Part shown: positions 1 through 64,000 of the stretch, in pieces
Layout: every line of letters begins with the position of its first letter
Position numbering within the stretch: position 1 is the stretch's first letter
Assembly: GCF_000442255.1 (NCBI RefSeq)
Contig: NZ_KE557276.1
Span: 240,877-304,876 of the forward strand
DNA from: Salipiger mucosus DSM 16094
GTDB taxonomy: Bacteria > Pseudomonadota > Alphaproteobacteria > Rhodobacterales > Rhodobacteraceae
DNA: 64,000 bases
Direction of reading: 5' to 3'
The notes under the pieces: generated by a model
Told to the model about the DNA's origin: nothing
What the model saw: only the letters and a program-made list of their open reading frames with translations
The model's database searches: none
Made by a program: the position numbers and the translations under genes

Positions 1-580
1 GCGGCGCGCGCGGGTGACCGGGCTCGAGCCGGGCGGGCCGGCCGTGCTGCTGGAGGGCGGCGAACGGGTGCCGGCGCAGGCGGTGGTGCTGGCCTGCGGC
101 GCGCGTTCGGCGGCGCTGGCCAGCGACGCGGGCGATCGGGTGCCGCTCCAGGCCGAGCGCGGCTATTCCTCGACCTTCCGGCAACCGGGCTTGACGATCG
201 ACATGCCGGTCTTCTCGCCCTCGGAAAAGATCCTCGCGGCGCCCACCGGCGGCGGGCTGCGCTTTGCGGGCACGGCCGAGTTCGCGGGCTTCGGTGCGCG
301 GCCGAACTGGCGCCGGACCGAGGCGCTGGAACGGCTCGGGCGGCGGCTCTTCCCCGACATGGCGCCCGAGAGTAAGCCCGAGCGCTGGATGGGCGAGCGG
401 CCCAGCACGCCCGACAGCCTGCCGGTCATCGGGCGCGCGCGGGCCTCGTCGCGGATCGTGCATGCCTTCGGCCACGGGCATCTCGGCGTCACCACCGCGC
501 CCGCGACCGCGCGGCAGGTCGCGGCGCTGATCGCGGGCGACGCGCCCGCGCTCGAGGCCTGTTCGCCGCAGCGGTTCTGA
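1..580 (+). CDS. FAD-dependent oxidoreductase, D-amino-acid dehydrogenase (DadA/DAO) type, C-terminal part
   Basis: Only the C-terminal ~190 residues are inside the window; the frame is open to the left edge, so the true start lies upstream. The visible part has the features of the DAO fold: the stretch WMGERPSTPDSLPVIG, which in DadA-like enzymes contacts the flavin and substrate carboxylate, and FGHGHLGVTTAPAT near the C terminus, which closes the FAD site. Members oxidise D-amino acids or secondary amines to imino or keto acids. It converges on the ABC ATPase gene with only 3 bases between stops. Whether it belongs to the cluster to the right is inferred from position and from a second DAO protein there. 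Substrate unknown. Confidence 0.85.
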   Translation, partial: RRARVTGLEPGGPAVLLEGGERVPAQAVVLACGARSAALASDAGDRVPLQAERGYSSTFRQPGLTIDMPVFSPSEKILAAPTGGGLRFAGTAEFAGFGARPNWRRTEALERLGRRLFPDMAPESKPERWMGERPSTPDSLPVIGRARASSRIVHAFGHGHLGVTTAPATARQVAALIAGDAPALEACSPQRF

Positions 581-583
581 GTG

Positions 584-1366
584 TCAGTCCCCGGCGCGCC
601 CGAGAAAGGCGCGCAGCTCGGGCGTTTGCGGATCGGCAAAGACCTCGGCGGGCACGCCCTGTTCGGCGATGCGGCCCGCGTGCATGAAGATCACCCGGTC
701 GGCCACGTTGCGCACGAAGTCCATCTCGTGGCTGACCGAGATCATCGTCATGCCTTCTTCGGCAAGCTCGCGCATGACGCGCAGCACCTCGGCCTTGAGC
801 TCGGGGTCGAGCGCCGAGGTCACCTCGTCGAAGAGCAGCGCCTCGGGGCGCATGGCCAGTGCGCGGGCAATGGCGACGCGCTGCTGCTCGCCGCCGGACA
901 TCTGGTGCGGGTAGGCGTGCATCCGGTGCGACAGCCGCACCTTGGCCAGCAGCGCCTCGGCCTCGGCGCGCACCTCGGACTTGTCGCGGTGCTGCACCGT
1001 CATCGGCGCCTCGCAGACGTTCTCCAGCGCCGACATGTGCGGAAAGAGGTTGAAGCTCTGGAAGACCATGCCCAGCCGGGTGCGGAAGGGCAGAAGCTCG
1101 CGCTCGGCCATCGGCAGGCGCTTGTCGCCGCGTTGGTGCCAGCCGACCTCGGCGCCCTGCCAGTAGATGCGGCCGTTGTCGGGCCGGATCAGCAGGTTGA
1201 GGCAGCGCAGCAGGGTCGACTTGCCAGAGCCGGAGGCGCCGATGATGGCCAGCACCTCGCCGCGGCGGACGGTGAAGTCCATGCCGCGCAGGACGTGCTG
1301 TTCGCCGAGGGTCTTCTCGATGCCGCGGATTTCAAGGAGCGGCGCGTCGGGGGCGGTGTCGAACAT
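584..1366 (-). CDS. amino-acid ABC transporter ATP-binding protein (first of two)
   Basis: This 260-residue protein is a polar amino-acid uptake ATPase (GlnQ/HisP type) that would power import at the inner membrane. Walker [10 protein letters not shown] is near residue 40, the signature [15 protein letters not shown] near 160 and Walker [12 protein letters not shown] near 180, followed by the switch His in SVSHEMDF. It is the last gene of the minus-strand transporter operon, 12 bases after the DAO gene. A second ATPase of the same family (2686-3498) sits beside the permeases, so this one is either a second engine for the same permeases or serves a transporter elsewhere. The family is certain; the partner is not. 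Confidence 0.92.
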   Translation of the reverse strand: MFDTAPDAPLLEIRGIEKTLGEQHVLRGMDFTVRRGEVLAIIGASGSGKSTLLRCLNLLIRPDNGRIYWQGAEVGWHQRGDKRLPMAERELLPFRTRLGMVFQSFNLFPHMSALENVCEAPMTVQHRDKSEVRAEAEALLAKVRLSHRMHAYPHQMSGGEQQRVAIARALAMRPEALLFDEVTSALDPELKAEVLRVMRELAEEGMTMISVSHEMDFVRNVADRVIFMHAGRIAEQGVPAEVFADPQTPELRAFLGRAGD

Positions 1367-1378
1367 GGGGATCTTTCG

Positions 1379-2680
1379 TCAGGAGGGACGCTCGGCTTCG
1401 ATCCTATCGCGAAACTCGCTCCAGGGAAGCCAGGCATAGGGGGCTAGGGTGGCCAGCGCGCGCAGCGGCACCGGCTCGGGGGTGGTGACGGGCACGACGA
1501 ACTCCTCGGCCGTGACGCGTCCCGCGAGGAAGCGGCCCAGCTCGTGGCCGAAGGCGCCGGTCAGTGCCACGCCGCGGCCGTTGCAGGCAATGGGAGCCCA
1601 GAGCCCGTCGCCCAGCCGGTGCAGGCGCGGCAGGGCGTCGAGGGTGACGGCGACGGTGCCGGTCCAGGCATAGTCCGCCCGCACCGGGCCGAGCTGCGGC
1701 AGGAAACGGGCGAAGCGCTGCTCGAACCGGCGTCGGGTGCGGGCGAGGCGTCCGGGGCCGGGATGGACCAGCCCGCCGCCGACGATGCGCCCGTCGGGCG
1801 ACCAGCGCGCGGCGAAGAGGTGACGCCGGGTGTCGGCGACGGGGCTGCGCGCCGGCAGGACTCGGGCCTGCGTCTCGGCGCCGAAGCGTTGCGTGGCGAT
1901 CTGGAAGCTGCGCGTCGGGATGACCGCGCGATCGACCGCGGGGCAGAGCCTGCCGACCAGCGCGTTGGTGGTCAGCACCGCCCGAGGCGCGCTGACGCTG
2001 CCGCCGGGGGTGCTGACCCGCCAGCCCAGGCCGTCGCGGGCGATGCCGGTGACGGGTGAGGCCGCGAAGAGCCGGACACCGGCCTGCTGGCAGGCCCGCG
2101 CCAGGCCGCGTGCATAGGCCAGCGGGTTCAGCTGCCCGCCGGTCGGGATCAGCATGGCGCCGTGGTAGCCGTCCATGCCGGTGCGCGCCGCGACGTCCTC
2201 GCGGCCCAGTTGCCGCACGTCGAAGCCCAGGGCCTGCCATTCCGCGACCTGCGCGGCATTGGCCGCCATCGCGGCGCCGGAATGGGCCGGCTGCAGCCAG
2301 CCGGTCTGTTCCGCGCCCTCGATCCCCTGCTCTCGGGCAAGCTCGAAGAGCCTGGTGCCAGAGCCGCCGATCATGCGCGAAAAGGCCTCGCCCCGGCGGG
2401 GTCCGAAGGCGGCGCGCACGTTGGCCGGAGACAGCGCCTTCTTCAGCGTCGGCACGACGAAACCGGTATTGCGCCCGGAGGCGCCCCAGCCGGGTTCCCG
2501 CGCCTCGACCAGCGCGACGGTGAGCCCCTCGGCGGCCAGCGTCAGCGCCGTGGTCATGCCGAGATAGCCCGCGCCCACCAGAACGATGTCCGCCGTGACC
2601 TCGCCCCTCAGCGAGGGCAGGTCGGGCCCCGGCGGCGTGATCGCCGACCAGAGCGAGCGGTCGAAGGTTTCCGCGACCAT
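1379..2680 (-). CDS. FAD-dependent oxidoreductase, DAO family (PuuB/sarcosine-oxidase-like)
   Basis: The 433-residue flavoprotein has an N-terminal Rossmann dinucleotide site (VGAGYLGMTTALTLA near residue 35), then the ASGRNTGFVVP stretch typical of gamma-glutamylputrescine oxidase/glycine-oxidase-like DAO enzymes, and a C-terminal flavin-closing segment (CNGRGVALTGAFGHELG). Such enzymes oxidise an amine, often a secondary or N-methyl amine, to the imine with release of an aldehyde or ammonia. It lies inside the ABC transporter operon, 5 bases after one ATPase gene and 12 bases before the other, so it probably acts on the imported solute or its immediate product. The substrate cannot be read from sequence. 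Confidence 0.88.
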   Translation of the reverse strand: MVAETFDRSLWSAITPPGPDLPSLRGEVTADIVLVGAGYLGMTTALTLAAEGLTVALVEAREPGWGASGRNTGFVVPTLKKALSPANVRAAFGPRRGEAFSRMIGGSGTRLFELAREQGIEGAEQTGWLQPAHSGAAMAANAAQVAEWQALGFDVRQLGREDVAARTGMDGYHGAMLIPTGGQLNPLAYARGLARACQQAGVRLFAASPVTGIARDGLGWRVSTPGGSVSAPRAVLTTNALVGRLCPAVDRAVIPTRSFQIATQRFGAETQARVLPARSPVADTRRHLFAARWSPDGRIVGGGLVHPGPGRLARTRRRFEQRFARFLPQLGPVRADYAWTGTVAVTLDALPRLHRLGDGLWAPIACNGRGVALTGAFGHELGRFLAGRVTAEEFVVPVTTPEPVPLRALATLAPYAWLPWSEFRDRIEAERPS

Positions 2681-2685
2681 GACGG

Positions 2686-3498
2686 TCAGCGTGCCCGCAT
2701 GGCGCGGCCGAGGAAGGAGCGCGTGCGCGCCTGCTGCGGGTTGCGCAGCACCTCGGCGGGCGTGCCGTCCTCGTGGATGGCGCCGTCGGCCATGAAGATC
2801 ACCCGGTCGCCCACGTCCTCGGCGAAGGCCATCTCGTGGGTGACGACCAGCATGGTCATGCCCTCCTCGGCCAGCTGGCGCATCACCTGCAGCACGTCGT
2901 CGACCAGTTCGGGGTCGAGCGCCGAGGTCACCTCGTCGAAGAGCATCAGCTTGGGCGTCATCGCCAGCGCGCGGGCGATGGCGACGCGCTGCTGCTGCCC
3001 GCCGGAGAGCTTGCCGGGGTGGTGGTCCATCCGGTCGGCGAGCCCCACGCGGTCGAGCAGCCCCGCGGCCATGTCGCGGATCTCGGCCCGGGTGCCGCGG
3101 CGGTGGGCCAGCGGCGCCTCCATGACGTTTTCGAGCGCGGTCATGTTGGGGAAGAGGTTGAAGTGCTGGAAGACCATGCCGATCTCGACGCGCCTGCGCC
3201 GCAGGTCGCGCCGCGAGACGCGCGCGGGGTCGGGGCCGCCGATGCGCTGGCCGTCGATCAGCACGGCGCTGCCCGCGTCGGGCGTCTCGAGGTGGTTCAC
3301 GCAGCGCAGCAGCGTCGACTTGCCCGAGCCCGAGGCGCCGATGATCGAGACGACCTGACCGGCGGGCACCTTCAGGTCGACGCCGTGCAGCACGGTCTTG
3401 TTGCCGAAGGATTTGCGCAGGTTCACGAGTTCCAGCATCGGGCGGTCGTGGGCGCGCGCAGGCGTGGCGGGGTTGGCGGTCATGCAGGTGTCTTTCAT
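2686..3498 (-). CDS. amino-acid ABC transporter ATP-binding protein (second)
   Basis: The 270-residue ATPase of the polar amino-acid uptake family has Walker [10 protein letters not shown], signature [15 protein letters not shown] and Walker [13 protein letters not shown], then VTHEMAF with the switch His. It starts 13 bases after the permease gene stop, so it is the direct cytoplasmic partner of the two permeases. An internal ATG 15 bases downstream is an alternative start. The N-terminal ~20 residues ([13 protein letters not shown]) precede the ATPase fold and look unstructured. It resembles the ATPase at 584-1366 in family, but the two differ throughout, so this is not a recent tandem duplication. 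Confidence 0.93.
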
Positions 3499-3511
3499 CT
3501 CGGGGGCTCCG

Positions 3512-4165
3512 TCACGGCAGGGTCACGCGGCGCTGCACGCGGGACTGCAGGATCGCCATCAGCGAGGTCAGCAGCAGGTAGACCACGGCCGCGAAGGCCA
3601 GGAATTCGACCGAGCGGTAGGTCTCGGTCACCTTGGCCATGCTCTGGGCGGTCAGCTCGCTCACCGCGACAAGCGAGGCGATCGAGGTGGCCTTCACGGT
3701 GACGATGGCGCGGGTGAAGTAGGGGCCGCACATGACCGGCAGCGCCTGCGGCACCAGCACGCGCCACACGAAACGCCAGGTCGGCAGGCCCAGTGCATCG
3801 GCGGCCTCGAACTGGCCGCGCGGCACCGCCATGAGGCCCGAGCGCAGGTCCTCGGCAAGGTAGGCGGTGGTGACGACGGTTAGGCCGACCAGCGCCGCCG
3901 TGAAGGGCGAGACGAAGACGCCGAGCGAGGGCAGCCCGTAGAAGGTGAAGTAGAGGATCACCAGCAGCGGCAGCGCGCGGATCACGTTGACGTAGGTCGC
4001 GGCGGCGCGGCGCAGGCCACGGACCCGCGAGACGCGCGCCAGCGCGACCAGCAGTGCCAGCGGCGTGCACAGGCCCATGATGGCGAGGAAGAGCCAGATC
4101 GTCGTGCGGACCCCGTAGAGCAGGCTCGGCAGTGCGTTCTCGATGAGCGTCGGGTCGAAATTCAT
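3512..4165 (-). CDS. amino-acid ABC transporter permease (HisM/GlnP type)
   Basis: This integral membrane permease of 217 residues belongs to the polar amino-acid family. It has several hydrophobic helices ([42 protein letters not shown]) and the EAA-type cytoplasmic loop [24 protein letters not shown], which docks on the ATPase. The start is set at the ATG that overlaps the upstream permease stop as ATGA (4162-4165); a longer reading would add an unrelated leader. It forms the membrane channel with the adjacent permease. Specificity would be set by the binding protein at 4854-5723. Confidence 0.93.
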
Positions 4166-4833
4166 GGCGAGACGTGTCCCTGGTGGTCCCAGCGCCGCTC
4201 GGACCACATCTGCACGGCGATCAGCATGGCGTCGATGACGCCGTAGATGATCGCGACGCCGAGAAGGATCTCGAAGGGGCGGTTGGTGGCGACGATGGCC
4301 TGGTTGGCGCGGGTGACGAGCTCGGTCACGCCGATGGCCCCGGCCAGCGCCGTGCCCTTCACCATGTCCATCGAGTAGGAGACGTAGGGCGGGATGATCG
4401 ACGGCATGGCCTGCGGCAGCACGATCCGCCGCAGCGACCGGGTCATGGGCAGGCCCGCGGCTGCGATGGCCTCGTGCTGGCCCTTGGGCACGGCGCGCAG
4501 GCCCGCGCTGACCACCTCGCCGAGGATGAAGGTGTTGTAGACGACAAAGCCCGCGATGGCGGCGGTCAGCGATTCAAGCCGCAGGTCCAGCACGATGGGC
4601 AGGACGTAGTAGGCGATGAAAAGGATGATGAGCGGCGGCACGCCGCGCACCATCCAGCTCAGCACCGTGGCCGGGGCGCGCAGCCAGCGGCTGCGCGCTT
4701 CGAGGGCAAGCCCGACCGCCAGCGCCAGCGGCGTGCTGATGGCGAGAACCCCCGCCACCAGCGCCAGCGTCAGCCACAGCCCCTGCAGGATGTAGGGGCC
4801 GCGGACGGCCCAGATCGACAGGTCGAAGTCCAT
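4162..4833 (-). CDS. amino-acid ABC transporter permease (HisQ/GlnP type)
   Basis: This 223-residue inner-membrane permease has hydrophobic segments at the N terminus (YILQGLWLTLALVAGVLAIS) and mid-protein (PPLIILFIAYYVLPIVLDL), plus the EAA loop EAIAAAGLPMTRSLRRIVLPQAMP that contacts the ATPase. It lies 20 bases after the binding-protein gene and overlaps the next permease by 4 bases (ATGA), which implies translational coupling and heteromeric assembly. It is a typical member of the His/Glu/Gln/Arg permease family at normal length. Confidence 0.93.
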   Translation of the reverse strand: MDFDLSIWAVRGPYILQGLWLTLALVAGVLAISTPLALAVGLALEARSRWLRAPATVLSWMVRGVPPLIILFIAYYVLPIVLDLRLESLTAAIAGFVVYNTFILGEVVSAGLRAVPKGQHEAIAAAGLPMTRSLRRIVLPQAMPSIIPPYVSYSMDMVKGTALAGAIGVTELVTRANQAIVATNRPFEILLGVAIIYGVIDAMLIAVQMWSERRWDHQGHVSP

Positions 4834-4853
4834 CGGTCAGGCGCGCCCTTCGA

Positions 4854-5723
4854 TCAGTAGCCCACGACCGAGAGCATCTCGGAGGTGTCGGGCAGGTCCC
4901 ACTTCTCGTTGAGCGCCTTGATCGTGCCGTCGGTGCGGTACTTGGCCATCAGGAAGTTCACGGCGGTCAGCAGGTCGGGCTCGCGCGCGTTGACGCAGAA
5001 GCCGCCCACGCCCACGGCGGTGGGTTGCGGCAGGATCTTGAACTGGTCGCCGTCCGGCCCGTCGAGCAGCGCGCTCGCGGCATGGATGCCGGTGCCGTAG
5101 GCCTCGATCTGGCCGTTGAGCAGTGCAAGGCGCGCCTCGGTCACGCCGGGCAGGGCCAGCGCGTCGGTCTCGTCCTGGCCGGCGGTCGAGAGCAGGTGCT
5201 GAAGCTCCATCTCGCCCTTCACGCCGCCGAGCTTGGCGTCGGCCAGGTCGTCGAGGCTTTCGATGCCGCTGTCTTTCTTCACCACGGCCACGTCGATCGC
5301 GACCTTGACCGGTCGGGTCAGGAAGAAGTCGGGCGAGGTGAGACGGTCGTTGTTCCAGCTCGCGCCCTCGCAGCCCATGTCGAAGCGGTTGGCGGCAAGG
5401 CCGGGCATGACGCCGGACCAGTCGACGCGCACGAACTCGGGCTCGAGGCCGAGGTCCTCGGCCAGCTTGGTCCAGAGGTCGATGCGCGCGCCCTGCAGCG
5501 TGCCGTCGTCGCCGATGAAGGTTTCCTTCTGGGTCTTGCCGGTGGTCGCGATGATCAGCTTGCCCTCTTCGATGAGGTTCTCCAGCGGCCAGGGATCCGG
5601 GTAGTCGAGGCTGACCTCGAGGCTGTCGAGGTCGATGCCCTGCGCCTGCGCCGCACCCAGCGGGGCAAGAAGGGCGAGCGCGGCCGCGAAGGCGGTGGCG
5701 GTCTTGCGGATGGAAAGGGTCAT
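4854..5723 (-). CDS. amino-acid ABC transporter substrate-binding protein
   Basis: This 289-residue periplasmic binding protein of SBP_bac_3 type starts with a signal peptide (basic SIRKTATAF, hydrophobic AAALALLAPLGA, cleavage after AQA near residue 28). The two-lobe fold is recognisable from FDMGCEGASWNNDR near mid-protein and GVGGFCVNAREPDLLTAVNFL near the end, where Arg and Asp residues normally grip the ligand amino and carboxyl groups. It is the first gene of the transporter operon, with the regulator palindrome about 120 bases upstream (5842-5851). The ligand is probably an amino acid or amino-acid derivative; the sequence does not identify it. Confidence 0.92.
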   Translation of the reverse strand: MTLSIRKTATAFAAALALLAPLGAAQAQGIDLDSLEVSLDYPDPWPLENLIEEGKLIIATTGKTQKETFIGDDGTLQGARIDLWTKLAEDLGLEPEFVRVDWSGVMPGLAANRFDMGCEGASWNNDRLTSPDFFLTRPVKVAIDVAVVKKDSGIESLDDLADAKLGGVKGEMELQHLLSTAGQDETDALALPGVTEARLALLNGQIEAYGTGIHAASALLDGPDGDQFKILPQPTAVGVGGFCVNAREPDLLTAVNFLMAKYRTDGTIKALNEKWDLPDTSEMLSVVGY

Positions 5724-5841
5724 TGCGGTCTCCGGTTGGACTCTTGGTTGCGGGTCTCGTTCTTGCGCGTCCGGGTCGTTGCTGCGCCGGACGCCTTCAG
5801 CGAAGCGGCTTCCCGGGCTGATATCAATTTAAAATTATTAG

Positions 5842-5851
5842 TGATATATCA
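5842..5851. promoter_or_regulatory. GntR-type operator TGATATATCA upstream of the transporter operon
   Basis: This is a perfect 10-bp palindrome, extended by one base on each side to GTGATATATCAC, in a short A+T-rich patch of an otherwise GC-rich region. It lies about 120 bases before the binding-protein start. An 8-bp variant, TGATATCA, sits at 5819-5826. Matching sites occur at 9256, 13285 and 14104. FCD-type GntR regulators bind short palindromes like this. That the GntR protein of this cluster binds it is inferred from co-occurrence. Confidence 0.7.
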
Positions 5852-5894
5852 CGAAAACACGGGTGATGTGCTGCGTGATGGATTTTTGCACAGA

Positions 5895-6737
5895 TCAGTG
5901 CCTGTCGGCCGATGACCCTGCCGCTTGCGGCGCGAGCCCGCCCCGGGTGCCGACACGCAGATTCGCGTTGGCGAAGGCGTCGAAGAACCCTGCCAGCCCT
6001 TCGGTGACCACCGCGAGGATCGCGTCGCCGGTCTCGGCGGTCGCGGTGGCAGGGTCGCCGTAGTAGCCGCAGTCACCGGGCTGGAAGATCGGCGGCCAGC
6101 CCGCTCCGGCCGCGGTGATCGGGTCGGCGTCGCCGGCCTCGGCCATCCAGGGCTGGGTGCAGCGCGACGGCAGATCCCGGATCGCCCGGGCGATGGCAGC
6201 CGCCTTGTCGGGTGTGGCCAGCGCCATGCTCAGCGACGTCTCCATCTCGCAGGCATGGCCGACGCGGGGCAGGGCGCCGCGCAGGAGCGGCACCCAGTCG
6301 GCCTCTGAAGGCGCGAAGTAGTCGATCATTCCGACCGCATGGCCGTCGGTCACCATCTGCCCGACGAGAGAGCGCAGCGGGGCCGTGTTGCCACCGTGCC
6401 CGTTGACGAAGAGCATGCGCCGAAACCCTGCCCCCAGCACCGAGCGCGCGAGATCGCCCAGCAGCGCGAGGTAGGTCTCGAGCCGCAGCGAGAGGGTGCC
6501 CGCCCAGGCCGCGTGATGCGGCGAGAAGCCGGCGGCGACCGGGGGCGCCACGACCACCGCGCCGGCGGCGCGCTCGGCGGCACGCCGGGCGATGGCGGCG
6601 GCGAGCCGCGTGTCGGTGTCCACCGGGAGGTGGTCGCCGTGCTGTTCGGTCGCGCCGGTGGGCACCACGACCAGCGCGCCCTCGGCGCCCAGGCGGGCGA
6701 GTTCGGCGCGGGTCAGATCCTGCCAGGAGTGAAGCAT
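5895..6737 (-). CDS. creatininase-family amidohydrolase
   Basis: This 280-residue protein of the creatininase superfamily comprises metal-dependent cytoplasmic hydrolases of cyclic amides and formamides (creatininase, mycofactocin protease MftE, FAPy deformylase relatives). The metal site shows in GATEQHGDHLPVDTD (Glu-His then His/Asp ligands, near residue 30) and in FVNGHGGNTAP near 110; a later Glu is in ACEMETSLSMAL. The length fits the family. It lies between the binding-protein operon and the cupin gene on the same strand. With the cyclic amidase at 11209-12561 it suggests that a ring amide is opened in this pathway. Creatinine itself is only one candidate. Confidence 0.9.
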   Translation of the reverse strand: MLHSWQDLTRAELARLGAEGALVVVPTGATEQHGDHLPVDTDTRLAAAIARRAAERAAGAVVVAPPVAAGFSPHHAAWAGTLSLRLETYLALLGDLARSVLGAGFRRMLFVNGHGGNTAPLRSLVGQMVTDGHAVGMIDYFAPSEADWVPLLRGALPRVGHACEMETSLSMALATPDKAAAIARAIRDLPSRCTQPWMAEAGDADPITAAGAGWPPIFQPGDCGYYGDPATATAETGDAILAVVTEGLAGFFDAFANANLRVGTRGGLAPQAAGSSADRH

Positions 6738-6801
6738 GGGCGGGGCCTTTCGGGAAAAGGGGCGCCGGACCGCAAGGGATGGAACGGCCCGGCGCGCACC
6801 G

Positions 6802-7194
6802 TCACATGTCGCCGTGTTCCTTCGACGGATTCGAACAGACGGCGACCACGAGGCCGGCTTCGCCGATGATGTGACGGTAACGGTAGGTCCTGGGCAGGTA
6901 CATCGCGTCGCCCTGGCGGAAGATGCGTTCCTCGCCTGTGGCCTCGACGATCTGGCGCGACCAGCCGTGCAGGCAGTAGAGCACGACCTGGTTCTCGCCC
7001 TTGCCTTCGACCATGACGTCGAAATGCGGCATGTAGGTGGTGATGTGGAACGAGAACGAGCAGCCGTTCTGGTTCTTGGTGATGAGGCGGTGCGAGAATT
7101 CCTTGCCCTCGTGCACCCAGGTCAGCGGCACGTCTTCCTGCCGCGCCCACTGGATGGTGTCTTCGAGGGCCTGTGTTCCGGTGGCCTGCGTCAT
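6802..7194 (-). CDS. cupin protein resembling ectoine synthase
   Basis: This 130-residue single-domain cupin has segments that resemble ectoine synthase (EctC): CSFSFHITTYM near residue 45, VVLYCLHGWSRQ, RQGDAMYLPR and a late LVVAVCSNP. EctC closes a ring by removing water from N-acetyl-diaminobutyrate. No ectA or ectB lies nearby, and the central EctC metal stretch with HYKxHxEAVYC is only partly kept (here MPHFDVMVEGKGENQVVLYC), so the reaction is probably different. I chose the ATG at 7194 because AAAGGA sits 8 bases upstream; an ATG 18 bases earlier has no such site. It is preceded by the flavoprotein gene on the same strand. Confidence 0.75.
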   Translation of the reverse strand: MTQATGTQALEDTIQWARQEDVPLTWVHEGKEFSHRLITKNQNGCSFSFHITTYMPHFDVMVEGKGENQVVLYCLHGWSRQIVEATGEERIFRQGDAMYLPRTYRYRHIIGEAGLVVAVCSNPSKEHGDM

Positions 7195-7222
7195 GGGGCT
7201 GGTCCTTTGCATTGCGGTTATG

Positions 7223-9208
7223 TCAAAGCGCGAGCGCGGCCTCGTAGCCGTCGAGGAAGGCGGCCTCGATGTCGCGCGGGGCGTAGCAGTCGCCGATGGC
7301 CCGGACCGTGAGGCCCGCCGCCTCGAGCGGTGCGCGCAGGGTGTCGCGGGGAAGGCCGGGGTCGGCCAGCACGATGCTGTCGTAGCTGCGCAGGGGCATG
7401 GGCTGGCGGCTGAAGACGTTCTCCAGCGTGACGCGTCCGCCGTCGAAGCGAGCGGGCCGCGTCGCGGGGAGGAAGGTCACGCCCAGCTCGGCCGCCTGTT
7501 TCCAGAAATAGGTCAGGTTCTGGATTACCAGGTTGTGGCCCGCGTGCAGGCCCTGCGTGCTGAGGTCGACGTTGCGCCCGAGCCGCGCGAGGTGGATCGC
7601 CGCGGCCATGCCCGGCGTGCGATTCATGTTGTCGATGACCAGAACGCGCGCGCCGCAGCGCGCGGGATCCTGCACCGCCTCGTCGACGGTCAGGATCGGC
7701 GCCGCCTCGGCCCCGGGCGTGCGCAGGGTGCCGGGCCGCGCGCCGCAGGCCAGCAGCACGACGTCAGGCGCGGCCTCGGCGATGCGCGCGGCACTCGCGC
7801 GGGCGCCAAGCCTCAGGGTGACGCCGAGCCGTTCGATCTCCGCGGCCTTGTGGTCGATCATCCGGCCCCACTCGGCGCGGCCCTCGGGCAGGCGGGCCAC
7901 GTTCATGCGGCCTCCGAGGCACTCGTGCTCGTCGTAGAGCGTGACATCATGGCCGCGCAGCGCGGCGACGCGGGCGGCCTCCATGCCCGACGGCCCGGCG
8001 CCGATGACACTCACGCGCCGGGCTCGCTCGATGGGCGGCAGCGCGTGCCAGCGTTCTTCACGCCCCGTCGTGGGATTGCCGACGCAGGAGATGTGGCGCC
8101 CGCGGTAGAGCCGGCCGAAGCAGGCCTGCTCGCAGGCGACGCAGGGCGTCACGCGGTCCGTCCCGCCGCGCCGCGCCTTGGCGGGCAGGTGCGGGTCGGC
8201 GATGAGCGGGCGCACCATACCCGCCATGTCCGCGTCGCCCCGTGCCAGCAGGGCCTCGGCCTCGGCTGCGGTGTGGATGCGGGTCGCGTGCAGCACGGCG
8301 GTGCCGGGGCAGGCGGACCGGATGCGTCCTGCGAGCGAGGCGAAGGGCGCCGGCGGCAGCCCCATCGGCGGCTCGTGCAGCATGTTCGAGACAAGGTCGC
8401 CGTCGCTGCCCGCACTCACGTCGAGATAGTCGAGCGCGCCGGCCTCCACCAGCATCGGGCAGATCACGGCCATGTCCTCGGCGGTGAGACCGCCCGGGAT
8501 CAGCTCGTCGCCCGAGACGCGGATGCCAAGCGGAACGTCCGGCCCGATCTCGGCGCGCACGGCCGCGAGCACCTCGCGGGGGAAACGGGTCCGGTTCTCG
8601 ACCGAGCCGCCGTAGGCGTCTGTGCGGTGGTTGGTGAGCGGCGAGAGGAACTGGTTCAGCAGCAGCCCGTGGCCGCAATGCACCTCGATCCCGTCGAGCC
8701 CGGCCTCGAGGTTGCGCCGTGCGGCCGCCGCGAAGGCCGCGACCAGCTCGGCGATCTCGCCCGCGGTCATGGCGTGGGCGACTTCGCCGTACTTCTGCTC
8801 GTAGTCCGCCGAGGCCGACCACAGCGCCACAGGCCGGGCCGAGGTGGCCATGCCCATGTGCCCGAGGTAACCGAAGATGCGCCCGCCTTCGGCCTGCACG
8901 GCGCGGGCCACGCGGGCGAGGCCGGGCACGATGCGGTCGTCGTAATTGGTGAGCAGCCCGGTGATGCCCGGCGAGGAGGGGTGCACCTGCTGCGTGCCCA
9001 GCATGATGAGCCCGACCTCGCCGCGCGCGCGCTCGGCGTAATAGGCGACCATCCGGTCGTTGGGCGTGCCGTCGGTGGGCATGCCGGTGCCGTGGCCCGT
9101 CATCACGATGCGGTTGCGGATCCGGCAGCCGTTGATCGTGATCGGCTCGAACAGGTGGACGAAGGCGCCGCCACCCTCTGCCACATCGCTGTGCAGGTCG
9201 TCCTTCAT
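7223..9208 (-). CDS. Old Yellow Enzyme-type FMN/4Fe-4S/FAD oxidoreductase (2,4-dienoyl-CoA reductase / TMA dehydrogenase family)
   Basis: This 661-residue three-part flavoprotein has an N-terminal TIM barrel (LFEPITINGCRIRNRIVM; VHCGHGLLLNQFLSP; TDAYGGSVENR), a 4Fe-4S cluster motif with cysteines in CVACEQACFGR followed by C in HISCVGNP (C-x2-C-x3-C-x11-C), and a C-terminal NAD(P)/FAD domain (VSVIGAGPSGMEAAR). Relatives include trimethylamine dehydrogenase, histamine dehydrogenase, the N-methylproline demethylase StcD and dienoyl-CoA reductase. Oxidative N-demethylation or ring C=C reduction are both plausible. A regulator palindrome lies 48 bases upstream, and the gene is divergent from the DapA-like gene. 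Its start has GGAGA 7 bases upstream. Confidence 0.9.
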   Translation of the reverse strand: MKDDLHSDVAEGGGAFVHLFEPITINGCRIRNRIVMTGHGTGMPTDGTPNDRMVAYYAERARGEVGLIMLGTQQVHPSSPGITGLLTNYDDRIVPGLARVARAVQAEGGRIFGYLGHMGMATSARPVALWSASADYEQKYGEVAHAMTAGEIAELVAAFAAAARRNLEAGLDGIEVHCGHGLLLNQFLSPLTNHRTDAYGGSVENRTRFPREVLAAVRAEIGPDVPLGIRVSGDELIPGGLTAEDMAVICPMLVEAGALDYLDVSAGSDGDLVSNMLHEPPMGLPPAPFASLAGRIRSACPGTAVLHATRIHTAAEAEALLARGDADMAGMVRPLIADPHLPAKARRGGTDRVTPCVACEQACFGRLYRGRHISCVGNPTTGREERWHALPPIERARRVSVIGAGPSGMEAARVAALRGHDVTLYDEHECLGGRMNVARLPEGRAEWGRMIDHKAAEIERLGVTLRLGARASAARIAEAAPDVVLLACGARPGTLRTPGAEAAPILTVDEAVQDPARCGARVLVIDNMNRTPGMAAAIHLARLGRNVDLSTQGLHAGHNLVIQNLTYFWKQAAELGVTFLPATRPARFDGGRVTLENVFSRQPMPLRSYDSIVLADPGLPRDTLRAPLEAAGLTVRAIGDCYAPRDIEAAFLDGYEAALAL

Positions 9209-9255
9209 GCAGGCTCTCCGTCTCCGCCCGGCTTGGGGCGAAATGGTATGTGTTG

Positions 9256-9265
9256 TGATATATCA
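9256..9265. promoter_or_regulatory. GntR-type operator TGATATATCA between divergent flavoprotein and DapA-like genes
   Basis: Exact copy of the 10-bp palindrome, 48 bases before the flavoprotein start and 142 bases before the DapA-like start. Read on the minus strand it is TTCTTGATATATCACAA, close to the copies at 5842 and 13285 (TTCGTGATATATC). The position overlaps the expected promoter of the minus-strand gene, which suits repression relieved by an inducer. Confidence 0.7.
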
Positions 9266-9406
9266 AGAATATCCTTTAGGGTATGTCCAGACCCGAAGCC
9301 GCAGGTTTTGCCGCGTCACGCGCAAACGACCGGTTTTTGGGCAAGAGACCCCGGACGACAGGCCAGACCGCCCGCGCGGCCCGGCCAAGCAATGGAGACA
9401 GGACAG

Positions 9407-10336
9407 ATGATCGACACCCGGACGCGCGGCGTCTTCGTGATTTCCGCCACGCCCTTTGCCGAGGACGGTTCGCTCGACCTCGAGAGCGCGGCGCGGCTGA
9501 CCGAGTTCTACCTCGAGAAGGGCGCCTCGGGCCTGACGGTCCTGGGCATGATGGGCGAGGCGGCCAAGCTGACTCCGGAAGAAAGCCTTGCCTTCCTCGA
9601 CACGGTCCTGCGCGTGGTCGCGGGGCGGGTGCCGGTGGTGGTGGGCGTCTCGGCACCCGGCATCGTGGCGCTGGGGGCGTTGGCGAAACAGGCGATGGAG
9701 CGCGGTGCGGCGGGCGTCATGGTGGCGCCCACGCCGAACCTGCGCACCGACCAGCAGATCGAGGCCTACTACGCGCTGGTCTGCGAGACGCTGGGCCCCG
9801 ACGTGCCGGTCGTGCTGCAGGACTTTCCGCTGGCGCTGGGGGTGCAGTTCTCGGTCGATTGCCTCGTGCGGATCTTCGCCGCGCATCCGCAGATCGTCAT
9901 GCTCAAGCACGAGGACTGGCCGGGTCTCGCCAAGCTGGGCCGCCTGCGCGCGCTCGAGGCCGAGGGCCGCGCGCCCCATGTGTCGATTCTCGTCGGCAAC
10001 GGCGGGCTCTTCCTGCCGCAGGAGATGGCGCGCGGCGCCGACGGGGCGATGACGGGGTACGCCTATCCCGAGATGCTGGTCCAGGTGGTCGAGGGCATGA
10101 CCGCGGGCAATCGCGACGCGGTCGAGGACGTGTTCGACGCGCACCTGCCGCTCATCCGGCTGGAGACGCAGCCCGGCCTTGGTCTCGCCTTCCGCAAGCA
10201 GGTGCTGTTCCGTCGGGGCGCCATCGCCTCGCCCTTCGTGCGGCGCCCGGGGCCGAAGCTGGATGCCGAGGACATGGCCGAGCTCGACCGCACGCTTGGG
10301 CGGCTCGACCGGCGGCTTGCCGAACTGGCGGAGTGA
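9407..10336 (+). CDS. dihydrodipicolinate synthase (DapA) family lyase
   Basis: This 309-residue class I aldolase/lyase of the DapA/NanA family has the expected N terminus (GVFVISATPFAEDGSLD), a GxxGE-like motif (LGMMGEAAKL) and a Schiff-base lysine in IVMLKHED near residue 165. The tyrosine of the usual YNxP segment is absent; here it reads VVLQDFPLALG, so the proton relay differs from true DapA. The family splits or condenses keto acids, or dehydrates and deaminates hydroxyproline-derived pyrrolines. It is the only plus-strand gene inside the cluster and shares a control region with the flavoprotein. I chose the ATG at 9407 over one 15 bases upstream because of the purine-rich leader GGAGACAGGACAG. 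Confidence 0.87.
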   Translation: MIDTRTRGVFVISATPFAEDGSLDLESAARLTEFYLEKGASGLTVLGMMGEAAKLTPEESLAFLDTVLRVVAGRVPVVVGVSAPGIVALGALAKQAMERGAAGVMVAPTPNLRTDQQIEAYYALVCETLGPDVPVVLQDFPLALGVQFSVDCLVRIFAAHPQIVMLKHEDWPGLAKLGRLRALEAEGRAPHVSILVGNGGLFLPQEMARGADGAMTGYAYPEMLVQVVEGMTAGNRDAVEDVFDAHLPLIRLETQPGLGLAFRKQVLFRRGAIASPFVRRPGPKLDAEDMAELDRTLGRLDRRLAELAE

Positions 10337-10360
10337 GCCGCGAGGACCCGACCCTGTGCA

Positions 10361-10390
10361 GGCGCCGCCCCCGCGAGCCGGAGGCGGCGC
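10361..10390. terminator. possible bidirectional hairpin between convergent DapA-like and SDR genes
   Basis: The inverted repeat GCGCCGCC (10362-10369) pairs with GGCGGCGC (10383-10390) across a 13-base loop, inside the 60-base gap between two convergent stops. There is no T-tract on either strand, so it is only a candidate. Confidence 0.35.
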
Positions 10391-10396
10391 ACTTGG

Positions 10397-11185
10397 TCAG
10401 ATGGAGCGGATCATCCCGCCGTCGCAGCGGACCTTGGCGCCCGTGACGTAGCTGGCCTTCTCGCTCACGAGAAAGGCCGCGACCGAGGCGAATTCCTCGA
10501 CCTTGCCGTAACGGCCCGTCGGGATGCTCGCGCGCGAGGCGGCGGCGACCTCCTCGGCCGACTTGCCCTGCCGCTTGGCCGCCGCGGCGTCGAGATCGTC
10601 GACACGGGCGGTGTGGATGCGGCCGGGCAGCAGCACGTTGCAGGTCACCCCGTCGCCCGCGACTTCCGAGGCCGTCGTCTTGGACCAGCCCAGCAACGCG
10701 GCGCGCAGCGTGTTCGACATGCCGAGGTTGGGAATCGGCTGTTCGACGCCCGACGAGGTCAGCGTCAGCACGCGGCCCCAGCCCTGCGCGCGCATGGCCG
10801 GCAGCAGCGCGTTGGTGATCCCGATGACGCGCTCGACCATGGTCGAGAAGCTGGAGACCCAGGCCTCGGACGAGGTCTCGGTGATCGGGCCAGGCGGCGG
10901 GCCGCCGGTGTTGTTCACCAGGATGTCGACGCCGCCCAGCTTGTCCGTTGCCGCAGCCTGCAGCTGCGCCACCGCGTCCGGCGCCGCGAGGTCCGCCACC
11001 GCGAAATCGGCGCGGCCCGGTCCGCCCTCGGTGAGCCGCGCGGCGGCCTCCTCGAGCCGGGTCGCGTCGCGACCCGTCAGAAGCACATGCGCGCCCTCGG
11101 CGACCAGCGCCTCGGCGATGCCCAGGCCCAGCCCCCGCGAGGAGGCGAGCACGAGCGCGCGTTTTCCGTTCAGTCCAAGATCCAT
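10397..11185 (-). CDS. short-chain dehydrogenase/reductase with non-canonical active site
   Basis: This 262-residue Rossmann-fold SDR has the cofactor site ALVLASSRGLGLGIAEAL near residue 10, the NNTG structural motif (VDILVNNTGGPPPGP) and a C-terminal GAKVRCDGGMIRSI. The catalytic Ser is present in LTSSGVEQP, but the Tyr-x3-Lys pair is replaced by Ser-x3-Arg in GMSNTLRAALLGWSKT. A subfamily of 3-oxoacyl-ACP-reductase-like SDRs with this SNTLR signature is known to me, but without an assigned reaction. The start was set at the ATG beginning MDLGLNGKRA. It is the last of three same-strand genes (racemase, cyclic amidase, SDR). Its role in the pathway is unclear. Confidence 0.87.
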   Translation of the reverse strand: MDLGLNGKRALVLASSRGLGLGIAEALVAEGAHVLLTGRDATRLEEAAARLTEGGPGRADFAVADLAAPDAVAQLQAAATDKLGGVDILVNNTGGPPPGPITETSSEAWVSSFSTMVERVIGITNALLPAMRAQGWGRVLTLTSSGVEQPIPNLGMSNTLRAALLGWSKTTASEVAGDGVTCNVLLPGRIHTARVDDLDAAAAKRQGKSAEEVAAASRASIPTGRYGKVEEFASVAAFLVSEKASYVTGAKVRCDGGMIRSI

Positions 11186-11208
11186 GTCCGTCCTCTTTCC
11201 AGGTCCGT

Positions 11209-12561
11209 TCAGTGGCGCGCGATGAAGGCGCCGCTGCCCGCCCGCGACAGGATCTCGGTCCCGTCCCAGGCGATTTCGCCCCGGCGCACGGTCGTGCTCA
11301 CCGAGACGTCGAAGGTTTCGCCGTCGTAGGGGCTCCAGTTCAGCCCGTCGCGCGTGGTGGAGGCATCGAAGGGCGCGGGCCCCCGCTTGAGCACCGCGAG
11401 GTCCGCGTCGGCGCCCGGCACGATCGCGCCCTTGCGCGGCGCGATCCCGAAGAAGTCCGCCGGCGCCCGGCAGAGCGTCTCTGCCAGCCGCATCACGGCC
11501 TCGCGCGCGCCGTAGCGCGCGGCGGCGTCGGTGTAGAACGACGGCCCCAGCGTCTCGAGACCGGGGATGCCCGCGCCCGCGTCGAAGATCGAGGGCACCA
11601 GCTTGTTGTCGATGGGCCAACTCGAATGGTCCGAGGAGATGAAGGTGACTCGGCCCGCTTCGCAGGCTTCCCAGAGCCCCTCGATCGCGCCGGAGCGGAT
11701 CGGCGGAGAGACCTTCATCCGCGCGCCCAGCCGATCGACGTCGCGGGCGGCGTCGAAGTGCAGGTAGTGCACGCAAAGCTCGCCGGTGGCCCGCACGCCG
11801 CGCGCGGCATGCTCGGCGACGATCTCGAAACCGCGGGAGGAGGAGAGGTGCACGATGTGCACATGCGCTCCGGTGGCCGCGCCCAGCTCCATGAACTGCG
11901 CGGTGGCGGTCAGCTCGGCGACCTCGGGGCGCGAGGGTTCGTGGAACTCCGGCGTGATCTGCCCGGCTTCGCGGTGCCGCGCGATCATCGCCTGCACGAT
12001 CTCCTGGTCCTCGTTGTGAAGCCCCACCGGCAGTCCGGTCGGGACCGAGGCCGAGAGGATCGACATGATCTCGTCGGCGGGAATGCGCGGGAAGCGCACC
12101 GGGTGACTCTCGATCAGCGACAGCTTGAAGGCGCAGACGCCCGCCTTGGCGAGCGGCGCCATCTCGTCGGTGCCCTGGCCCGGCGCCACGGTGCCGTAGA
12201 GCGCCACGTCGCAATGCGAATGGGCCTCGACCGCGGCGACCTTGGCCTCGAGCCGCGCCATGGTGTTGAGCGGATCGGGGTTGTCGTAGGGCATGTCGAC
12301 CATGGTCGTGATGCCCCCCGCCAGCGCCGACTGCGAGGTCTCGGCAAAGCCCGGCAGGCCTCGGTAGCTGGTCGCGTGGGTCTGGCCATCGACGATGCCG
12401 GGGATCACCCAGTCGGTGCCCGCGTCGATCACGCGCTTTGCGTCGGGGCGTGGGCCTTGGCCCACGGCGGAGATATGCTCGCCGGTCACGGCCACCCAGC
12501 CGTCGTCGAGGATGCCCGACGGGGTCACGACGGCCCCGCACATCAGGAGATCATGGGTCAT
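11209..12561 (-). CDS. cyclic amidohydrolase of the dihydroorotase/hydantoinase/allantoinase family
   Basis: This 450-residue amidohydrolase-superfamily enzyme has an N-terminal beta-sandwich segment and a TIM barrel. Metal-site motifs in order are VDGQTHA (near 60), the lysine to be carbamylated in CAFKLSLIES (near 150), LHNEDQE (near 185), HIVHLSSSRG (near 240) and FISSDHSSW (near 305). The first motif is normally D-x-H-x-H; here the first His is Gln, so one metal ligand is changed. It is not pyrC, which is at 37203-38237. It lies 16 bases after the racemase-like gene. That pairing is typical of hydantoin degradation: hydrolysis of a 5- or 6-membered cyclic ureide or imide. Confidence 0.87.
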   Translation of the reverse strand: MTHDLLMCGAVVTPSGILDDGWVAVTGEHISAVGQGPRPDAKRVIDAGTDWVIPGIVDGQTHATSYRGLPGFAETSQSALAGGITTMVDMPYDNPDPLNTMARLEAKVAAVEAHSHCDVALYGTVAPGQGTDEMAPLAKAGVCAFKLSLIESHPVRFPRIPADEIMSILSASVPTGLPVGLHNEDQEIVQAMIARHREAGQITPEFHEPSRPEVAELTATAQFMELGAATGAHVHIVHLSSSRGFEIVAEHAARGVRATGELCVHYLHFDAARDVDRLGARMKVSPPIRSGAIEGLWEACEAGRVTFISSDHSSWPIDNKLVPSIFDAGAGIPGLETLGPSFYTDAAARYGAREAVMRLAETLCRAPADFFGIAPRKGAIVPGADADLAVLKRGPAPFDASTTRDGLNWSPYDGETFDVSVSTTVRRGEIAWDGTEILSRAGSGAFIARH

Positions 12562-12577
12562 GCGGCCTCTCGGTCTG

Positions 12578-13240
12578 TCAGGAGAAACGGGGGTAGCGCA
12601 GGGCGACCAGCGCGGCGCCGCGCAGCACGGCGGCCTGCACCGGGTCGATCACCGGCAGGCCGAGGCGCGACTCGATCTCGGGCCGGTAGATGCCCATCGA
12701 GGCGCAGCCCAGCACCAGGCACTCGGCGCCGTCGCGGTCGCGCAGCGCGGTGCCGACCTCGCAGATGCGCGCCACCGCCCGCTCGGCGTCGGCCATCGCC
12801 GCAACGCCCATGTCGAGCGAGCGGTCCCCGGCAAGAAAGCTCTCGTAGCCCAGGGCACGCACTGCGCGGCGGTGCCGCCCGATGGAGGCCTGCACGATGG
12901 AGACCACGCCGAAGCGACCGCCCATGAGCAGGGCCTCGCCGTAGGCGGCCTCGGCGATGCCCACCACGGGGCCCGCCAGCCGCTCGCGCGCGAGGTGAAG
13001 GCCGGGATCCGAGAAGCATCCGATCACATGGGCGTCGGCCGGCTCCGCCTCGAGCCGTGCGACCAGCGGATGCACGACCGCCTCGACGTCGGCCTGGCTC
13101 TCGATGCCCGCGGGGGCGCCGTCGAGCGTGCCGAAGACCAGCTCCGCGGCCAGCCCCGGAGCGACCAGCGCCGCCGACTGCTCCATGCTGTCGGTGACAT
13201 CGGTCGAGCTGTTCGGGTTCAGGACGTAGATACGGGTCAT
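12578..13240 (-). CDS. Asp/Glu/hydantoin racemase family protein
   Basis: This 220-residue protein has the two pseudo-symmetric cysteine motifs of cofactor-independent racemases: IGCFSDPGLH near residue 75 and LVLGCASMGIYRP near 178. These supply the two acid/base thiols. The N terminus IYVLNPNSSTDVTDSM is diagnostic of the hydantoin racemase branch (HyuE-like), and the length is as expected. It probably interconverts the enantiomers of a 5-substituted cyclic ureide or related compound before hydrolysis by the neighbouring amidase. It is the first gene of its operon, with an operator-like palindrome about 45 bases upstream. Confidence 0.88.
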   Translation of the reverse strand: MTRIYVLNPNSSTDVTDSMEQSAALVAPGLAAELVFGTLDGAPAGIESQADVEAVVHPLVARLEAEPADAHVIGCFSDPGLHLARERLAGPVVGIAEAAYGEALLMGGRFGVVSIVQASIGRHRRAVRALGYESFLAGDRSLDMGVAAMADAERAVARICEVGTALRDRDGAECLVLGCASMGIYRPEIESRLGLPVIDPVQAAVLRGAALVALRYPRFS

Positions 13241-13284
13241 GGGGGCACGCTGATACGAGTTGTTATGTCGATTAATATAGTTTG

Positions 13285-13294
13285 AGATATATCA
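13285..13294. promoter_or_regulatory. GntR-type operator (one mismatch) upstream of the racemase operon
   Basis: AGATATATCA on the plus strand differs by one base from TGATATATCA. On the minus strand the site reads TTCGTGATATATCTCAA, identical over 13 bases (TTCGTGATATATC) to the site at 5842. It lies about 45 bases before the racemase start, in the 117-base gap between the racemase gene and the regulator gene. Confidence 0.65.
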
Positions 13295-13357
13295 CGAAGC
13301 CATGCAAGCCCGTGCCCGGGTTTTCCGGCCGTTGCGCGGCCTTTTCCCGGGGGCTGC

Positions 13358-14071
13358 CTAGAGCGAGACCGATCCGAAGTTCGGGCTGTTCGCCAGCGTC
13401 GTCATCAGACCCTGCCGTGTCGCGTCGTTGTGGCGGATCATGATCTCGCGCGCGCGGGCAGGGTCGCGGCTGGCCAGGACCTCGACGATCTCCTTGTGCT
13501 CCTCGTTGGTCTCGGAGTTCACGTCGCGTAGCGTCGCGCCGAGATAGAAGAAGCGTTCGAGCTCGTCGATCTGGCGTTCCAGCATGGTGTAGAGCCGCTC
13601 GTTGCGCGAGGCGCGGGCGATGGCCAGGTGAAAGCTGCGGTTCTTGCCGACGAACTCGGCCAGCGCGGTCTGCGCGGAGGCATCGTAGGTGCCTTCGGCC
13701 AGCTCGGCGAGATCGGCAAGCTCGGCCTCGGTGATCCGGCTGGTGGCCAGCTCGGCCGCGCCCGACTCGAGGATCGTGCGGACGTCGAAAAGCTCGTTCA
13801 TGTCGCCGAAGGTGATTGCCGCCACCTGGTAGCCCCGGCGCGGGAAGGTGCGGATCAGCCCGTCCAGGCGCAGCGCCGCGAGTGCCTCGCGCACCGGTGT
13901 CTTGGAAACCTCGAACCGCGCGGCAAGGTCGGCCTCGGAGAGGTCGGCGCCGGGTTTCAGCTCGCAGGTCAGAATCTCGCGCCGCAGCTGGGCATAGACG
14001 GTTTCGGTCAGCGAGGGTTTCTTCTGCTTCTTCGCGCCGGTATCCGGAGCATTGCGTGTCGCGGCGTCCAA
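13358..14071 (-). CDS. GntR family transcriptional regulator, FCD (FadR-type) effector domain
   Basis: This 237-residue regulator has an N-terminal winged helix (TVYAQLRREILTCELKPGADL, then SEADLAARFEVSKTPVREAL at about 35-55) and an all-helical FCD ligand domain with the acidic/His metal-site pattern (DVRTILESGAAELA; NRSFHLAIARAS; NEEHKEIVEVLASRD). FCD regulators of this type respond to small organic acids and usually repress nearby catabolic genes. The start is a TTG at 14071 with GGGAG 6 bases upstream. A copy of TGATATATCA lies 33 bases before it, which suggests autoregulation. It is the probable controller of the 584-13,240 cluster. The effector is unknown. Confidence 0.92.
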   Translation of the reverse strand: MDAATRNAPDTGAKKQKKPSLTETVYAQLRREILTCELKPGADLSEADLAARFEVSKTPVREALAALRLDGLIRTFPRRGYQVAAITFGDMNELFDVRTILESGAAELATSRITEAELADLAELAEGTYDASAQTALAEFVGKNRSFHLAIARASRNERLYTMLERQIDELERFFYLGATLRDVNSETNEEHKEIVEVLASRDPARAREIMIRHNDATRQGLMTTLANSPNFGSVSL

Positions 14072-14103
14072 GTGCTACTCCCGGGTGCAATAGGTATATA
14101 TTC

Positions 14104-14113
14104 TGATATATCA
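14104..14113. promoter_or_regulatory. GntR-type operator TGATATATCA upstream of the gntR gene
   Basis: Exact copy of the palindrome, 33 bases before the regulator TTG start, in an A+T-rich patch (TAGGTATATATTC) likely to contain the regulator promoter. The remaining ~235 bases up to trigger factor hold no recognisable gene and presumably carry the tig promoter. Confidence 0.7.
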
Positions 14114-14349
14114 TAGGCACAGGCCGATCAACCGCCACGATGCAGAACGCCGCGGCAGGGCGGGCGCGGGGCAGGCAGTCGCCAGCGATGTGGGGCGTTC
14201 GGGGCTCTGCGCGGCCTGCCGCCCGGAGGCGGCAGTCGCGCTTCCAAAGGGGCCGAAAGCACCTTGCACGGGGGCGCGCGGACGCATAGAAGACCGCAAA
14301 TTCGCAAGCCGGGGCCATTCCGCGCCCCGATGAAGACATGGGGAATGGC

Positions 14350-15681
14350 ATGCAGGTCACCGAGACGCAGAACGACGGTCTCAAGCGCAGCTACGCGATC
14401 ACCGTCACGGCCGACGAGCTGGACGCGAAGGTCAACGAGAAGCTCAAGGAAGCGCAGCCCGAAGTCGAGATGAAGGGCTTCCGCAAGGGCAAGGTGCCGA
14501 TGGCGCTGCTCAAGAAGCAGTTCGGCCAGCGCCTGCTGGGCGAGTCGATGCAGGAAACCATCGACGGCGCGATGAACCAGCACTTCGAGGATACCGGCGA
14601 CCGTCCGGCCCAGCAGCCCGAGGTCAAGATGACCAACGAGGACTGGAAAGAGGGCGACGACGTCGAAGTCCAGATGAGCTATGAAAAGCTCCCCGAGGTG
14701 CCGGAGATCGACGCGAGCAAGATTTCCGTCGAAAAGCTCGTGGTCAAGGCCGACGACGCGGCCGTCGACGAGGCGCTGACCTCGCTCGCCGAGAACGCGC
14801 AGAACTTCGAGGACCGCGAAGAGGGTGCCGCCGCCGAGAACGGCGACCAGGTGACCATCGACTTCGTCGGCAAGGTCGACGGCGAGGCCTTCGAGGGCGG
14901 CTCGGCCGAGGACTACCCGCTGGTGCTGGGCTCGGATTCCTTCATCCCCGGCTTCGAAGAGCAGCTGGTTGGCGTGAAGGTCGGCGACGAGAAGACCGTC
15001 GAGGTGAACTTCCCCGAGGAATACGGCGCCGAGAACCTGGCAGGCAAGGCCGCCGAGTTCGACGTGACCGTCAAGGCCGTCAAGGCGCCTGCCAAGGCCG
15101 AGATCGACGACGAGCTGGCGACCAAGTACGGCGCCGAGGATCTCGACGCGCTCAAGACCCAGATCCGCGAGCGCCTCGAGTCGGAATACGCCGGCGCCGC
15201 GCGCCAGGTGATGAAGCGTGCCGTGCTTGACGCGCTCGACGAGATGGTCAGCTTCGATCTGCCGCCGAGCCTCGTCGAGGCCGAGGCCAAGCAGATCGCG
15301 CACCAGCTCTACCACGAGGAGCACCCCGAGGATCACGGCCACGACCACGGCGAGATCGAGCCCACCGAGGAGCACCAGAAGCTTGCCGAGCGCCGCGTGC
15401 GCCTTGGCCTGCTGCTGGCCGACCTCGGCCAGAAGTCCGAGATCGAGGTGACCGACGCCGAGATGACCCAGGCGATCATGGCGCAGGCGCGCCAGTACCC
15501 CGGCCAGGAACGCCAGTTCTTTGACTTCGTGCGCCAGAACCCGCAGATGCAGCAGCAGCTGCGCGCGCCGATCTTCGAGGACAAGGTGATCGACCAGATC
15601 ACCGAGAACGCCGAGGTGACCGAGAAGGAAATCACCCGCGAAGAGCTGCAGAAGGCCGTGGAAGAACTCGACGACGAGTGA
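14350..15681 (+). CDS. tig: trigger factor, ribosome-associated chaperone and prolyl isomerase
   Basis: This 443-residue cytosolic chaperone binds ribosomes and nascent chains. The N-terminal ribosome-docking domain carries the signature [17 protein letters not shown] near residue 45. The central FKBP-type PPIase domain begins around [21 protein letters not shown] (near 160), and the helical C-terminal arms follow. The His/acid-rich insert [17 protein letters not shown] near 330 is a lineage feature. I start it at the ATG giving MQVTET, which has GGGGA a few bases upstream; an ATG 12 bases earlier is possible. It is monocistronic, ending at a strong terminator. Confidence 0.97.
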
Positions 15682-15709
15682 TCCCGCGCTTCATGCGCCA
15701 AAACGTCGA

Positions 15710-15742
15710 CGGCCGCCCCTCGGGGCGGCCGTTTGCGTTTTC
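15710..15742 (+). terminator. Rho-independent terminator of tig
   Basis: GGCCGCCCC (15711-15719) pairs perfectly with GGGGCGGCC (15722-15730) across a 2-base gap, extended by one C-G pair and followed by GTTTGCGTTTTC. It begins about 30 bases after the tig stop. Confidence 0.8.
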
Positions 15743-15760
15743 GGAAGAGGGCTCCCGCGG

Positions 15761-16120
15761 TCAGTCGGGCTCGGTCTGGCTGGCCATGGCCTGCAGCAGG
15801 CCCAGGATCGAGGTGCGCTCTTCCTCGCTAAGGCGCTCGTAGAGCGACACGAGGGTGCGCGCCTCCTGCGGCGTGATCTCGGAATGCGTGTGATCCTGCG
15901 GAATGGGGACGCCCGAGGCGGGGAAAAAAGCCTGCAGCGGGCAGTCCAGCGCCTCGCCGATGGACCAGAGCCGCGATGCGGGCACGCGGTTCAGCCCGAT
16001 CTCGTACTTCTGCAACTGCTGCGGCCCGACCCCGATGCGGGCCGACAGTTGCGCGCGGCTCATGCCGGCGCCCTCACGAACGCGCCGAACGCGCTGGCCG
16101 ATATTTTCTTCGATACTCAC
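15761..16120 (-). CDS. XRE-family helix-turn-helix transcriptional regulator
   Basis: This 119-residue DNA-binding protein has an HTH_3 domain at about residues 9-64 (IGQRVRRVREGAGMSRAQLSARIGV, then GPQQLQKYEIGLNRVPASRL). A short C-terminal helix pair (ITPQEARTLVSLYERLSEEERTSIL) probably mediates dimerisation. It resembles small alphaproteobacterial XRE regulators such as those related to SinR/CtrA-regulon HTH proteins. It is monocistronic and convergent with tig. Upstream (16121-16290) is an A+T-rich stretch with a small palindrome AGTTCAACT at 16190-16198, a possible autoregulatory site. Target genes are unknown. Confidence 0.88.
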   Translation of the reverse strand: MSIEENIGQRVRRVREGAGMSRAQLSARIGVGPQQLQKYEIGLNRVPASRLWSIGEALDCPLQAFFPASGVPIPQDHTHSEITPQEARTLVSLYERLSEEERTSILGLLQAMASQTEPD

Positions 16121-16295
16121 GACTCGTCCCCGGACACTGGTGAAACTGGATGAACAACGATTGAAAACAGGTTTTGTTGCGGAAGTGCAAGTTCAACTAG
16201 AACGGTAGATTAACTGTCGGAATATTCGCAACGATTTTGCTTTGGTGCGGGGCTTGTCGCTTCCCCGGCGCAATGATCGCGCATGAAAATGCATG

Positions 16296-16327
16296 AAAAA
16301 GCGCCGCACGGTGATCCGTGCGGCGCC
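16296..16327 (-). terminator. Rho-independent terminator of the rpsF-rpsR-rplI operon
   Basis: Read on the minus strand, GCGCCGCACGG pairs with CCGTGCGGCGC (positions 16316-16326 and 16301-16311, 11-bp stem, 4-base loop) and is followed by TTTTTC. It lies about 32 bases after the rplI stop. Confidence 0.8.
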
Positions 16328-16358
16328 CTGTCGTGTCTGTCCGTGGTCCGAGAGGGGA

Positions 16359-16976
16359 TCAGTCCCGCTCGGCCTCCTCGGTCTCGGCAGCCGGCTCGGA
16401 GGACTGGTCGTCGTCCGAGGTGGCTCCGCCGATATCGTCGAAGAGTTCCGAGATCTCGAACTCGGCCTGTGCTTCCTCTTCGGCGGCAAGTTCCTGGATG
16501 GACTTGCCCGAGGCCTGCAGCTCGGCCTCTTCGGGCGAGCGGGCGACGTTGAGCTCGATGGTGACCATGACCTCGGGGTGCAGGTGCACCTCGACCTCGT
16601 GCAGGCCGAGCTCCTTGATCGGCGTGCGGATGATGACCTGCTTGCGGTCGACCGAGTAGCCGGCCTCGCTCGCGGTATCGGCCGCGTCACGCGTGGTGAC
16701 AGACCCGTAGAGGTTGCCGCCGTCCGATGCCTGGCGAATCACGACGAACTGCTGGCCGTCGAGCTTCTCGCCCAGGGCTTCGGCTTCCTTGCGGCTCTCG
16801 AGGTTGCGCGCCTCGAGCTGCGCCTTCTGCGCTTCGAACTGCGAGATGTTCTCTTTCGAGGCGGTCAGCGCCTTGCCCTGAAGCAGCAGGTAGTTGCGTG
16901 CGTAGCCGGGCTTGACGTCGACGACGTCGCCCATCTGGCCCAGCTTGGCCACGCGTTCCAGAAGGATCACTTGCAT
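16359..16976 (-). CDS. rplI: 50S ribosomal protein L9
   Basis: This 205-residue L9 of the large ribosomal subunit has an N-terminal rRNA-binding domain with the signature [21 protein letters not shown], a long connecting helix ([21 protein letters not shown]) and a C-terminal domain ending near [15 protein letters not shown]. About 50 residues of acidic tail ([20 protein letters not shown] and onward) exceed the ~150-residue bacterial norm; such tails are common in this lineage. It is the last gene of the S6-S18-L9 operon. Confidence 0.97.
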
Positions 16977-16986
16977 GGTTGTCTCC

Positions 16987-17214
16987 TCACTTCACGGCGT
17001 AGGGGAGCAGGGCGAGGAAGCGGGCGCGCTTGATGGCGCGGGCCAGCTCACGCTGCTTCTTGGAGGACACGGCGGTGATGCGCGAGGGCACGATCTTGCC
17101 GCGCTCGGAGATGTAGCGCTGCAGCAGCTTGGTGTCCTTGTAGTCGATCTTGGGTGCATTGTCGCCCGAGAAGGGGCAGACCTTGCGGCGGCGGAAAAAC
17201 GGTTTTGCAGCCAT
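16987..17214 (-). CDS. rpsR: 30S ribosomal protein S18
   Basis: The 75-residue small-subunit protein has [22 protein letters not shown] at the N terminus and the conserved rRNA-binding core [25 protein letters not shown]. Length and order between S6 and L9 are canonical. It binds 16S rRNA as a heterodimer with S6. Confidence 0.98.
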
Positions 17215-17239
17215 TGGTTATGTCCTCTTCTTCAGGTGA

Positions 17240-17593
17240 TCAGTTGCGGCCGCGACGGTTGTCGCGCTCGTCTTTCTTCTGCATCTGGATCGACGGACCC
17301 TCGTCGTGCTCGTCGACCTTGATGGTCATGACGCGCATCACGTCGTCGTGCAGGCGCATCAGGCGCTCCATCTCCTGCACGGCGGTCGCGGGGCTGTCCG
17401 TCCGGAGGAAGGCATAGTGGCCCTTGCGGTTCTTGTTGATCTTGTAGGCCATCGTCTTGACGCCCCAGTACTCGGATTCGACGACCTTGCCGCCGTTGTC
17501 CGAGAGCACCGAGCTGAAATGTTCGACGAGGCCCTCGGCCTGCGCGTTGGACAGGTCCTGACGCGCGATGAAAACATGCTCGTAAAGCGGCAT
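17240..17593 (-). CDS. rpsF: 30S ribosomal protein S6
   Basis: The 117-residue protein starts at MPLYEHVFIARQDLS, with GGAG 7 bases upstream; longer in-frame readings upstream lack homology. Family features include NGGKVVESEYWGVKTMAYKINKNRKGHYAFL and a charged C-terminal tail. It is the first gene of the S6-S18-L9 operon. In many bacteria an S6-S18 complex represses this mRNA through a leader structure. A leader of about 100 bases is present here, but I cannot confirm such a structure. Confidence 0.97.
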   Translation of the reverse strand: MPLYEHVFIARQDLSNAQAEGLVEHFSSVLSDNGGKVVESEYWGVKTMAYKINKNRKGHYAFLRTDSPATAVQEMERLMRLHDDVMRVMTIKVDEHDEGPSIQMQKKDERDNRRGRN

Positions 17594-17697
17594 GTGCACT
17601 CCATTTCTATCGAGGCGCATTTCATAGGGCAGGCGTCCCGTCCGCTCCTGCCCACGAGAGACTGCGCGGTTCATGTGATCTCGCGGAGGGATGCCGC

Positions 17698-17725
17698 TCT
17701 ATACACGTCTCGGGCACAGGATCAA
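17698..17725 (-). promoter_or_regulatory. candidate promoter of rpsF operon
   Basis: On the minus strand TTGATC (17725-17720) is followed after 16 bases by TATAGA (17703-17698), a fair match to a housekeeping -35/-10 pair. It would give an mRNA leader of roughly 95 bases before the rpsF start. Confidence 0.45.
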
Positions 17726-17829
17726 GGGGGCGCGGCCTGCCGCCGAGACGCCCGCCAAGTTTCACCTGCGCGCCGCAATCCCGCCCAGTTCCGCTGCACG
17801 ATGCCAGTAAGGTTAACAAAAGGTTTCAG

Positions 17830-18084
17830 ATGACTGGTCACCGCGATACCGCCCTTTCCGGGCATCCCGCCCGCAGCCCGCAGCCCACCGACGCCGCGGG
17901 CCTCCTGCTCCGCCAGGGGCTGACGGTCTCCGGCTGGGCGCTGCTGCTGGCGACGCCGACGCTCTGGGTGCTGCCGGGCTCCTCGACCGCGCCCGCGCTC
18001 ATGCTGATGAAGCTGGGCCTCTCGGCATTCCTGCTGACCTCGGGCCTCTTTTGCATCATGGGCGGGCGCGGCGCGCTCGACTGA
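17830..18084 (+). CDS. small two-helix membrane protein, unknown function
   Basis: This 84-residue protein has a polar N terminus (TGHRDTALSGHPARSPQPTD) followed by two likely transmembrane helices (GLTVSGWALLLATPTLWVLPG and ALMLMKLGLSAFLLTSGLFCIMGG). The start ATG is preceded by AAAAGG. I recognise no family. Coding is supported by the hydrophobic pattern and codon-position GC bias, not by homology. It lies between the divergent rpsF operon and the YceI gene. Confidence 0.55.
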   Translation: MTGHRDTALSGHPARSPQPTDAAGLLLRQGLTVSGWALLLATPTLWVLPGSSTAPALMLMKLGLSAFLLTSGLFCIMGGRGALD

Positions 18085-18195
18085 ACAGGACCTGTTCGTT
18101 TCTCAACAGACTCTGTGTGGCCAACGCCAGTTGCCGCGGTGCGGAAATGACCCGACCTTCCGGGCATCTGCAACACGCAAACGGAGTTCTCCGAC

Positions 18196-18768
18196 ATGAA
18201 ACCCATCCTCTTCGCCGGCGCCCTCGCGCTCGCCCCCGTCGCCGCCCTCGCGGATGCGGAAACCTACGTGCTGGACTCGAGCCACAGCCAGATCGTGTTC
18301 TCCTACAACCACCTCGGCTTCTCGACCGGCTACGGCATGTTCTCGGGCTTCGAGGGCGAGATCGCCTGGAACGAGGACGCGCCGGCCGAGTCCTCGGTCG
18401 AGGTCTCCTTCCCCGTGCGCTCGATGATGACCGGCTGGGAAGCGCGCTTCGAGCACTTCATGAGCGAGGACTTCTTCGACGCCGCCGACGACGAGATGGT
18501 GACCTTCACCTCCACCGGCATCGAGGTGACCGGCGAGGACACCGCGCTCATCACCGGCGACCTGACGCTCAACGGCGTGACAAACGAGGTCGTGCTCGAC
18601 ACCCAGCTGAACCAGGCCGGCGAGCACCCGATGGAGAACAAGCCCTGGCTGGGCTTCTCGGCCACCACCACGCTGGTGCGCTCTGATTACAACGTCGGCG
18701 CCTTCGCGCCCTACGTCAGCGACGAGGTCGAGGTCGAGATCTCGGTCGAGGCGATGCCCGCCGAGTGA
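18196..18768 (+). CDS. YceI-family periplasmic lipocalin-like protein
   Basis: This 190-residue protein has a signal peptide (KPILFAGALALAPVAALADA, cleavage near residue 20). The YceI beta-barrel starts with ETYVLDSSHSQIVFSYNHLGFS and contains EVSFPVRSMMTGWEARFEHFMSEDFFDA. YceI proteins bind polyisoprenoid or amphipathic ligands in the periplasm. A second YceI domain is fused to a cytochrome b561 at 38340-39539. It is monocistronic and followed by a GC hairpin and one of the dispersed 22-bp elements. Confidence 0.92.
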   Translation: MKPILFAGALALAPVAALADAETYVLDSSHSQIVFSYNHLGFSTGYGMFSGFEGEIAWNEDAPAESSVEVSFPVRSMMTGWEARFEHFMSEDFFDAADDEMVTFTSTGIEVTGEDTALITGDLTLNGVTNEVVLDTQLNQAGEHPMENKPWLGFSATTTLVRSDYNVGAFAPYVSDEVEVEISVEAMPAE

Positions 18769-18777
18769 TCCGGCCCC

Positions 18778-18813
18778 GGCGCGCCCCCTGCGGGCGGGCG
18801 CGCCGCTCCCATG
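18778..18813 (+). terminator. possible terminator of the yceI-like gene
   Basis: GGCGCGCCC (18778-18786) pairs perfectly with GGGCGCGCC (18796-18804) across a 9-base loop. The dispersed element beginning CTTCTTCTTG follows 9 bases later and supplies a pyrimidine-rich tail instead of a plain T-run. Confidence 0.5.
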
Positions 18814-18835
18814 CTTCTTCTTGTTCCAAATACGC
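18814..18835 (+). repeat. dispersed 22-bp intergenic element, copy A
   Basis: This copy starts CTTCTTCTTGTTCC and ends AAATACGC, 45 bases after the yceI-like stop and in the sense direction. Other copies are at 31567-31588, 37107-37128, 62727-62748 and, diverged, 38318-38338. It is a strikingly A+T-richer patch than its surroundings. Confidence 0.75.
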
Positions 18836-18877
18836 AAACCCGCCATCGGCTACGGCGTGCCGCGCGGGTCGCGCGCT

Positions 18878-19558
18878 TCACGCCTCCCGCGCCCGGAAAT
18901 CCGCCAGCCGCTTGCCCGGCTCGTCCACGAAAAGACCGGGCAGGGGCCGCAGGTCGGTGACGCGGTCGATGCGGAAGGTCTCGAAATCGCCCGCGGTCTC
19001 GTTCCAGACCACGCAGGTCCAGATCCGTCCCCAGTAATCCATGTGCAGCGGCCGAACGTCCTGCGGTGCGTCATGGCCCTCGATCGTCACCCGCAGCTTC
19101 TGGCGCGAGCGGATCGCGGCCCGAAAGGCCGGCATGAAGCGGAACCCCTGCGCCGCCTCCTTGAAGGGATAGGTGGCAAAGCCGAACTGCCCGCTCGCCG
19201 CGCCCGCATCCTCGGGCAGCACCGCGTCGATCTTGGCCGAAAGCGCGCGCGCCGCTTCCGAAAGCTCGGGCATGCCACCCGCGCCCACGGCGGCAAGCCC
19301 CAGGTGCAGAACCTCCAACTCGGTCTCGGTGAGGTTCAGCGGCGGCAGGGTGATCGTCGCCCGCGCGCTGTAGCCGTAGCCGCGCGCCCCCTCGACCGGC
19401 ACGCCCGAAGCGGCCAGCGTCTCCATGTCCCGGTAGATCGTGCGCACCGAGACGCCGAGGTCCTGCGCCAGTGCCTCGGCCGTGTGCAGCTTGCCGTCCT
19501 TGAGCCGCTGCATCAGCGCGTAGAGACGGTCCCCGCGTTTCACCCGATTCGCCTCCAT
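18878..19558 (-). CDS. HTH/WYL-domain transcriptional regulator (YafY/DeoR type)
   Basis: The 226-residue regulator has an N-terminal winged helix (LYALMQRLKDGKLHTAEALA then DLGVSVRTIYRDMETLAASG, residues about 10-50) and a C-terminal WYL domain (RPLHMDYWGRIWTCVVWNE). WYL proteins sense nucleic-acid or small ligands and often self-regulate. I start it at the ATG giving MEANRVKRGD; an upstream TTG would add 16 unconserved residues. Four CTGACA repeats lie just upstream (19582-19616), a likely operator. Targets are unknown; tatA is divergent from it. Confidence 0.88.
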   Translation of the reverse strand: MEANRVKRGDRLYALMQRLKDGKLHTAEALAQDLGVSVRTIYRDMETLAASGVPVEGARGYGYSARATITLPPLNLTETELEVLHLGLAAVGAGGMPELSEAARALSAKIDAVLPEDAGAASGQFGFATYPFKEAAQGFRFMPAFRAAIRSRQKLRVTIEGHDAPQDVRPLHMDYWGRIWTCVVWNETAGDFETFRIDRVTDLRPLPGLFVDEPGKRLADFRAREA

Positions 19559-19581
19559 TGGCCGTTGCCTCGGGCCACATA

Positions 19582-19616
19582 CTGACAAAATCCTGACAAC
19601 TGACAACCTGCTGACA
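19582..19616. repeat. four direct CTGACA repeats in the WYL-regulator/tatA intergenic region
   Basis: CTGACA occurs at 19582, 19593, 19600 and 19611, with start-to-start spacings of 11, 7 and 11 bases. That is two pairs each about one helical turn apart, 24 to 58 bases upstream of the regulator ATG. The arrangement suits a tandem-binding regulator, probably the WYL protein itself. Confidence 0.6.
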
Positions 19617-19754
19617 TTTGCTGTGCCGAAATGTCCCGTCCACGCCCTCGCAGTCGCGGCATTGGCGCTTTCGCGGGGGCGCGATTTTCACTAGACAACG
19701 GGAACGGATTTCGCGGGTGCAGCCGGGCGCCGCCCGCCAGACAGGAGAGAGACG

Positions 19755-19973
19755 ATGCTCAACAATATCGGCCTTCCGGGCCTTCTGCTCATTGCCGTGG
19801 TGGTGCTGGTGCTGTTCGGTCGTGGCAAGATCTCGAGCCTCATGGGCGAGGTCGGCAAGGGGATCACCGCCTTCAAGAAGGGCGTGAGCGACGGAAGCAA
19901 GGAACTCGAGGATGACGAAAAGGCCGAAGAGGCCCGCGACGTCACCCCCGAGAACGAGAAGGACAAGGTGTAA
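19755..19973 (+). CDS. tatA: Sec-independent protein translocase TatA
   Basis: The 72-residue protein has one N-terminal membrane helix ([20 protein letters not shown]), then an amphipathic helix ([21 protein letters not shown]) and an acidic tail, the classic TatA plan. It oligomerises to form the pore through which folded, twin-arginine substrates cross the inner membrane. It is the first gene of tatABC, with a GGAGAG ribosome site. Confidence 0.96.
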
Positions 19974-19979
19974 ACGCCC

Positions 19980-20471
19980 ATGTTGGACCTCGGCTGGACC
20001 GAGCTTCTGGTCATTGGCGTGGTGGCGTTGATCGTCGTCGGGCCGAAGGACCTGCCGGTGCTCTTCCGCAACGTCGGCCGCTTCGTCGGCAAGGCCCGCG
20101 GCATGGCGCGCGAGTTCTCGCGCGCCATGAACGAGGCCGCCGACGACAGCGGCATGCGTGACGCGGCCAATACCTTCAAGAGCGCGACCAACCCGCTCGG
20201 CTCTGCGATGGACGGGGTCAAGGACGCCGCGCGGCGGATGACCGATCCGACGCCCGGGTCGAAGGACGAGGGCCTCAAGAAGGATCCCGGCGCCGAGGAG
20301 GCCGAAAAGGCCGAGCGCGCCGAGCAGAAGCGCAAGATCGAGGCGGGCACCGCACGCGCCGCGGCAGATCGCCAGAAGCGCGAGGCCGAGGCGGCCGCGA
20401 AACGCGCCGAAGAGGCCGCGCGCAAGGCCGACGACCTCGAGGCCGGGCTTAAGAAGGACGACCAGGCATGA
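19980..20471 (+). CDS. tatB: Sec-independent protein translocase TatB
   Basis: This 163-residue protein has an N-terminal helix ([25 protein letters not shown]) including the TatB Glu-8/Gly-Pro hinge region, then an amphipathic helix ([21 protein letters not shown]) and a long charged Lys/Glu/Ala-rich tail likely to be coiled coil or disordered. It docks substrates with TatC. It lies 6 bases after tatA and overlaps tatC by 4 bases (ATGA). Confidence 0.96.
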
Positions 20472-21406
20472 GCCACGCCGACCAGGACGAGATCGAGGAC
20501 AGCGCCGCCCCGCTGATCGAGCACCTCGCGGAGCTGCGCACGCGGCTCATCCATTCCGTCGTGGCCTTCGTCATCGGCATGGTGATCTGCTTCGGCGTCG
20601 CCACGCCGATTTTCAACTTCCTGACCGCGCCGCTCTGCCAGGTTCTGGCCGAGCGCGGTCAGGACTGCGACCTGATCTTCATCTCGCCGCAGGAAGGCTT
20701 CTTCGTGGCGATCAAGATCTCGTTCCTGGGCGGCTTCATGCTGGCCTTTCCCTACATCGCCAACCAGATGTGGCGTTTCGTGGCGCCCGGGCTCTACCGC
20801 TCGGAAAAGGGTGCCTTCCTGCCGTTCCTGCTGGCCTCGCCCTTCATGTTCCTTCTGGGCGCGAGCTTTGCCTTCTACGTCGTCACGCCGCTGGCCTACG
20901 ACTTCTTCCTGGGCTTCCAGCAGTTCGGCTCCGGCGGCGAGGCGGTGACCGGCGAGGAGGTCAACCAGGGCCTGTCGGTGGTCTTCCAGGGCTCGGCGCA
21001 GGAATACCTCAACCTCACGATCAAGTTCATCGTCGCCTTCGGCCTCTGCTTCCAGTTGCCGGTCCTGCTGACGCTCATGGGCAAGGCCGGGCTCGTCTCG
21101 GCCGAGGGGCTGGGCGCCGTGCGCAAGTATGCCGTCGTGGCGATCCTCGTGCTTGCCGCGCTGGTGACGCCGCCGGACGTCATCACGCAGGTGATCCTTT
21201 TCGTGGTGGTCTACGGCCTCTACGAGATCTCGATCTTCCTGGTGCGCCGCGTGGAGCGCAAGCGCGAGGAAGAGCTGAAGGCCCAGGGCCTCTGGTTCGA
21301 GGAAGAGCCCGACACCGAGAACGATCCGCTGATGGACGAGTTCGACGCGGACGAGGCTGACGAGGCTGACGACGAACCCGAAGACGACGGGGACGACCGA
21401 AAGTGA
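20468..21406 (+). CDS. tatC: Sec-independent protein translocase TatC
   Basis: This 312-residue six-helix membrane protein reads twin-arginine signal peptides. Family marks include [19 protein letters not shown] at the N terminus, [32 protein letters not shown] and [19 protein letters not shown]. The C-terminal cytoplasmic tail is unusually acidic (a [14 protein letters not shown] run) and extended relative to E. coli TatC (about 258 residues). It overlaps tatB at its start and the ATPase gene at its end. Confidence 0.96.
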
Positions 21407-22242
21407 CCGACATGACACTCGACCGCATTGCGGCGGCGCTGGAGCGTATCGCTCCGGCGCCGCTGGACCGGCCCGACCTCGACGAGGCCGAGGCCTTTGT
21501 CTGGCACGTCGAGCCCGACCGGCTGGTGCCGGTGCCGGAGGTGAACCGGGTCGAGCTCGACCTGCTGCTCGGCATCGACCGCACGCGCGACACGCTTATG
21601 CAGAACACCATGCAGTTCGCCCGCGGCCTGCCGGCCAACAACGCGCTGCTCTGGGGCGCGCGCGGCATGGGCAAGTCGAGCGTGATCAAGGCGGTGCATG
21701 CCGAGGTTCGCGCCGAGGGGCACGACCTGAAACTCGTGGAGCTGCAGCGCGAGGATCTGCCGAGCGTGGGCCGGCTGCTGTCGCTGCTGCGCGGCTCGGA
21801 CAAGCGCTTCGTGCTCTTCTGCGATGACCTGTCGTTCAGCCATGACGACCAGCACTACAAGAGCCTCAAGGCCGTGCTGGACGGCGGTGTCGAGGGACGC
21901 CCGGACAACGTGGTGTTCTATGCCACGTCCAACCGGCGCCACCTCATGCCGCGCGACATGATCGAGAACGAGCGTTCTTCGGCCATCAACCCCTCGGAGT
22001 CGGTCGAGGAGAAGGTCTCGCTCTCTGATCGCTTCGGGCTCTGGCTCGGGTTCCACCCCTGCAGCCAGGACGAGTACCTGGACATGATCCGAGGCTACTG
22101 CGCGGCGCACGGGGTCGAGATCGACGACGAGACCATGCGCGCCGAGGCGATCGAGTGGCAGGCGACGCGCGGCTCCCGCTCGGGCCGCGTGGCATGGCAG
22201 TATTTCACGGACCTCGCGGGACGGTGCGGCGTCAGCGTCTGA
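21403..22242 (+). CDS. DUF815-type AAA ATPase
   Basis: The 279-residue P-loop ATPase has Walker [18 protein letters not shown] near residue 88, Walker [12 protein letters not shown] near 140, sensor-like [13 protein letters not shown] and an arginine-rich C terminus. This is the DUF815 family (predicted AAA+ ATPase), whose function is not established. The GTG start overlaps the tatC stop as GTGA; an ATG 9 bases later is the alternative. The coupling to tatC suggests coordinated expression with the Tat translocase, but no physical link is known to me. Confidence 0.9.
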
Positions 22243-22264
22243 TGATCCCGGGATCTTTCGTCCG

Positions 22265-22310
22265 AAAAAAATGGCCCGCGCGGGATCCGCGCGGGCCAAA
22301 AATTTTCGTG
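22265..22310. terminator. strong bidirectional terminator between convergent ATPase and M23/LysM genes
   Basis: TGGCCCGCGCGG (22272-22283) and CCGCGCGGGCCA (22287-22298) form a perfect 12-bp stem with a 3-base loop, flanked by A7 on the left and AAAAATTTT on the right, so it works on both strands. A separate 12-bp palindrome, GATCCCGGGATC, sits just before it at 22244-22255. Confidence 0.82.
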
Positions 22311-22320
22311 GGCCGATTTT

Positions 22321-23527
22321 TTACTGGAGATAGCCCAACGGGTCGACGCTCTCGAAGCCCTTGCGCACCTCGAAGTGCAGGAAGGCCGGATCGCCCGCGC
22401 GCACCGCGCCGATGGTCTGGCCGCGGCTGACGGCGTCCCCCTTGGAGACCTTCAGCTGGTCCACGTGGGTATAGACCGAGAGCACCTCGTCCGGGTGACG
22501 GATCACGAGGATCTGCACGTTCTCGGTATTCTTGGTGATCGCCGCGACCGTGCCGCTGGCCGCGGCCTTCACCGGGGTGCCTGCGTCGGCCGAGATGTCG
22601 ATGCCGTCGTTGCGGCCCTTCGAGTACTCGCGGATGATCGCGCCGCTCACCGGCATGGCCATGGCGGCATTCGAGGCCGCCGGGGCCGGGGCCGCTGGCT
22701 GCGACTGGCCGATGTCCGCCACCGGCTCGGATTCCGCCTCGGCCTCGGCGGCCGCGCTTGAGGCGGCCGAGGGCTCGTCCTCCGGCAGGGGTGCCGAGGA
22801 AGATGGCGGCTGCGGCGTGGGCGATCCGCTGCCGGGGGCGGGCGTGTCGTCCTGCGCGGTGGATGCCTCCTCGCGCTGGACCACGGGGATCAGCAGGTAT
22901 TGGCCCTCGCGCAGCGAGAAGTCCTGCCCGAGCCCGTTCCATTCGGCCAGCGCGCGAGGCGTCACGTCGTAGAGCCGGGCGATGGTATAGGCGGTCTCGC
23001 CGCGCTTGACCTGGTGGCGGACCGGCTCGACGCCGCTCGATGCGGCCGCGGGCTGGGGCCGTGCCGGTGTCGGCGGGCGCGCGGTCGATGGCGTTCGAGG
23101 CCAGCGTCGTGATGTCGACCTCGGCAGCCGGACGGATGGGGCCAGTCGTGGTTGCGCCGGTGGCCGGCGAAGGCTCGGAGACGCGGCGCGGCAGGGCGAC
23201 GATCTCGCCGTCGCGCAGCTGGTCGTCAGGCTGCATGCCGTTGTAGCGCGCAAGCTCGCCCACCGGCAGGCCGATGCGGGTCGCCACGTCGGCAAGCCGG
23301 TCGCCGCGCCGCGCCACCGCGACCTGGTAGCCGGGGTAGGAAATGATGCCACGGTTGTCGGGCGCCGGGCGGTCGGCGGTCACGCCGAGCGCCGCCTGGC
23401 TGGTGTCGACCTGGCCGCCCATGCGGCCCCTCATGTCGAAGTCCAGCGGTTCCGAGCAGGCCCCGAGCGCGGCAAGCAGGGCCAGCGGTGCGACCAGACG
23501 GGAACGGTGGCGGGAAATGCGGTCCAT
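22321..23527 (-). pseudogene. LysM/M23 lipoprotein (NlpD/DipM-like), interrupted by a +1 frameshift
   Basis: The N-terminal frame starts MDRISRHRSRLVAPL with a lipobox (LLAALGACSEP) and a first LysM (GYQVAVARRGDRLADVATR). Near 23,030-23,080 the reading passes to another frame, which carries a second LysM (HQVKRGETAYTIARLYDVTP), a low-complexity linker and an M23 domain. The span is 1207 bases, one more than a multiple of three, so removing one base gives an intact protein of ~401 residues. The M23 metal ligands look degenerate: NDGIDIS where H-x-G-x-D is usual, and FLHFEVR where H-x-H is usual. It may therefore activate amidases rather than cut peptidoglycan. Sequence error is more likely than true inactivation. 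Confidence 0.85.
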
Positions 23528-23585
23528 CTCGATATCCTCGTATGCGCCCCTTGTTGGCCGGGGCGTCATGGCATTGCGCGGGCGG

Positions 23586-24230
23586 TCAGCTGTCACGGGC
23601 CAACCCCTCCACCAGCGGAACGAAGCGCACGGGGCGCAACTCGTCATAGTCGAACCCCGCCTCGGTGCGGGTCACCCGGATCAGCCGCTGCACAGCGTCG
23701 GACTGGCCCACGGGCAGCACCATGATACCGCCGATGCGCAGTTGCGCCAAGAGCGGGCCGGGCGGATCCTCGGCCGCGGCGGTGACGATGATGCGGTCGA
23801 ACGGCGCCTGGTCGGCGAGACCGTGGCTGCCATCGGCTGTGAAGGCGGTGATATTGGCCAGATCGAGTGTCTCGAAGACCCGCCGCGCGGCGGCGACCAG
23901 CCGGCGGTGCCGGTCGACGGTATAGACCCGCCGGGCAAGCTGGCTGAGCACCGCGGCCTGGTACCCCGAGCCGGTGCCGACCTCGAGCACCTTGTCGCGC
24001 GCGCTGACCTTGAGCGCCTGCGTCATCAGCCCGACCACCGAGGGCTGCGAGATGGTCTGCCCGCAGGCGATCGGCAGGGGCATGTCCTCGTAGGCGCGTT
24101 CGGCGAAATACCCGGTGACAAAGGCGCCGCGGTCGATTTTCTCCATGGCCTCGAGCACCTGCGTCTCGGTCACGCCGCGTGAGCGCAACGCGAAGAGAAG
24201 CTGCATCTTGGCCTCGGCGTCGAAGCTCAT
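23586..24230 (-). CDS. pcm: protein-L-isoaspartate O-methyltransferase
   Basis: This 214-residue SAM-dependent enzyme repairs isoaspartyl residues in damaged proteins. Motifs are the conserved substrate segment [23 protein letters not shown] motif I ([19 protein letters not shown]) and post-motif [23 protein letters not shown]. The start ATG overlaps the surE stop (ATGA, 24227-24230), the usual surE-pcm coupling. The N-terminal 20 residues ([20 protein letters not shown]) are canonical. Confidence 0.95.
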
Positions 24231-25012
24231 GCGAAGGCGTCCCTCATGGCCGCCAGCGCGTCGTGCGCGGTCAGGTCGGCGCGCATGGGCGTGACGGTGA
24301 TCCGGCCCTCGAGGTTGCCGGCCACGTCGCTGCCCTCGGTCGCGGGGGCGCGCTGGTCGCCGCCCTTGACCCAGAGAAAGCGCCGCCCGGCGGGCGACAG
24401 ATGCGCCACGGCGGAAAACCGCGTGCCATGCCGGCGGCCCTGCGGCGCGAGGCTGGTGCCGCGCACCTTGTCGGCCGCCACCGGCGGGAAGTTCACGTTC
24501 CAGAAGAGCGGGTAGTCCGGGGTGCCGTCGTCGGTCAGCGACAGGATGCGCCGGACCACCTCGACGCCGTGCGTCGCGGCGGCCTCGAAGGGATTTTCCA
24601 GATCCCGCGTGCCGGGTCCGAGGTACTGCGAGAGCGCGATCGCGGGCAGCCCCTGCAACGCGCCTTCCATGGCGCCGCCGAGCGTGCCGGAATAGAGCGC
24701 GTTCTCGCCCGAGTTGTTGCCGCGGTTGACCCCCGAAAGCACGAGGTCCGGCGGCGTGCCGTCGAGCACGTCGTGCACCCCGGCCAGCACGCAGTCCGCC
24801 GGGCTGCCCTCGGCGGCAAAGCGGCGCGGCGCGAGCTCGCTGATCATCGTGGGATGGGTGTAGCTGATGCAATGCGCCACGCCCGACTGCTCGAAGGCCG
24901 GCGCGACGGTCCAGACCTCGCCGTCGGGGCCCGCGATCTCCTCGGCGATGGCTTGCAGGACCGCAAGGCCCGGCGCGTTGATACCGTCGTCGTTGGTGAT
25001 GAGAATACGCAT
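24227..25012 (-). CDS. surE: 5'/3'-nucleotidase SurE
   Basis: This 261-residue metal-dependent survival-protein nucleotidase has the metal-binding N terminus [15 protein letters not shown], then [25 protein letters not shown], which holds the further Asn/Ser ligands. SurE removes phosphate from nucleoside monophosphates, and its gene is classically next to pcm, as here. Confidence 0.96.
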
Positions 25013-25081
25013 GATCTGCCCCTGTTTGGCCCTGAATAGGGAAAGTGCAGGGCAGGGGCAAGCGGGCGCGGGCGCCCCGCG

Positions 25082-25731
25082 TCAGGGCAGGTCGAGACCG
25101 CCCAGAAGACGCGCGGCCTCGTCCGCCGGGCGCGCCAGCACCGACTTGTCCTCGCCCGGATGGAAGCGCATCCGCACGGTGGTGTCCATCGGCTGCGGCG
25201 ACAGGATCTCGACCCGGGGGCCGGTCTTGACCGTCTCGGCCGCCCAGGACCGCGCGAGCGCGATCTGCCCGGCCTTGGTGGTGCCGTAGTGGCCGTAGAA
25301 CTTCTCGCCGGCGTGGTCGTCCTCGAAGAACAGCGCGAGCCCGTCGGCCCCCAGCAGCGGCGTGATGTAGGGCACGAGGTGTCCCAGCGCCCGCAGATTG
25401 GTGTCGACCGAGCGCGCCCAGTCCTTGCCATCGATGTGGCTCGCCGGTGTCAGCGGGCCCGCGTGCACCGCCGTGTGCGCCCAGAGCGCCACGCCGCCCC
25501 AGCGGTCGTGGATACGAGCGGCAGAGCTGGGCCATGGCCTCGGGCTGGACGATGTCCATTGGGAGCCAGCGTGGCCGAGCCGCCCTTGGCCTTGATCCGG
25601 TCGTCGAGTGCCTCGAGCGCGCCCGTGGTGCGGCCGACGGCGACGATGTGGTAGCGGGGCGCGAGCGCCTCGGCGAGGGCGAAGCCCAGGCCGCGCGAGG
25701 CGCCGGTGACGAGTGCGATGCGATCGGTCAT
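25082..25731 (-). pseudogene. SDR family oxidoreductase disrupted by two +1 frameshifts
   Basis: The N-terminal frame begins [20 protein letters not shown] (NAD-binding motif TGxxxGxG). At about 25,560 the reading must shift to a frame reading [15 protein letters not shown], and at about 25,513 it must shift again to [21 protein letters not shown], continuing through the catalytic [10 protein letters not shown] (Tyr-x3-Lys) to LLGGLDLP. The span is 650 bases; deleting two bases, for instance an extra A in CCCAATGG and an extra T in TCGTATCC on the minus strand, gives a 215-residue SDR with all motifs. I favour local sequence errors over real decay because both halves are well preserved. Confidence 0.82.
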
Positions 25732-25789
25732 GGGGCAGGGGTTTCGGCGCAAAACGCGGCGGCGTCAAGGCCGCCGCGTCGTGCAGGGA

Positions 25790-26107
25790 TCAGGACGGAA
25801 TTTCGAGCCGCTCCGTGCGTCCGGAGCGCGAGACCACCACGCCATCCTCGCCGATGGCGACGACCTGTCGGCCGCCCACGCGGTCGCCGCGTCCGACCTG
25901 CGTGACCCGTCCGTTGGGCAGCCGCAACAGCGCGCGCATGTCGTCGGATGCACCGAAGACGCCCAGCACGATCAGGTCGCGCGGATTCATCCGGGCACGC
26001 GTCGTTGCCTTGGATTGTGCTTCTCCCTTCGATGAGACGAAGGGCGTGCGATACGTCGTGTCGAGATCCTCCGGCCGGGGCCGGGGACGCAGGGAAGTGT
26101 CGAGCAT
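25790..26107 (-). CDS. small PilP-like protein, unknown function
   Basis: The 105-residue protein has a charged, probably disordered N-terminal half (RPRPRPEDLDTTYRTPF) and a C-terminal domain, LIVLGVFGASDDMRALLRLP followed by VGRGDRVGGRQVVAIGEDGV, that resembles the PilP (type IV pilus lipoprotein) core. No other pilus gene is nearby, and no signal peptide or lipobox is visible. Start chosen at the ATG giving MLDTSLRPRP; the ribosome site is weak. Rhodobacteraceae carry related short proteins; role unknown. Confidence 0.65.
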   Translation of the reverse strand: MLDTSLRPRPRPEDLDTTYRTPFVSSKGEAQSKATTRARMNPRDLIVLGVFGASDDMRALLRLPNGRVTQVGRGDRVGGRQVVAIGEDGVVVSRSGRTERLEIPS

Positions 26108-26268
26108 GTCTGAAAACTCTGTTGCCTTGGAACGGCCGGCCCTCGGGCGCGGCACGAAGCGATGACATACCCCCCCGTCGCCATCCGGAAAAGGGGCGGC
26201 TTCGTGACATCGGCAGGCTGCCGCCGGCCCGGTGCGCACATCGGCGCCGAGCCGCGCAAGGCGCCTGC

Positions 26269-26823
26269 CTAGTCCTGTGCGAGGTGCGGCCGAATGTCGT
26301 GCCCTGCCGCCGCGTAGAGGTCGAGCAGCGCGTCGAAGCTGATGCCTCCGGCCTGCGCCTCGGCCAGCGGGCCGTCCTGCGCGGCGAGCGCCGGACGCTC
26401 CTGCGAGTCGGTGGCGGCCAGCGTGACCGGCGTGCCCTCGCTCTCCTCGAAGCCGGGCAGGGCGTTGGCAAGCAGGCCCTCGCCGCCGGCGAAACCGGCG
26501 CCTTCGAAGCTGTCGAGATAGGCGTGCAGCAGCTCGCGCGGCACCTCGGCCCAGGGGCCGAAGGCCAGCGCGTCGTCCGCGCCGCGCACCGGGACGTGCA
26601 GCACGCCGCGCAGGAAATACTGGGCGTCCAGGCGGCAGAGCTCGGGCGTCAGGCGGTCCTCGCCCACGCGCAGCTCGTCATCCTCGCGCGGGCCGTGGGG
26701 CCATGCGTCGGGCGCTTCGAAGCCAAGGTCGAAGATCCCCGAGAAGCGCCGCCCGCAGCAGGGGCAGGCGCGGTCTGGATCGTTGAAGCGGCGCCAGCGT
26801 GCGTCGAGGTCGAGAAGGCTCAC
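26269..26823 (-). CDS. DUF2199 domain-containing protein
   Basis: This 184-residue cytoplasmic protein of the DUF2199 family has an N-terminal CPCCGRRFSGIFDLGFEAPD (a CxxC knuckle typical of the family) and a conserved core (RAFVxVPVRG-like segment FLRGVLHVPVRGADDALAFG, then WAEVPRELLHAYLD). The function of the family is unknown. The GTG start overlaps the purF stop as GTGA (26820-26823), so it is translationally coupled to purF. Confidence 0.88.
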   Translation of the reverse strand: MSLLDLDARWRRFNDPDRACPCCGRRFSGIFDLGFEAPDAWPHGPREDDELRVGEDRLTPELCRLDAQYFLRGVLHVPVRGADDALAFGPWAEVPRELLHAYLDSFEGAGFAGGEGLLANALPGFEESEGTPVTLAATDSQERPALAAQDGPLAEAQAGGISFDALLDLYAAAGHDIRPHLAQD

Positions 26824-28304
26824 TCGGCCGCCGTCTTGAGCTGGAAGCCCTTCTCGATCATGTCCGAGGGTTCCACCGGGTATTCCCCCGAGAAGCAGGC
26901 GTCGCAATACTGCGGGCAGTCGGCCTTGCGGCCCGACGCCTCGCCAACGGCGCGGTAAAGCCCGTCGAGCGAGACGAACTTCAGCGAGTCGACGCCCAGG
27001 TGGTCGCGCATTTCGTCCTCGGACATCGTGGCGGCCAGCAGCTTTTCCCGTTGCGGCGTGTCGACGCCGTAGAAGCAGGGCCAGGACGTGGGCGGCGAGG
27101 CGATGCGGAAGTGCACCTCGGCCGCGCCGGCGTCGAGGATCATTTCCTTGATCTTGCGCGAGGTCGTGCCGCGCACGACCGAGTCGTCGACCAGGATCAC
27201 CCGCTTGCCTCGGATGAGCGCGCGGTTGACGTTGAGCTTGAGCCGCACGCCCATGTTCCGGATCTGCTCGGTCGGCTCGATGAAGGTCCGGCCCATGTAC
27301 TGGTTGCGGATGATCCCCATGCCGTAGGGAATGCCCGACTCGTGCGCGAAGCCGATGGCGGCCGGCGTGCCGCTGTCGGGCACAGGGCAGACGAGATCGG
27401 CATCGACGGGCGCTTCGCGCGCCAGCTCGACGCCGATCTGGCGCCGCGTCTCGTAGACCGAGCGGCCGCCGATGATCGAATCGGGGCGCGAGAAATAGAC
27501 GTGCTCGAAGATGCAGAAGCGCGAACGCTGCGGGCGGAAGGGGCGGATGCTCTCGACACCCTTCTCGGTGATGACCACCATCTCGCCTGGCTCGATCTCG
27601 CGGACGTATTCGGCACCGATGATGTCGAGCGCGCAGGTCTCGGAGGACAGCACCCAGCCGTCGCCGACCTTGCCCAGCACCAGCGGCCGCACGCCCAGCG
27701 GGTCGCGCACGCCGATCAGCTTGGTCCGCGTCATGGCGACGACCGAGAAGGCCCCCTCGACGCGGCGCAGCGCGTCTTCCATCCGGGCGGGGATGTCGCG
27801 CTGCAGCGAGCGGGCCATGAGGTGGATGATGCACTCGCTGTCGCTGGAGCTCTGGAAGATCGACCCACGGTCGATCAGCTCGCGGCGCAGCGCCTCGGCA
27901 TTGGTGATGTTGCCGTTGTGGGCGATGGCAGCGCCGCCCATCGAGAACTCGCCGAAGAAGGGCTGCACGTCGCGGATCGCGGCGCCCTTGGACCCGGCGG
28001 TGGAATAGCGGACGTGGCCGATGGCCAGCGAGCCCGGCAGTGTTTCCATCAGCGAGGCGCGGGTAAAGTTGTCGCGGACGTAGCCGAAGCGGCGGGCCGA
28101 GTTGAACCCCTCGTCCGGGGCGTAGGACACGATGCCGCCGGCCTCCTGGCCGCGGTGCTGCAGCGCGTGCAGCCCGAGGGCCACGAAGTTGGCGGCGTCG
28201 GTCACGCCGACGACCCCGAAGACGCCGCACTCTTCGTGCAGGGTATCTCCCTCGGCGGCGTCGAAGTCGAAGGGATGGGTGGGCGGCATCTGGCGCTCGG
28301 ACAA
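26820..28304 (-). CDS. purF: amidophosphoribosyltransferase
   Basis: The enzyme of about 494 residues makes 5-phosphoribosylamine from PRPP and glutamine, the first step of purine synthesis. The N-terminal glutaminase nucleophile is the Cys in LHEECGVFGVVGV, after a short propeptide; the glutaminase domain continues through RYSTAGSKG and HNGNITNAE. The PRPP loop is VILVDDSVVRGTTSRKI. Cysteines in ADCPQYCDACFSG suggest the FeS type. The longest start is a TTG with GGAG upstream; an ATG 15 bases later (MPPTHPF) is equally plausible. The gene follows cvpA as in many proteobacteria. Confidence 0.96.
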   Translation of the reverse strand: MSERQMPPTHPFDFDAAEGDTLHEECGVFGVVGVTDAANFVALGLHALQHRGQEAGGIVSYAPDEGFNSARRFGYVRDNFTRASLMETLPGSLAIGHVRYSTAGSKGAAIRDVQPFFGEFSMGGAAIAHNGNITNAEALRRELIDRGSIFQSSSDSECIIHLMARSLQRDIPARMEDALRRVEGAFSVVAMTRTKLIGVRDPLGVRPLVLGKVGDGWVLSSETCALDIIGAEYVREIEPGEMVVITEKGVESIRPFRPQRSRFCIFEHVYFSRPDSIIGGRSVYETRRQIGVELAREAPVDADLVCPVPDSGTPAAIGFAHESGIPYGMGIIRNQYMGRTFIEPTEQIRNMGVRLKLNVNRALIRGKRVILVDDSVVRGTTSRKIKEMILDAGAAEVHFRIASPPTSWPCFYGVDTPQREKLLAATMSEDEMRDHLGVDSLKFVSLDGLYRAVGEASGRKADCPQYCDACFSGEYPVEPSDMIEKGFQLKTAAE

Positions 28305-28450
28305 GGGCGGCTCCGAATCCTGTATGCGGGAATGGCCCCTCCATACTCTCCCGAGGGACCACTGTCACGGAAGGATCACATAACGACCGCGCGAACTTGT
28401 AACAGGTCGCGGTGGTGCCGCGCGCCTGCACAAAGGCGGGTCGAAAGCAA

Positions 28451-29023
28451 TCAGGCGTCGTTCGGGCCGGGGGCTTCGCAGACGCTCACGAGGCTTTCGT
28501 ACTGGCTGGTGATCCAGCCGAGCGCCTGCTCGGGGTTCTGACCCTCGATCCGGTCAGTGAACTGCGAGAAGATCGCCGCCGAGCGCGAGTTGTCGATCAT
28601 CGGCGTGTCCTGCGCGGTCATGACCGTTTCGTAGACGAAGAAGGCCACGGCCACGAGAACGATGCCGCGCACCACGCCGAAGAGGAACCCGAGCCCCTGA
28701 TCCAGCCCGCCGAGCGCGGAGCGCTGCACGAGACCGGCGAAGACCGGCGTGAAGAGCGAGAAGAGCACCAGCCCGAGCGCGAAGACGGCGGCGAAGGCGG
28801 CGATGATCGAGAGTTCGCAGCTGTCGGACAGGAATTCACCGATGACCGGAACTTCCTTGACCAGCGGCTGAAGCTGGGGCGCGAAGATCACCGCGAGGAT
28901 CGCGGCCGCGATCCAGCCCAGGATGGCCAGTGCCTCGCGTACGAGGCCGCGGGAGTATGCCAGCAGTGCCGAAAGCACGATGACGACCGCGACCACCGCG
29001 TCGACGACTGTGAATCCGTCCAT
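28451..29023 (-). CDS. CvpA-family inner membrane protein
   Basis: The 190-residue protein has four predicted transmembrane helices (VVDAVVAVVIVLSALLAYSRG; LAILGWIAAAILAVIFA; IIAAFAAVFALGLVLFSLFT; GVVRGIVLVAVAFFVYETVM), the CvpA/colicin V production plan. Its gene is typically just upstream of purF, as here. A role in envelope homeostasis has been proposed for the family; the molecular function is not settled. Confidence 0.9.
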   Translation of the reverse strand: MDGFTVVDAVVAVVIVLSALLAYSRGLVREALAILGWIAAAILAVIFAPQLQPLVKEVPVIGEFLSDSCELSIIAAFAAVFALGLVLFSLFTPVFAGLVQRSALGGLDQGLGFLFGVVRGIVLVAVAFFVYETVMTAQDTPMIDNSRSAAIFSQFTDRIEGQNPEQALGWITSQYESLVSVCEAPGPNDA

Positions 29024-29074
29024 GGAACCGTTCCTTGTCCGCTGCGCCGTGCCGGCGCCGAATGTCCGCCGCGC

Positions 29075-30442
29075 CTATCCGGCGCCGAAAATATCTCCGA
29101 CGACTGCTGCCAGATCGGGCTTTTGCGTCAGCGTCATGCCGCCCGAACCGGCGGCCTTGCCGCCCTCCGGGAGGATCGCCGTGGAGAAACCAAGTTTTTG
29201 CGCCTCTTTCAACCGGTTTTCCGTCTGCGCCACCGGACGCAGCGCGCCGGACAGCGAGATTTCTCCGAAAACAACGGTTTCCGCGGGCAATGCCGTATCC
29301 TCGCGCGCTGAAAGAAGCGCCGCGGCGACGGCGAGGTCGGCCGCGGGTTCCGCGATGCGGATGCCGCCGGCGACGTTGAGATAGACGTCGAGCCCCGCGA
29401 AGGGGATGCCGCAGCGCGATTCCAGCACCGCGAGGATCATCGCCAGCCGCCCGCCGTCCCAGCCGACGACCGAGCGGCGCGGCTGCGAGTGCGGGGTGGG
29501 CGAAACGAGCGCCTGGAATTCCACCAGGACCGGCCGCGTGCCCTCGATTCCGGCAAAGACGGTGGAGCCGGGCGCCGTTTGACCGCGCTCCGACAGGAAA
29601 AGCGCCGAGGGGTTGGCCACCTCGGAGAGGCCCCCGCCGGTCATCTCGAAGACGCCGATCTCGTCGGCGGGGCCGAAGCGGTTCTTGACGCTGCGCAGGA
29701 TGCGGAACTGGTGACCGCGCTCGCCCTCGAAGTAGAGCACCGTGTCGACCATGTGCTCGACCACGCGGGGGCCGGCGATCTGGCCCTCCTTGGTGACGTG
29801 GCCCACCATGATGACGGCGGTGTTCCGGCGCTTGGCGAAGTTCGTGAGCTCGTGCGCGGCGGCGCGCACCTGGCTCACCGAGCCGGGCGCGCTGTCGACG
29901 TTGTCGGCCCACATGGTCTGGATCGAGTCGATGATGATGAGGCCCGGGCGCTCGGCCTCGAGGGTGGTGAGGATGTCGCGCAGGTTGGTTTCGGCTGCGA
30001 GCTTGACCGGCGCGTCGGCCAGTCCCAGCCGCTGGGCGCGCATGCGAACCTGCGCGCTGGCTTCCTCGCCGCTGGCATAGACGACGCCCAGCCCGGCCTT
30101 GGAAAAGGCCGCGGCGGCCTGCAGGAGCAGCGTGGACTTGCCGATGCCGGGATCGCCGCCGACCAGCACGGCGGAGCCGGGCACCAGCCCGCCGCCCAGC
30201 ACGCGGTCGAGCTCGGCGATGCCGCTGGCACTGCGCGGGGGCGGCGCCTCGGCGGTCGAGAGGTCGTGCAGCGCCACGGCCTTGCCGCGCGAGCTGCCCA
30301 GCGTCTTGCCCGCGGGTCCCTGCGACAGCGGAGTTTCTTCCTGGATGGTGTTCCACTCGCCGCAGGATTCGCAGCGGCCCGACCACTTGGAAAAGGTGGC
30401 CCCGCAGGACTGACACACGAAGGTCTTGGAGGATTTCGCCAT
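29075..30442 (-). CDS. radA: DNA repair protein RadA
   Basis: This 455-residue RecA-like DNA branch-migration helicase has a four-Cys zinc finger at the N terminus (FVCQSCGATFSKWSGRCESCG), Walker A GDPGIGKSTLLLQ near residue 100, the RadA-specific KNRFG motif (SVKNRFGPADEIG) and a C-terminal Lon-like domain (GLDVYLNVAGGIRIAEPAAD). The gene lies 51 bases upstream of cvpA on the same strand. Standard length and motifs. Confidence 0.96.
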   Translation of the reverse strand: MAKSSKTFVCQSCGATFSKWSGRCESCGEWNTIQEETPLSQGPAGKTLGSSRGKAVALHDLSTAEAPPPRSASGIAELDRVLGGGLVPGSAVLVGGDPGIGKSTLLLQAAAAFSKAGLGVVYASGEEASAQVRMRAQRLGLADAPVKLAAETNLRDILTTLEAERPGLIIIDSIQTMWADNVDSAPGSVSQVRAAAHELTNFAKRRNTAVIMVGHVTKEGQIAGPRVVEHMVDTVLYFEGERGHQFRILRSVKNRFGPADEIGVFEMTGGGLSEVANPSALFLSERGQTAPGSTVFAGIEGTRPVLVEFQALVSPTPHSQPRRSVVGWDGGRLAMILAVLESRCGIPFAGLDVYLNVAGGIRIAEPAADLAVAAALLSAREDTALPAETVVFGEISLSGALRPVAQTENRLKEAQKLGFSTAILPEGGKAAGSGGMTLTQKPDLAAVVGDIFGAG

Positions 30443-30485
30443 GCCGCCTTCTAGGCGCAGCTTCGGTCCGGGGGCAAGCGCGCGG

Positions 30486-31358
30486 TTATTCCGCGGCGCG
30501 CTGCGCGGCCGTCAGCGTGACCACGCGCGGGTCTGGCGCCTGGCGTGCGGCGGCGATCGCCGGTGCGGCCGGCCGTTCGGCGGGCGCGTCGTGCTCGGGC
30601 AGGGGCTCGGCCACCGGTGCATCGGCGGTCTCGTCCTCCTGCGCCGGCGCCTCGGAGAGGATCTCGGGCAGGATTTCGTCGAGTTCCTCGAGCAGGCGGG
30701 CCAGCTGCGCCTCGGCCACGGATTCCTCGAGTTCCACCCGCGTGTGCCAGGTGCGCATGTCGTTGACGACAGCCTTGGCCTCTTCGATGCGGATATTGAA
30801 ATCCTCGATCTCCTGCTGCCGCGCTGTCAGGAAGTCGCGCGCCCGCTGCACGTTGCCGTCGGAGTAGGTCTGCGCCAGCTCGCGCGAGATGTGGCTCATC
30901 TGCGCCGCCACCTCGAGAACCGAGGGCTCGAGGTCGGCGAGATCGGGGTGGTCGCGCAGGAAGGCGATGCGCTCGCGCACCGAATCGAACTCGGAGGGCA
31001 GCTTGAAGACGCCTTCGCGGTCTGCACGGTGCGACGCGGCATAGGCGCGGGCCACGTCCTTCATGTTCATGTGGAAGCGCCGGTGCGAGGTCTCGAGCGC
31101 CATGATCCGGCCGTTCGCGGGCAGGAAGAAGAGCAGTCCGACAGCGAGCGCGGTGATGCCGAGCTGAACGTAGATGCCGGCGTCGGGGACAATCTGGTCG
31201 CCGAATCTCATGTCGAGGGTGAGCCAGGAGGCGTAACCTGTTGCGCAGGCTATAGAATACAAGACAAGGGCTGCTGCGAGAGCGATGATTGCGATGAGCG
31301 AAAGTCGCTGCATCAGGTCACGCAGGAAATAGCCTGCGGCACGTGCCGGCATTGTCAT
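30486..31358 (-). CDS. conserved membrane-anchored coiled-coil protein, unknown function
   Basis: The 290-residue protein has two N-terminal membrane helices (LSLIAIIALAAALVLYSIACA and VQLGITALAVGLLFFLPANG), then a long helical region (HRRFHMNMKDVARAY; REGVFKLPSEFDSVRERIAF; RELAQTYSDGNVQRARDFL; QQEIEDFNIRIEEAKAVVND) and a proline/acid-rich C-terminal tail. I remember similar Rhodobacteraceae proteins labelled DNA repair protein, a name the sequence itself does not explain. It is upstream of radA on the same strand, 43 bases away, which may be the origin of that label. Confidence 0.75.
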   Translation of the reverse strand: MTMPARAAGYFLRDLMQRLSLIAIIALAAALVLYSIACATGYASWLTLDMRFGDQIVPDAGIYVQLGITALAVGLLFFLPANGRIMALETSHRRFHMNMKDVARAYAASHRADREGVFKLPSEFDSVRERIAFLRDHPDLADLEPSVLEVAAQMSHISRELAQTYSDGNVQRARDFLTARQQEIEDFNIRIEEAKAVVNDMRTWHTRVELEESVAEAQLARLLEELDEILPEILSEAPAQEDETADAPVAEPLPEHDAPAERPAAPAIAAARQAPDPRVVTLTAAQRAAE

Positions 31359-31442
31359 CGCAAGTCCCTCGCGAAAATCGTCTTGTTAATAAATATATCG
31401 CCCAGAGTAACCTGAAGGTTTCAAAATGACCTAGATTTTTTT

Positions 31443-31466
31443 CCAAAAGGCGATTTTGTTTCGCCG
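31443..31466 (-). terminator. possible terminator downstream of the mla-type operon
   Basis: On the minus strand GGCGA (31465-31461), a 7-base loop and TCGCC (31453-31449) are followed by TTTTGG and an A-run. The surrounding 31,380-31,500 is the most A+T-rich stretch of this part of the window and holds no gene that I can see; it should include the promoter of the coiled-coil protein. Confidence 0.5.
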
Positions 31467-31566
31467 GTAGCAACAATTTTTGATTTTGAAAGGAAGTGTC
31501 GGCGTGGCACGCGTCAATGCACGGGAGGCGCTTCCGCCGTCGTCAAGCCATGCCGAGAGCGGATTG

Positions 31567-31588
31567 GCGTATTTGGAACAAGAAGAAG
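31567..31588 (-). repeat. dispersed 22-bp intergenic element, copy B
   Basis: The minus-strand reading starts CTTCTTCTTGTTCC and ends AAATACGC, identical to copy A over 22 bases. It begins 11 bases after the stop of the membrane-protein gene at 31600, in sense orientation. Confidence 0.75.
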
Positions 31589-31599
31589 GACCGGGCGGC

Positions 31600-31989
31600 T
31601 CAGACGAGCCTGGTCGCGATCCAGAGACCCACGAGGCCCCAGAGCGCCAGCGCGTGGACCAGGTCGATCCAGCGGGCCCGGGGACGGGGCAGCATGGCGC
31701 TGGCCGCCAGCGGGACGGACGGAAGAAGGAGGCCCCACATTCCCTGTCCCCCGGCCATGAAGCGCGCCGCCGGGGCATAGGCGGGATGGGAGGCGAGGTT
31801 CATGACGGGGGCCAGCGTGATCGCGATGCCCGCGAGCGCAAGGCCCATGGCAAGGAAGGCCGCGAGCCGCGACCAGCGCGCGCTGAAGGCGAGCCGCAGC
31901 AGCGCGAGCACGGCGACGAGTTCGAGGTAGACGAAGGTCTTCACGAAGACGAAGGCCAGCAGGACGGGATGCGGATCGAACGCGGTCAT
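31600..31989 (-). CDS. small multi-helix membrane protein, unknown function
   Basis: The 129-residue protein has about four hydrophobic helices (LLAFVFVKTFVYLELVAVLAL; LAAFLAMGLALAGIAITLAP; GLLLPSVPLAASAML; LVHALALWGLVGLWIATRLV). I recognise no family. The start ATG overlaps the ATPase stop as ATGA (31986-31989), so it is coupled to the lipid-transport operon and may be an accessory subunit; that is inference from position only. Confidence 0.72.
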   Translation of the reverse strand: MTAFDPHPVLLAFVFVKTFVYLELVAVLALLRLAFSARWSRLAAFLAMGLALAGIAITLAPVMNLASHPAYAPAARFMAGGQGMWGLLLPSVPLAASAMLPRPRARWIDLVHALALWGLVGLWIATRLV

Positions 31990-32732
31990 CGGACGGCCTC
32001 GATCGGGCCCTCGGCGCGGCCGTGGATGAACTGCTGCAGGAAGGGGTCCGGGGCGGCGTCCATCTTTGCGACGGGGCCGGACCACTTGATCATCCCGTCG
32101 TGCAGCATGGCGACATCGTCGGCGATGGCGCGGACCGAGCTCATGTCGTGGGTGATGGTCATGGCGGTGGCGCCCATCTCGGTCACGATTTCGCGGATCA
32201 GGTCGTTGATGACGCCGGCCATGATCGGGTCGAGGCCGGTGGTGGGCTCGTCGAAGAAGATGATTTCGGGCTCGGCGGCGATGGCGCGGGCGAGGCCCAC
32301 GCGTTTCTGCATGCCGCCCGAGAGCTCGGCGGGAAGCTTGTCGGCGACCTCGGGCTTCAGGCCCACCCGGCGCAGTTTCTCGACGGCGATGGCGCGCGCC
32401 TCGTCGCGCGGGCGCTTGAGCGGGCCGCGCAGCAGGCGGAAGGCGACGTTCTGCCAGACCGGGAGCGAATCGAAGAGCGCGCCGCCCTGGAAGAGCATCC
32501 CGAAACGCGCGAGAAAGGCGTCGCGGTCGCCCTGGTGCACGTCGCGTCCGTCGAGCTCGATGGTGCCGGCGTCGGGTTCGACCAGCCCCAGGATGCATTT
32601 GAGCATCACCGACTTGCCCGTGCCCGAGCCGCCGATGATGACCATCGAGGTGCCGCTCTCGACGCGCAGGTCCACGCCGCGCAGGACCGCGTTGCCGTCG
32701 AAGCTCTTGTGGACGCCGGACAGGGTGATCAT
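31986..32732 (-). CDS. MlaF-like ABC transporter ATP-binding protein
   Basis: The 248-residue ATPase has Walker A IIGGSGTGKSVMLKCILGL near residue 37, signature LSGGMQKRVGLARAIA and Walker B IIFFDEPTTGLDPIMAGV, all in the form characteristic of the MCE/Mla phospholipid transporter family (GTGKS, LSGGMxKR). With the MlaE-like permease encoded upstream it would move lipids between inner and outer membranes. No MCE-domain (MlaD) gene is in the window; it may lie elsewhere, or the small membrane protein may substitute. Confidence 0.9.
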   Translation of the reverse strand: MITLSGVHKSFDGNAVLRGVDLRVESGTSMVIIGGSGTGKSVMLKCILGLVEPDAGTIELDGRDVHQGDRDAFLARFGMLFQGGALFDSLPVWQNVAFRLLRGPLKRPRDEARAIAVEKLRRVGLKPEVADKLPAELSGGMQKRVGLARAIAAEPEIIFFDEPTTGLDPIMAGVINDLIREIVTEMGATAMTITHDMSSVRAIADDVAMLHDGMIKWSGPVAKMDAAPDPFLQQFIHGRAEGPIEAVR

Positions 32733-33512
32733 AGCGAGAAGAACGCCCCCGTGAGCAGAAAGTTCGCCGCGAGGATCAGCACTGCCGCCGCCTCGACCGA
32801 GCCCTTGGTCGCGCGGCCCACGCCCTGCGCCCCGCGGCCCGAGTGCATGCCGAAATAGCAGCCCATGAGCGCCGCGATGCCGCCGAAGGCGCAGCCCTTG
32901 GCGAGCGAGGAGACGATGTCGAGCGTCTCGAGGAAGTCGACGGTGTTCTTGAGGTAGGCTGCCGGGTTGAAGCCGAGGCTGCCGGTCGCCACCGCGTAGC
33001 CGCCGAAGATGCCGATCACGTCGCCCACCGCGACCAGCAGCGGCACGACCAGCAGTCCCGCCAGCACGCGCGGCGCCACGAGGTATTTCATCGGGTGGGT
33101 CGAAAGCGTGACCAGCGCGTCGATCTGCTCGGTTACCTTCATGGTGGCGATTTCGGCCGCGATCGAGGAGGTGACGCGCGCCGCGATCATCAGGCCCACC
33201 AGCACGGGCCCCAGCTCGCGCACCATGCCGATGGCGACGATCTGCGGCACCACCGCCTCGGCGTTGAAGCGCGCGCCGCCCGAGTAGATCTGCAGCGCCA
33301 GCGCGCCGCCGGTGAAGACCGCCGTGAGCCCCACCACGGGCAGCGAGAGCCAGCCGATGTGCAGCAGGGCCTGGCCGAATTCGCGCAGGTAGAAGGGCGG
33401 GCGGACCACGTGGCTCAGCGCCGAGGCGGCGAAGAGCGCGACGCGCCCCACCACCGCCAGCGCGGCCAGGGACCAGCCGGCCGAGCGCGGCCAGAAGCGC
33501 GAGGGCGGTCAT
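32729..33512 (-). pseudogene. MlaE-like ABC transporter permease, apparent +1 frameshift near the N terminus
   Basis: The body reads GRVALFAASALSHVVRPPFY and continues through VVGLTAVFTGGALALQIYSG, VPQIVAIGMVRELGPVLVGL and VSSLAKGCAFGGIAALMGCY, the MlaE/YrbE plan with 5-6 helices. An ATG at 33512 overlaps the alr stop (ATGA) and reads [10 protein letters not shown] in another frame. The span of 784 bases is one over a multiple of three, and skipping one base near 33,485 yields a 260-residue protein, the normal MlaE length. The alternative is an intact 240-residue protein from a GTG near 33,454. I prefer one inserted base. Confidence 0.75.
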
Positions 33513-34546
33513 TGGCCGGTGTAGCGCCGCGCGTAGCGGGAGCCGAGCGAGGTGAGCACCTCGTAGCCGATGGTGCCGGCGGCATCGGCCACCGTGTCGA
33601 CGCCCTGGTGCGCGTTCAGCAGCGAGAGCGCGTCCGGCACGGTCTCGAGGTGGCTCACGTCGACGCCGATGAGGTCCATGGAGACGCGGCCGAGGATCTT
33701 GCAGCGCGTCTCGCCCGCCATGAGGTAGCCCGCCGGCCCCTGTGCGCGCAGGATGCCGTCGGCATAGCCGCCCGAGATCGTGGCGACGCGGGTCGGCCGC
33801 TCGGCGGTCCAGGTGTTGCCGTAGCCCACGGTTTCGCCCGGCAGGACCTCGCGCGACTGGATCACGGGGATCTCGAGCGTGGCGACGTGCCGCGCCTCGG
33901 TGAAGGGGCGGCCGCCGTAGAGGCCGATGCCCGGGCGCGTGACGTCGAAGTGAAAGCTTTCGTCCATCAGCACGCCGCCGGTGGCCGAGAGCGAGCGCGG
34001 CGCGTCGATGCCATCGGTCATCTCCCGGAAGGTGTCGCGCTGCTGGGCGTTCATCGGGTGCCCGGGCTCGTCGGCGCAGGCGAGGTGGCTCATCACGAGG
34101 CGCGGGTTCTGCGAGAGTGCCACGTCGCGCAGCGCGGCCCACTCGGCGGGCTCCATGCCGAGCCGGTTCATGCCGCTGTCGAGCTGGATGCCGAAGGGAT
34201 GGCCGGGCAGCGCCTCGACGTGGCGCAGCATCTGGTCGATGTCGTTGATCATCGGCACCAGCTGCGCCTCGGAGATCGCAGCGGCATCGCCGGCCATGTG
34301 GCCCGAGAAGACGCTGATCTCGGGGCCGGGCCCGAGGATGCGGCGCAGGGTGACGCCCTCTTCGGCGAGGGCGACGAAGAACCTGCGCGCGCCCGCCTCG
34401 GCCAGCGCCGGGGCGACGCGGTGGGCACCCAGACCGTAGCCGTCGGCCTTGACCACGGCGGCGGTTTCGCAACGGGTTTTCGCGTCGAGCGCGCGCCAGT
34501 TGGCGCGCAGCGCGTCGAGATCGATGGTGAGCTGTGCCTGGGCCAT
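33509..34546 (-). CDS. alr: alanine racemase
   Basis: This 345-residue PLP enzyme makes D-alanine for peptidoglycan. The PLP lysine is in [20 protein letters not shown] near residue 33. Other marks are [20 protein letters not shown] and, near 255, the Tyr-containing [20 protein letters not shown] segment with the catalytic tyrosine. The gene overlaps the start of the MlaE-like permease by 4 bases, an unusual operon partner. Confidence 0.95.
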
Positions 34547-34644
34547 GCGGGTTGAATGCCACGCTGGCCCGCCGGGTCAAGGCGAAAAGCGTCTTGGCCG
34601 CGGCGGAACGCAGGGCATGGTGCGGGGGCGTGCCCGCTTGCGCC

Positions 34645-36132
34645 TCAGAAGCCCGCGTCCTCGCCCTGCTGCCAGGGCTTCACGAGGTTGCCGAACCGGG
34701 TGAAGCGGCCCTCGAAGCTCAGCTCCACGGTGCCGATGGGACCGTGACGCTGCTTGCCGATGATGACCTCGGCCTTGCCGTGCAGCCGCTCCATGCGCTC
34801 TTGCCAGGCGGCCATCTCGTCGAGCCGGTCGTCCGAGGGCTTTTCCCGCTCGACGTAGTATTCCTCGCGGAACACGAACATCACCACGTCGGCGTCCTGC
34901 TCGATCGAGCCCGATTCCCGCAGGTCCGACAGCTGCGGCCGCTTGTCGTCGCGGCTTTCGACCTGGCGCGAAAGCTGCGAGAGCGCGATCACGGGGATGT
35001 TGAGTTCCTTGGCCACGGCCTTGAGGCCCATCGAGATCTCGGCGATCTCGTTCACCCGGTTGTCGGCGGTGCCGCGCACCAGCTGCAGGTAGTCGACCAT
35101 CAGCACGTCGAGCCCGTGCGTCCGCTTGAGCCGTCGCGCCCGCGCGGCAAGCTGGGCGATGGGAATCGCAGGCGTATCGTCGATGTAGAGCGGGCAGGCC
35201 TCGAGCGCCTTGGCCGCGTCGACGAAGCGGCGGAACTCGGCCTCGGTCATGTCGCCGCGGCGGATCTGCTCCGAGGGCACCTCGGCCGCCTCCGACAGGA
35301 TCCGCGCCGCGAGCTGTTCGGCCGACATCTCGAGCGAGAAGAAGCCCACGACGCCGCCCTCGATCGCGCCCTCGGTGCCGTCGGGGCGCTGCCCGCGCTT
35401 GTAGGCCTTGGCGATGTTGAAGGCGACGTTCGTCGCGAGCGAGGTCTTGCCCATCGAGGGGCGCCCGGCGAGGATCAGCAGGTCCGAGGGGTGCAGGCCG
35501 CCCAGCTTCTTGTCCATGTCGACGAGGCCGGTGGAGATGCCCGCGAGGCCGCCCTCGCGCTGGTAGGCGGCGTTGGCCACGTTGACCGCGTCGGTCACCG
35601 CGCGCAGGAAGGACTGGAAGCCGCCGTCGGCCTGGCCCTGCTCGGCGATCTTGTAGAGCGCCTGTTCGGCCGCGACGATCTGTTCCTTGGGCTCCGAGGT
35701 CACGTCGACCTTCGAGGCGCGGGCCGAGATGTCGCGTCCCAGCCCGATGAGGTCGCGGCGCACCGCGAGATCGTAGATCATCTGCGCGTAGTCGCGCACC
35801 GCGAAGGAGGAGACCGCGGCGCCCGCCAGCCGCACGAGGTAGGCCGGGCCGCCCAGTTCCTTGAGCCCCTCGTCGTCCTCCATGAAGGCCTTGAGCGTGA
35901 CCGGAGAGGCGAGGTTGTTCTTGGCGATCCGCGCTGCCGCGATCTCGTAGATCCGAGAATGAACCGGGTCATAGAAATGCTGCGCGTTCAGGATGCCGGC
36001 CACGCGGTCGTAGACGTCGTTGTTGGTGAGGATCGCGCCCAGAAGCTGCTGCTCGGCCTCGATCGAATGCGGCATGGTCTCCGCCTGCTCGACCTCCACG
36101 CCTGTCGCGTTGAATACGCTGATGTCGTTCAT
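34645..36132 (-). CDS. dnaB: replicative DNA helicase DnaB
   Basis: The 495-residue hexameric helicase has an N-terminal DnaB domain (MPHSIEAEQQLLGAILTNND), Walker A LLILAGRPSMGKTSLATNVA near residue 215, and the C-terminal RecA core with MVDYLQLVRG, ALSQLSRQVESRDDKRPQLS and DLRESGSIEQDADVVMFVFR. No intein is visible. The start is the ATG giving MNDISVFNATG. The gene ends ~100 bases before alr on the same strand. Confidence 0.97.
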   Translation of the reverse strand: MNDISVFNATGVEVEQAETMPHSIEAEQQLLGAILTNNDVYDRVAGILNAQHFYDPVHSRIYEIAAARIAKNNLASPVTLKAFMEDDEGLKELGGPAYLVRLAGAAVSSFAVRDYAQMIYDLAVRRDLIGLGRDISARASKVDVTSEPKEQIVAAEQALYKIAEQGQADGGFQSFLRAVTDAVNVANAAYQREGGLAGISTGLVDMDKKLGGLHPSDLLILAGRPSMGKTSLATNVAFNIAKAYKRGQRPDGTEGAIEGGVVGFFSLEMSAEQLAARILSEAAEVPSEQIRRGDMTEAEFRRFVDAAKALEACPLYIDDTPAIPIAQLAARARRLKRTHGLDVLMVDYLQLVRGTADNRVNEIAEISMGLKAVAKELNIPVIALSQLSRQVESRDDKRPQLSDLRESGSIEQDADVVMFVFREEYYVEREKPSDDRLDEMAAWQERMERLHGKAEVIIGKQRHGPIGTVELSFEGRFTRFGNLVKPWQQGEDAGF

Positions 36133-36213
36133 GCCTGCGCCTCTCTGCCCCGTTGCCCCGGTGTTCGCGGGTTCTATGCCGTCCGGGGGCGTTTTACCAA
36201 GATGGAACAACTT

Positions 36214-36222
36214 CGTGGATAA
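36214..36222 (-). promoter_or_regulatory. DnaA-box-like nonamer upstream of dnaB
   Basis: TTATCCACG on the minus strand matches the DnaA-box consensus TTATCCACA at 8 of 9 bases, 82 bases before the dnaB start. A second near-match, TTATCCACC, is at 36337-36345 on the plus strand, inside a hairpin. Either could be chance. Confidence 0.35.
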
Positions 36223-36325
36223 CCGCCGGGATAACCCCGGGGATGGCCCCCGGTGGCCACACTGCCCTCCCGATATGGTACCACATGCCTGATGCCGCGC
36301 AACATCTTGCCGGCCCACGCGATTC

Positions 36326-36349
36326 GAGCGGTGGAGTTATCCACCGCTC
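36326..36349 (-). terminator. hairpin just after the pyrE stop
   Basis: GAGCGGTGGA (36326-36335) pairs perfectly with TCCACCGCTC (36340-36349) around a 4-base loop, 10 bases after the pyrE stop. There is no T-run, so it may be a processing or Rho-linked 3' structure. The 226-base gap between dnaB and pyrE also holds a TGGTACCA palindrome (36276-36283) and the dnaB promoter region, but no gene. Confidence 0.45.
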
Positions 36350-36358
36350 CATGTGTGC

Positions 36359-37036
36359 TCAGGCGCGGTTTTCCGCCTGCCAGCCGCGCGGGTCGTGAAG
36401 GAAGGCCTCGACCTGCGCCAGCGTCTCCACGGGCACCACGTCGCGCGCCTTCGCCTCGGCGAGCACGTCCCACCAGGTGCAGAGGTGATGCAGCGCCACG
36501 CCGTGGTCACCCAGAGTCTTCGTGGTCTCGGGAAAGATCCCGTAGTAGAAGATCACCGCCGTATGCGCGCAGGAGGCGCCGGTCTCGCGGATCGCGTCCA
36601 CGAAGCTCAGCTTGGAGCCGCCATCGGTGGTCAGGTCCTCCACCAGCAGTACCCGCTCGCCCTCGGACATGGCCCCCTCGATGCGCGCGTTGCGGCCGTA
36701 ACCCTTGGGCTTCTTGCGCACGTAGGTCATCGGCAGGCCCATGCGCTCGGCCACCAGCGCGGCAAAGGGAATGCCCGCGGTCTCGCCGCCGGCGATGTTG
36801 TCGAAGGCCTCGAAGCCGGCCTCGCGCATCACGGTGACGGTCAGGAAGTCCATGAGCGTCGCGCGAATCCGCGGGAAGGAAATCAGCTTGCGGCAGTCGA
36901 TGTAGACCGGCGAGGGCAGGCCCGAGGCCAGCGTGAAGGGCGTGTCGCCCATGAAATGCACCGCCTCGATCTCCCAGAGCATCCGCGCGGTCAGCCGGGC
37001 CATCTCTTCGGGCGGGGGATAGGACGAGGGGATCAT
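36359..37036 (-). CDS. pyrE: orotate phosphoribosyltransferase
   Basis: This 225-residue enzyme converts orotate and PRPP to OMP in pyrimidine synthesis. Key segments are [20 protein letters not shown], the flexible-loop lysines in [17 protein letters not shown], and the PRPP-binding motif [17 protein letters not shown]. The start is the ATG giving [11 protein letters not shown], with GGAG 8 bases upstream; a start 9 bases earlier is possible. It lies downstream of pyrC on the same strand. Confidence 0.95.
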
Positions 37037-37106
37037 GGGGCGCACTCCTTTGGCTCTGTGCCGCGCTCCTTAGCGCGCCGCGCCCGCCCGGTGAAGCACC
37101 CGCGCG

Positions 37107-37128
37107 CTTCTTCTTGTTCCAAATACGC
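37107..37128 (+). repeat. dispersed 22-bp intergenic element, copy C
   Basis: The plus strand starts CTTCTTCTTGTTCC and ends AAATACGC, identical to copies A and B. It lies between pyrC (ends 37203, minus) and pyrE (starts 37036, minus), so relative to transcription it is antisense, the only copy in this orientation. Confidence 0.75.
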
Positions 37129-37202
37129 AAACCCCGGGTCGGCCCCCGGGCAAACCGGCCGGGTGGCGCGCAAGATTCTTCGCCGAAAAACCCTGGCCCC
37201 TC

Positions 37203-38237
37203 TCAGAGGACGCGCCAGTGCAGCGGCATCCGCGGATCGAAGACGGTGACGGGACCGTCCGCGCAGTCGATCTTCTCAGGGTAGGTGACCGGCGCGCCCT
37301 TCTCCAGCGTGACCGTCGCCTCGTTCGGCGCCAGCCCGTAGAAGGCCGGCCCGTTCAGCGACGCGAAGGCCTCGAGCCGGTCGAGCGCGCCCTGCGCCTC
37401 GAAGACCTCGGCCAGGATCGAGAGCGTGTTGGTCGCCGTGAAGCAGCCCGCGCAGCCGCAGCCGCATTCCTTGGCCGCATCCACGTGCGGGGCACTGTCG
37501 GTGCCGAGAAAGAAACTGGCCTCGCCCGAGGTCGCCGCGGCGACCAGGGCGCGGCGGTGCTCCTCGCGCTTGGCCACCGGCAGGCAGTAGTAATGCGGCT
37601 TGATCCCGCCCACGAGGATGTCGTTGCGGTTGATCACGAGGTGGTGCGTCGTGATCGTCGCGCCGAGGTCCGGCCCGCCCGCGCGGGCATAGTCGGCGCC
37701 CTGGCGGGTGGTGATGTGCTCCATGACGACCCGCAGCCCCGGCGTGGCGCGGCGGATCGGGTCGAGCACGTGGTCGATGAAGACCGCCTCGCGGTCGAAG
37801 ATGTCGACCTCGGGATCCGTCACCTCGCCGTGCACGCATAGCGGAATGCCGCGCTCGGCCATGGTCTCGAGCACCGGTCGCACCCGGTCGAAGTCGCGCA
37901 CGCCGGAGGCCGAGTTCGTGGTCGCCCCCGCCGGGTAGAGCTTCACCGCCGTGACAAGCCCCTCGGCATGCGCCTGCGCCACGTCCGCCGGATCGGTCTC
38001 CTCGGTGAGGTAGAGCGTCATCAGCGGCGTGAAATCGCTGCCCTCGGGAATCGCGGCCTCGATGCGCTCGCGGTAGGCGGCGGCCTGGGCGCCGGTCACC
38101 ACCGGCGGCACGAGGTTGGGCATCACGATGGCACGGCCGAAATGGCGCGCGCTTTCGGGGGTCACGGCCTGCAGCATGGCGCCATCGCGCAGGTGCAGGT
38201 GCCAGTCGTCGGGGCGGCGGAGGGTGATCTGCGTCAT
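37203..38237 (-). CDS. pyrC: dihydroorotase (class II, homodimeric type)
   Basis: This 344-residue zinc enzyme closes the pyrimidine ring. Motifs are the metal-binding [14 protein letters not shown] near residue 13, the carbamylated lysine in [13 protein letters not shown] near 100, [26 protein letters not shown] and [10 protein letters not shown] near 245. The typical C-rich [11 protein letters not shown] segment follows. It is the true pyrimidine enzyme, unlike the cyclic amidase at 11209-12561. Confidence 0.96.
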
Positions 38238-38317
38238 GCGAGGGGCGTTAGCACGCCCCCCGCGACCGCGCCAGAGGGAAGGCGGGGGGCCTGTCAGTGC
38301 CCGGCGCGGTCTCGGTC

Positions 38318-38338
38318 GCGTATTTGGGGAAAGATGAA
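38318..38338 (-). repeat. dispersed intergenic element, diverged copy E
   Basis: The minus strand reads TTCATCTTTCCCC then AAATACGC, aligning with the other copies (pyrimidine tract, then the same AAATACGC end). It begins 1 base after the stop of the cytochrome b561 gene, in sense orientation. Confidence 0.6.
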
Positions 38339-38339
38339 A

Positions 38340-39539
38340 TCACTGCGCGGGGTCGGCGCGCCGCGCGGTCAGCTCGACGATGACCGCCACCTCGAAGCCC
38401 AGCTGCTCGGGGTCGGTCATGTTCTCGCCGATGCCGAAGTCGCGGCGGTCGAGCGTGGCGCGGCCCGACATCTCGGCCCGGTCGTCCTCGAGCATGAGCG
38501 TGAAGGGCAGGGTGAGGGGCACCTCGGCGCCCTTGAGCGCGAGCGTGCCCTGCGCCTCGTAGCCGTCGGCGACCTGCATGATGTCCGCCGAGAAGGTCGC
38601 GGTCGGATGCGTCTCGGCGGCAAAGAAGTCCGGCCCCAGGGCCTGCGAGGTGACGGAGCCCAGCTCGAGCGAGGGCACGGAGACCTGCACCGTGACCTCT
38701 CCCGCCTTGCCGGGCGCGTCACGGCGGGTGAAGTCGATGTCGGCGGTCCAGTCGGTGAACCGTCCCTCGACCGCCGAGCCCATCTGGCTGACGCGCAGCC
38801 CGAGTGCGCCTTCCTCGACCTGCCAGGCCGAGTCGACCTGGGCCAGCGCGGGGGCCTCGCGCTCGTCCTCGGTGAAGTAGCCTGCCGCGGCGCCGCCGGC
38901 GATGACCGCGGCCCAGACAGCGAGCGAAAGCACGGCCGGTGCGATTCCTGCGCCATGCGCCGTGGCGCGACCGGCGGAGCGGCCGCGGGCCATGCGCGCG
39001 AGCGTGTCGTCCCGGTCCACCGCGGCGTGTTTCACCGCGCCCGCGATGTGCAGGACCAGCGCGCCGGTCAGCACCCACTGGAACAGGAAATGCAGCCCCG
39101 CGAAGGTCTCGGCCAGCGCCGGCGAGTTCGGCACCAGGGGCAGGTCCTGGCCGAGCGGCCAGAGGATCGGGGCGAAGCCCTCGGTCGCGGCATGTTCGAT
39201 CCAGCCGGTCAGCGGCACCAGCACCAGCGAGGCGTAGAGGGTCCAGTGCACCGCCTCGGCCAGCGCGGTCTCGGCCCGGCGCTCGGGGTGCAGGGGCGCG
39301 GGGCGCGGCTGCGTCAGGGCCCAGAGGATGCGGGCGAGAGCGATGACGAAGATCGCGATGCCCACGGTCTTGTGAACCGAGAAGAGCAGCGCCTTGACCG
39401 CGAGCTGGGACTCGGTGTCGAAGGACCACCAGTGCGCGATCCAGCCCAGCGGGATCATGACGGCGATGCCGAGGGCGATCAGCCAGTGAAAGCTGCGGCT
39501 GATCCTGCCGTAGCTGGTGGAAGTGTTGGCAAGCGACAT
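38340..39539 (-). CDS. cytochrome b561-YceI fusion protein
   Basis: The 399-residue protein has two domains. Residues ~8-180 are a four-helix cytochrome b561 (RISRSFHWLIALGIAVMIPLG; LLFSVHKTVGIAIFVIALARI; LAEAVHWTLYASLVLVPLTG; LHFLFQWVLTGALVLHIAGA) with the haem-ligating histidines. Residues ~225-399 are a YceI domain (AWQVEEGALGLRVSQMGSAV; EVTVQVSVPSLELG; MSGRATLDRRDFGIG) predicted to be periplasmic. The fusion suggests that electrons from the quinone pool reach a lipid-like ligand held by YceI, but no reaction is established. A stand-alone YceI is at 18196-18768. Confidence 0.9.
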   Translation of the reverse strand: MSLANTSTSYGRISRSFHWLIALGIAVMIPLGWIAHWWSFDTESQLAVKALLFSVHKTVGIAIFVIALARILWALTQPRPAPLHPERRAETALAEAVHWTLYASLVLVPLTGWIEHAATEGFAPILWPLGQDLPLVPNSPALAETFAGLHFLFQWVLTGALVLHIAGAVKHAAVDRDDTLARMARGRSAGRATAHGAGIAPAVLSLAVWAAVIAGGAAAGYFTEDEREAPALAQVDSAWQVEEGALGLRVSQMGSAVEGRFTDWTADIDFTRRDAPGKAGEVTVQVSVPSLELGSVTSQALGPDFFAAETHPTATFSADIMQVADGYEAQGTLALKGAEVPLTLPFTLMLEDDRAEMSGRATLDRRDFGIGENMTDPEQLGFEVAVIVELTARRADPAQ

Positions 39540-39706
39540 GGTCGGCTCCCGTCCCGAAACTGCGTTGACGACAGAGCTAACGTTGCTGCGCCGCAGCGCA
39601 ATCTGAGCCTGCGCACAGACATGGTGCGCGCGCCGCAGACGTTGCGCGGGCGGGACGGTATCGCTAAAGAGCGCGGTCAGAACGAAAGCAGGCAAGGAGG
39701 CCCCGC

Positions 39707-40648
39707 ATGTCGCGAGCATTCATCTTCCCCGGCCAGGGCGCGCAGGCGATCGGCATGGGCCAGGCGCTGGCCGAGGCCTATCCGGCGGCGCGGGCCGTCT
39801 TCGACGAGGTGGACGAGGCCCTTGGCGAGCCGCTGTCCCGGCTGATCTGGGAGGGCGAGGCCGAGACGCTGACACTGACCGAGAACGCGCAGCCGGCGCT
39901 GATGGCGACCTCGCTCGCGGCGATGCGCGCGCTCGAGGCCGAGGGGGTCTCGGTGGCCGATGCGGCCTTCGTGGCCGGGCATTCGCTGGGGGAATACTCT
40001 GCGCTGACCGCCGCCGGCGCGCTTGGCGTGGCCGATGCGGCGCGGCTGCTGCGCACGCGCGGGCGCGCGATGCAGCAGGCGGTGCCGGTGGGCGAGGGCG
40101 CCATGGCGGCGCTGCTGGGGCTCGACCTCGAAGGCGCGCGCGCGGTGGCCGAGGAGGCCGCCGAAGGCGAGGTCTGCGCGGCGGCCAACGACAACGACCC
40201 GGGCCAGGTGGTGATCTCGGGGCACCGTGCCGCGGTCGAGCGGGCGGTGGAGATCGCCAAGGCGAAGGGCGCCAAGCGGGCCATGCTGCTGCCGGTGAGC
40301 GCGCCTTTCCACTGCGCGCTGATGGCGCCGGCGGCCGAGGTCATGGCCGAGGCGCTCGAGGCGGTCGAGATCGCCGCGCCCCGCGTGCCGCTGGTGGCCA
40401 ACGTCACCGCAGCGTCGGTGCAGGAGCCGGCGGAGATCCGCCGCCTGCTGGTCGAGCAGGTGACCGGGGCCGTGCGCTGGCGCGAATCCGTCGCCACCAT
40501 GGTGGAGTCCGGTGTCACCGAGTTCTGGGAAATCGGCGCGGGCAAGGCGCTTTCGGGCATGGTGCGGCGCATCCACCGTCCGGCCGCGACGCGTGCCGTC
40601 GGCACGCCCGATGACGTGGTCGCCGCCGCCGAGGCCGCGCCGGCCTGA
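39707..40648 (+). CDS. fabD: malonyl-CoA:ACP transacylase
   Basis: This 313-residue enzyme loads malonate on ACP for fatty-acid synthesis. The catalytic serine is in VAGHSLGEYSALTAAGAL near residue 90; the N terminus AFIFPGQGAQAIGMGQAL and the later His in VSAPFHCALM near 205 complete the site. The start has AAGGAGG 7 bases upstream. It is the first gene of fabD-fabG-acpP. The 167-base gap to the divergent b561 gene must hold both promoters. Confidence 0.96.
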   Translation: MSRAFIFPGQGAQAIGMGQALAEAYPAARAVFDEVDEALGEPLSRLIWEGEAETLTLTENAQPALMATSLAAMRALEAEGVSVADAAFVAGHSLGEYSALTAAGALGVADAARLLRTRGRAMQQAVPVGEGAMAALLGLDLEGARAVAEEAAEGEVCAAANDNDPGQVVISGHRAAVERAVEIAKAKGAKRAMLLPVSAPFHCALMAPAAEVMAEALEAVEIAAPRVPLVANVTAASVQEPAEIRRLLVEQVTGAVRWRESVATMVESGVTEFWEIGAGKALSGMVRRIHRPAATRAVGTPDDVVAAAEAAPA

Positions 40649-40748
40649 ACCATCCCTGCGGCGGGAGGCCTGGGGGCTTGTCGCGTGGCGCCGTGAATGG
40701 GATAGGCGGCGCCGTATTGTCGAAACTTGATTGGAGGAGGGCGACAGC

Positions 40749-41486
40749 ATGTTCGACCTGACTGGAAAATGCGCGCTGATTACCGGCGCGTCGGGCGGTC
40801 TTGGCGGCGCCATCGCTCGGGCCCTGTACGATGCCGGGGCGACCGTGGGGCTCTCGGGGACACGCGAGGCTCCGCTTCGTGAGCTGGCCGCGGAGCTGGG
40901 CGAGCGGGCGCATGTGCTGCCCTGCGACCTGTCGGACGCCGAGGCGGTGACCGCGCTGCCGAAGCAGGCGGCCGAGGCCATGGGCGCGGTCGATATCCTG
41001 GTGAACAACGCCGGCATCACCCGCGACAACCTCTTCATGCGGATGTCCGACGACGAGTGGCAGAGCGTGCTGGACGTGAACCTCTCGGCGACCTTCCGGC
41101 TCTGCAAGGGCGTGATGCGCGGCATGATGAAGGCGCGCTGGGGCCGGATCGTGAACATCTCCTCGGTGGTGGGCTCGATCGGCAACCCGGGCCAGGCCAA
41201 CTACGCCGCCGCAAAGGCCGGCATGGTGGGCATGTCCAAGTCGCTGGCCCACGAGGTTGCGACACGGGGGATCACCGTGAACGCGGTGGCGCCGGGCTTC
41301 ATCGAGACGGCGATGACCGCGAAGCTGACCGACGACCAGCGCGCCGGTCTGCTGCAGCAGGTGCCCGCCGGACGCATGGGCGCGCCCGAGGAAATCGCCG
41401 CCGCCGTGCTCTATCTCGCAAGCCCCGAGGCGGCCTATACCACGGGCGCGACGCTGCACGTGAATGGCGGAATGGCCATGCTGTGA
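40749..41486 (+). CDS. fabG: 3-oxoacyl-ACP reductase
   Basis: The 245-residue SDR has NADPH motif ALITGASGGLGGAIARAL near residue 8, NNAG (VDILVNNAGITRDNLFMRM), catalytic Ser in NISSVVGSIGN and Tyr-x3-Lys in NYAAAKAGMVGM near 150. It is canonical in length and sequence. The start ATG has GGAGGAGG about 10 bases upstream. It reduces the beta-keto intermediate carried by the ACP encoded next. Confidence 0.97.
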   Translation: MFDLTGKCALITGASGGLGGAIARALYDAGATVGLSGTREAPLRELAAELGERAHVLPCDLSDAEAVTALPKQAAEAMGAVDILVNNAGITRDNLFMRMSDDEWQSVLDVNLSATFRLCKGVMRGMMKARWGRIVNISSVVGSIGNPGQANYAAAKAGMVGMSKSLAHEVATRGITVNAVAPGFIETAMTAKLTDDQRAGLLQQVPAGRMGAPEEIAAAVLYLASPEAAYTTGATLHVNGGMAML

Positions 41487-41515
41487 CAGGGATTTGCCGG
41501 CAGTTGCGAAAGCAT

Positions 41516-41543
41516 TTGCCATCACGCGCGCGTGTGATATAGG
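41516..41543 (+). promoter_or_regulatory. candidate promoter of acpP
   Basis: TTGCCA (41516-41521) and TATAGG (41538-41543) are separated by 16 bases, with an extended-10 TGTGATATA overlapping. The spacer contains an imperfect palindrome (ATCACGCGCGCGTGTGAT). It lies in the 185-base gap between fabG and acpP, which holds no other gene. Confidence 0.33.
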
Positions 41544-41671
41544 CGCGCAAAGGAACGTGGGGCGGCCCTTGAGGGTGCGCCCTTGCGCCCGTATTCGGGC
41601 ATCAGAGCAGCCACCCCCACGGCGGGGGGAAGAAAGGGGCCCCGGGGCCCGGACACATGTGAGGACAAGAC

Positions 41672-41905
41672 ATGAGCGATATTCCTGATCGCGTGCGCAA
41701 GATCGTCGTCGAGCATCTCGGCGTCGAAGAGGACAAGGTGACCGAAAGCGCCTCGTTCATCGACGACCTGGGCGCAGACAGCCTCGACACCGTCGAGCTG
41801 GTGATGGCCTTCGAAGAAGAGTTCGGCATCGAGATCCCGGACGACGCGGCCGAAACCATCCAGACCTTCGGCGACGCGGTGAAGTTCATCAAGGAAGCCT
41901 CGTAA
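41672..41905 (+). CDS. acpP: acyl carrier protein
   Basis: The 77-residue acidic four-helix protein carries the growing acyl chain on a phosphopantetheine attached to the Ser in [20 protein letters not shown] (near residue 37). The sequence is canonical ([20 protein letters not shown]). It is followed by a strong terminator. The usual next gene, fabF, is not here. Confidence 0.98.
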
Positions 41906-41953
41906 GGTCCTCCTGTACGTGTCGTACGGGGTTTTCGTACAGACTGCCTGATG

Positions 41954-41980
41954 CGGCGCCCTCCGGGGCGCCGTTTTCGT
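41954..41980 (+). terminator. Rho-independent terminator of acpP
   Basis: CGGCGCCC (41954-41961) pairs with GGGCGCCG (41966-41973) across a 4-base loop, followed by TTTTCGTTT. It lies about 50 bases after the acpP stop. Confidence 0.82.
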
Positions 41981-42058
41981 TTGGGCCGGGCGACGGGACG
42001 GCGCTCGCTCCTGCGGAGCCTCGCCCCGCCCGCCGTCCCGCCGACCCCGGACCCTGCG

Positions 42059-42811
42059 TCACGGTGCTGCAAGGGCGTCTTCACCTTTGGCGATCGGCCG
42101 ACCCTCGGCGGTCCAGTCGGACCAGCCGGGGAAGTCGAGCGGAATGTCACCGTCGAGCGCCGTGAGACGGCGCCGCCAAGTGGCGAAGTTGCGGGTCAGG
42201 CGATCCTCGGCGGCCTGCGCGTCCTCGTAGCTGTAGCCGTGCCCCTGCACCCCGTGGGAGGTGAAGGGCGGCAGGACCGAGAAGCCCATGTAGTGCATCG
42301 AGTAGTGCACCGGCCAGAGCATCGTCCCGAGGTCGCCGCCGCGGCAGCCGGGGCCGAAGGCCTCGGCCGGGGCGCCGGTGCTGAGCGAGACCAGCGCGCG
42401 CCGGCCGCGGAAATAGCCGGCGTCGTAGCGCATCCGGCTGGTGTAGAGACCGCCGCTCACGAAGACGCGGTCCATCCAGCCCTTCAGGATGGCGGGCGGC
42501 CCGTGCCACCAGAGCGGGAATTGCAGGATCACGAGATCGGCGTGCTCGAGGTTGGCGATCTCGGCTCTGACTGCGCCGGGCAGGGTGCCGGTGGTCCAGG
42601 CGTGGCGCTGCTCGGCGAGGGCCGCGAAGCGGTCCGGGTCGGCGCGGTCGTGGTAGTGGCGCGGGGCTTCGACCGGGTCGAAGCCGTCCCGGTAGAGATC
42701 GGTGACGGTCACGGTGCCGCCCCGTGCCCGCAGCGCCTGCGCGGCGGTCCGGGTGAGGGCCGCGTTGTAGGACTGCGGCTCGGGGTGGGCGTGAACGATG
42801 TGGGTTTGCAT
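42059..42811 (-). CDS. flavodoxin-fold NAD(P)H:quinone oxidoreductase (MdaB/Kef-accessory type)
   Basis: This 250-residue enzyme of the NQO1/MdaB family has an N-terminal phosphate-binding loop (THIVHAHPEPQSYNAALTRT), the FMN/FAD segment LVILQFPLWWHGPPAILKGW near residue 95 and the active-site loop around STGAPAEAFGPG. It performs two-electron reduction of quinones. It is divergently paired with a LysR regulator, the standard arrangement for substrate-induced quinone reductases. Standard length. Confidence 0.9.
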   Translation of the reverse strand: MQTHIVHAHPEPQSYNAALTRTAAQALRARGGTVTVTDLYRDGFDPVEAPRHYHDRADPDRFAALAEQRHAWTTGTLPGAVRAEIANLEHADLVILQFPLWWHGPPAILKGWMDRVFVSGGLYTSRMRYDAGYFRGRRALVSLSTGAPAEAFGPGCRGGDLGTMLWPVHYSMHYMGFSVLPPFTSHGVQGHGYSYEDAQAAEDRLTRNFATWRRRLTALDGDIPLDFPGWSDWTAEGRPIAKGEDALAAP

Positions 42812-42905
42812 TGGGGGGCCTCTGTCGTCGGAATGGCGTGCCCCTGACGTTGAATGTTCATTTCTGATATGTCGTCACAAGACTCTGCAAGCCGGACTTT
42901 CAGGT

Positions 42906-43775
42906 ATGAACGATAAGCTCGACTGGACCGATTACGAGACCGTGCTGCGCATCGCCGAGGCCGGGTCGCTGACCGGCGCGGCGCAGCGGCTGGGGACGAG
43001 CCATCCCACGATGTTCCGCCGGATCAACGCCGTCGAGGACCGGCTGGGCGTGCGGCTTTTCGAGCGGTTCCGGACGGGTTACGTGCCGACGACGGCGGGC
43101 GAGGATCTGGTCGCCGCCGCCCGCCAGATCGAGGCGCTGACCAACGAGACCGAGCGGCGGCTGGCCGGGCGCGATCTGCGGCCCTCGGGTGTGGTGCGGC
43201 TGGCGACGACCGACACGCTGCTCGCGGGGCTGCTGGCGCCCGAGATCGCATGCCTGCGGGAGCGCGAGCCCGGGATCGTGCTGGAGGTGGCGCTGTCGAA
43301 CGCGGTCTCCGACCTGTCCTTTCGCGAAGCCGACGTGGCGATCCGGCCCGCCGCGGCGCCGGAGCCGCACCTGGTGGGCAAGCGGCTGGGGCGAATCCGG
43401 CAGGCGGTCTACGCGCACCGCTCGCTGGAGGTCGCGCCGGGGACGGACCTGGCGGAGTTGCCCTGGATCGGGCCGAGCGCCTCGATGGGCTATGGCCAGT
43501 TGCGCGCCTGGATGCGCGATAGCGGCTGCGAGGCGGCCTGCGTCGCCCGCGTGGACAGCGTGCTGGGCCTGCAGGCCGCCGTGCGCGCGGGGATCGGGGT
43601 CGCGGTGCTGCCCTGCTACCTCGGCGTGTCGGATGGCGAACTGGTGCAGGTCGGGAAAGAGATCGACGCGCTGGCCGTCGACCTCTGGCTGCTGACGCAT
43701 CCCGACCTGCGCCGGACCGCGCGGGTGCGGGCGGTGCTGGATTACTTCGGGGAGCGGCAGGGCGCTTTGCTGTGA
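42906..43775 (+). CDS. LysR-family transcriptional regulator
   Basis: The 289-residue regulator has an N-terminal winged HTH (WTDYETVLRIAEAGSLTGAA then QRLGTSHPTMFRRINAVEDR, residues ~5-45) and a periplasmic-binding-like effector domain starting near SGVVRLATTDTLLAGLLAPE. Start chosen at the ATG giving MNDKLDW. It is divergent from the quinone reductase gene, with 94 bases between starts, so it probably controls that gene in response to a quinone or phenolic effector; this is inference from the pairing. Confidence 0.9.
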   Translation: MNDKLDWTDYETVLRIAEAGSLTGAAQRLGTSHPTMFRRINAVEDRLGVRLFERFRTGYVPTTAGEDLVAAARQIEALTNETERRLAGRDLRPSGVVRLATTDTLLAGLLAPEIACLREREPGIVLEVALSNAVSDLSFREADVAIRPAAAPEPHLVGKRLGRIRQAVYAHRSLEVAPGTDLAELPWIGPSASMGYGQLRAWMRDSGCEAACVARVDSVLGLQAAVRAGIGVAVLPCYLGVSDGELVQVGKEIDALAVDLWLLTHPDLRRTARVRAVLDYFGERQGALL

Positions 43776-43804
43776 GGCGTGGGAGCCGGCACGGGTTTGA
43801 ACGG

Positions 43805-43838
43805 AAAACGGCCCGCGCGGGGAGCGCGGGCCGTTGGA
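43805..43838 (-). terminator. perfect 12-bp hairpin in the LysR/iron-binding-protein gap
   Basis: AACGGCCCGCGC (43807-43818) pairs with GCGCGGGCCGTT (43824-43835) across GGGGA. On the minus strand it is followed by TTCCG after TTTT, so it would best terminate leftward transcription from the iron-binding protein gene. Confidence 0.5.
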
Positions 43839-43872
43839 AGGGCTCGGGGCTTGGCGGCCTGAGGCCGGGCCC

Positions 43873-43948
43873 GTGACCGGGGCTCCGCCCGTGACCGGGG
43901 TTCCGCCGGTGCCGGGGCTCCGCCCGTGCCGGGGCTCCGCCCGTGACC
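43873..43948. repeat. short GC-rich tandem repeat, 17-18 bp unit, ~4.3 copies
   Basis: Units begin at 43873, 43891, 43909, 43926 and 43943 (partial). The consensus is GTGACCGGGGCTCCGCCC; the third and fourth units lack one base. It lies in a 225-base gene-free gap between convergent genes, next to two hairpins. Confidence 0.7.
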
Positions 43949-43952
43949 TGCT

Positions 43953-43975
43953 CAATCGCTCCACTGGAGCGATTG
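43953..43975 (-). terminator. perfect 10-bp hairpin after the iron-binding-protein gene
   Basis: CAATCGCTCC (43953-43962) pairs with GGAGCGATTG (43966-43975) with a 3-base loop, 25 bases after the stop at 44001. No T-run follows; it could be a 3' stabilising structure. Confidence 0.4.
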
Positions 43976-44000
43976 CCGCGCCATAGGCGCGGACCGCAGG

Positions 44001-45005
44001 TCACCCATCAAAATCCACTTCTTCGATGAGGCGCAGGGCGTCGCCGCGCAGGCCGGCGAGGGTCATCAGGTTGACCTCGTCGGCGTCGAACTCGCCCCAG
44101 CCCTGCACCAGCTCGTCGGCCTCGGTGCCGGGCGCGATCGGGTACTCGAAGTTGGCGTGGGCATAGACCTCCTGCGCCTCGGGCGAGGCGAGGAATTCCA
44201 TCATCTGAAGCGCGTTCTCGCGGTTCGGCGCGGACTGGGTCATCGCGACGCCCGAGATGTTGACGTGCGTGCCGCCATCCTCGAACTCGGGGAAGAGCAC
44301 GTTGACCGAGTTGGCCCACTCCTGCTGTTCCTCGTCCTGCAGCATCTTGCCCATGTAGTAGGTGTTGCCGAGGCTGATGTCGCACTCGCCGGCCCAGATC
44401 GCGCGGACCTGCGCGCGGTCGTTGCCCTGCGGCTTGCGCGCGAGGTTCGACTTCACGCCCTCGAGCCAGGTCCTGGTCTCTTCCTCGCCGTGGTGGTGCA
44501 GCATCGCCGCGACCAGCGCCACGTTGTAGGGGTGGGTGCCCGAGCGGGTGCAGATGCGGCCTTCCCACTTGGGATCGGCGAGATCCTCGTAGGTGGTGAC
44601 CTCGGAGGGGTCCACGCGGTCCTTGGAGGCATAGACGATGCGCGCGCGCGTCGTCAGGCCGAACCACTGGCCGTCGGGATCGCGGTACTCGGAGGGCACG
44701 TTTTCCGACAGCACGTCGCTTTCGACCGACTGGGTCACGCCGGCGTCGACCAGCGCGGCGAGGCGCGAGATGTCGACGGTGAAGACGAGATCGGCGGGCG
44801 AGCGGTCGCCCTCGGCCTGCAGGCGCTCGACCATGCCGCTGTCGAGATAGGCGACGTTCACGGTGATGCCGGTCTTCTCGGTGAAGGCATCGGTGAGCGG
44901 TTTCAGCAGTTCCGGCTGGCGATAGGAATAGAGATTGACCTCCTGCGCGAGCGCGGGCGTGGCGGTGGCCAGCAGGGCGAGCGTGGATGCGAAACGCAGC
45001 GACAT
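44001..45005 (-). CDS. Fe(3+) ABC transporter substrate-binding protein (FbpA/FutA type)
   Basis: This 334-residue periplasmic ferric-iron binding protein has a signal peptide (RFASTLALLATATPALAQ, cleavage after AQ near residue 21), then the mature start EVNLYSYRQPELLKPL. Family motifs include FTVDISRLAALVDAG, LADPKWEGRICTRSGTHPYN, the RKPQGNDRAQVRAIWAGECDI segment and GNTYYMGKML, which carries the paired iron-ligating tyrosines. No permease or ATPase gene is adjacent, so it is an orphan binding protein here. A strong GAGGAGG ribosome site precedes the ATG. A small inverted repeat TCGGG-N5-CCCGA (45058-45072) upstream could be a regulatory site. Confidence 0.93.
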   Translation of the reverse strand: MSLRFASTLALLATATPALAQEVNLYSYRQPELLKPLTDAFTEKTGITVNVAYLDSGMVERLQAEGDRSPADLVFTVDISRLAALVDAGVTQSVESDVLSENVPSEYRDPDGQWFGLTTRARIVYASKDRVDPSEVTTYEDLADPKWEGRICTRSGTHPYNVALVAAMLHHHGEEETRTWLEGVKSNLARKPQGNDRAQVRAIWAGECDISLGNTYYMGKMLQDEEQQEWANSVNVLFPEFEDGGTHVNISGVAMTQSAPNRENALQMMEFLASPEAQEVYAHANFEYPIAPGTEADELVQGWGEFDADEVNLMTLAGLRGDALRLIEEVDFDG

Positions 45006-45081
45006 GAATTCCTCCTCTTGGGCGTTCGTTCGCGCGTCTTAAATCCGACTATTTCTATCGGGTCAATCCCGACAATTGATC

Positions 45082-45895
45082 TCAGGTTCTGCCGGCCTTC
45101 TCCCGCGCCTTGGCCGCGTCCCAGAGCGCGTCCATCTCGGCGAGGTCGCTGTCCGAGGGGCTGCGGCCCTGTTCCGCGAGGGCCTCCTCGATGGCGCCGA
45201 AGCGGCGGGTGAACTTGGCGTTGGCTCGGCGCAGGGCGGCCTCGGGGTCGATGTCCATGTGCCGGGCGAGGTTGGCCATGACGAAGAGCAGGTCGCCGAA
45301 TTCCTCCTCGGCGTGGTCGGGGTCGGTGGCCTCGCGCAGCTCCTGCGCCTCCTCGACGATCTTGTCGATCACCTCGTCGGTGGAAGGCCAGTCGAAGCCC
45401 ACGCGGGCGGCGCGCTTCTGCAGCTTGAGCGCGCGCAGGAGCGCGGGCAGGCCGAGGGCCACGCCGTCGAGCACGCCGGTCTCGGCGCGTTCGGCGCGTT
45501 CGGCAGCCTTGATCGCCTCCCAGTCGCGGGTCTGCTGGTCGGGGCTCTTGGCGTTGGACTCCGCGCCGAACACATGGGGGTGGCCGGGCGACCATCTTGT
45601 CGGACATGGTGTCGGCCACCTCGTCGAAGGTGAAGAGCCCGCGCTCGGCGGCCATCTGGGCGTGGAAGACCGACTGGAAGAGCAGGTCGCCCAGCTCGCC
45701 CCGGAGCTCGTCCCAGGCCTCGCGCTCGATGGCGTCGGCGACCTCGTAGGCCTCCTCGATGGTATAGGGGGCGATGGTCGAGAAGTCCTGCGCGACGTCC
45801 CAGGGGCAGCCGGTCTCGGGGTCGCGCAGACGGCGCATGATCTCGAGCAGGCGGGGCATGCCGCCCTTGGGGTCGTGGATCAGATCGTCGCTCAT
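45082..45895 (-). pseudogene. mazG: nucleoside triphosphate pyrophosphohydrolase MazG, single +1 frameshift
   Basis: The N-terminal frame starts MSDDLIHDPKGGMPRLLEIM and contains the first MazG domain (GCPWDVAQDFSTIAPYTIEEAYE; WDELRGELGDLLFQSVFHA) up to DKMVAR. Near 45,585 the frame changes, and the other frame continues from VFGAESNAKSP through the second MazG domain (EEEFGDLLFVMANLARHMDI) to AREKAGRT. The span is 814 bases, one over a multiple of three. Removing one C from the GGCCACCCCC run restores RHPHVFGAE, the conserved MazG motif, and a 270-residue protein. It hydrolyses NTPs as a housekeeping enzyme. Sequence error is the likeliest cause. Confidence 0.87.
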
Positions 45896-46024
45896 GCTGC
45901 GGTCTCCCTTCGCGGTCTTGCCCTTGTCCTGCGGCATCGTCCGGGCGGAGTCCAGTGCGGGCGGGCCCTTGCGGAGCGGGGGGCTTCGCGGTTTCATGCG
46001 CCCGAGCCCGCCACCGGAGAGCCC

Positions 46025-47200
46025 ATGCCCGTCATCAATTCCATCGCCGCCGAGGCCGAGACGCTGACCGCCTGGCGGCGGCACCTGCACGCCCATCCCG
46101 AGCTGCTGTTCGACTGCGTGAAGACCGCCGCCTTCGTCGTTGAAAAGCTGAAGAGTTTCGGCATCACGGAGATCCACGAGGGGATCGCGCATACCGGCGT
46201 CGTTGCGGTGATCGAGGGGCGCGCGCCGGGGCGGACCATCGGGCTGCGGGCGGACATGGACGCGCTGCCGATGGAGGACCTGTCGGGCGCCGCGCATGCC
46301 TCGACCGTGCCGGGGATGGCGCATGCCTGCGGGCACGACGGCCACACGGTGATGCTGCTCGCGGCGGCGAAATACCTTGCCGGGACGCGCAATTTCGCGG
46401 GGCGCGCGGCGCTGATCTTCCAGCCGGCCGAGGAAGGCGGTGGCGGCGGCAAGGTCATGGTCGACGAGGGGATCATGGAGCGCTTCGACATCGCCGAGGT
46501 CTACGGGCTGCACAACACGCCGGGGCGGCCGGTGGGACAGGTGGCGACGGCGCCGGGGCCGCTGATGGCCTCGGCGGACGAGTTCCGCATCGAGATCGCC
46601 GGGCGTGGCGGCCACGGGGCGCAGCCGCAGACCACGCTGGACCCGATCCCGGCGGCCGCGGCCACGGCGCAGGCGCTGCAGACCATCGTGAGCCGCAACG
46701 CCGATCCGCTGGACCGGCTGGTGGTCTCGGTCACGCAGATCCACGCGGGCACGGCGGACAACATCATCCCCGAGACGGCCTGGCTGGGCGGCACGGTGCG
46801 CAGCTTCCGGCCCGCGGTGCGCGACATGGCGCAGGCGCGGCTGACCGCCATCGCGGAGGCGCAGGCGGCGGTCTATGGCTGCAGCGCGAAGGTGATCTAC
46901 GAGCGCGGCTACCCGCCGCTGGTGAACCATGCCGAGCAGGCGCGCTTTGCCGCCGAGGTGGCGCGCGAGGTGGTGGGCGAGCGCAACGTCGAGGGCGACT
47001 GCGAGCCGATCACCCCGGCCGAGGATTTCGCCTACATGCTGGAGGCGCGGCCGGGCGCCTACATGTTCGTGGGGCAGGGCGACACGCCGATGTGTCACCA
47101 CCCGGCCTACGATTTCAACGACGCCATCGCGCCGGTGGGCGCGAGCCTGCTGGCGCGGCTGGTGGAGCGGTCGCTGCCGCTGCCGGGCGGCGGGGCGTAA
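46025..47200 (+). CDS. M20-family amidohydrolase (hippurate/N-acyl-amino-acid hydrolase type)
   Basis: This 391-residue metallohydrolase has metal-site motifs GLRADMDALPM near residue 75, HACGHDGHTVM near 100 and FQPAEEGGGGG near 135, a dimerisation domain with the RGGHGAQPQTTLDP segment, and a late CHHPAYDFND that supplies the last His. The family splits N-acyl groups from amino acids. It starts 129 bases after the divergent mazG start and lies 19 bases before the agmatinase-like gene, an operon pair that suggests handling of an acylated amine or guanidino compound. Exact substrate unknown. Confidence 0.9.
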   Translation: MPVINSIAAEAETLTAWRRHLHAHPELLFDCVKTAAFVVEKLKSFGITEIHEGIAHTGVVAVIEGRAPGRTIGLRADMDALPMEDLSGAAHASTVPGMAHACGHDGHTVMLLAAAKYLAGTRNFAGRAALIFQPAEEGGGGGKVMVDEGIMERFDIAEVYGLHNTPGRPVGQVATAPGPLMASADEFRIEIAGRGGHGAQPQTTLDPIPAAAATAQALQTIVSRNADPLDRLVVSVTQIHAGTADNIIPETAWLGGTVRSFRPAVRDMAQARLTAIAEAQAAVYGCSAKVIYERGYPPLVNHAEQARFAAEVAREVVGERNVEGDCEPITPAEDFAYMLEARPGAYMFVGQGDTPMCHHPAYDFNDAIAPVGASLLARLVERSLPLPGGGA

Positions 47201-47219
47201 CAGGACAAGAGGAGCCGTC

Positions 47220-48179
47220 ATGGCGCTGGAAGACGCGAAAACGCAGATCGATCATGCCTTTACCCGGGAGGATCTGAAGGGGCCGAGCTTCGAGAACGTC
47301 TTCGGGGGCGCGGCCTCGTTCCTGCGGCGGAAGTACACCAAGGACCTCGCGGGGGTGGATGTCGCGGTGACGGGCGTGCCCTTCGACCAGGCGGTGACGA
47401 ACCGGCCGGGCACGCGGCTGGGGCCGCGGGCGATCCGCGAGGCCTCGCTGCTGCAACCCTGCGACGCGCCGTATGGCTGGGGCTACGACGTGCTGAGCGA
47501 GTTCGCCATCGCCGACTACGGCGATCTTGCCTTCGACTATGCCGACGTGCCGGCCTTTCCGGCCACGCTGCAGGCCCATATCGCGGGGATTCTCGGGGCC
47601 GGCGCGGGGTCCGTCACGCTGGGGGGCGATCACTTCATCACGCTGCCGATCCTCAAGGCCTACGCGGAAAAATACGGGCCGATGAGCGTGATCCAGTTCG
47701 ATGCCCACGGCGACACCTGGGCCGATGACGACATGGACCGGATCGACCACGGCACCTTCATGTACAAGGCGGCGAAGCTGGGGATCGTGGACCCGACGCA
47801 CTCGGTCCAGATCGGCATCCGCACCGACAACCCCGAACCGCTGGACTTCACCATCCTCGATGCGCGCGAGGTGCACCGCGAGGGCCCCGAGGCCATCGCC
47901 GAGCGGGCGCGCCGGATCGTGGGCGACCGGCCCTGCTACATCACCTTCGACATCGACGCGCTGGACCCGGCCTTTGCGCCGGGCACGGGCACGCCGGTCT
48001 GGGGCGGGCTGACGAGCAACCAGGCGGCGGTGATGCTGCGCGCGCTGGCGGGGATCGACCTCAAGGGCGGTGACGTGGTCGAGGTCTCGCCGCCCTTCGA
48101 CACCACCGGGGCCACCGCCATCGCGGGGGCGCACGTGGCGACGGAACTGCTGTGCCTCTGGGGCTGGACCCGGCGCTGA
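47220..48179 (+). CDS. ureohydrolase family protein (agmatinase/guanidino acid hydrolase-like)
   Basis: This 319-residue arginase-fold binuclear metallohydrolase has ligand motifs GGDHFITLPI near residue 140, QFDAHGDTWAD near 160 and FDIDALDPAFAPGTGTPVWGG near 245. The N-terminal segment FTREDLKGPSFENVFGGAAS and NRPGTRLGPRAIREAS fit the agmatinase/SpeB-like group, which includes guanidinobutyrase and guanidinopropionase. It releases urea from a guanidino compound. Ribosome site AAGAGGAG lies 6 bases before the ATG. It pairs with the M20 hydrolase gene upstream. Confidence 0.92.
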   Translation: MALEDAKTQIDHAFTREDLKGPSFENVFGGAASFLRRKYTKDLAGVDVAVTGVPFDQAVTNRPGTRLGPRAIREASLLQPCDAPYGWGYDVLSEFAIADYGDLAFDYADVPAFPATLQAHIAGILGAGAGSVTLGGDHFITLPILKAYAEKYGPMSVIQFDAHGDTWADDDMDRIDHGTFMYKAAKLGIVDPTHSVQIGIRTDNPEPLDFTILDAREVHREGPEAIAERARRIVGDRPCYITFDIDALDPAFAPGTGTPVWGGLTSNQAAVMLRALAGIDLKGGDVVEVSPPFDTTGATAIAGAHVATELLCLWGWTRR

Positions 48180-48316
48180 CCGGCGGGCAATTTCCCGCGA
48201 GGACGGGGTCTTGGGCCTTTTCCCGGTGGTTGGAATCGTGCGAACAGGGCGCGGTGGCTGGCCCGGCGGGCCAAAGCGGCCCGCTGTCGGGCCCCAGGCG
48301 TGGAGGGTAAGGGATC

Positions 48317-48727
48317 GTGCGCATGTTCTTCTGGCTGATCGTTCTTGTCGTCATCGGCGGCCTCGCGTGGATTCGCCTGGCGCCCTCGGACCCCGCGGTC
48401 TGGCACGTCGACCCGCAGGTGACCGCCGACCAGGACCTCGCAAGCGGCGTGCGGCGGCGCATCGACGGCGGCGCCGAGACCTTCCAGGAACTGCACCGCA
48501 TCATCCTCGAGGAGCCGCGCACCGAGGTGCTGGCGGGCACGCCCACCGAGGGCCGCGTGACCTACGTCAGCCGCTCGCTCTGGATGGGCTTTCCCGACTA
48601 CACCACGGTGCAGCAGGCCGAGGATCACCTCGAGCTCTACGCGCGGCAGCGCTTCGGGCAGTCGGACCTGGGCGTGAACCGCAAGCGCGTCGAGGGCTGG
48701 CTGGCGGACCTGCGCGCCGGGGGCTGA
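48317..48727 (+). CDS. DUF1499-family protein
   Basis: The 136-residue protein has one N-terminal membrane helix or uncleaved signal anchor (FFWLIVLVVIGGLAWIRLAP) and a DUF1499 domain (TEGRVTYVSRSLWMGFPDYT; LELYARQRFGQSDLGVNRKR). The function of the family is unknown. The GTG start has AAGGG just upstream; an ATG 6 bases later is an alternative. It is followed by the three-palindrome repeat at 48735. Confidence 0.8.
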   Translation: MRMFFWLIVLVVIGGLAWIRLAPSDPAVWHVDPQVTADQDLASGVRRRIDGGAETFQELHRIILEEPRTEVLAGTPTEGRVTYVSRSLWMGFPDYTTVQQAEDHLELYARQRFGQSDLGVNRKRVEGWLADLRAGG

Positions 48728-48734
48728 GGGGCCC

Positions 48735-48778
48735 AGTCTCTTCGAAGAGATCTGCAGATTCCTTGCCAAGGAATTTGG
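48735..48778 (+). repeat. 44-bp three-palindrome intergenic element, copy 1
   Basis: It contains three consecutive perfect palindromes: TCTCTTCGAAGAGA (14 bp), ATCTGCAGAT (10 bp) and ATTCCTTG-C-CAAGGAAT (8-bp arms, 1-base centre). It begins 8 bases after the DUF1499 stop and ends 50 bases before the prfA start. A second, 34/44-identical copy is at 61264-61307 in inverted orientation. Confidence 0.8.
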
Positions 48779-48828
48779 GCCGCGCCCGGCCTTGACCCTG
48801 TGCGCGCTTTCGGGACATGGAGTGCGCC

Positions 48829-49875
48829 ATGGTGCCCGCAGAACGACTTCAGCAGATCCGAGACCGCTTTGAATACCTCGAGGCCTGCATGGCCACGGGC
48901 GAGGGCGACATCGCCGCGCTGGGGCGCGAATACGCCGAGCTGAAGCCCGTCGTCGAGCGCATCCACGAATGGGAGGCGCTGCAGGGCGATCTGACCGAGG
49001 CCGAGGCCATGCTGGCGGATCCCGAGATGGCCGCGCTGGCCGAGGAGGAGCTGCCCGCCCTGCGCGCGCGGCTGCCCGAGGTCGAGCATGCGCTGCAGCT
49101 GGCGCTGCTGCCGCGCGACGCGGCCGATGCGCGGCCCGCGATCCTCGAGATCCGGCCCGGCACCGGCGGCGAGGAGGCGGCGCTCTTCGCGGGCGATCTG
49201 GCGCGGATGTACCAGCGCTACGCCGAGGCGCGGGGCTGGCGCTGGGAGGTGATCGAGGAGCAGCCCAGCGAGCTGGGCGGGTTGCGCGAGCTGGTGGTGC
49301 GGATCGTGGGCGAGGGCGTCTTTGCCCGGCTGAAGTACGAATCCGGCGTGCACCGCGTGCAGCGCGTGCCCGAGACCGAGAGCGGCGGGCGCATCCATAC
49401 CTCGGCCGCCACGGTCGCGGTGCTGCCCGAGGCCGAGGCGGTCGACATCGAGATCGCCCCGGGCGACATCCGCGTCGACACCATGCGCAGCTCGGGCGCG
49501 GGCGGGCAGCACGTCAACACCACGGACTCGGCGGTGCGGATCACGCATATTCCCACCGGCGTCGTGGTCACGAGTTCCGAGAAGTCGCAGCACCGCAACC
49601 GCGAGATCGCCATGCAGGTGCTGCGCACGCGGCTCTTCGACATGGAGCGGCAGAAGGCGGCCGACGCGCGCGCCTCGGACCGCAAGGCGCAGGTGGGCTC
49701 GGGCGACCGGTCCGAGCGCATCCGGACCTACAACTTCCCGCAGGGGCGGATGACCGATCACCGCATCGGGCTGACGCTCTACCGGCTGGAGCAGATCCTG
49801 GGCGGCGATCTCGACGAGATCGTCGATGCGCTGACCGCCGAGGCGCAGGCGGCGCAGCTGGCCGAGATGCAATGA
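48829..49875 (+). CDS. prfA: peptide chain release factor 1
   Basis: This 348-residue release factor recognises UAA/UAG. The peptidyl-hydrolysis GGQ is in [20 protein letters not shown] near residue 225; the N-terminal helical domain and [16 protein letters not shown] also match RF1 (distinguished from RF2 by the absence of an internal frameshift and by the anticodon-like loop region). Start ATG chosen at MVPAERLQQ, with GGAG 7 bases upstream. It overlaps prmC by 4 bases. Confidence 0.96.
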
Positions 49876-50726
49876 GCGCGGGCGTGACGGGCTCGGTCCT
49901 GCTGGCGCGGGCCACGGCGCGGCTGGTCGAGGCGGGGATTCCCGACGCGGGCCGCGATGCGCGGCGGCTGCTGGCGCATGTGCTGAAGGTGCCGCCGGGG
50001 CGGCTGACGCTGTTCCTGCCCGAGCCGGTCGGGGACGCGGCCGGGGCCAGCTTCGAGGCGCTGATCGCGCGGCGCGCGGCGCGCGAGCCGGTGAGCCACC
50101 TGACGGGACGGCGGCTGTTCTACGGCCGCGAGTTCCTGGTGACGCCCGATGTGCTGGACCCGCGCCCCGAGACCGAGGTGCTGGTCGAGGCGGCGCTCTC
50201 GGAGCCCTTCGCGCGGGTGCTGGACCTGGGCACCGGCTCGGGCTGCATCCTGCTGACGCTGCTGGCCGAGCGCGAGGGCGCGACGGGCACGGGCACCGAC
50301 CTGGGCGCGGCGGCGCTGGAGGTGGCCTACTGGAACCGCAACGCGATGAAGCTGGAGCCGCGCGCCACGCTGGCGCAGGGCGACTGGTATGGCGCGCTGG
50401 AGGGGCCGGAGCGGTTCGACCTGATCGTGTCGAACCCGCCCTACATCGCCGCCGCCGAGATGGCGGGGCTCTCGCCGGAGGTGCTGGGGCACGAGCCGCG
50501 CATGGCGCTGACCGACGAGGGCGACGGGCTTTCGGCCTATGGCGCGATCGCGGCGGGGGCGGCGGCGCATCTGGCGCCGGGCGGACGGCTGATGGTCGAG
50601 ATCGGGCCCACGCAGGGGCCCGCCGTGGCGCGGCTTTTCGAGGCGGCGGGGCTCGCGCGGGTGAGCGTGACGCCCGACCTCGACGGGCGCGACCGGGTGG
50701 TTTCAGGACGGCTCGGGGCCGCCTGA
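49872..50726 (+). CDS. prmC: release factor glutamine methyltransferase
   Basis: This 284-residue SAM-dependent enzyme methylates the GGQ glutamine of release factors. SAM motif [18 protein letters not shown] is near residue 115 and the catalytic NPPY is in [16 protein letters not shown] near 185; the N-terminal helical domain ends before [20 protein letters not shown]. The ATG overlaps the prfA stop (ATGA), the classic prfA-prmC coupling. Confidence 0.96.
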
Positions 50727-50950
50727 CCGGCGAAAACATGCGGAATCCCGCGGGAATCAGGCCGATTCGACCGGTTTTTTTCTTGTCACGAGGCCCCCGA
50801 CATGATTGGTAGAGGGGGTCGGCGCGGTGGATGCCTCACGGCGGTCCCGCCCGACGCCAACCCTCCATGAGAGTGACCCGGTCAGTAAAGGCGCGCCTCG
50901 CGCACCACAGGGTCACCGGGACAGTCAGATACAGGACTGATAGCGAAGAG

Positions 50951-51673
50951 ATGCGATCCTCGAAATCCCGCTCGCGGTCGAAGAACAACCGCAACCGCAA
51001 TTCGCTGGGCAATGTCGTCAACCGCGTGTTCGACAGCAGTGGCCCCGAAGGCAAGGTGCGCGGCACGCCGCAGCAGATCATCGACAAGTACAACCAGCTG
51101 GCCCGCGACGCCTCGCTCGGGAACGACCGCGTGGCGATGGAGAACTTCCAGCAGCACGCCGAGCACTACATGCGCATGCTGTCGGAGGCGCAGAAGGAAG
51201 CCGATCAGCGCCGCGAACAGCAGGAGCGGGAGAACCGCGAACGCCAGGCGCAGCGCGACCGCGAACGCGCCGAGCGCGATGCGCAGAAGCAGGCCGAGCG
51301 CGAGGAGTCCAAACCCGACGAGAGCGGGCAGCAGGCGCCTGAAGGCGGCGGCAACGGTGGCAACAGCAACAGTGGCGGCAAAGGCGGCAGCGGCGGTGGC
51401 GACACCGGCGGCGCGCAGCAGTCCGACGTGCTGGACCTGGGCGGCGACGACAGCGACAGCGGCCTGGTGGAGACGCCGGAGAACCGCAGCTCGGGCGAGA
51501 AGGCCGAGAAGTCCGACAAGCCGGAGAAGCCCAAGCGCAGCCGCAGCCCGCGCAAGCCGCGCAAGCCGGCCAAGACCGAGGACAACTCGGGCGAAGGCGA
51601 CAAGGCGGAGAAGTCCGACAAGGGCGGCGACGGCAAGTCGGGCGAGCCCACGACTTCGGACGCCGCCGAATAA
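50951..51673 (+). CDS. DUF4167 domain-containing protein
   Basis: The 240-residue protein has an N-terminal DUF4167 domain (RSRSKNNRNRNSLGNVVNRV; QIIDKYNQLARDASLGNDRV; NFQQHAEHYMRMLSEAQ), followed by a long low-complexity tail: a Glu/Arg-rich coiled-coil (QQERENRERQAQRDRERAER), Gly/Asn runs and Lys/Pro/Ser repeats (EKSDKPEKPKRS). The family is alphaproteobacterial and its function unknown; the basic N terminus suggests RNA or DNA contact. Start at MRSSKSRSRS. It follows prmC with a 224-base gap that holds no other gene I can see. Confidence 0.88.
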   Translation: MRSSKSRSRSKNNRNRNSLGNVVNRVFDSSGPEGKVRGTPQQIIDKYNQLARDASLGNDRVAMENFQQHAEHYMRMLSEAQKEADQRREQQERENRERQAQRDRERAERDAQKQAEREESKPDESGQQAPEGGGNGGNSNSGGKGGSGGGDTGGAQQSDVLDLGGDDSDSGLVETPENRSSGEKAEKSDKPEKPKRSRSPRKPRKPAKTEDNSGEGDKAEKSDKGGDGKSGEPTTSDAAE

Positions 51674-51700
51674 GGCCGGCGGGTCGCGAGCGGCCCGTCT

Positions 51701-52537
51701 TCAGGCCAGTTCGCGGGCCAGTGCGCAGAAGCGTTCGAGCGAGACCTGCTCGGCCCGCATGGTGGGCTCGATGCCCGCGCGTTCCAGAACGGATTCGATC
51801 TCGGGCGACAGGCCCTTCAGCGCGGCGCGCAGCATCTTGCGGCGCTGGTTGAAGGCCGTCGCCACGACGCGTTCCAGCACCTTGGGATCGGCCGGAAAGC
51901 GCGGCTCGGGCAGGGCGCGCAGGTGCACCACGGCCGAGGCCACCTTGGGGGCCGGCGTGAAGGCCGAGGGCGGCAGGCCGAGGACGATGCGCGCCTCGCA
52001 GCGCCACTGGGCCAGCACCGCGAGCCGTCCGTAGGCCTTGTTCCCCGGCTGCGCGACGATGCGCTCGGCCACCTCGCGCTGGAACATGAGCGTGAGCGTC
52101 TGCCAGAAGGGCGGCCAGTCGTCCGGCGTGAGCCAGCGCACCAGAAGCTCGGTGCCGACGTTGTAGGGCAGGTTGGCGCAGACCGCGATGGGCGGGCTCA
52201 GGTGCGCCAGCGGATCGACCTGCAGCGCGTCGCCCTGGATCACCTCGAGCCGTCCGGGATAGGCCTGCGCGATCTGCTCGAGCGCGGGCAGGCAGCGCGC
52301 GTCCTTCTCGATGGCGAGCACGCGGCGGGCGCCCTCGGCCAGCAGCCCGCGGGTGAGACCGCCCGGGCCGGGACCGATTTCCAGCACGTCCATACCCGAG
52401 AGGTCGCCCGCCTGCCGCGCGATCTTGGCGGTGAGGTTGAGGTCCAGCAGGAAGTTCTGCCCCAGCGCCTTGCGCGCGCGCAGATCGTGCGAGGCGATGA
52501 CCTCGCGCAGGGGCGGGAGTCCGTCGATGGTGCTCAT
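51701..52537 (-). CDS. rsmA: 16S rRNA (adenine1518/1519-N6)-dimethyltransferase
   Basis: This 278-residue enzyme (KsgA) dimethylates two adenines in helix 45 of 16S rRNA. Motifs are [21 protein letters not shown] motif [20 protein letters not shown] and catalytic [12 protein letters not shown] (NLPY near residue 120), with the C-terminal helical domain ([20 protein letters not shown]). The gene lies 81 bases after pdxA on the same strand. Confidence 0.96.
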
Positions 52538-52618
52538 GCTGTGGCCTGACCTGTCATGGTCCGACCGGGATACGCCGGGGCCGCGCGGGGGGCAATGCCC
52601 CTGCGGACTTCGCGCCGC

Positions 52619-53590
52619 TCAGGCGGTGCCGCCGGCCAGCCGCCAGGCGAGGCGCAGGGCGGCGAGCGTCGAGGAAGGATTCGCCAGCCCCTTGCCCGCG
52701 ATGTCGAAGGCGGTGCCGTGATCGGGCGAGGTGCGGATGAAGGGCAGGCCGAGGGTGACGTTGACGCCCTCGTCGAAGGCCAGCGTCTTGATCGGGATGA
52801 GCGCCTGGTCGTGATACATGCAGACCGCCGCGTCGTAGCGCGCCCGGGCCCGCGCGTGGAACATGGTGTCGGCGGGCAGCGGCCCGGCGATGTCCATGCC
52901 CTCGGCGCGGAGGCGGTCGAGGACCGGCGCGATCATCTCGATTTCCTCGCGGCCCATGCGGCCGCCCTCGCCGGCGTGGGGGTTGAGGCCCGCGACGGCG
53001 ATGCGCGGCTGCGCGATGCCGAAGCGCTCGATCAGCGCGGTGTGGGTGATGCGCAGGCGCTTTTCCAAAAGCTCGGGAGTGAGCGCGGCGGGCACCTCGG
53101 AGACGGGAATGTGGATCGTGGCAGGCACGACGCGCAGGGTGTCGCTGGCCAGCATCATGACCACCTCGTCGACGCCCGCGAGCGCGGCGAGAAATTCCGT
53201 GTGGCCGGGATAGGCGAAATCTGCGCCCTCAATCAGCGCCTGCTTGGAGATCGGCAGGGTGCAGAGCCCGGAGGCCGCGCCCGACATGGCCAGCGCGACG
53301 CCGCGCTCGATGGCGGTGACGACGCCCGCGGCCTGCGCGGGCTGCGGCGTGCCGGGCACGCGGGGGCCGGGCATGTCGATCGGCAGCACGGGCAGGCCGT
53401 CGCGGGCGGCCTGCGGGGCCTCGGAGATGTCGCCGATCTCGACGTGCGGCACGGTGCCCGGCAGGTGGCCCGGCGCGCCGATCAACGCGAAGGGCAGGTC
53501 GGTGCCGAGGATTTCCCACGCGGCCTCGGCCAGTTCGGGGCCGATGCCGGAGGGCTCTCCGCAGCTGAGCGCAATGGGCGCGGGGCTCAT
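52619..53590 (-). CDS. pdxA: 4-hydroxythreonine-4-phosphate dehydrogenase
   Basis: This 323-residue enzyme of pyridoxal phosphate synthesis has an N terminus IALSCGEPSGIGPELAEAAW, metal-binding histidines in HTALIERFGI, LNPHAGEGGRMG and YHDQALIPIKTLAFDEG, and the GLPFIRTSPDHGTAFDIAGKG segment. Its ATG overlaps the surA-like stop as ATGA (53587-53590), so the whole lptF-to-pdxA block is translationally chained. Confidence 0.96.
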   Translation of the reverse strand: MSPAPIALSCGEPSGIGPELAEAAWEILGTDLPFALIGAPGHLPGTVPHVEIGDISEAPQAARDGLPVLPIDMPGPRVPGTPQPAQAAGVVTAIERGVALAMSGAASGLCTLPISKQALIEGADFAYPGHTEFLAALAGVDEVVMMLASDTLRVVPATIHIPVSEVPAALTPELLEKRLRITHTALIERFGIAQPRIAVAGLNPHAGEGGRMGREEIEMIAPVLDRLRAEGMDIAGPLPADTMFHARARARYDAAVCMYHDQALIPIKTLAFDEGVNVTLGLPFIRTSPDHGTAFDIAGKGLANPSSTLAALRLAWRLAGGTA

Positions 53591-54816
53591 TTCTCGACGA
53601 TGCGGGCGTCGGCGCGCAGCTGCGCGAGGTAGCTTTCCGAGAGCGCGGTCAGCCGGCGGTTGCGCAGGCTCATGGTGACCTGCTGGCGGTCGGCGTCCTC
53701 GTTCGCGGCGACGGTGCGGCCGCAGAGCATCAGGAAGACCAGCGTCTGTCCGCCCGAGCGCGTGAGCGCGGTCGAGACCTCGCCGGCGTCGAGCTTGGAC
53801 AGCTCGTAGGCGATGTCGGTCGGGATCTCGGAAGGCGGCAGGGTCTGGCGGTCGAGCACCTCGGGGGGCTGGCCCTGGGCGACGGCGTAGAGGTCGTCGC
53901 AGCGGTCGACCTGCTCATCGAGGACGCGGGCGCGGGCCAGCGTCTCGGCCGAGCGGCCGCCGGGCATGTAGTAGGCGGCGTATTCCAGCGCGCCGATCTC
54001 GGGCGCGGAATAACCGGTCTCCTCGATGTCGCGCATCTGGAAGAGCGCGATGGCGCCCTGCACCGGGATCGGGTCGGTCACCTCGCCCGGGGCAAGGCCG
54101 AGGACCAGCGGCTGAAGCGGCGGCGGCAGCTCGGTCAGGTTCTGCCAGGGCAGGCGGCCGCCGTTCTCGCGGGTCGCGGTGGCGGAATACTGGCGCGCGG
54201 CGGCGGAGAACTCGGAGGTCGAGGTCATGCCGGCGATCTGGTTGGCGCGGGCGCGGATCGCCTCTTCCTGTCCGCGCTGCAGCGGCATGATGATCTCGGA
54301 GAGCAGGACGCGCACGTTCGAGCCGCCCGAGCCGCCGGCCGAGAGGGCGCGGTCGATCTCGTCCTCGCTGACCGAGGCGCGGTTGGCGAAGCGGGCGCGC
54401 ACCAGCTCGCGCCAGGCGAAGCCGGCCGTCACGAAGTCGCGGAAGGTCTGCTCGGCGACGCCGGCGCCCGCGAGCGCCTGCACGAATTCCTCGCGGCTGA
54501 GGTCGGCGCGGCCGGCGAATTCCTCCATCCCGTCGAGGATCTCCTGCTCGCTCGGGCTGATGCCCGCGTTCTCGGCGGCGGCCATCTTGAGCCGGTCCTC
54601 GATGAGCTGTTCGCGGGCGACCTCCTGCGGGTTGCCCGGCGAGTTGAGGAGGGTCAGCATGCGCGCGCGCTGCTGGATCTCGTAGCCGGTGATGACCTTC
54701 TCGTCGACGACGATGGCGGGCGAGAAGAGGCCCTGCGCGCCGGCGGAGAGCGGCGCGAGGGCGCAGCCTGCGGCCAGGACCAGGGCGCGGAGGATGCGGG
54801 CCGGGGTCAGTTGCAT
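53587..54816 (-). CDS. surA: SurA-like periplasmic peptidylprolyl isomerase/chaperone
   Basis: The 409-residue protein has a signal peptide (LRALVLAAGCALAPLSAGAQ), a SurA N-terminal chaperone domain (AIVVDEKVITGYEIQQRARM; ISPSEQEILDGMEEFAGRAD) and one parvulin-like PPIase region (EIIMPLQRGQEEAIRARANQ; QNLTELPPPLQPLVLGLAPG). It escorts outer-membrane proteins such as the LptD encoded directly upstream, which it overlaps by 10 bases. The start is set at MQLTPARILRA, where the signal peptide begins. Confidence 0.92.
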   Translation of the reverse strand: MQLTPARILRALVLAAGCALAPLSAGAQGLFSPAIVVDEKVITGYEIQQRARMLTLLNSPGNPQEVAREQLIEDRLKMAAAENAGISPSEQEILDGMEEFAGRADLSREEFVQALAGAGVAEQTFRDFVTAGFAWRELVRARFANRASVSEDEIDRALSAGGSGGSNVRVLLSEIIMPLQRGQEEAIRARANQIAGMTSTSEFSAAARQYSATATRENGGRLPWQNLTELPPPLQPLVLGLAPGEVTDPIPVQGAIALFQMRDIEETGYSAPEIGALEYAAYYMPGGRSAETLARARVLDEQVDRCDDLYAVAQGQPPEVLDRQTLPPSEIPTDIAYELSKLDAGEVSTALTRSGGQTLVFLMLCGRTVAANEDADRQQVTMSLRNRRLTALSESYLAQLRADARIVEK

Positions 54817-56972
54817 GTGCGGCGATACTCCTTGTCGCTTTCGGATGTGCCGAAGCCCGTCAGCGCGACGGTCAGGCCGAAATCGGTCGACGGTTCGAGG
54901 TTCGTGGAGGACGCGAACTTGCGCAAGACCGTAAAGTCCACCTGGATGCACTCGGTGCGGTATTGCAGGCCCAGGCCCGCGCGGTCAAGCCGCTGGTCGG
55001 CAAGGTCGTAGCGCCATTCTGCCGAACTCGTCCAGTGGCGGTTCACGCGGTAGGAGCCGTCGAAGCCCCATTCCGACTGTGTCTCGTCGCGCTCTTCGGC
55101 GGCGTCCTGCACCAGCAGCACGTAGGAGGCGCCGAGATCCATGCGCGCGTTGGACCAGGCGGCGCGGCCCTCGGCCTTGTCGAAGTCGCCTGCGCCGTCG
55201 AGCAGCCCGCGCGCCGAGATCGAGAGCCCCAGCGGATGGGTGAATCCGCCCGCGAGAAGCCAGTCCGAGGTTTCGCCGTAGAGCCCGGAGGAGCGCGAGA
55301 AGGCCGGGTCGTCCCGGTCGTGCCAGACGCGGCCCAGCGTGAGGCCCGCGGTCCAGCCGCCGGCGCCCTCGTGCAGCCAGCGCAGGCCGGCGGCGAGGCT
55401 CTCGCCGCGCTCGCGCCGGTCGCCGGCCGGGAAGCGCGAGAGCGAGAGCAGGTTGGCCTCGTCGAACTCGACGCGGGTGCTTTCGTCGGCTGCCACGCGG
55501 GAGCGATCCCCGCCGACCCAGCCGTATTGCAGCACCGGCTCGAGCAGCGAGCGCCCGCCGCCCGCGCCGCGCCGGGCGAAGGGCCAGCGCAGCTCGAGCG
55601 CGGCGCCGGGGGTGAGCTGGCTCACGTCGCTTTCGGAGGCGGCGTCCTGACGGATGGCGTAGCGGTCGGCCCAGAGGTGCAGCGAGGCGCCCGCGCGCAG
55701 GCCCAGCGGCAGGGTCCAGCGGTCGCGCCAGCTTGCCTCGAGGCCCAGCCGGGCGACGTCGCGGCCATCGACGATGGAGTCCTCGTCCGGCCCGTCGATG
55801 TCGAGGTCCGAGGTCCGGTAGTGTGCATGCACCTGCGCGCCCACGCGCAGCTCGCCGCCGAGGCGCTGCGGGAAGAAGCGGCGCTCGTAGCGGCTGTGGG
55901 CGACGAGGGAGGGCAGCGTCTCGTCCTGCTCGCTCGCGCGGAGCGATTGGTAGCGGGTGATCGCGGACTGGATCAGGCTGTCGCGCCGGACGCGGGTGAC
56001 GGTGACGTTGCTGTCGAGGCGTTCCTTGTCGGCGTAGTCGTAGTCGTTGAGATAGGCCTCGTCCGAGACGTACTCGAGGTCGAAGTCCAGCGTGTAGCCG
56101 TCGCGCAGCCCGAAGCGCCCTTCGGCGAAGAGGTAGCCCCGCGCCTCGCCGGGAAGCAGCGTGTCGCGCGTGAGGGCGCTGTCGACCACCAGGTCGCCGT
56201 AGGCGAAGGCGCGGCGGTAGCGCGCCTCGAGCGTCTTGGTGACCGGCGAGATATAGGGCGTGAGCGTCACGTCCTGGTGGTCGCCCAGCGGCACGAAGTA
56301 GGGCGTCTTGATGCCGAAGCCCAGCAGGGTCGAGCTGCGCACCGAGGGGATCAGGAAGCCCGGCGCGCGGTCGAGCGTGGGGTCGGGCAGGCGCAGGCGG
56401 GGCAGCCAGAAGACGGGGATGTCGAGCACCCGCAGCTGGGCGTTGTCGAAGTAGAGCTGCTGCGCCTCCTGGTCGTGGACGACGCGGCTGGCGCGGATCT
56501 GCCAGAGCGGCACCTCGCCCGGGCCGCAGACCTGGCAGGAGGTCACGGCGACGCGCGAGAGCTGGGTGTAGCGGCCCTCGGCCCGGCGGGCCTCGACGGC
56601 GGCGAGCTGCAGCTGTTCGTCGAGCACCATGCGGGCGCCGCGCAGCAGCCCGTTGCGGAAGCCCTCGTCGAGCTCGGCCGCCTCGGCGGTGAGGATGTTG
56701 CCCTGTGCGTCGGTGAGCCGCAGCGGCCCCTCGATGTCGAGCCGGCCGGCCTGCTGGTCGTAGACGATGCGCGTGGCGGTGAGGCGGGCGCCGTCGTGCA
56801 GCGCCTCGACGTTGCCGGTGGCCACGAGGCGTTCGCGGTCCTCGACGAAGACGCGGTCGGCCACGAGCAGCGCGGGCTCGGTCGCGTCGTCCTGCGCGCG
56901 GGCGGGCAGGGTGGCGAGCGCGGCAAGCGCCAGCGCGGTCAGCAGCAGGCGCGCGAGGGCTGCGGGTCTCAT
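54807..56972 (-). CDS. lptD: LPS-assembly protein LptD
   Basis: This 721-residue outer-membrane barrel inserts lipopolysaccharide into the outer leaflet. It has a signal peptide (LLLTALALAALATLPARAQ), then an N-terminal jellyroll LptA/OstA-like domain (ADRVFVEDRERLVATGNVEA; GARLTATRIVYDQQAGRLDI) and a C-terminal beta-barrel ending in aromatic strands (LGLQYRTECIQVDFTVLRKF). Cysteines at SCQVCGPGEVP and in the extreme C-terminal YRRTCN are placed to form the inter-domain disulfides. The ATG overlaps the lptG stop (ATGA). Confidence 0.95.
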   Translation of the reverse strand: MRPAALARLLLTALALAALATLPARAQDDATEPALLVADRVFVEDRERLVATGNVEALHDGARLTATRIVYDQQAGRLDIEGPLRLTDAQGNILTAEAAELDEGFRNGLLRGARMVLDEQLQLAAVEARRAEGRYTQLSRVAVTSCQVCGPGEVPLWQIRASRVVHDQEAQQLYFDNAQLRVLDIPVFWLPRLRLPDPTLDRAPGFLIPSVRSSTLLGFGIKTPYFVPLGDHQDVTLTPYISPVTKTLEARYRRAFAYGDLVVDSALTRDTLLPGEARGYLFAEGRFGLRDGYTLDFDLEYVSDEAYLNDYDYADKERLDSNVTVTRVRRDSLIQSAITRYQSLRASEQDETLPSLVAHSRYERRFFPQRLGGELRVGAQVHAHYRTSDLDIDGPDEDSIVDGRDVARLGLEASWRDRWTLPLGLRAGASLHLWADRYAIRQDAASESDVSQLTPGAALELRWPFARRGAGGGRSLLEPVLQYGWVGGDRSRVAADESTRVEFDEANLLSLSRFPAGDRRERGESLAAGLRWLHEGAGGWTAGLTLGRVWHDRDDPAFSRSSGLYGETSDWLLAGGFTHPLGLSISARGLLDGAGDFDKAEGRAAWSNARMDLGASYVLLVQDAAEERDETQSEWGFDGSYRVNRHWTSSAEWRYDLADQRLDRAGLGLQYRTECIQVDFTVLRKFASSTNLEPSTDFGLTVALTGFGTSESDKEYRRTCN

Positions 56973-58063
56973 CCTTCCTCCCTTTGCAGCACCACGCCGA
57001 GCGCCAGCAGGAGCGAGGCGACGGGCGGTGTCCAGGCGGCGAGGATCGGGTCCAGCTGCCCGTTCTCGCCCATGATCTGCGCGAAGTTGCGCACGTAGTA
57101 GAGGCCGAAGCCCAGCAGCACGGCGGTCAGCACCGAGAGCCCGGTGCGCGCCAGCCGGGCCGGGCGCATGGTGACGCCCGCGGCCACCAGGACCATTGCC
57201 ACGAGAAAGAGCGGACGCGCCAGTTCCATCTGCAGCCAGACCTCGTGACGTCGCGCCGAGAAGCCCGCCTCCTCGAGACCGGCGATGAACTGCGGCATGT
57301 CCCAGATCGAGATCGCCGAGGGCTGGCCGAAGCGGTCGCGGATGCCGTCCTGCGTGAGCGAGGAGGGGATGCGCAGCTCGTCGTGCGGCTGGGAGCTGGC
57401 CTCGGGGTTGAGGCCGGCGGTCAGCGGCCATGCCTTGGCCTCTGCCAGCACCCATGCGCCGTCGTCGAGCCGGGCCTGCTGCGCCTCGACCCGGCGCACG
57501 AGCCCGCCGGAGGGGGCATAGGCGTAGAAGGTGACGTCGTAGAGCACCGAGGCGTCCGGGTTGGTGCGGGCGGCGCGGATCACGGTCTGGCCCGCGAGCC
57601 CGCCCTGGCGCAGCCAGAGCCCCTCGGCCCCGATCGAGAGCACCGAACCGCCGCCGGTGTCGTAGAGCTCGCCGAGGTCGGCGGAGCGCTTGGAGGTCGC
57701 GGCGACGATGGGGTTGAACATCGCGACCGCGAGCCCGCCGATGAGCGCCGCGACGAAGACCGGCCCGGCGAGGGCGGCCAGCCCGGAGCGGCCGGCGGCG
57801 CGGGCCACCACCAGCTCGGAGCTGCGCGCGAGCGCGACGAAGAGCGAGACGGTGGCGAGGATCATCACCAGCGGCAGGATCTCGTAGAGGCCGGAGGGCA
57901 GGTTCAGCAGAACGATCTGCATGACCTGCCCGAAGCGCACGTCCGAGTCGAAGTTGCGCAGCTGCTCGACGAGGTCCACGAGCCCGATGAAGAGCGCGAA
58001 GATCGCGAGGATCGCGAGGAAGAACCACAGGAAGCGGCGGGCGAAGTAGCGGTGCAGGATCAT
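56969..58063 (-). CDS. lptG: LPS export ABC transporter permease LptG
   Basis: This 364-residue inner-membrane permease is half of the LptB2FG extractor. It has N-terminal helices (FLWFFLAILAIFALFIGLVD; VMQIVLLNLPSGLYEILPLV), a periplasmic beta-jellyroll (QTVIRAARTNPDASVLYDVT) and C-terminal helices (LFLVAMVLVAAGVTMRP; LGFGLYYVRNFAQIMGENG). It overlaps lptF by ATGA at its start and lptD at its end. The order F-G-D-SurA links LPS extraction with outer-membrane assembly. Confidence 0.94.
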   Translation of the reverse strand: MILHRYFARRFLWFFLAILAIFALFIGLVDLVEQLRNFDSDVRFGQVMQIVLLNLPSGLYEILPLVMILATVSLFVALARSSELVVARAAGRSGLAALAGPVFVAALIGGLAVAMFNPIVAATSKRSADLGELYDTGGGSVLSIGAEGLWLRQGGLAGQTVIRAARTNPDASVLYDVTFYAYAPSGGLVRRVEAQQARLDDGAWVLAEAKAWPLTAGLNPEASSQPHDELRIPSSLTQDGIRDRFGQPSAISIWDMPQFIAGLEEAGFSARRHEVWLQMELARPLFLVAMVLVAAGVTMRPARLARTGLSVLTAVLLGFGLYYVRNFAQIMGENGQLDPILAAWTPPVASLLLALGVVLQREEG

Positions 58064-59193
58064 GCCGCGGCCTCGGTCGATGCGGAGCGGCGCGCGGGCC
58101 GGAAGGGCCGGCTGGCGCGGTGCAGCAGCAAGCCGGTCATGGCGAGCCCGAGCACGCTGGGCAGGTAGATCGCCGGCCAGAGCGCGGCATTGGCGCGCAC
58201 CGGGTCGGCGATGACGCTTTCCACGAGCTTGACCAGCACCAGCAGGAAGATCGCGCCCACGACCTGCCGGGTGACGCCGAAACGCGAGTAGCTGGCCGTC
58301 ATGAGCGTGGCGTAGCCGATCAGCGCGGCGACGATGCACAGCAGCGGCTGCTGGAAGCGCATGTGCGCCTCCTCGAGCACTTCGCCGACGGAGTCGTCGA
58401 CCTCTTCGGCCACCGCCTGCGTGTCGGTCAGCAGCTCCCAGGTGGGCACCTGCCGGGCGCGGCGCGTGGGCGGGCCCTGGGCGGCGATGAGTTCGGTGAT
58501 GTCGTAGGTCAGCTCGTCGAAGTTGGTGGTCGAGAGGCGCTGGGTCTCGAGGTTCAGGGTCTGGGCCATGCCCTCGACCATGGCGAGGCGGGTCTGGTCG
58601 TCGCCGCGCAGGATGTAGGCGGTGCGGGCGGTGTAGGTCACCGCGCGGCCCTCGTTGCGGCGGTCGGACAGGAAGAGGTCCTGCAGCTCGCCCTCGGGGG
58701 TGATGTCGCGGATGTAGACGGTCACGCCGCGCACCGGGTGCAGGAAGGTGCCCTCGTGCAGGAGCCGGGCGCTGAGGGATTCCGAGATCTCGGATTCGCG
58801 CAGGCGCAGCTGGGCGATGGAGGCCGGCACGAGGACATGGGTGAGGATCGCCATCATCACGCCGATGATCGTGCCGAAGACCAGCACCGGCCGCGCCATG
58901 CGCCAGGGCGAGAGACCCGCGGCCTGCACCACGTTGATCTCGGAGTCGTTGGACATGCGGTTGGTGACGTAGACCGCCGCGCCGAAGGCCGCCATGGGCA
59001 GCACGATGGCCACCACGGCGGGCAGGCTGAGCGCGGTGAACTCGAGGAAGATGCCGCCCGAGTGACCGTCGGCGACAAGCTCGTCGAACAGCGACACCGC
59101 GCGGTTGACCCAGTAGACGAGCACCAGCACGAGCGCGAAAAACCCGAAGAGCACCATGAGTTGCGACAGCATGTACCTGTCGAATCTCTGCAC
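58060..59193 (-). CDS. lptF: LPS export ABC transporter permease LptF
   Basis: The 377-residue partner of LptG has N-terminal helices (LMVLFGFFALVLVLVYWVNR; ALSLPAVVAIVLPMAAFGAA), a periplasmic jellyroll (LHEGTFLHPVRGVTVYIRDI) and C-terminal helices (FQQPLLCIVAALIGYATLMT). The start is a GTG giving MQRFDRYMLSQ, which matches related LptF N termini and has a GGGGGGAA leader; an ATG 21 bases later would lose conserved residues. It is the first gene of the chained block and divergent from pepA. Confidence 0.94.
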   Translation of the reverse strand: MQRFDRYMLSQLMVLFGFFALVLVLVYWVNRAVSLFDELVADGHSGGIFLEFTALSLPAVVAIVLPMAAFGAAVYVTNRMSNDSEINVVQAAGLSPWRMARPVLVFGTIIGVMMAILTHVLVPASIAQLRLRESEISESLSARLLHEGTFLHPVRGVTVYIRDITPEGELQDLFLSDRRNEGRAVTYTARTAYILRGDDQTRLAMVEGMAQTLNLETQRLSTTNFDELTYDITELIAAQGPPTRRARQVPTWELLTDTQAVAEEVDDSVGEVLEEAHMRFQQPLLCIVAALIGYATLMTASYSRFGVTRQVVGAIFLLVLVKLVESVIADPVRANAALWPAIYLPSVLGLAMTGLLLHRASRPFRPARRSASTEAAA

Positions 59194-59318
59194 GCCGCCG
59201 TTCCCCCCAGAACTTCGTTTCGACAGACCCTAGAGTATCGCTCTGTGGGGGAAAAGGCTGCTCTGGTCAATGTCGCCTCGGGGGACTACCAATCGGGGAA
59301 ATCAACTGGGAGAGCCGC

Positions 59319-60791
59319 ATGACCGATCTGCGCGAGATCACCTTCGGAGAGCTTGAGCTGGACGCGCTCAAGGAGGCCACGGGCCGCGTGGCCCTGTTCG
59401 TCAACGCCGAGAGCCAGCTTGGCCGCGGCGCGCGCCGGGTGAACCGGCTGACGCGGGGCGCCGTGGCCCGCGCCACCGAGGGCGAGGCCTGGGACAAGCT
59501 GTCCGAGGGCGGCATCGTGAGCCTGGCCTGGCCGTCGGGGATGGCCGCGGAGGCGGTGGACATCGTCAAGATCGAGCGCCGGCCCGAGCCGGCGGCGGCG
59601 CGCAAGGCGGGCGCGGCGCTGGCCCGCCGCGCGGGCAGCGCGGGCATGACCGTGATCGCGGATGCCACGGCGCAGATGCCGCGCGTGGCGCAGGGGATCG
59701 CGCTGCGCAGCTACGATTTCACCGTGCACAAGAGCGACAAGGGCAAGACGCCCGCGCCGGCGCGCGTGCTCTGCGGCAAGCCCGAGGAGGTCTCGGCCGC
59801 CGCGGCGCCGCTGCTGGCGGAGGCCGAGGGCGTCTTCTTCACCCGCGACCTGGTGAACGAGCCCGCCAACGTGCTGACCACCACCGAGTTCGCCACCCGC
59901 CTCGAGGGGCTGCGCGAGCTGGGCGTCGAGGTCGAGGTGCTGGACGAGGACCGCATGGCCGAGCTTGGCATGGGCGCGCTGCTCTGCGTGGGGCAGGGCT
60001 CGGCCACGCCCTCGAAGCTGGTGGTCATGCGCTGGAAGGGCGCCGAGGGCGCGCCGCTCGCGCTGGTGGGCAAGGGCGTGGTCTTCGACACCGGCGGCAT
60101 CTCGCTCAAGCCCGCGGCGGGCATGGAGGACATGACCATGGACATGGGCGGCGCGGGCGTCGTCGCCGGGGTCATGAAGACCGTGGCGCGGCGCAAGGCG
60201 CCGGCGCACGTGGTGGGCCTCGTGGGGCTGGTCGAGAACATGCCCTCGAGCAACGCGGTGCGCCCGGGCGACGTGGTGCGCTCGATGAAGGGCGACACGG
60301 TGGAGGTGATCAACACCGACGCCGAGGGCCGGCTCGTGCTCTGCGACGTGATGTGGTACGCGCAGGAGACCGAGAAGCCCGCGGCGATGGTGGATCTCGC
60401 CACGCTCACCGGCGCCTGCATCGTGGCGCTGGGGCACGAGAACGCGGCGGTCTATTCCAACGACGACGCGGTGGTCGACGGCTTCCTCCGCGCCGCGAAG
60501 GACGAGGACGAGGGCGCCTGGCGGATGCCGCTGGGCAAGGCCTACGACGACATGCTGAAATCGCCGGTGGCGGACATGAAGAACGTGGGCGGCCGGCCCG
60601 CGGGCTCGATCACCGCGGCGCAGTTCCTCGGGCGCTTCGTCAAGAAAGAGACGCCCTGGATCCACCTCGACATCGCGGGCGTGGCGCACATCAAGGCGGG
60701 CACCGCGCTGGCGCCCGGCGGCGCGACCGGCTGGGGCGTCATGGCGCTCGACCGGATGATCCGCGACCGCTTCGAGACCGCCGGGGACTGA
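59319..60791 (+). CDS. pepA: leucyl aminopeptidase (M17)
   Basis: This 490-residue cytosolic two-zinc aminopeptidase has metal and catalytic motifs LVGKGVVFDTGGISLKPAAG near residue 250, MTMDMGGAGVVAGVMK and the diagnostic VINTDAEGRLVLCD near 330, with DLATLTGACIVALG after it. It cleaves N-terminal residues from peptides. In gammaproteobacteria pepA borders lptF and holC in the same arrangement seen here. Confidence 0.96.
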   Translation: MTDLREITFGELELDALKEATGRVALFVNAESQLGRGARRVNRLTRGAVARATEGEAWDKLSEGGIVSLAWPSGMAAEAVDIVKIERRPEPAAARKAGAALARRAGSAGMTVIADATAQMPRVAQGIALRSYDFTVHKSDKGKTPAPARVLCGKPEEVSAAAAPLLAEAEGVFFTRDLVNEPANVLTTTEFATRLEGLRELGVEVEVLDEDRMAELGMGALLCVGQGSATPSKLVVMRWKGAEGAPLALVGKGVVFDTGGISLKPAAGMEDMTMDMGGAGVVAGVMKTVARRKAPAHVVGLVGLVENMPSSNAVRPGDVVRSMKGDTVEVINTDAEGRLVLCDVMWYAQETEKPAAMVDLATLTGACIVALGHENAAVYSNDDAVVDGFLRAAKDEDEGAWRMPLGKAYDDMLKSPVADMKNVGGRPAGSITAAQFLGRFVKKETPWIHLDIAGVAHIKAGTALAPGGATGWGVMALDRMIRDRFETAGD

Positions 60792-60796
60792 ACGCC

Positions 60797-61255
60797 TTGG
60801 GCAAGGCCATGTTCTACCACCTGACGCGTCGCCCGCTCGAGGCGACGCTGCCCATGCTGCTGGAGCGCTCGCTCGCGGCGGGATGGCGGGTGGTGGTGCG
60901 CGGCACCGATGCCGCGCGGATGGACTGGCTGGACGAGAAACTGTGGCTGGGGGCCGAGGACGGCTTCCTGCCGCACGGCCGCGCGGGCGGGCCGCGGGAC
61001 GCGGACCAGCCCGTGCTGCTGACTTTGGACGCGGAGATGCCCAACGCGCCTGCCTGCCTGATGGCCGTGGACGGCGCCCGGGTGGCGCCCGAGGAGGCCG
61101 CGCGGCTGGAGCGGACCTGCATCCTCTTCGACGGCAATGACGAGGCGGCGGTGCAGGCGGCGCGCGGCCAGTGGCGCGCGCTCACCGGCGCGGGCTGCCC
61201 GGCGGAATACTGGTCCGAGGAGTCCGGGCGCTGGGAGAAGAAGGCCGAGGGCTGA
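60797..61255 (+). CDS. holC: DNA polymerase III chi subunit
   Basis: The ~152-residue subunit of the clamp-loader links SSB to the polymerase. Family features are FYHLTRRPLEATLPMLLERS, GWRVVVRGTDAARMDWLDEKLW and the C-terminal AEYWSEESGRWEKKA. I choose a TTG at 60797 (MGKAMFYHL), because an MG-x-A-FYHLTR N terminus is usual and GGGGA lies just upstream; an ATG at 60809 would give 148 residues. It lies 5 bases after pepA. Confidence 0.88.
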   Translation: MGKAMFYHLTRRPLEATLPMLLERSLAAGWRVVVRGTDAARMDWLDEKLWLGAEDGFLPHGRAGGPRDADQPVLLTLDAEMPNAPACLMAVDGARVAPEEAARLERTCILFDGNDEAAVQAARGQWRALTGAGCPAEYWSEESGRWEKKAEG

Positions 61256-61263
61256 AGCGGCGT

Positions 61264-61307
61264 CCAAGTTCCTTGGAAGGGAATTTGCAAATCTTTTCAA
61301 AACGATT
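61264..61307 (-). repeat. 44-bp three-palindrome intergenic element, copy 2
   Basis: The minus-strand reading aligns without gaps to copy 1 (48735-48778), 34 of 44 bases identical. The central palindrome is ATTTGCAAAT where copy 1 has ATCTGCAGAT, a paired C/G to T/A change that keeps the symmetry. The other two arms remain imperfectly symmetric. It lies between the convergent stops of holC (61255) and the aspartic protease (61331). Confidence 0.8.
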
Positions 61308-61330
61308 TGGCGCGATCTTCGTGCGGTGGA

Positions 61331-61912
61331 TTACCGTTCGAGGATCATCCGGCCATTGGCGATCTCCAGCCGCCCGAAGCGGCTGAGGTAGGTCATGCCC
61401 AGCAGCGAGGTGGTCATCTCGCCCTCGTTGACATAGGCGCGCACGTTGCGGTCCTCGAAGGGGCCGAGCGCCACGCTGTCGAGCCGCACCGGCGCGGTGC
61501 GCACGGCGCCGTTGGCGGTGCTGGCGCTGGAGCGGAAGATGATGTCCTCCGCGCCGAGGCCCGCACGGCGGGCGTCCTGGCGGGTCAGCACCACGCCGGT
61601 GGCGCCGGTGTCGACCACGAAGCGCACCGGCGTGCCGTTGATTTCGAGCCGCACGTAGTAGTGCCCGTCGGGCGCCCGCGGCAGTTCGATCCGGCCTTCG
61701 CTGGCGACCACCGCCTGGCCCGGGATCGCCGCGCGCCGGATGTCGCTCCAGAGCCCGACGGTGGCGATGGTGCCGAGAAAGATCAGGCCCCAGACCGCGG
61801 CATGCTGCAGCTTGCGCCCCAGCGACTCGCGGTTGTGCACGACGAGCCAGACCAGCAGCACCGCCGCCAGCAGCCCGAGATAGAGCAGGTTTCCGATCTC
61901 GATCTCCGACAC
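61331..61912 (-). CDS. TIGR02281-family clan AA aspartic protease
   Basis: This 193-residue membrane-anchored retropepsin-like protease has two N-terminal helices (IGNLLYLGLLAAVLLVWLVV; HAAVWGLIFLGTIATVGLWS) and a single aspartic protease domain with the catalytic triad in VRFVVDTGATGVVLTRQDA near residue 100, then TTSLLGMTYLSRFGRLEI, the second hydrophobic-hydrophobic-Gly motif. It should work as a periplasmic homodimer. Substrates are unknown. Confidence 0.9.
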   Translation of the reverse strand: MSEIEIGNLLYLGLLAAVLLVWLVVHNRESLGRKLQHAAVWGLIFLGTIATVGLWSDIRRAAIPGQAVVASEGRIELPRAPDGHYYVRLEINGTPVRFVVDTGATGVVLTRQDARRAGLGAEDIIFRSSASTANGAVRTAPVRLDSVALGPFEDRNVRAYVNEGEMTTSLLGMTYLSRFGRLEIANGRMILER

Positions 61913-62016
61913 TGCGCCCCCCTGTCGCGCGTTTCCGGTCGTCTTCCTTCAATCTAGGGTGCCGCGGCCCCGGGGGGTAGGGAAAAGATCGGCCCCGGAC
62001 CGGGCCTTGTTCACGT

Positions 62017-62637
62017 CTAGGCCAGGGCGCCCACGTCGCGCAGCCCGTCGATGACGAACTGCACCGAGAGCGCGGCGAGCAGCATCCCCAGCAGCCGGGT
62101 GACCACGGTGATGCCGATCCCGCCGAGCGCGCGCTCGACAAGCCCGGCGCTGAGGAAGAGCAGCAGCACCAGCGCCAGCACGCAGAGCAGCACGCCCATG
62201 ACCGCCGTCATCTCGAGCGCGCCGTCGGCGCGGCCGGCGAGCAGGATCATCGAGGCGATGGCCCCGGGTCCGGCGATGAGCGGGATGGCGATGGGAAAGA
62301 CCGAGGGGTCCGGCAGCGCGTCGTCGTCGTCGGCCTTGTCGCTGCGCCGCTTGGTGCGCCGCTCGAAGAGCATGTCGAGCGCGGTGAGGAAGAGCAGAAT
62401 GCCCCCGGCGATGCGGAAGGCGGGCATGGAGATGCCGATGAAGCCCAGCACCGCGGTGCCGAAGAAGGTGAAGAGCGTCAGCACCAGCAGCGCGATCAGG
62501 CAGGCGCGCAGGGCAACGCCGCGGCGGTGGCGCGAATCCGCCCCCGGCGTCAGCGCGATGAAGATGGGGGTGAGCCCCACCGGGTCGATGACCACGAAGA
62601 GCGTGGCGAAGGCGCTGACGAGGAAAGCCGTGTCCAT
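62017..62637 (-). CDS. MarC-family inner membrane protein
   Basis: The 206-residue protein has six predicted helices. Family features are the N-terminal FATLFVVIDPVGLTPIFIAL, ALRACLIALLVLTLFTFFGT, FRIAGGILLFLTALDMLF and the conserved PIAIPLIAGPGAIASMILLA. A charged cytoplasmic loop (ERRTKRRSDKADDDDALPDP) separates helices 3 and 4. The family is called MarC/NAAT; transport function is not established. Start at MDTAFLVSAF. Confidence 0.92.
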   Translation of the reverse strand: MDTAFLVSAFATLFVVIDPVGLTPIFIALTPGADSRHRRGVALRACLIALLVLTLFTFFGTAVLGFIGISMPAFRIAGGILLFLTALDMLFERRTKRRSDKADDDDALPDPSVFPIAIPLIAGPGAIASMILLAGRADGALEMTAVMGVLLCVLALVLLLFLSAGLVERALGGIGITVVTRLLGMLLAALSVQFVIDGLRDVGALA

Positions 62638-62726
62638 GAGACCGGGGTAGAGCGCGGCTTGGCGCTTGTCCAGTCTCGCGGGAGGGCATCTCGTTAACGC
62701 TGATGCCGGGACGCGGGGCCGGCTTG

Positions 62727-62748
62727 GCGTATTTGAAACAAGAAGAAG
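62727..62748 (-). repeat. dispersed 22-bp intergenic element, copy D
   Basis: The minus strand starts CTTCTTCTTGTTTC and ends AAATACGC, one base different from copies A-C. It begins 19 bases after the stop of the ABC-F gene, in sense orientation. Confidence 0.75.
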
Positions 62749-62767
62749 CCTGGGGCGCCGGCGCGGG

Positions 62768-64000
62768 TCAGGCGTTGGTCGCGGCGTCGAGGCGTTCCTG
62801 GGCGGCTTCCCAGAGCGACTCGGCCCGGTGCAGGCCCTCCATGACTTCGGCGTACTTGCGGTTCCAGGTCTCGAGTTCCCCTGCACGGGTGTCCTCGTAG
62901 AGGGCGGGGTCGGCCAGCTTGGTGGCCAGTTTCGCGCGCATCTCCTCGATCTTCTCGACGCGGGCCTCGCACTTGCGGACCTCGGAGCGCAGGGCGAGGA
63001 TCTCGTCGCGCGAGGGCTTCTTCGCCTTGGGGGCCTCGGCGGGCGCGGATTTGGCGGGTTTCGCCGGTTTCTCGGCGGTGAGCAGCATGGCGCGGTAGGC
63101 CTCGAGGTCCTCCTCGTAGGGGCGCACGCTGCCGTCCTTCACCAGCCAGAGGCGGTCGGCGACCATGCTCAGCAGGTGCATGTCGTGGCTCACGAGGATC
63201 ACCGCGCCGGAATAGGCGGAGAGCGCCTCGACCAGCGCCTCGCGGCTCTCGATGTCGAGGTGGTTGGTCGGCTCGTCGAGGATCAGCAGGTGCGGCGCGT
63301 CGAGAGTCGCCAGCAGCAGCGAGAGCCGGGCCTTCTGCCCGCCTGAAAGCCGTCCGACCTCGGTCTCGGCCTGCGCGGCGCCGAGCCCGAAGCCCGCGAG
63401 CTGCGCGCGGAGCTTCGCGGGGGCGGTGTCGGGGCGTTCGCGCTGCAGGTGGCGCAGGGGCGACTCGTCGAGGTGCAGCTCGTCCACCTGGTGCTGGGCG
63501 AAGTAGCCGATGCGCAGCTTGGAGGAGCGGGTCATCTTGCCGGAAAAGAGAGGCAGGCGGTCGGCCAGCAGCTTCGACAGCGTCGACTTGCCCTGGCCGT
63601 TGCGGCCCAGCAGCGCGATGCGGTCGTCCTGGTCGATGCGCAGGCTCAGCCGCTGCAGCACCGTTGTCTCGCCGTAGCCGGTCGCGCCGTCCTCGAGCGC
63701 GACGATGGGCGGCGAGAGCTGGTCGGGCTGCGGGAAGGTGAAGACGCGCTTCGCGGCGTCCTCGGGCGCCGTGATGGTCTCCATCCGCTCGATCATCTTG
63801 ACGCGGGCCTGCGCCTGCTTGGCCTTGGAGGCCTGGGCGCGGAAGCGGTCGACGAAGCTTTGCAGGTGGGCGCGGCGCTCGTCCTGCTTCTTGGCGGCGG
63901 CGGCCTGCACCGCGCGGCGCTCGGCACGCTGGCGGGCGAACTGGTCGTAGGGGCCCTGGTAAAGCGTGAGCTGGCGGGCCTCGAGGTGCAGGATCGCGCC
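62768..64000 (-). CDS. ABC-F family ATP-binding protein, C-terminal part
   Basis: The C-terminal ~410 residues are present; the frame runs through the right edge. Visible parts are the inter-domain linker (EARQLTLYQGPYDQFARQRA; QAAAAKKQDERRAHLQSFVD), the second ATPase with Walker A ALLGRNGQGKSTLSKLLA, signature VGRLSGGQKARLSLL and Walker B HLLILDEPTNHLDIESREAL, then a Lys/Ala/Pro linker and C-terminal coiled coil (LRSEVRKCEARVEKIEEMRA). The layout fits the Uup/EttA/YheS group of soluble, ribosome-associated ABC-F proteins, YheS-like by its linker. There are no membrane domains. Confidence 0.92.
   Translation of the reverse strand, partial: GAILHLEARQLTLYQGPYDQFARQRAERRAVQAAAAKKQDERRAHLQSFVDRFRAQASKAKQAQARVKMIERMETITAPEDAAKRVFTFPQPDQLSPPIVALEDGATGYGETTVLQRLSLRIDQDDRIALLGRNGQGKSTLSKLLADRLPLFSGKMTRSSKLRIGYFAQHQVDELHLDESPLRHLQRERPDTAPAKLRAQLAGFGLGAAQAETEVGRLSGGQKARLSLLLATLDAPHLLILDEPTNHLDIESREALVEALSAYSGAVILVSHDMHLLSMVADRLWLVKDGSVRPYEEDLEAYRAMLLTAEKPAKPAKSAPAEAPKAKKPSRDEILALRSEVRKCEARVEKIEEMRAKLATKLADPALYEDTRAGELETWNRKYAEVMEGLHRAESLWEAAQERLDAATNA

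Follow-up and report, generated by a model that had tools for sequence, protein, structure and literature searches.

About 14 genes for import and breakdown form one co-regulated set in Salipiger mucosus DSM 16094. The genes are real and together they make up a conserved unit, whose likely role is to open the ring of a small nitrogen-containing compound and to break it down. Our main reading, to which we give a probability of about 50%, is that of a GntR-controlled catabolic regulon for a carboxylated cyclic ureide or amidine, which would be imported, oxidized, racemized, opened hydrolytically and cleaved by a lyase. The window that we analysed is a stretch of 64,000 nucleotides of contig NZ_KE557276.1, and all coordinates refer to it unless otherwise indicated.

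Genes of the cluster

Family-profile scans recovered every gene named in the initial annotation, which had placed the cluster at positions 584-13240. The genes of that interval stand, but the membership given was incomplete: the unit is larger, and the GntR gene, a small cupin gene and a shared palindrome had been overlooked. The unit also takes in genes before the window, a permease pair and part of the gene for an upstream DAO oxidase, DAO0, whose C-terminal part lies in the window (2..580, plus strand; PF01266 positions 169-353) and whose remainder lies before it, across an assembly gap (N run). As the DapA-like gene is on the plus strand and is flanked by two minus-strand units, there are at least three transcription units rather than one operon.

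The importer is of the polar amino-acid ABC type. Its genes, all on the minus strand, encode an ATPase (584..1366; PF00005, 120.9 bits) whose best NCBIfam relatives are TcyN, GlnQ, HisP and EhuA, each below cut-off, a second ATPase (2686..3498; PF00005, 120.3 bits), two permeases (3512..4165, PF00528, 76.3 bits, with a likely start at 4165 read from the sequence and a longest ORF to 4207; and 4162..4833, HEQRo_perm_3TM, 66 bits for a cut-off of 42.2) and a family-3 periplasmic binding protein (4854..5723; PF00497, 82.5 bits). By sequence, the nearest solved chains to the binding protein are the reconstructed ancestral binding proteins AncQR and AncCDT-1. All 13 relatives retain the Arg of its x-R-L segment, but they vary at the residue corresponding to the Asp that we take to bind ammonium, and hence we inferred no ligand from the pocket residues. 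Between the two ATPase genes lies the gene for DAO1 (1379..2680, minus strand; PF01266, 187.8 bits), a DAO-family flavin oxidase resembling the L-pipecolate oxidase AmaA (228 of 600 bits on the AmaA model).

The core of the cluster includes a hydantoinase-superfamily amidohydrolase, AMI (11209..12561, minus strand), and an Asp/Glu/hydantoin-type racemase, RAC (12578..13240, minus strand; PF01177, 185.5 bits). The nearest named family of AMI is ErtD, the hydantoin-5-propionate amidohydrolase of ergothioneine utilisation, with 468.4 bits for a curated cut-off of 600 (NF058538); the scores are 262.7 of 357.85 bits on the allantoinase model TIGR03178 and 195.9 of 393.25 bits on the D-hydantoinase/dihydropyrimidinase model TIGR02033. 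Lys146, His182, His238 and Asp311, presumably the metal site, are kept in 89/89 relatives, and this Lys, two His and Asp set is that of the hydantoinase branch of the amidohydrolase superfamily. AMI shares with three of the four proteins above the ErtD cut-off a Gln in place of the first metal His (the fourth has His), and Arg156 and Arg159 of its RFPR loop are common to ErtD; the same stretch of the nearest solved structure, the L-hydantoinase 1gkr, is without Arg. It differs from ErtD in belonging to a separate clade (86 rows, SH-aLRT 99 in a quick tree), outside which all four above-cut-off proteins fall, and neither RAC nor DapA relatives were found in the stretches surrounding those four. 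The nearest solved structures to RAC are 3qvj, 3qvk and the allantoin racemase 5lfd. RAC has the two Cys of hydantoin/allantoin-type racemases, which we take to be catalytic; both align with Cys residues of 3qvj, and Cys179 is present in 72/72 relatives and Cys75 in at least 66 of the 72.

Hydantoin and allantoin utilisation combines a racemase, a hydantoinase or allantoinase and a carbamoylase. The RAC-AMI pair comes from the same superfamilies, but here DapA, DAO and cupin proteins are added and the scans recognised no carbamoylase among the cluster genes. The earlier statement that an N-carbamoyl hydrolase is lacking holds for the cluster, according to the family scans, but four places elsewhere in the genome exceed the cut-off for the hydantoinase/carbamoylase family.

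Two further enzymes are a DapA-like Schiff-base lyase or dehydratase, the third member of the core (9407..10336, plus strand; PF00701, 86 bits) and an SDR (10397..11185, minus strand; PF13561, 160.8 bits), the starts of both being read from the sequence. The DapA-like protein scores 83.5 bits on the DapA model TIGR00674 (cut-off 206.15). It shares with L-2-keto-3-deoxyarabonate dehydratase the Schiff-base Lys and a QDxP motif for YNxP (QDAP in 3fkk), but that enzyme aligns with only 107 bits, and the nearest solved structure by far, with 291 bits, is 3dz1 (QDYP), deposited as a dihydrodipicolinate synthase. The SDR is closest to 2z1n and 5vps, and its alignments to these and to 5idx have SN-x-x-R in all three.

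The initial annotation had singled out three enzymes for their altered catalytic motifs: VDGQTH replacing D-x-H-x-H in AMI, the loss of the Tyr of YNxP with retention of the Schiff-base Lys in the DapA-like protein, and Ser-x3-Arg replacing Tyr-x3-Lys in the SDR. All three were read correctly. However, the Gln of AMI occurs in 87/89 relatives, QD[FY]P together with KHED (QDFP in the window protein) in 70 of 70 DapA relatives, and SN-x-x-R in 41 of the 43 SDR matches. Judging from these alignments, the motifs are hallmarks of enzyme subfamilies, which rules out local decay, and since they are common across the subfamilies, unusual catalysis is not supported by them.

The creatininase-family amidohydrolase (5895..6737, minus strand) matches the Pfam creatininase domain well (PF02633, 187.6 bits; cut-off 31.3) and keeps EQH...D, N[GS]HGGN and GHACE in 17/17 relatives. 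It is not a creatininase proper: with 77.4 of 235 bits, it is far below the creatininase model TIGR04448, and hence creatinine breakdown through N-methylhydantoin, proposed earlier as the nearest known route, is not supported. The OYE/Fe-S flavoprotein (7223..9208, minus strand; PF00724, 211 bits, plus pyridine-nucleotide domains) has the Fe-S motif Cys356-x2-Cys359-x3-Cys363-x11-Cys375 and an H-x-x-H at what is presumably the flavin site; the Tyr that we would expect after the second His is replaced by Leu, both in this protein and in the five best-aligned relatives. The best NCBIfam names of these two proteins evoke mycofactocin. We rejected this link, as the scores are 126.5 of 172 bits for MftE and 573.5 of 793.15 bits for mycofact_OYE_2, and MftC had no match in the host genome (97.5% complete).

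The EctC-like cupin

The small cupin (136 aa; 6802..7212, minus strand) is a distant relative of the ectoine synthase EctC. It scores 18.4 bits on PF06339, below the gathering score of 27, and 13/15 cupin members match this model (best E 2.2e-5). Its sole sequence match in the PDB is 5bxx, and it shares 32% identity, over 90 aa, with the EctC encoded in the same genome. The AlphaFold model has low confidence (mean pLDDT 60.8) and thus lends weak support only: EctC chains occupy six of the ten top Foldseek rows, the best row being another cupin, 4e2g. The iron ligands of EctC are Glu57, Tyr84 and His92, and Tyr52 and Trp21 are substrate residues, according to the accessible text of PMC6344544 (numbering of that source). 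At the aligned ligand positions, Tyr105 and His114 of the cupin are invariant and Glu75 is found in 13 of 15 aligned members; in the window cupin itself and that of Salipiger pallidus, Gln replaces this Glu. The match of His114 holds in the HMMER alignment and is one residue off in the BLAST alignment. The likeness to EctC is one of cupin fold and weak sequence relation and possibly, in 13 of 15 members, of Glu/Tyr/His metal positions; the cupin differs from it in its score, in its catabolic setting and in its substrate residues, Tyr52 and Trp21 being aligned with Gly70 and Glu38 (PMC6344544).

In the accessible text of a review, the role of EctC-like proteins outside ectoine synthesis is called unresolved (PMC5924519); the window cupin is more distant from EctC than the orphans discussed there. 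We considered orphan EctC proteins, i.e. those outside ectABC operons, as members of the same pathway and rejected them, since none of 16 stretches chosen from search matches (five of them shorter than 14 kb) had AMI, RAC, DapA, creatininase-family or OYE relatives. Weak DAO matches (24-28% identity) occur in two of the 16.

A shared palindrome and conserved linkage

The gene for a GntR/FCD regulator (13358..14071, minus strand; PF00392, 63 bits; PF07729, 98.7 bits), the likely controller of the set, lies next to that for RAC. The palindrome TGATATATCA is present in exact form before the binding-protein unit (5842..5851), between the divergent OYE and DapA genes (9256..9265) and before gntR (14104..14113); a version with one mismatch, AGATATATCA, precedes RAC (13285..13294), and another is located ahead of the window, some 1.04 kb from its first base (contig position 239835), between DAO0 and the permease pair. 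These three exact copies, all within the cluster, are the only ones in the 5.69-Mb genome, and the reversed control pattern has none. Up to one mismatch, there are 22 places in the genome (control, 6), five of which are inside 15.2 kb. GntR may bind the palindrome. The probability of 4e-6 applies to one given site and is uncorrected.

In Salipiger pallidus, palindrome matches (up to two mismatches in 12) lie near the same four starts; three of the four are inside over-long called ORFs and were placed before the real starts by ORF length only. In Rhizobium halophytocola, matches precede the genes for the binding protein and OYE, and also the RAC gene of a neighbouring RAC-AMI-DapA-SDR unit, which shares only 44-58% identity with that of the window. 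Further afield, only 4/21 window-type loci and 7/73 others have the exact palindrome, an 8-of-10 match is absent from 31 of 77 regions upstream of RAC, and the regions upstream of DAO1, cupin and creatininase-family matches have little or no excess relative to a control drawn from the same loci, which can include real sites.

We compared 80 loci chosen by AMI similarity, those of the 80 best-scoring AMI relatives out of at least 559, counting as present any tblastn match with E of 1e-10 or better; the ABC, GntR and SDR counts include paralogues. Among them, RAC and DapA relatives occur in 69 loci each, SDR in 47, DAO1 in 18, creatininase-family proteins in 15, the cupin in 14 and OYE in 8. RAC-AMI-DapA is a core in many Alphaproteobacteria, and an oxidase-cupin module is joined to several amidohydrolase lineages, often with a creatininase-like protein and sometimes with OYE. 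S. pallidus has relatives of every window gene but DAO0. Joint presence of the genes spans rhizobia, rhodobacters and Acetobacteraceae, and some soil and marine bacteria keep most of the genes together. Co-inheritance in other genomes, which the initial annotation had set beforehand as a test, was borne out by this conserved membership and by the shared palindrome, and the notion of genes not inherited together fails. The same evidence favours the single catabolic cluster with a ring-opening core of cyclic-amide type that had been proposed there.

The cupin is rare. It was found in 0/397 other genomes of a phylum sample and in four of 72,556 plasmid records (two being near-identical Martelella plasmids), each of the four having AMI no more than 10 kb away. 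A DAO1 relative is present in all 17 other cupin loci examined and a creatininase-family relative in 12 of them; OYE is absent from most. Identities of the DAO1 matches span 29 to 78%, and some of these proteins may therefore not be orthologous. For the tree, presence was called by bit thresholds, the row of the window was assigned manually, and one locus with a fragmented amidohydrolase was left out. The link between cupin and creatininase-family protein is weak there (independent pairs, 2.8 the same way and 1.6 opposite), and that between cupin and DAO is below significance (six supported pairs, median p 0.125). At some other loci, the partners of the core are rhodanese and a PatB C-S lyase, or a TRZ/ATZ-type deaminase; a Rieske oxygenase and a CN-hydrolase also accompany AMI, in most cases where RAC is absent. 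Given these differing partners, the core may serve more than a single compound.

Proposed pathway and alternatives

From the genes, linkage, palindrome and motifs observed, we infer the reactions, their order and the substrate class. The compound taken up by the importer would be chiral, carry a carboxylate and have a hydantoin-like ring of the cyclic ureide or amidine kind. DAO1, and DAO0 or OYE, would act on one of its C-N or C=C bonds by oxidation or reduction, and an amidine or amide bond of the substrate could be the target of the EctC-like cupin, as a metal enzyme, and of the creatininase-family hydrolase. RAC would racemize the carbon beside the ring carbonyl, and AMI, like its relative ErtD, would open the ring by metal-assisted hydrolysis to yield an N-carbamoyl (ureido) acid. 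The carbamoyl group might be removed by the creatininase-like protein or by carbamoylases encoded elsewhere in the genome, and the DapA-like enzyme and the SDR would split or reduce the remaining 2-oxo-acid skeleton. More tentatively, and with clearly less than even chances, the cupin and the DAO oxidase would feed the RAC-AMI-DapA core of an undescribed pathway as a front end that was joined to it several separate times. None of AMI, the creatininase-family protein, OYE and the cupin reaches the cut-off of the named family nearest to it. The sources searched gave no substrate for any member of the AMI clade, the cupin clade or the DapA subgroup, and searches of open-access papers brought up no pathway with such a gene set.

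An unlikely reading, yet the least so of the rivals, has a cyclic imide or dihydropyrimidine instead of a hydantoin as substrate: OYE would reduce its C=C bond, AMI would open it in the manner of a dihydropyrimidinase or imidase, and RAC would racemize the 5-carbon. The superfamily of AMI includes dihydropyrimidinase, allantoinase and dihydroorotase, and the H-x-x-H of OYE is in place. However, ErtD is the best model for AMI by far, OYE is rare among the best 80 AMI loci, and the Leu after its second His argues against this reaction. A variant of the ergothioneine or thio-imidazole route ending in hydantoin-5-propionate would fit the affinity of AMI to ErtD and the pairing of the core with rhodanese and PatB in one variant. 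We consider it improbable, as AMI lies below the ErtD cut-off and outside its rows on the tree, the above-cut-off ErtD proteins are without RAC and DapA neighbours in the stretches surrounding them, and no sulfur-handling enzyme was recognised among the cluster genes of the window.

It is equally doubtful that an ectoine-like cyclic amidine is degraded, with the cupin running in the hydrolytic direction. The kinship of the cupin with EctC, the below-cut-off EhuA, EhuC and EhuD models among those listed for the transporter, and the presence of a genuine ectABC-ask operon 4-8 kb upstream of the window speak for this idea. Against it are the replaced substrate residues of the cupin and the lack of shared genes in the chosen orphan-EctC stretches; in addition, the other 94 AMI-locus stretches yielded no ectA or ectC relatives and ectB-like matches in only two of them (28-32% identity). 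Finally, the opposite strand of DapA and the coming and going of OYE and SDR between relatives might suggest unrelated genes adjoining by chance. The palindrome census, the joint presence of cupin and DAO1, and a cupin that is both rare and linked make this highly implausible.

For the regulon of a carboxylated cyclic ureide or amidine that we favour, the confinement of the exact palindrome to the cluster and the joint presence of the genes across taxa fix the membership of an uncharacterised pathway. A single binding-protein screen or gene deletion could thus reveal the nutrient and assign about eight enzyme subfamilies. The cluster also offers a concrete setting for probing EctC-like proteins outside ectoine synthesis and, if the more tentative front-end reading is true, its cupin would be the first EctC-like protein known to us that acts in catabolism.

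Gene content and neighbourhood of the cluster

The cluster genes occupy bases 2–14071 of the window (G000:C4:240877-304876, in a host genome of 5.69 Mb). In reading order, a GntR protein, an Asp/Glu/hydantoin-type racemase (RAC), a hydantoinase-superfamily amidohydrolase (AMI) and an SDR are encoded on the minus strand, followed by a DapA-like protein (DapA) on the plus strand and then, again on the minus strand, by an OYE/Fe-S flavoprotein (OYE), a 136-aa cupin, a creatininase-family protein (Creat), a binding protein, two permeases, an ATPase, a DAO-family oxidase (DAO1) and a second ATPase. All gene families named in the initial annotation were confirmed; its list lacked the cupin and GntR. 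The tail of another DAO oxidase (DAO0) lies on the plus strand at the start of the window; this gene is broken just upstream by an assembly gap (L012:15584-15877) with identical letters on both flanks.

AMI loci were collected by scanning genome contigs with a four-protein AMI alignment. Among the best 80 of at least 559 AMI loci, any hits to the window proteins were obtained for GntR in 71, DapA in 69, RAC in 69 and SDR in 47, and for DAO1 in 18, Creat in 15, the cupin in 14, the binding protein in 12 and OYE in 8. The closest relatives of the window in our searches are most likely from Alphaproteobacteria, and the locus of Salipiger pallidus (L022) has relatives of all the window genes except DAO0. 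Gene calling and clustering, with family scans of chosen representatives, revealed distinct settings. In Rhizobium, Agrobacterium and Devosia, RAC-AMI-DapA is found with a family-5 peptide-type importer, a rhodanese, a glyoxalase-like protein, GntR, a PatB C-S lyase and often an SDR. In Microvirga and others, RAC, AMI and DapA are accompanied by a glyoxalase-like protein, a family-5 importer and a TRZ/ATZ-type deaminase. The window's own type combines a polar amino-acid importer with DAO1, the cupin and/or a creatininase-like protein. Finally, AMI, mostly without RAC, occurs with a Rieske oxygenase, a reductase and a CN-hydrolase, and with a creatininase-like protein in L077 and L088. The oxygenase is of the LigXa type in L040, L077, L088 and L091, all of which have the reductase and some of which also have the CN-hydrolase. 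The presence of rhodanese and PatB C-S lyase beside the core in L062 and other Rhizobium/Agrobacterium loci suggests a sulfur-containing relative of the substrate.

Altered motifs are subfamily features

The initial annotation highlighted altered catalytic motifs in three enzymes. VDGQTH in AMI, QDFP in DapA and SN-x-x-R in the SDR are indeed present, but they do not denote damaged enzymes, since they are found subfamily-wide. In tblastn comparisons, position 60 of AMI is Gln in 87 of 89 relatives and His in two, and Lys146, His182, His238 and Asp311 are found in 89/89. Three of the four proteins above the cut-off of the hydantoin-5-propionate amidohydrolase family (ErtD, NF058538) also have Gln at the first-metal-His position, and one has His. 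Similarly, 70/70 DapA relatives retain QD[FY]P and KHED, and 41 of 43 SDR relatives have SN-x-x-R, with Y-x3-K-like letters in the other two. Solved DapA relatives harbour QDYP (3dz1) or QDAP (L-2-keto-3-deoxyarabonate dehydratase), and SN-x-x-R is present in the solved SDR relatives 2z1n, 5vps and 5idx. AMI, DapA and the SDR represent conserved subfamilies in which these motifs are ordinary.

An EctC-like cupin associated with DAO1

The Pfam ectoine synthase (EctC) model matches 13 of 15 members of the cupin family (best E 2.2e-5), the window protein reaching 18.4 of 27 bits. Its sole PDB sequence match is ectoine synthase 5bxx (E 0.028 with the single sequence, 0.014 with a profile). A Foldseek search with the cupin model (mean pLDDT 60.8) returned ectoine synthase chains in six of the top 10 rows, with another cupin ranking first. 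Identity with the host's own EctC is 32% over 90 aa. Relative to the metal and substrate positions taken from PMC6344544, the metal positions are retained in 13/15 members, whereas Gln replaces Glu in those of the window and L022. The match of the His at one metal position varies with the alignment used, and the substrate residues Tyr52 and Trp21 are not retained. Separately, tandem or fused ectoine-synthase domain arrays were observed in L145 (G307:C81 35-3343; eight consecutive domain matches), L144 (G338:C106) and L148-L152.

The link to AMI-type genes looks specific to this cupin clade, as AMI, RAC, DapA, Creat and OYE were all absent from 16 selected stretches harbouring other EctC proteins. 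In a plasmid collection, the cupin was found in 4 of 72,556 records, two of them near-identical, with AMI at most 10 kb away in each; it was absent from 397/397 other genomes in the phylum sample. A genuine ectA-ectB-ectC-ask operon for ectoine synthesis (EctC identified by model, the others by sequence reading) is located at L012:8072-11834, about 4–8 kb before window base 1. Its proximity may be due to chance, since no ectA or ectC relatives were found at the other AMI loci.

A quick tree was built from 94 AMI rows, of which 86 form one clade (support 99) separate from the four ErtD rows. The cupin is nearby in 17 rows including the window, all with a DAO1 relative, and its presence requires nine changes on the tree. 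A recount omitting the window and including L105 gave DAO1 relatives at 17/17 cupin loci (29–78% identity) and Creat relatives at 12/17. L105 is from Neorhizobium galegae pNgVX, whose amidohydrolase (6036-7407) is annotated as three pieces, through frameshifts or sequencing error. Supported branches yield six independent pairs; DAO1 goes with the cupin in an average of 3.8 of these and against it in none, which is non-significant (median p 0.125), and Creat tracks the cupin less strictly (2.8 for, 1.6 against). The tree distribution and the presence of DAO1 in cupin loci thus lend moderate support to the view that the cupin-DAO pair was attached to the core more than once.

A shared palindrome and the probable substrate class

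Exact copies of the palindrome TGATATATCA lie in the gaps preceding gntR and the binding protein gene, a third exact copy lies in the OYE-DapA gap, and a copy with one mismatch precedes RAC. Window shuffles gave a mean of 0.11 matches with at most one mismatch, and four were reached in 0/100. Genome-wide, the three exact copies are all within the cluster (reversed control, 0); 22 places are within one mismatch (control, 6), five of which fall in the 15.2 kb surrounding the cluster. The fifth of these lies between the upstream permeases and DAO0. Another one-mismatch copy (L164, G000:C5:123305) precedes a set that we read by eye as a family-3 binding protein, an enolase-superfamily enzyme and a GMC oxidoreductase. 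Matches lie close to the starts of the same four units in L022, and before the binding protein, OYE and the RAC of the adjoining core in Rhizobium halophytocola (L034). Counting against a shared regulon, just 4/21 window-type loci and 7/73 others hold the exact palindrome. Upstream of RAC (n=77), at least 8/10 bases are found in 46 regions, versus 17% of AT-matched stretches from the same loci, and at least 9/10 in 17, versus 5%. There is little or no excess at the 8/10 level upstream of DAO1 (2/21), the cupin (3/17) or Creat (1/17). From its position, the palindrome is a candidate binding site for the GntR protein.

ErtD is the family nearest to AMI and shares its RFPR loop, whereas hydantoinase 1gkr has no Arg in the aligned stretch. 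RAC is a two-Cys racemase. The transporter is of the polar amino-acid type at the window, and in Maritalea a TRAP system with the annotation DctP adjoins the core. Together, these features suggest that the substrate is a chiral cyclic ureide or amidine that carries a carboxylate. Hydantoinase/carbamoylase-family hydrolases, found above cut-off at four places elsewhere in the host genome, could finish a ureido route. Our searches of open-access papers found no matching pathway. The cluster is a genuine catabolic unit that is conserved and has a palindrome of its own; known enzyme families form it in a combination that we did not find described in those papers. The altered motifs are less informative than the palindrome and the EctC-like cupin.
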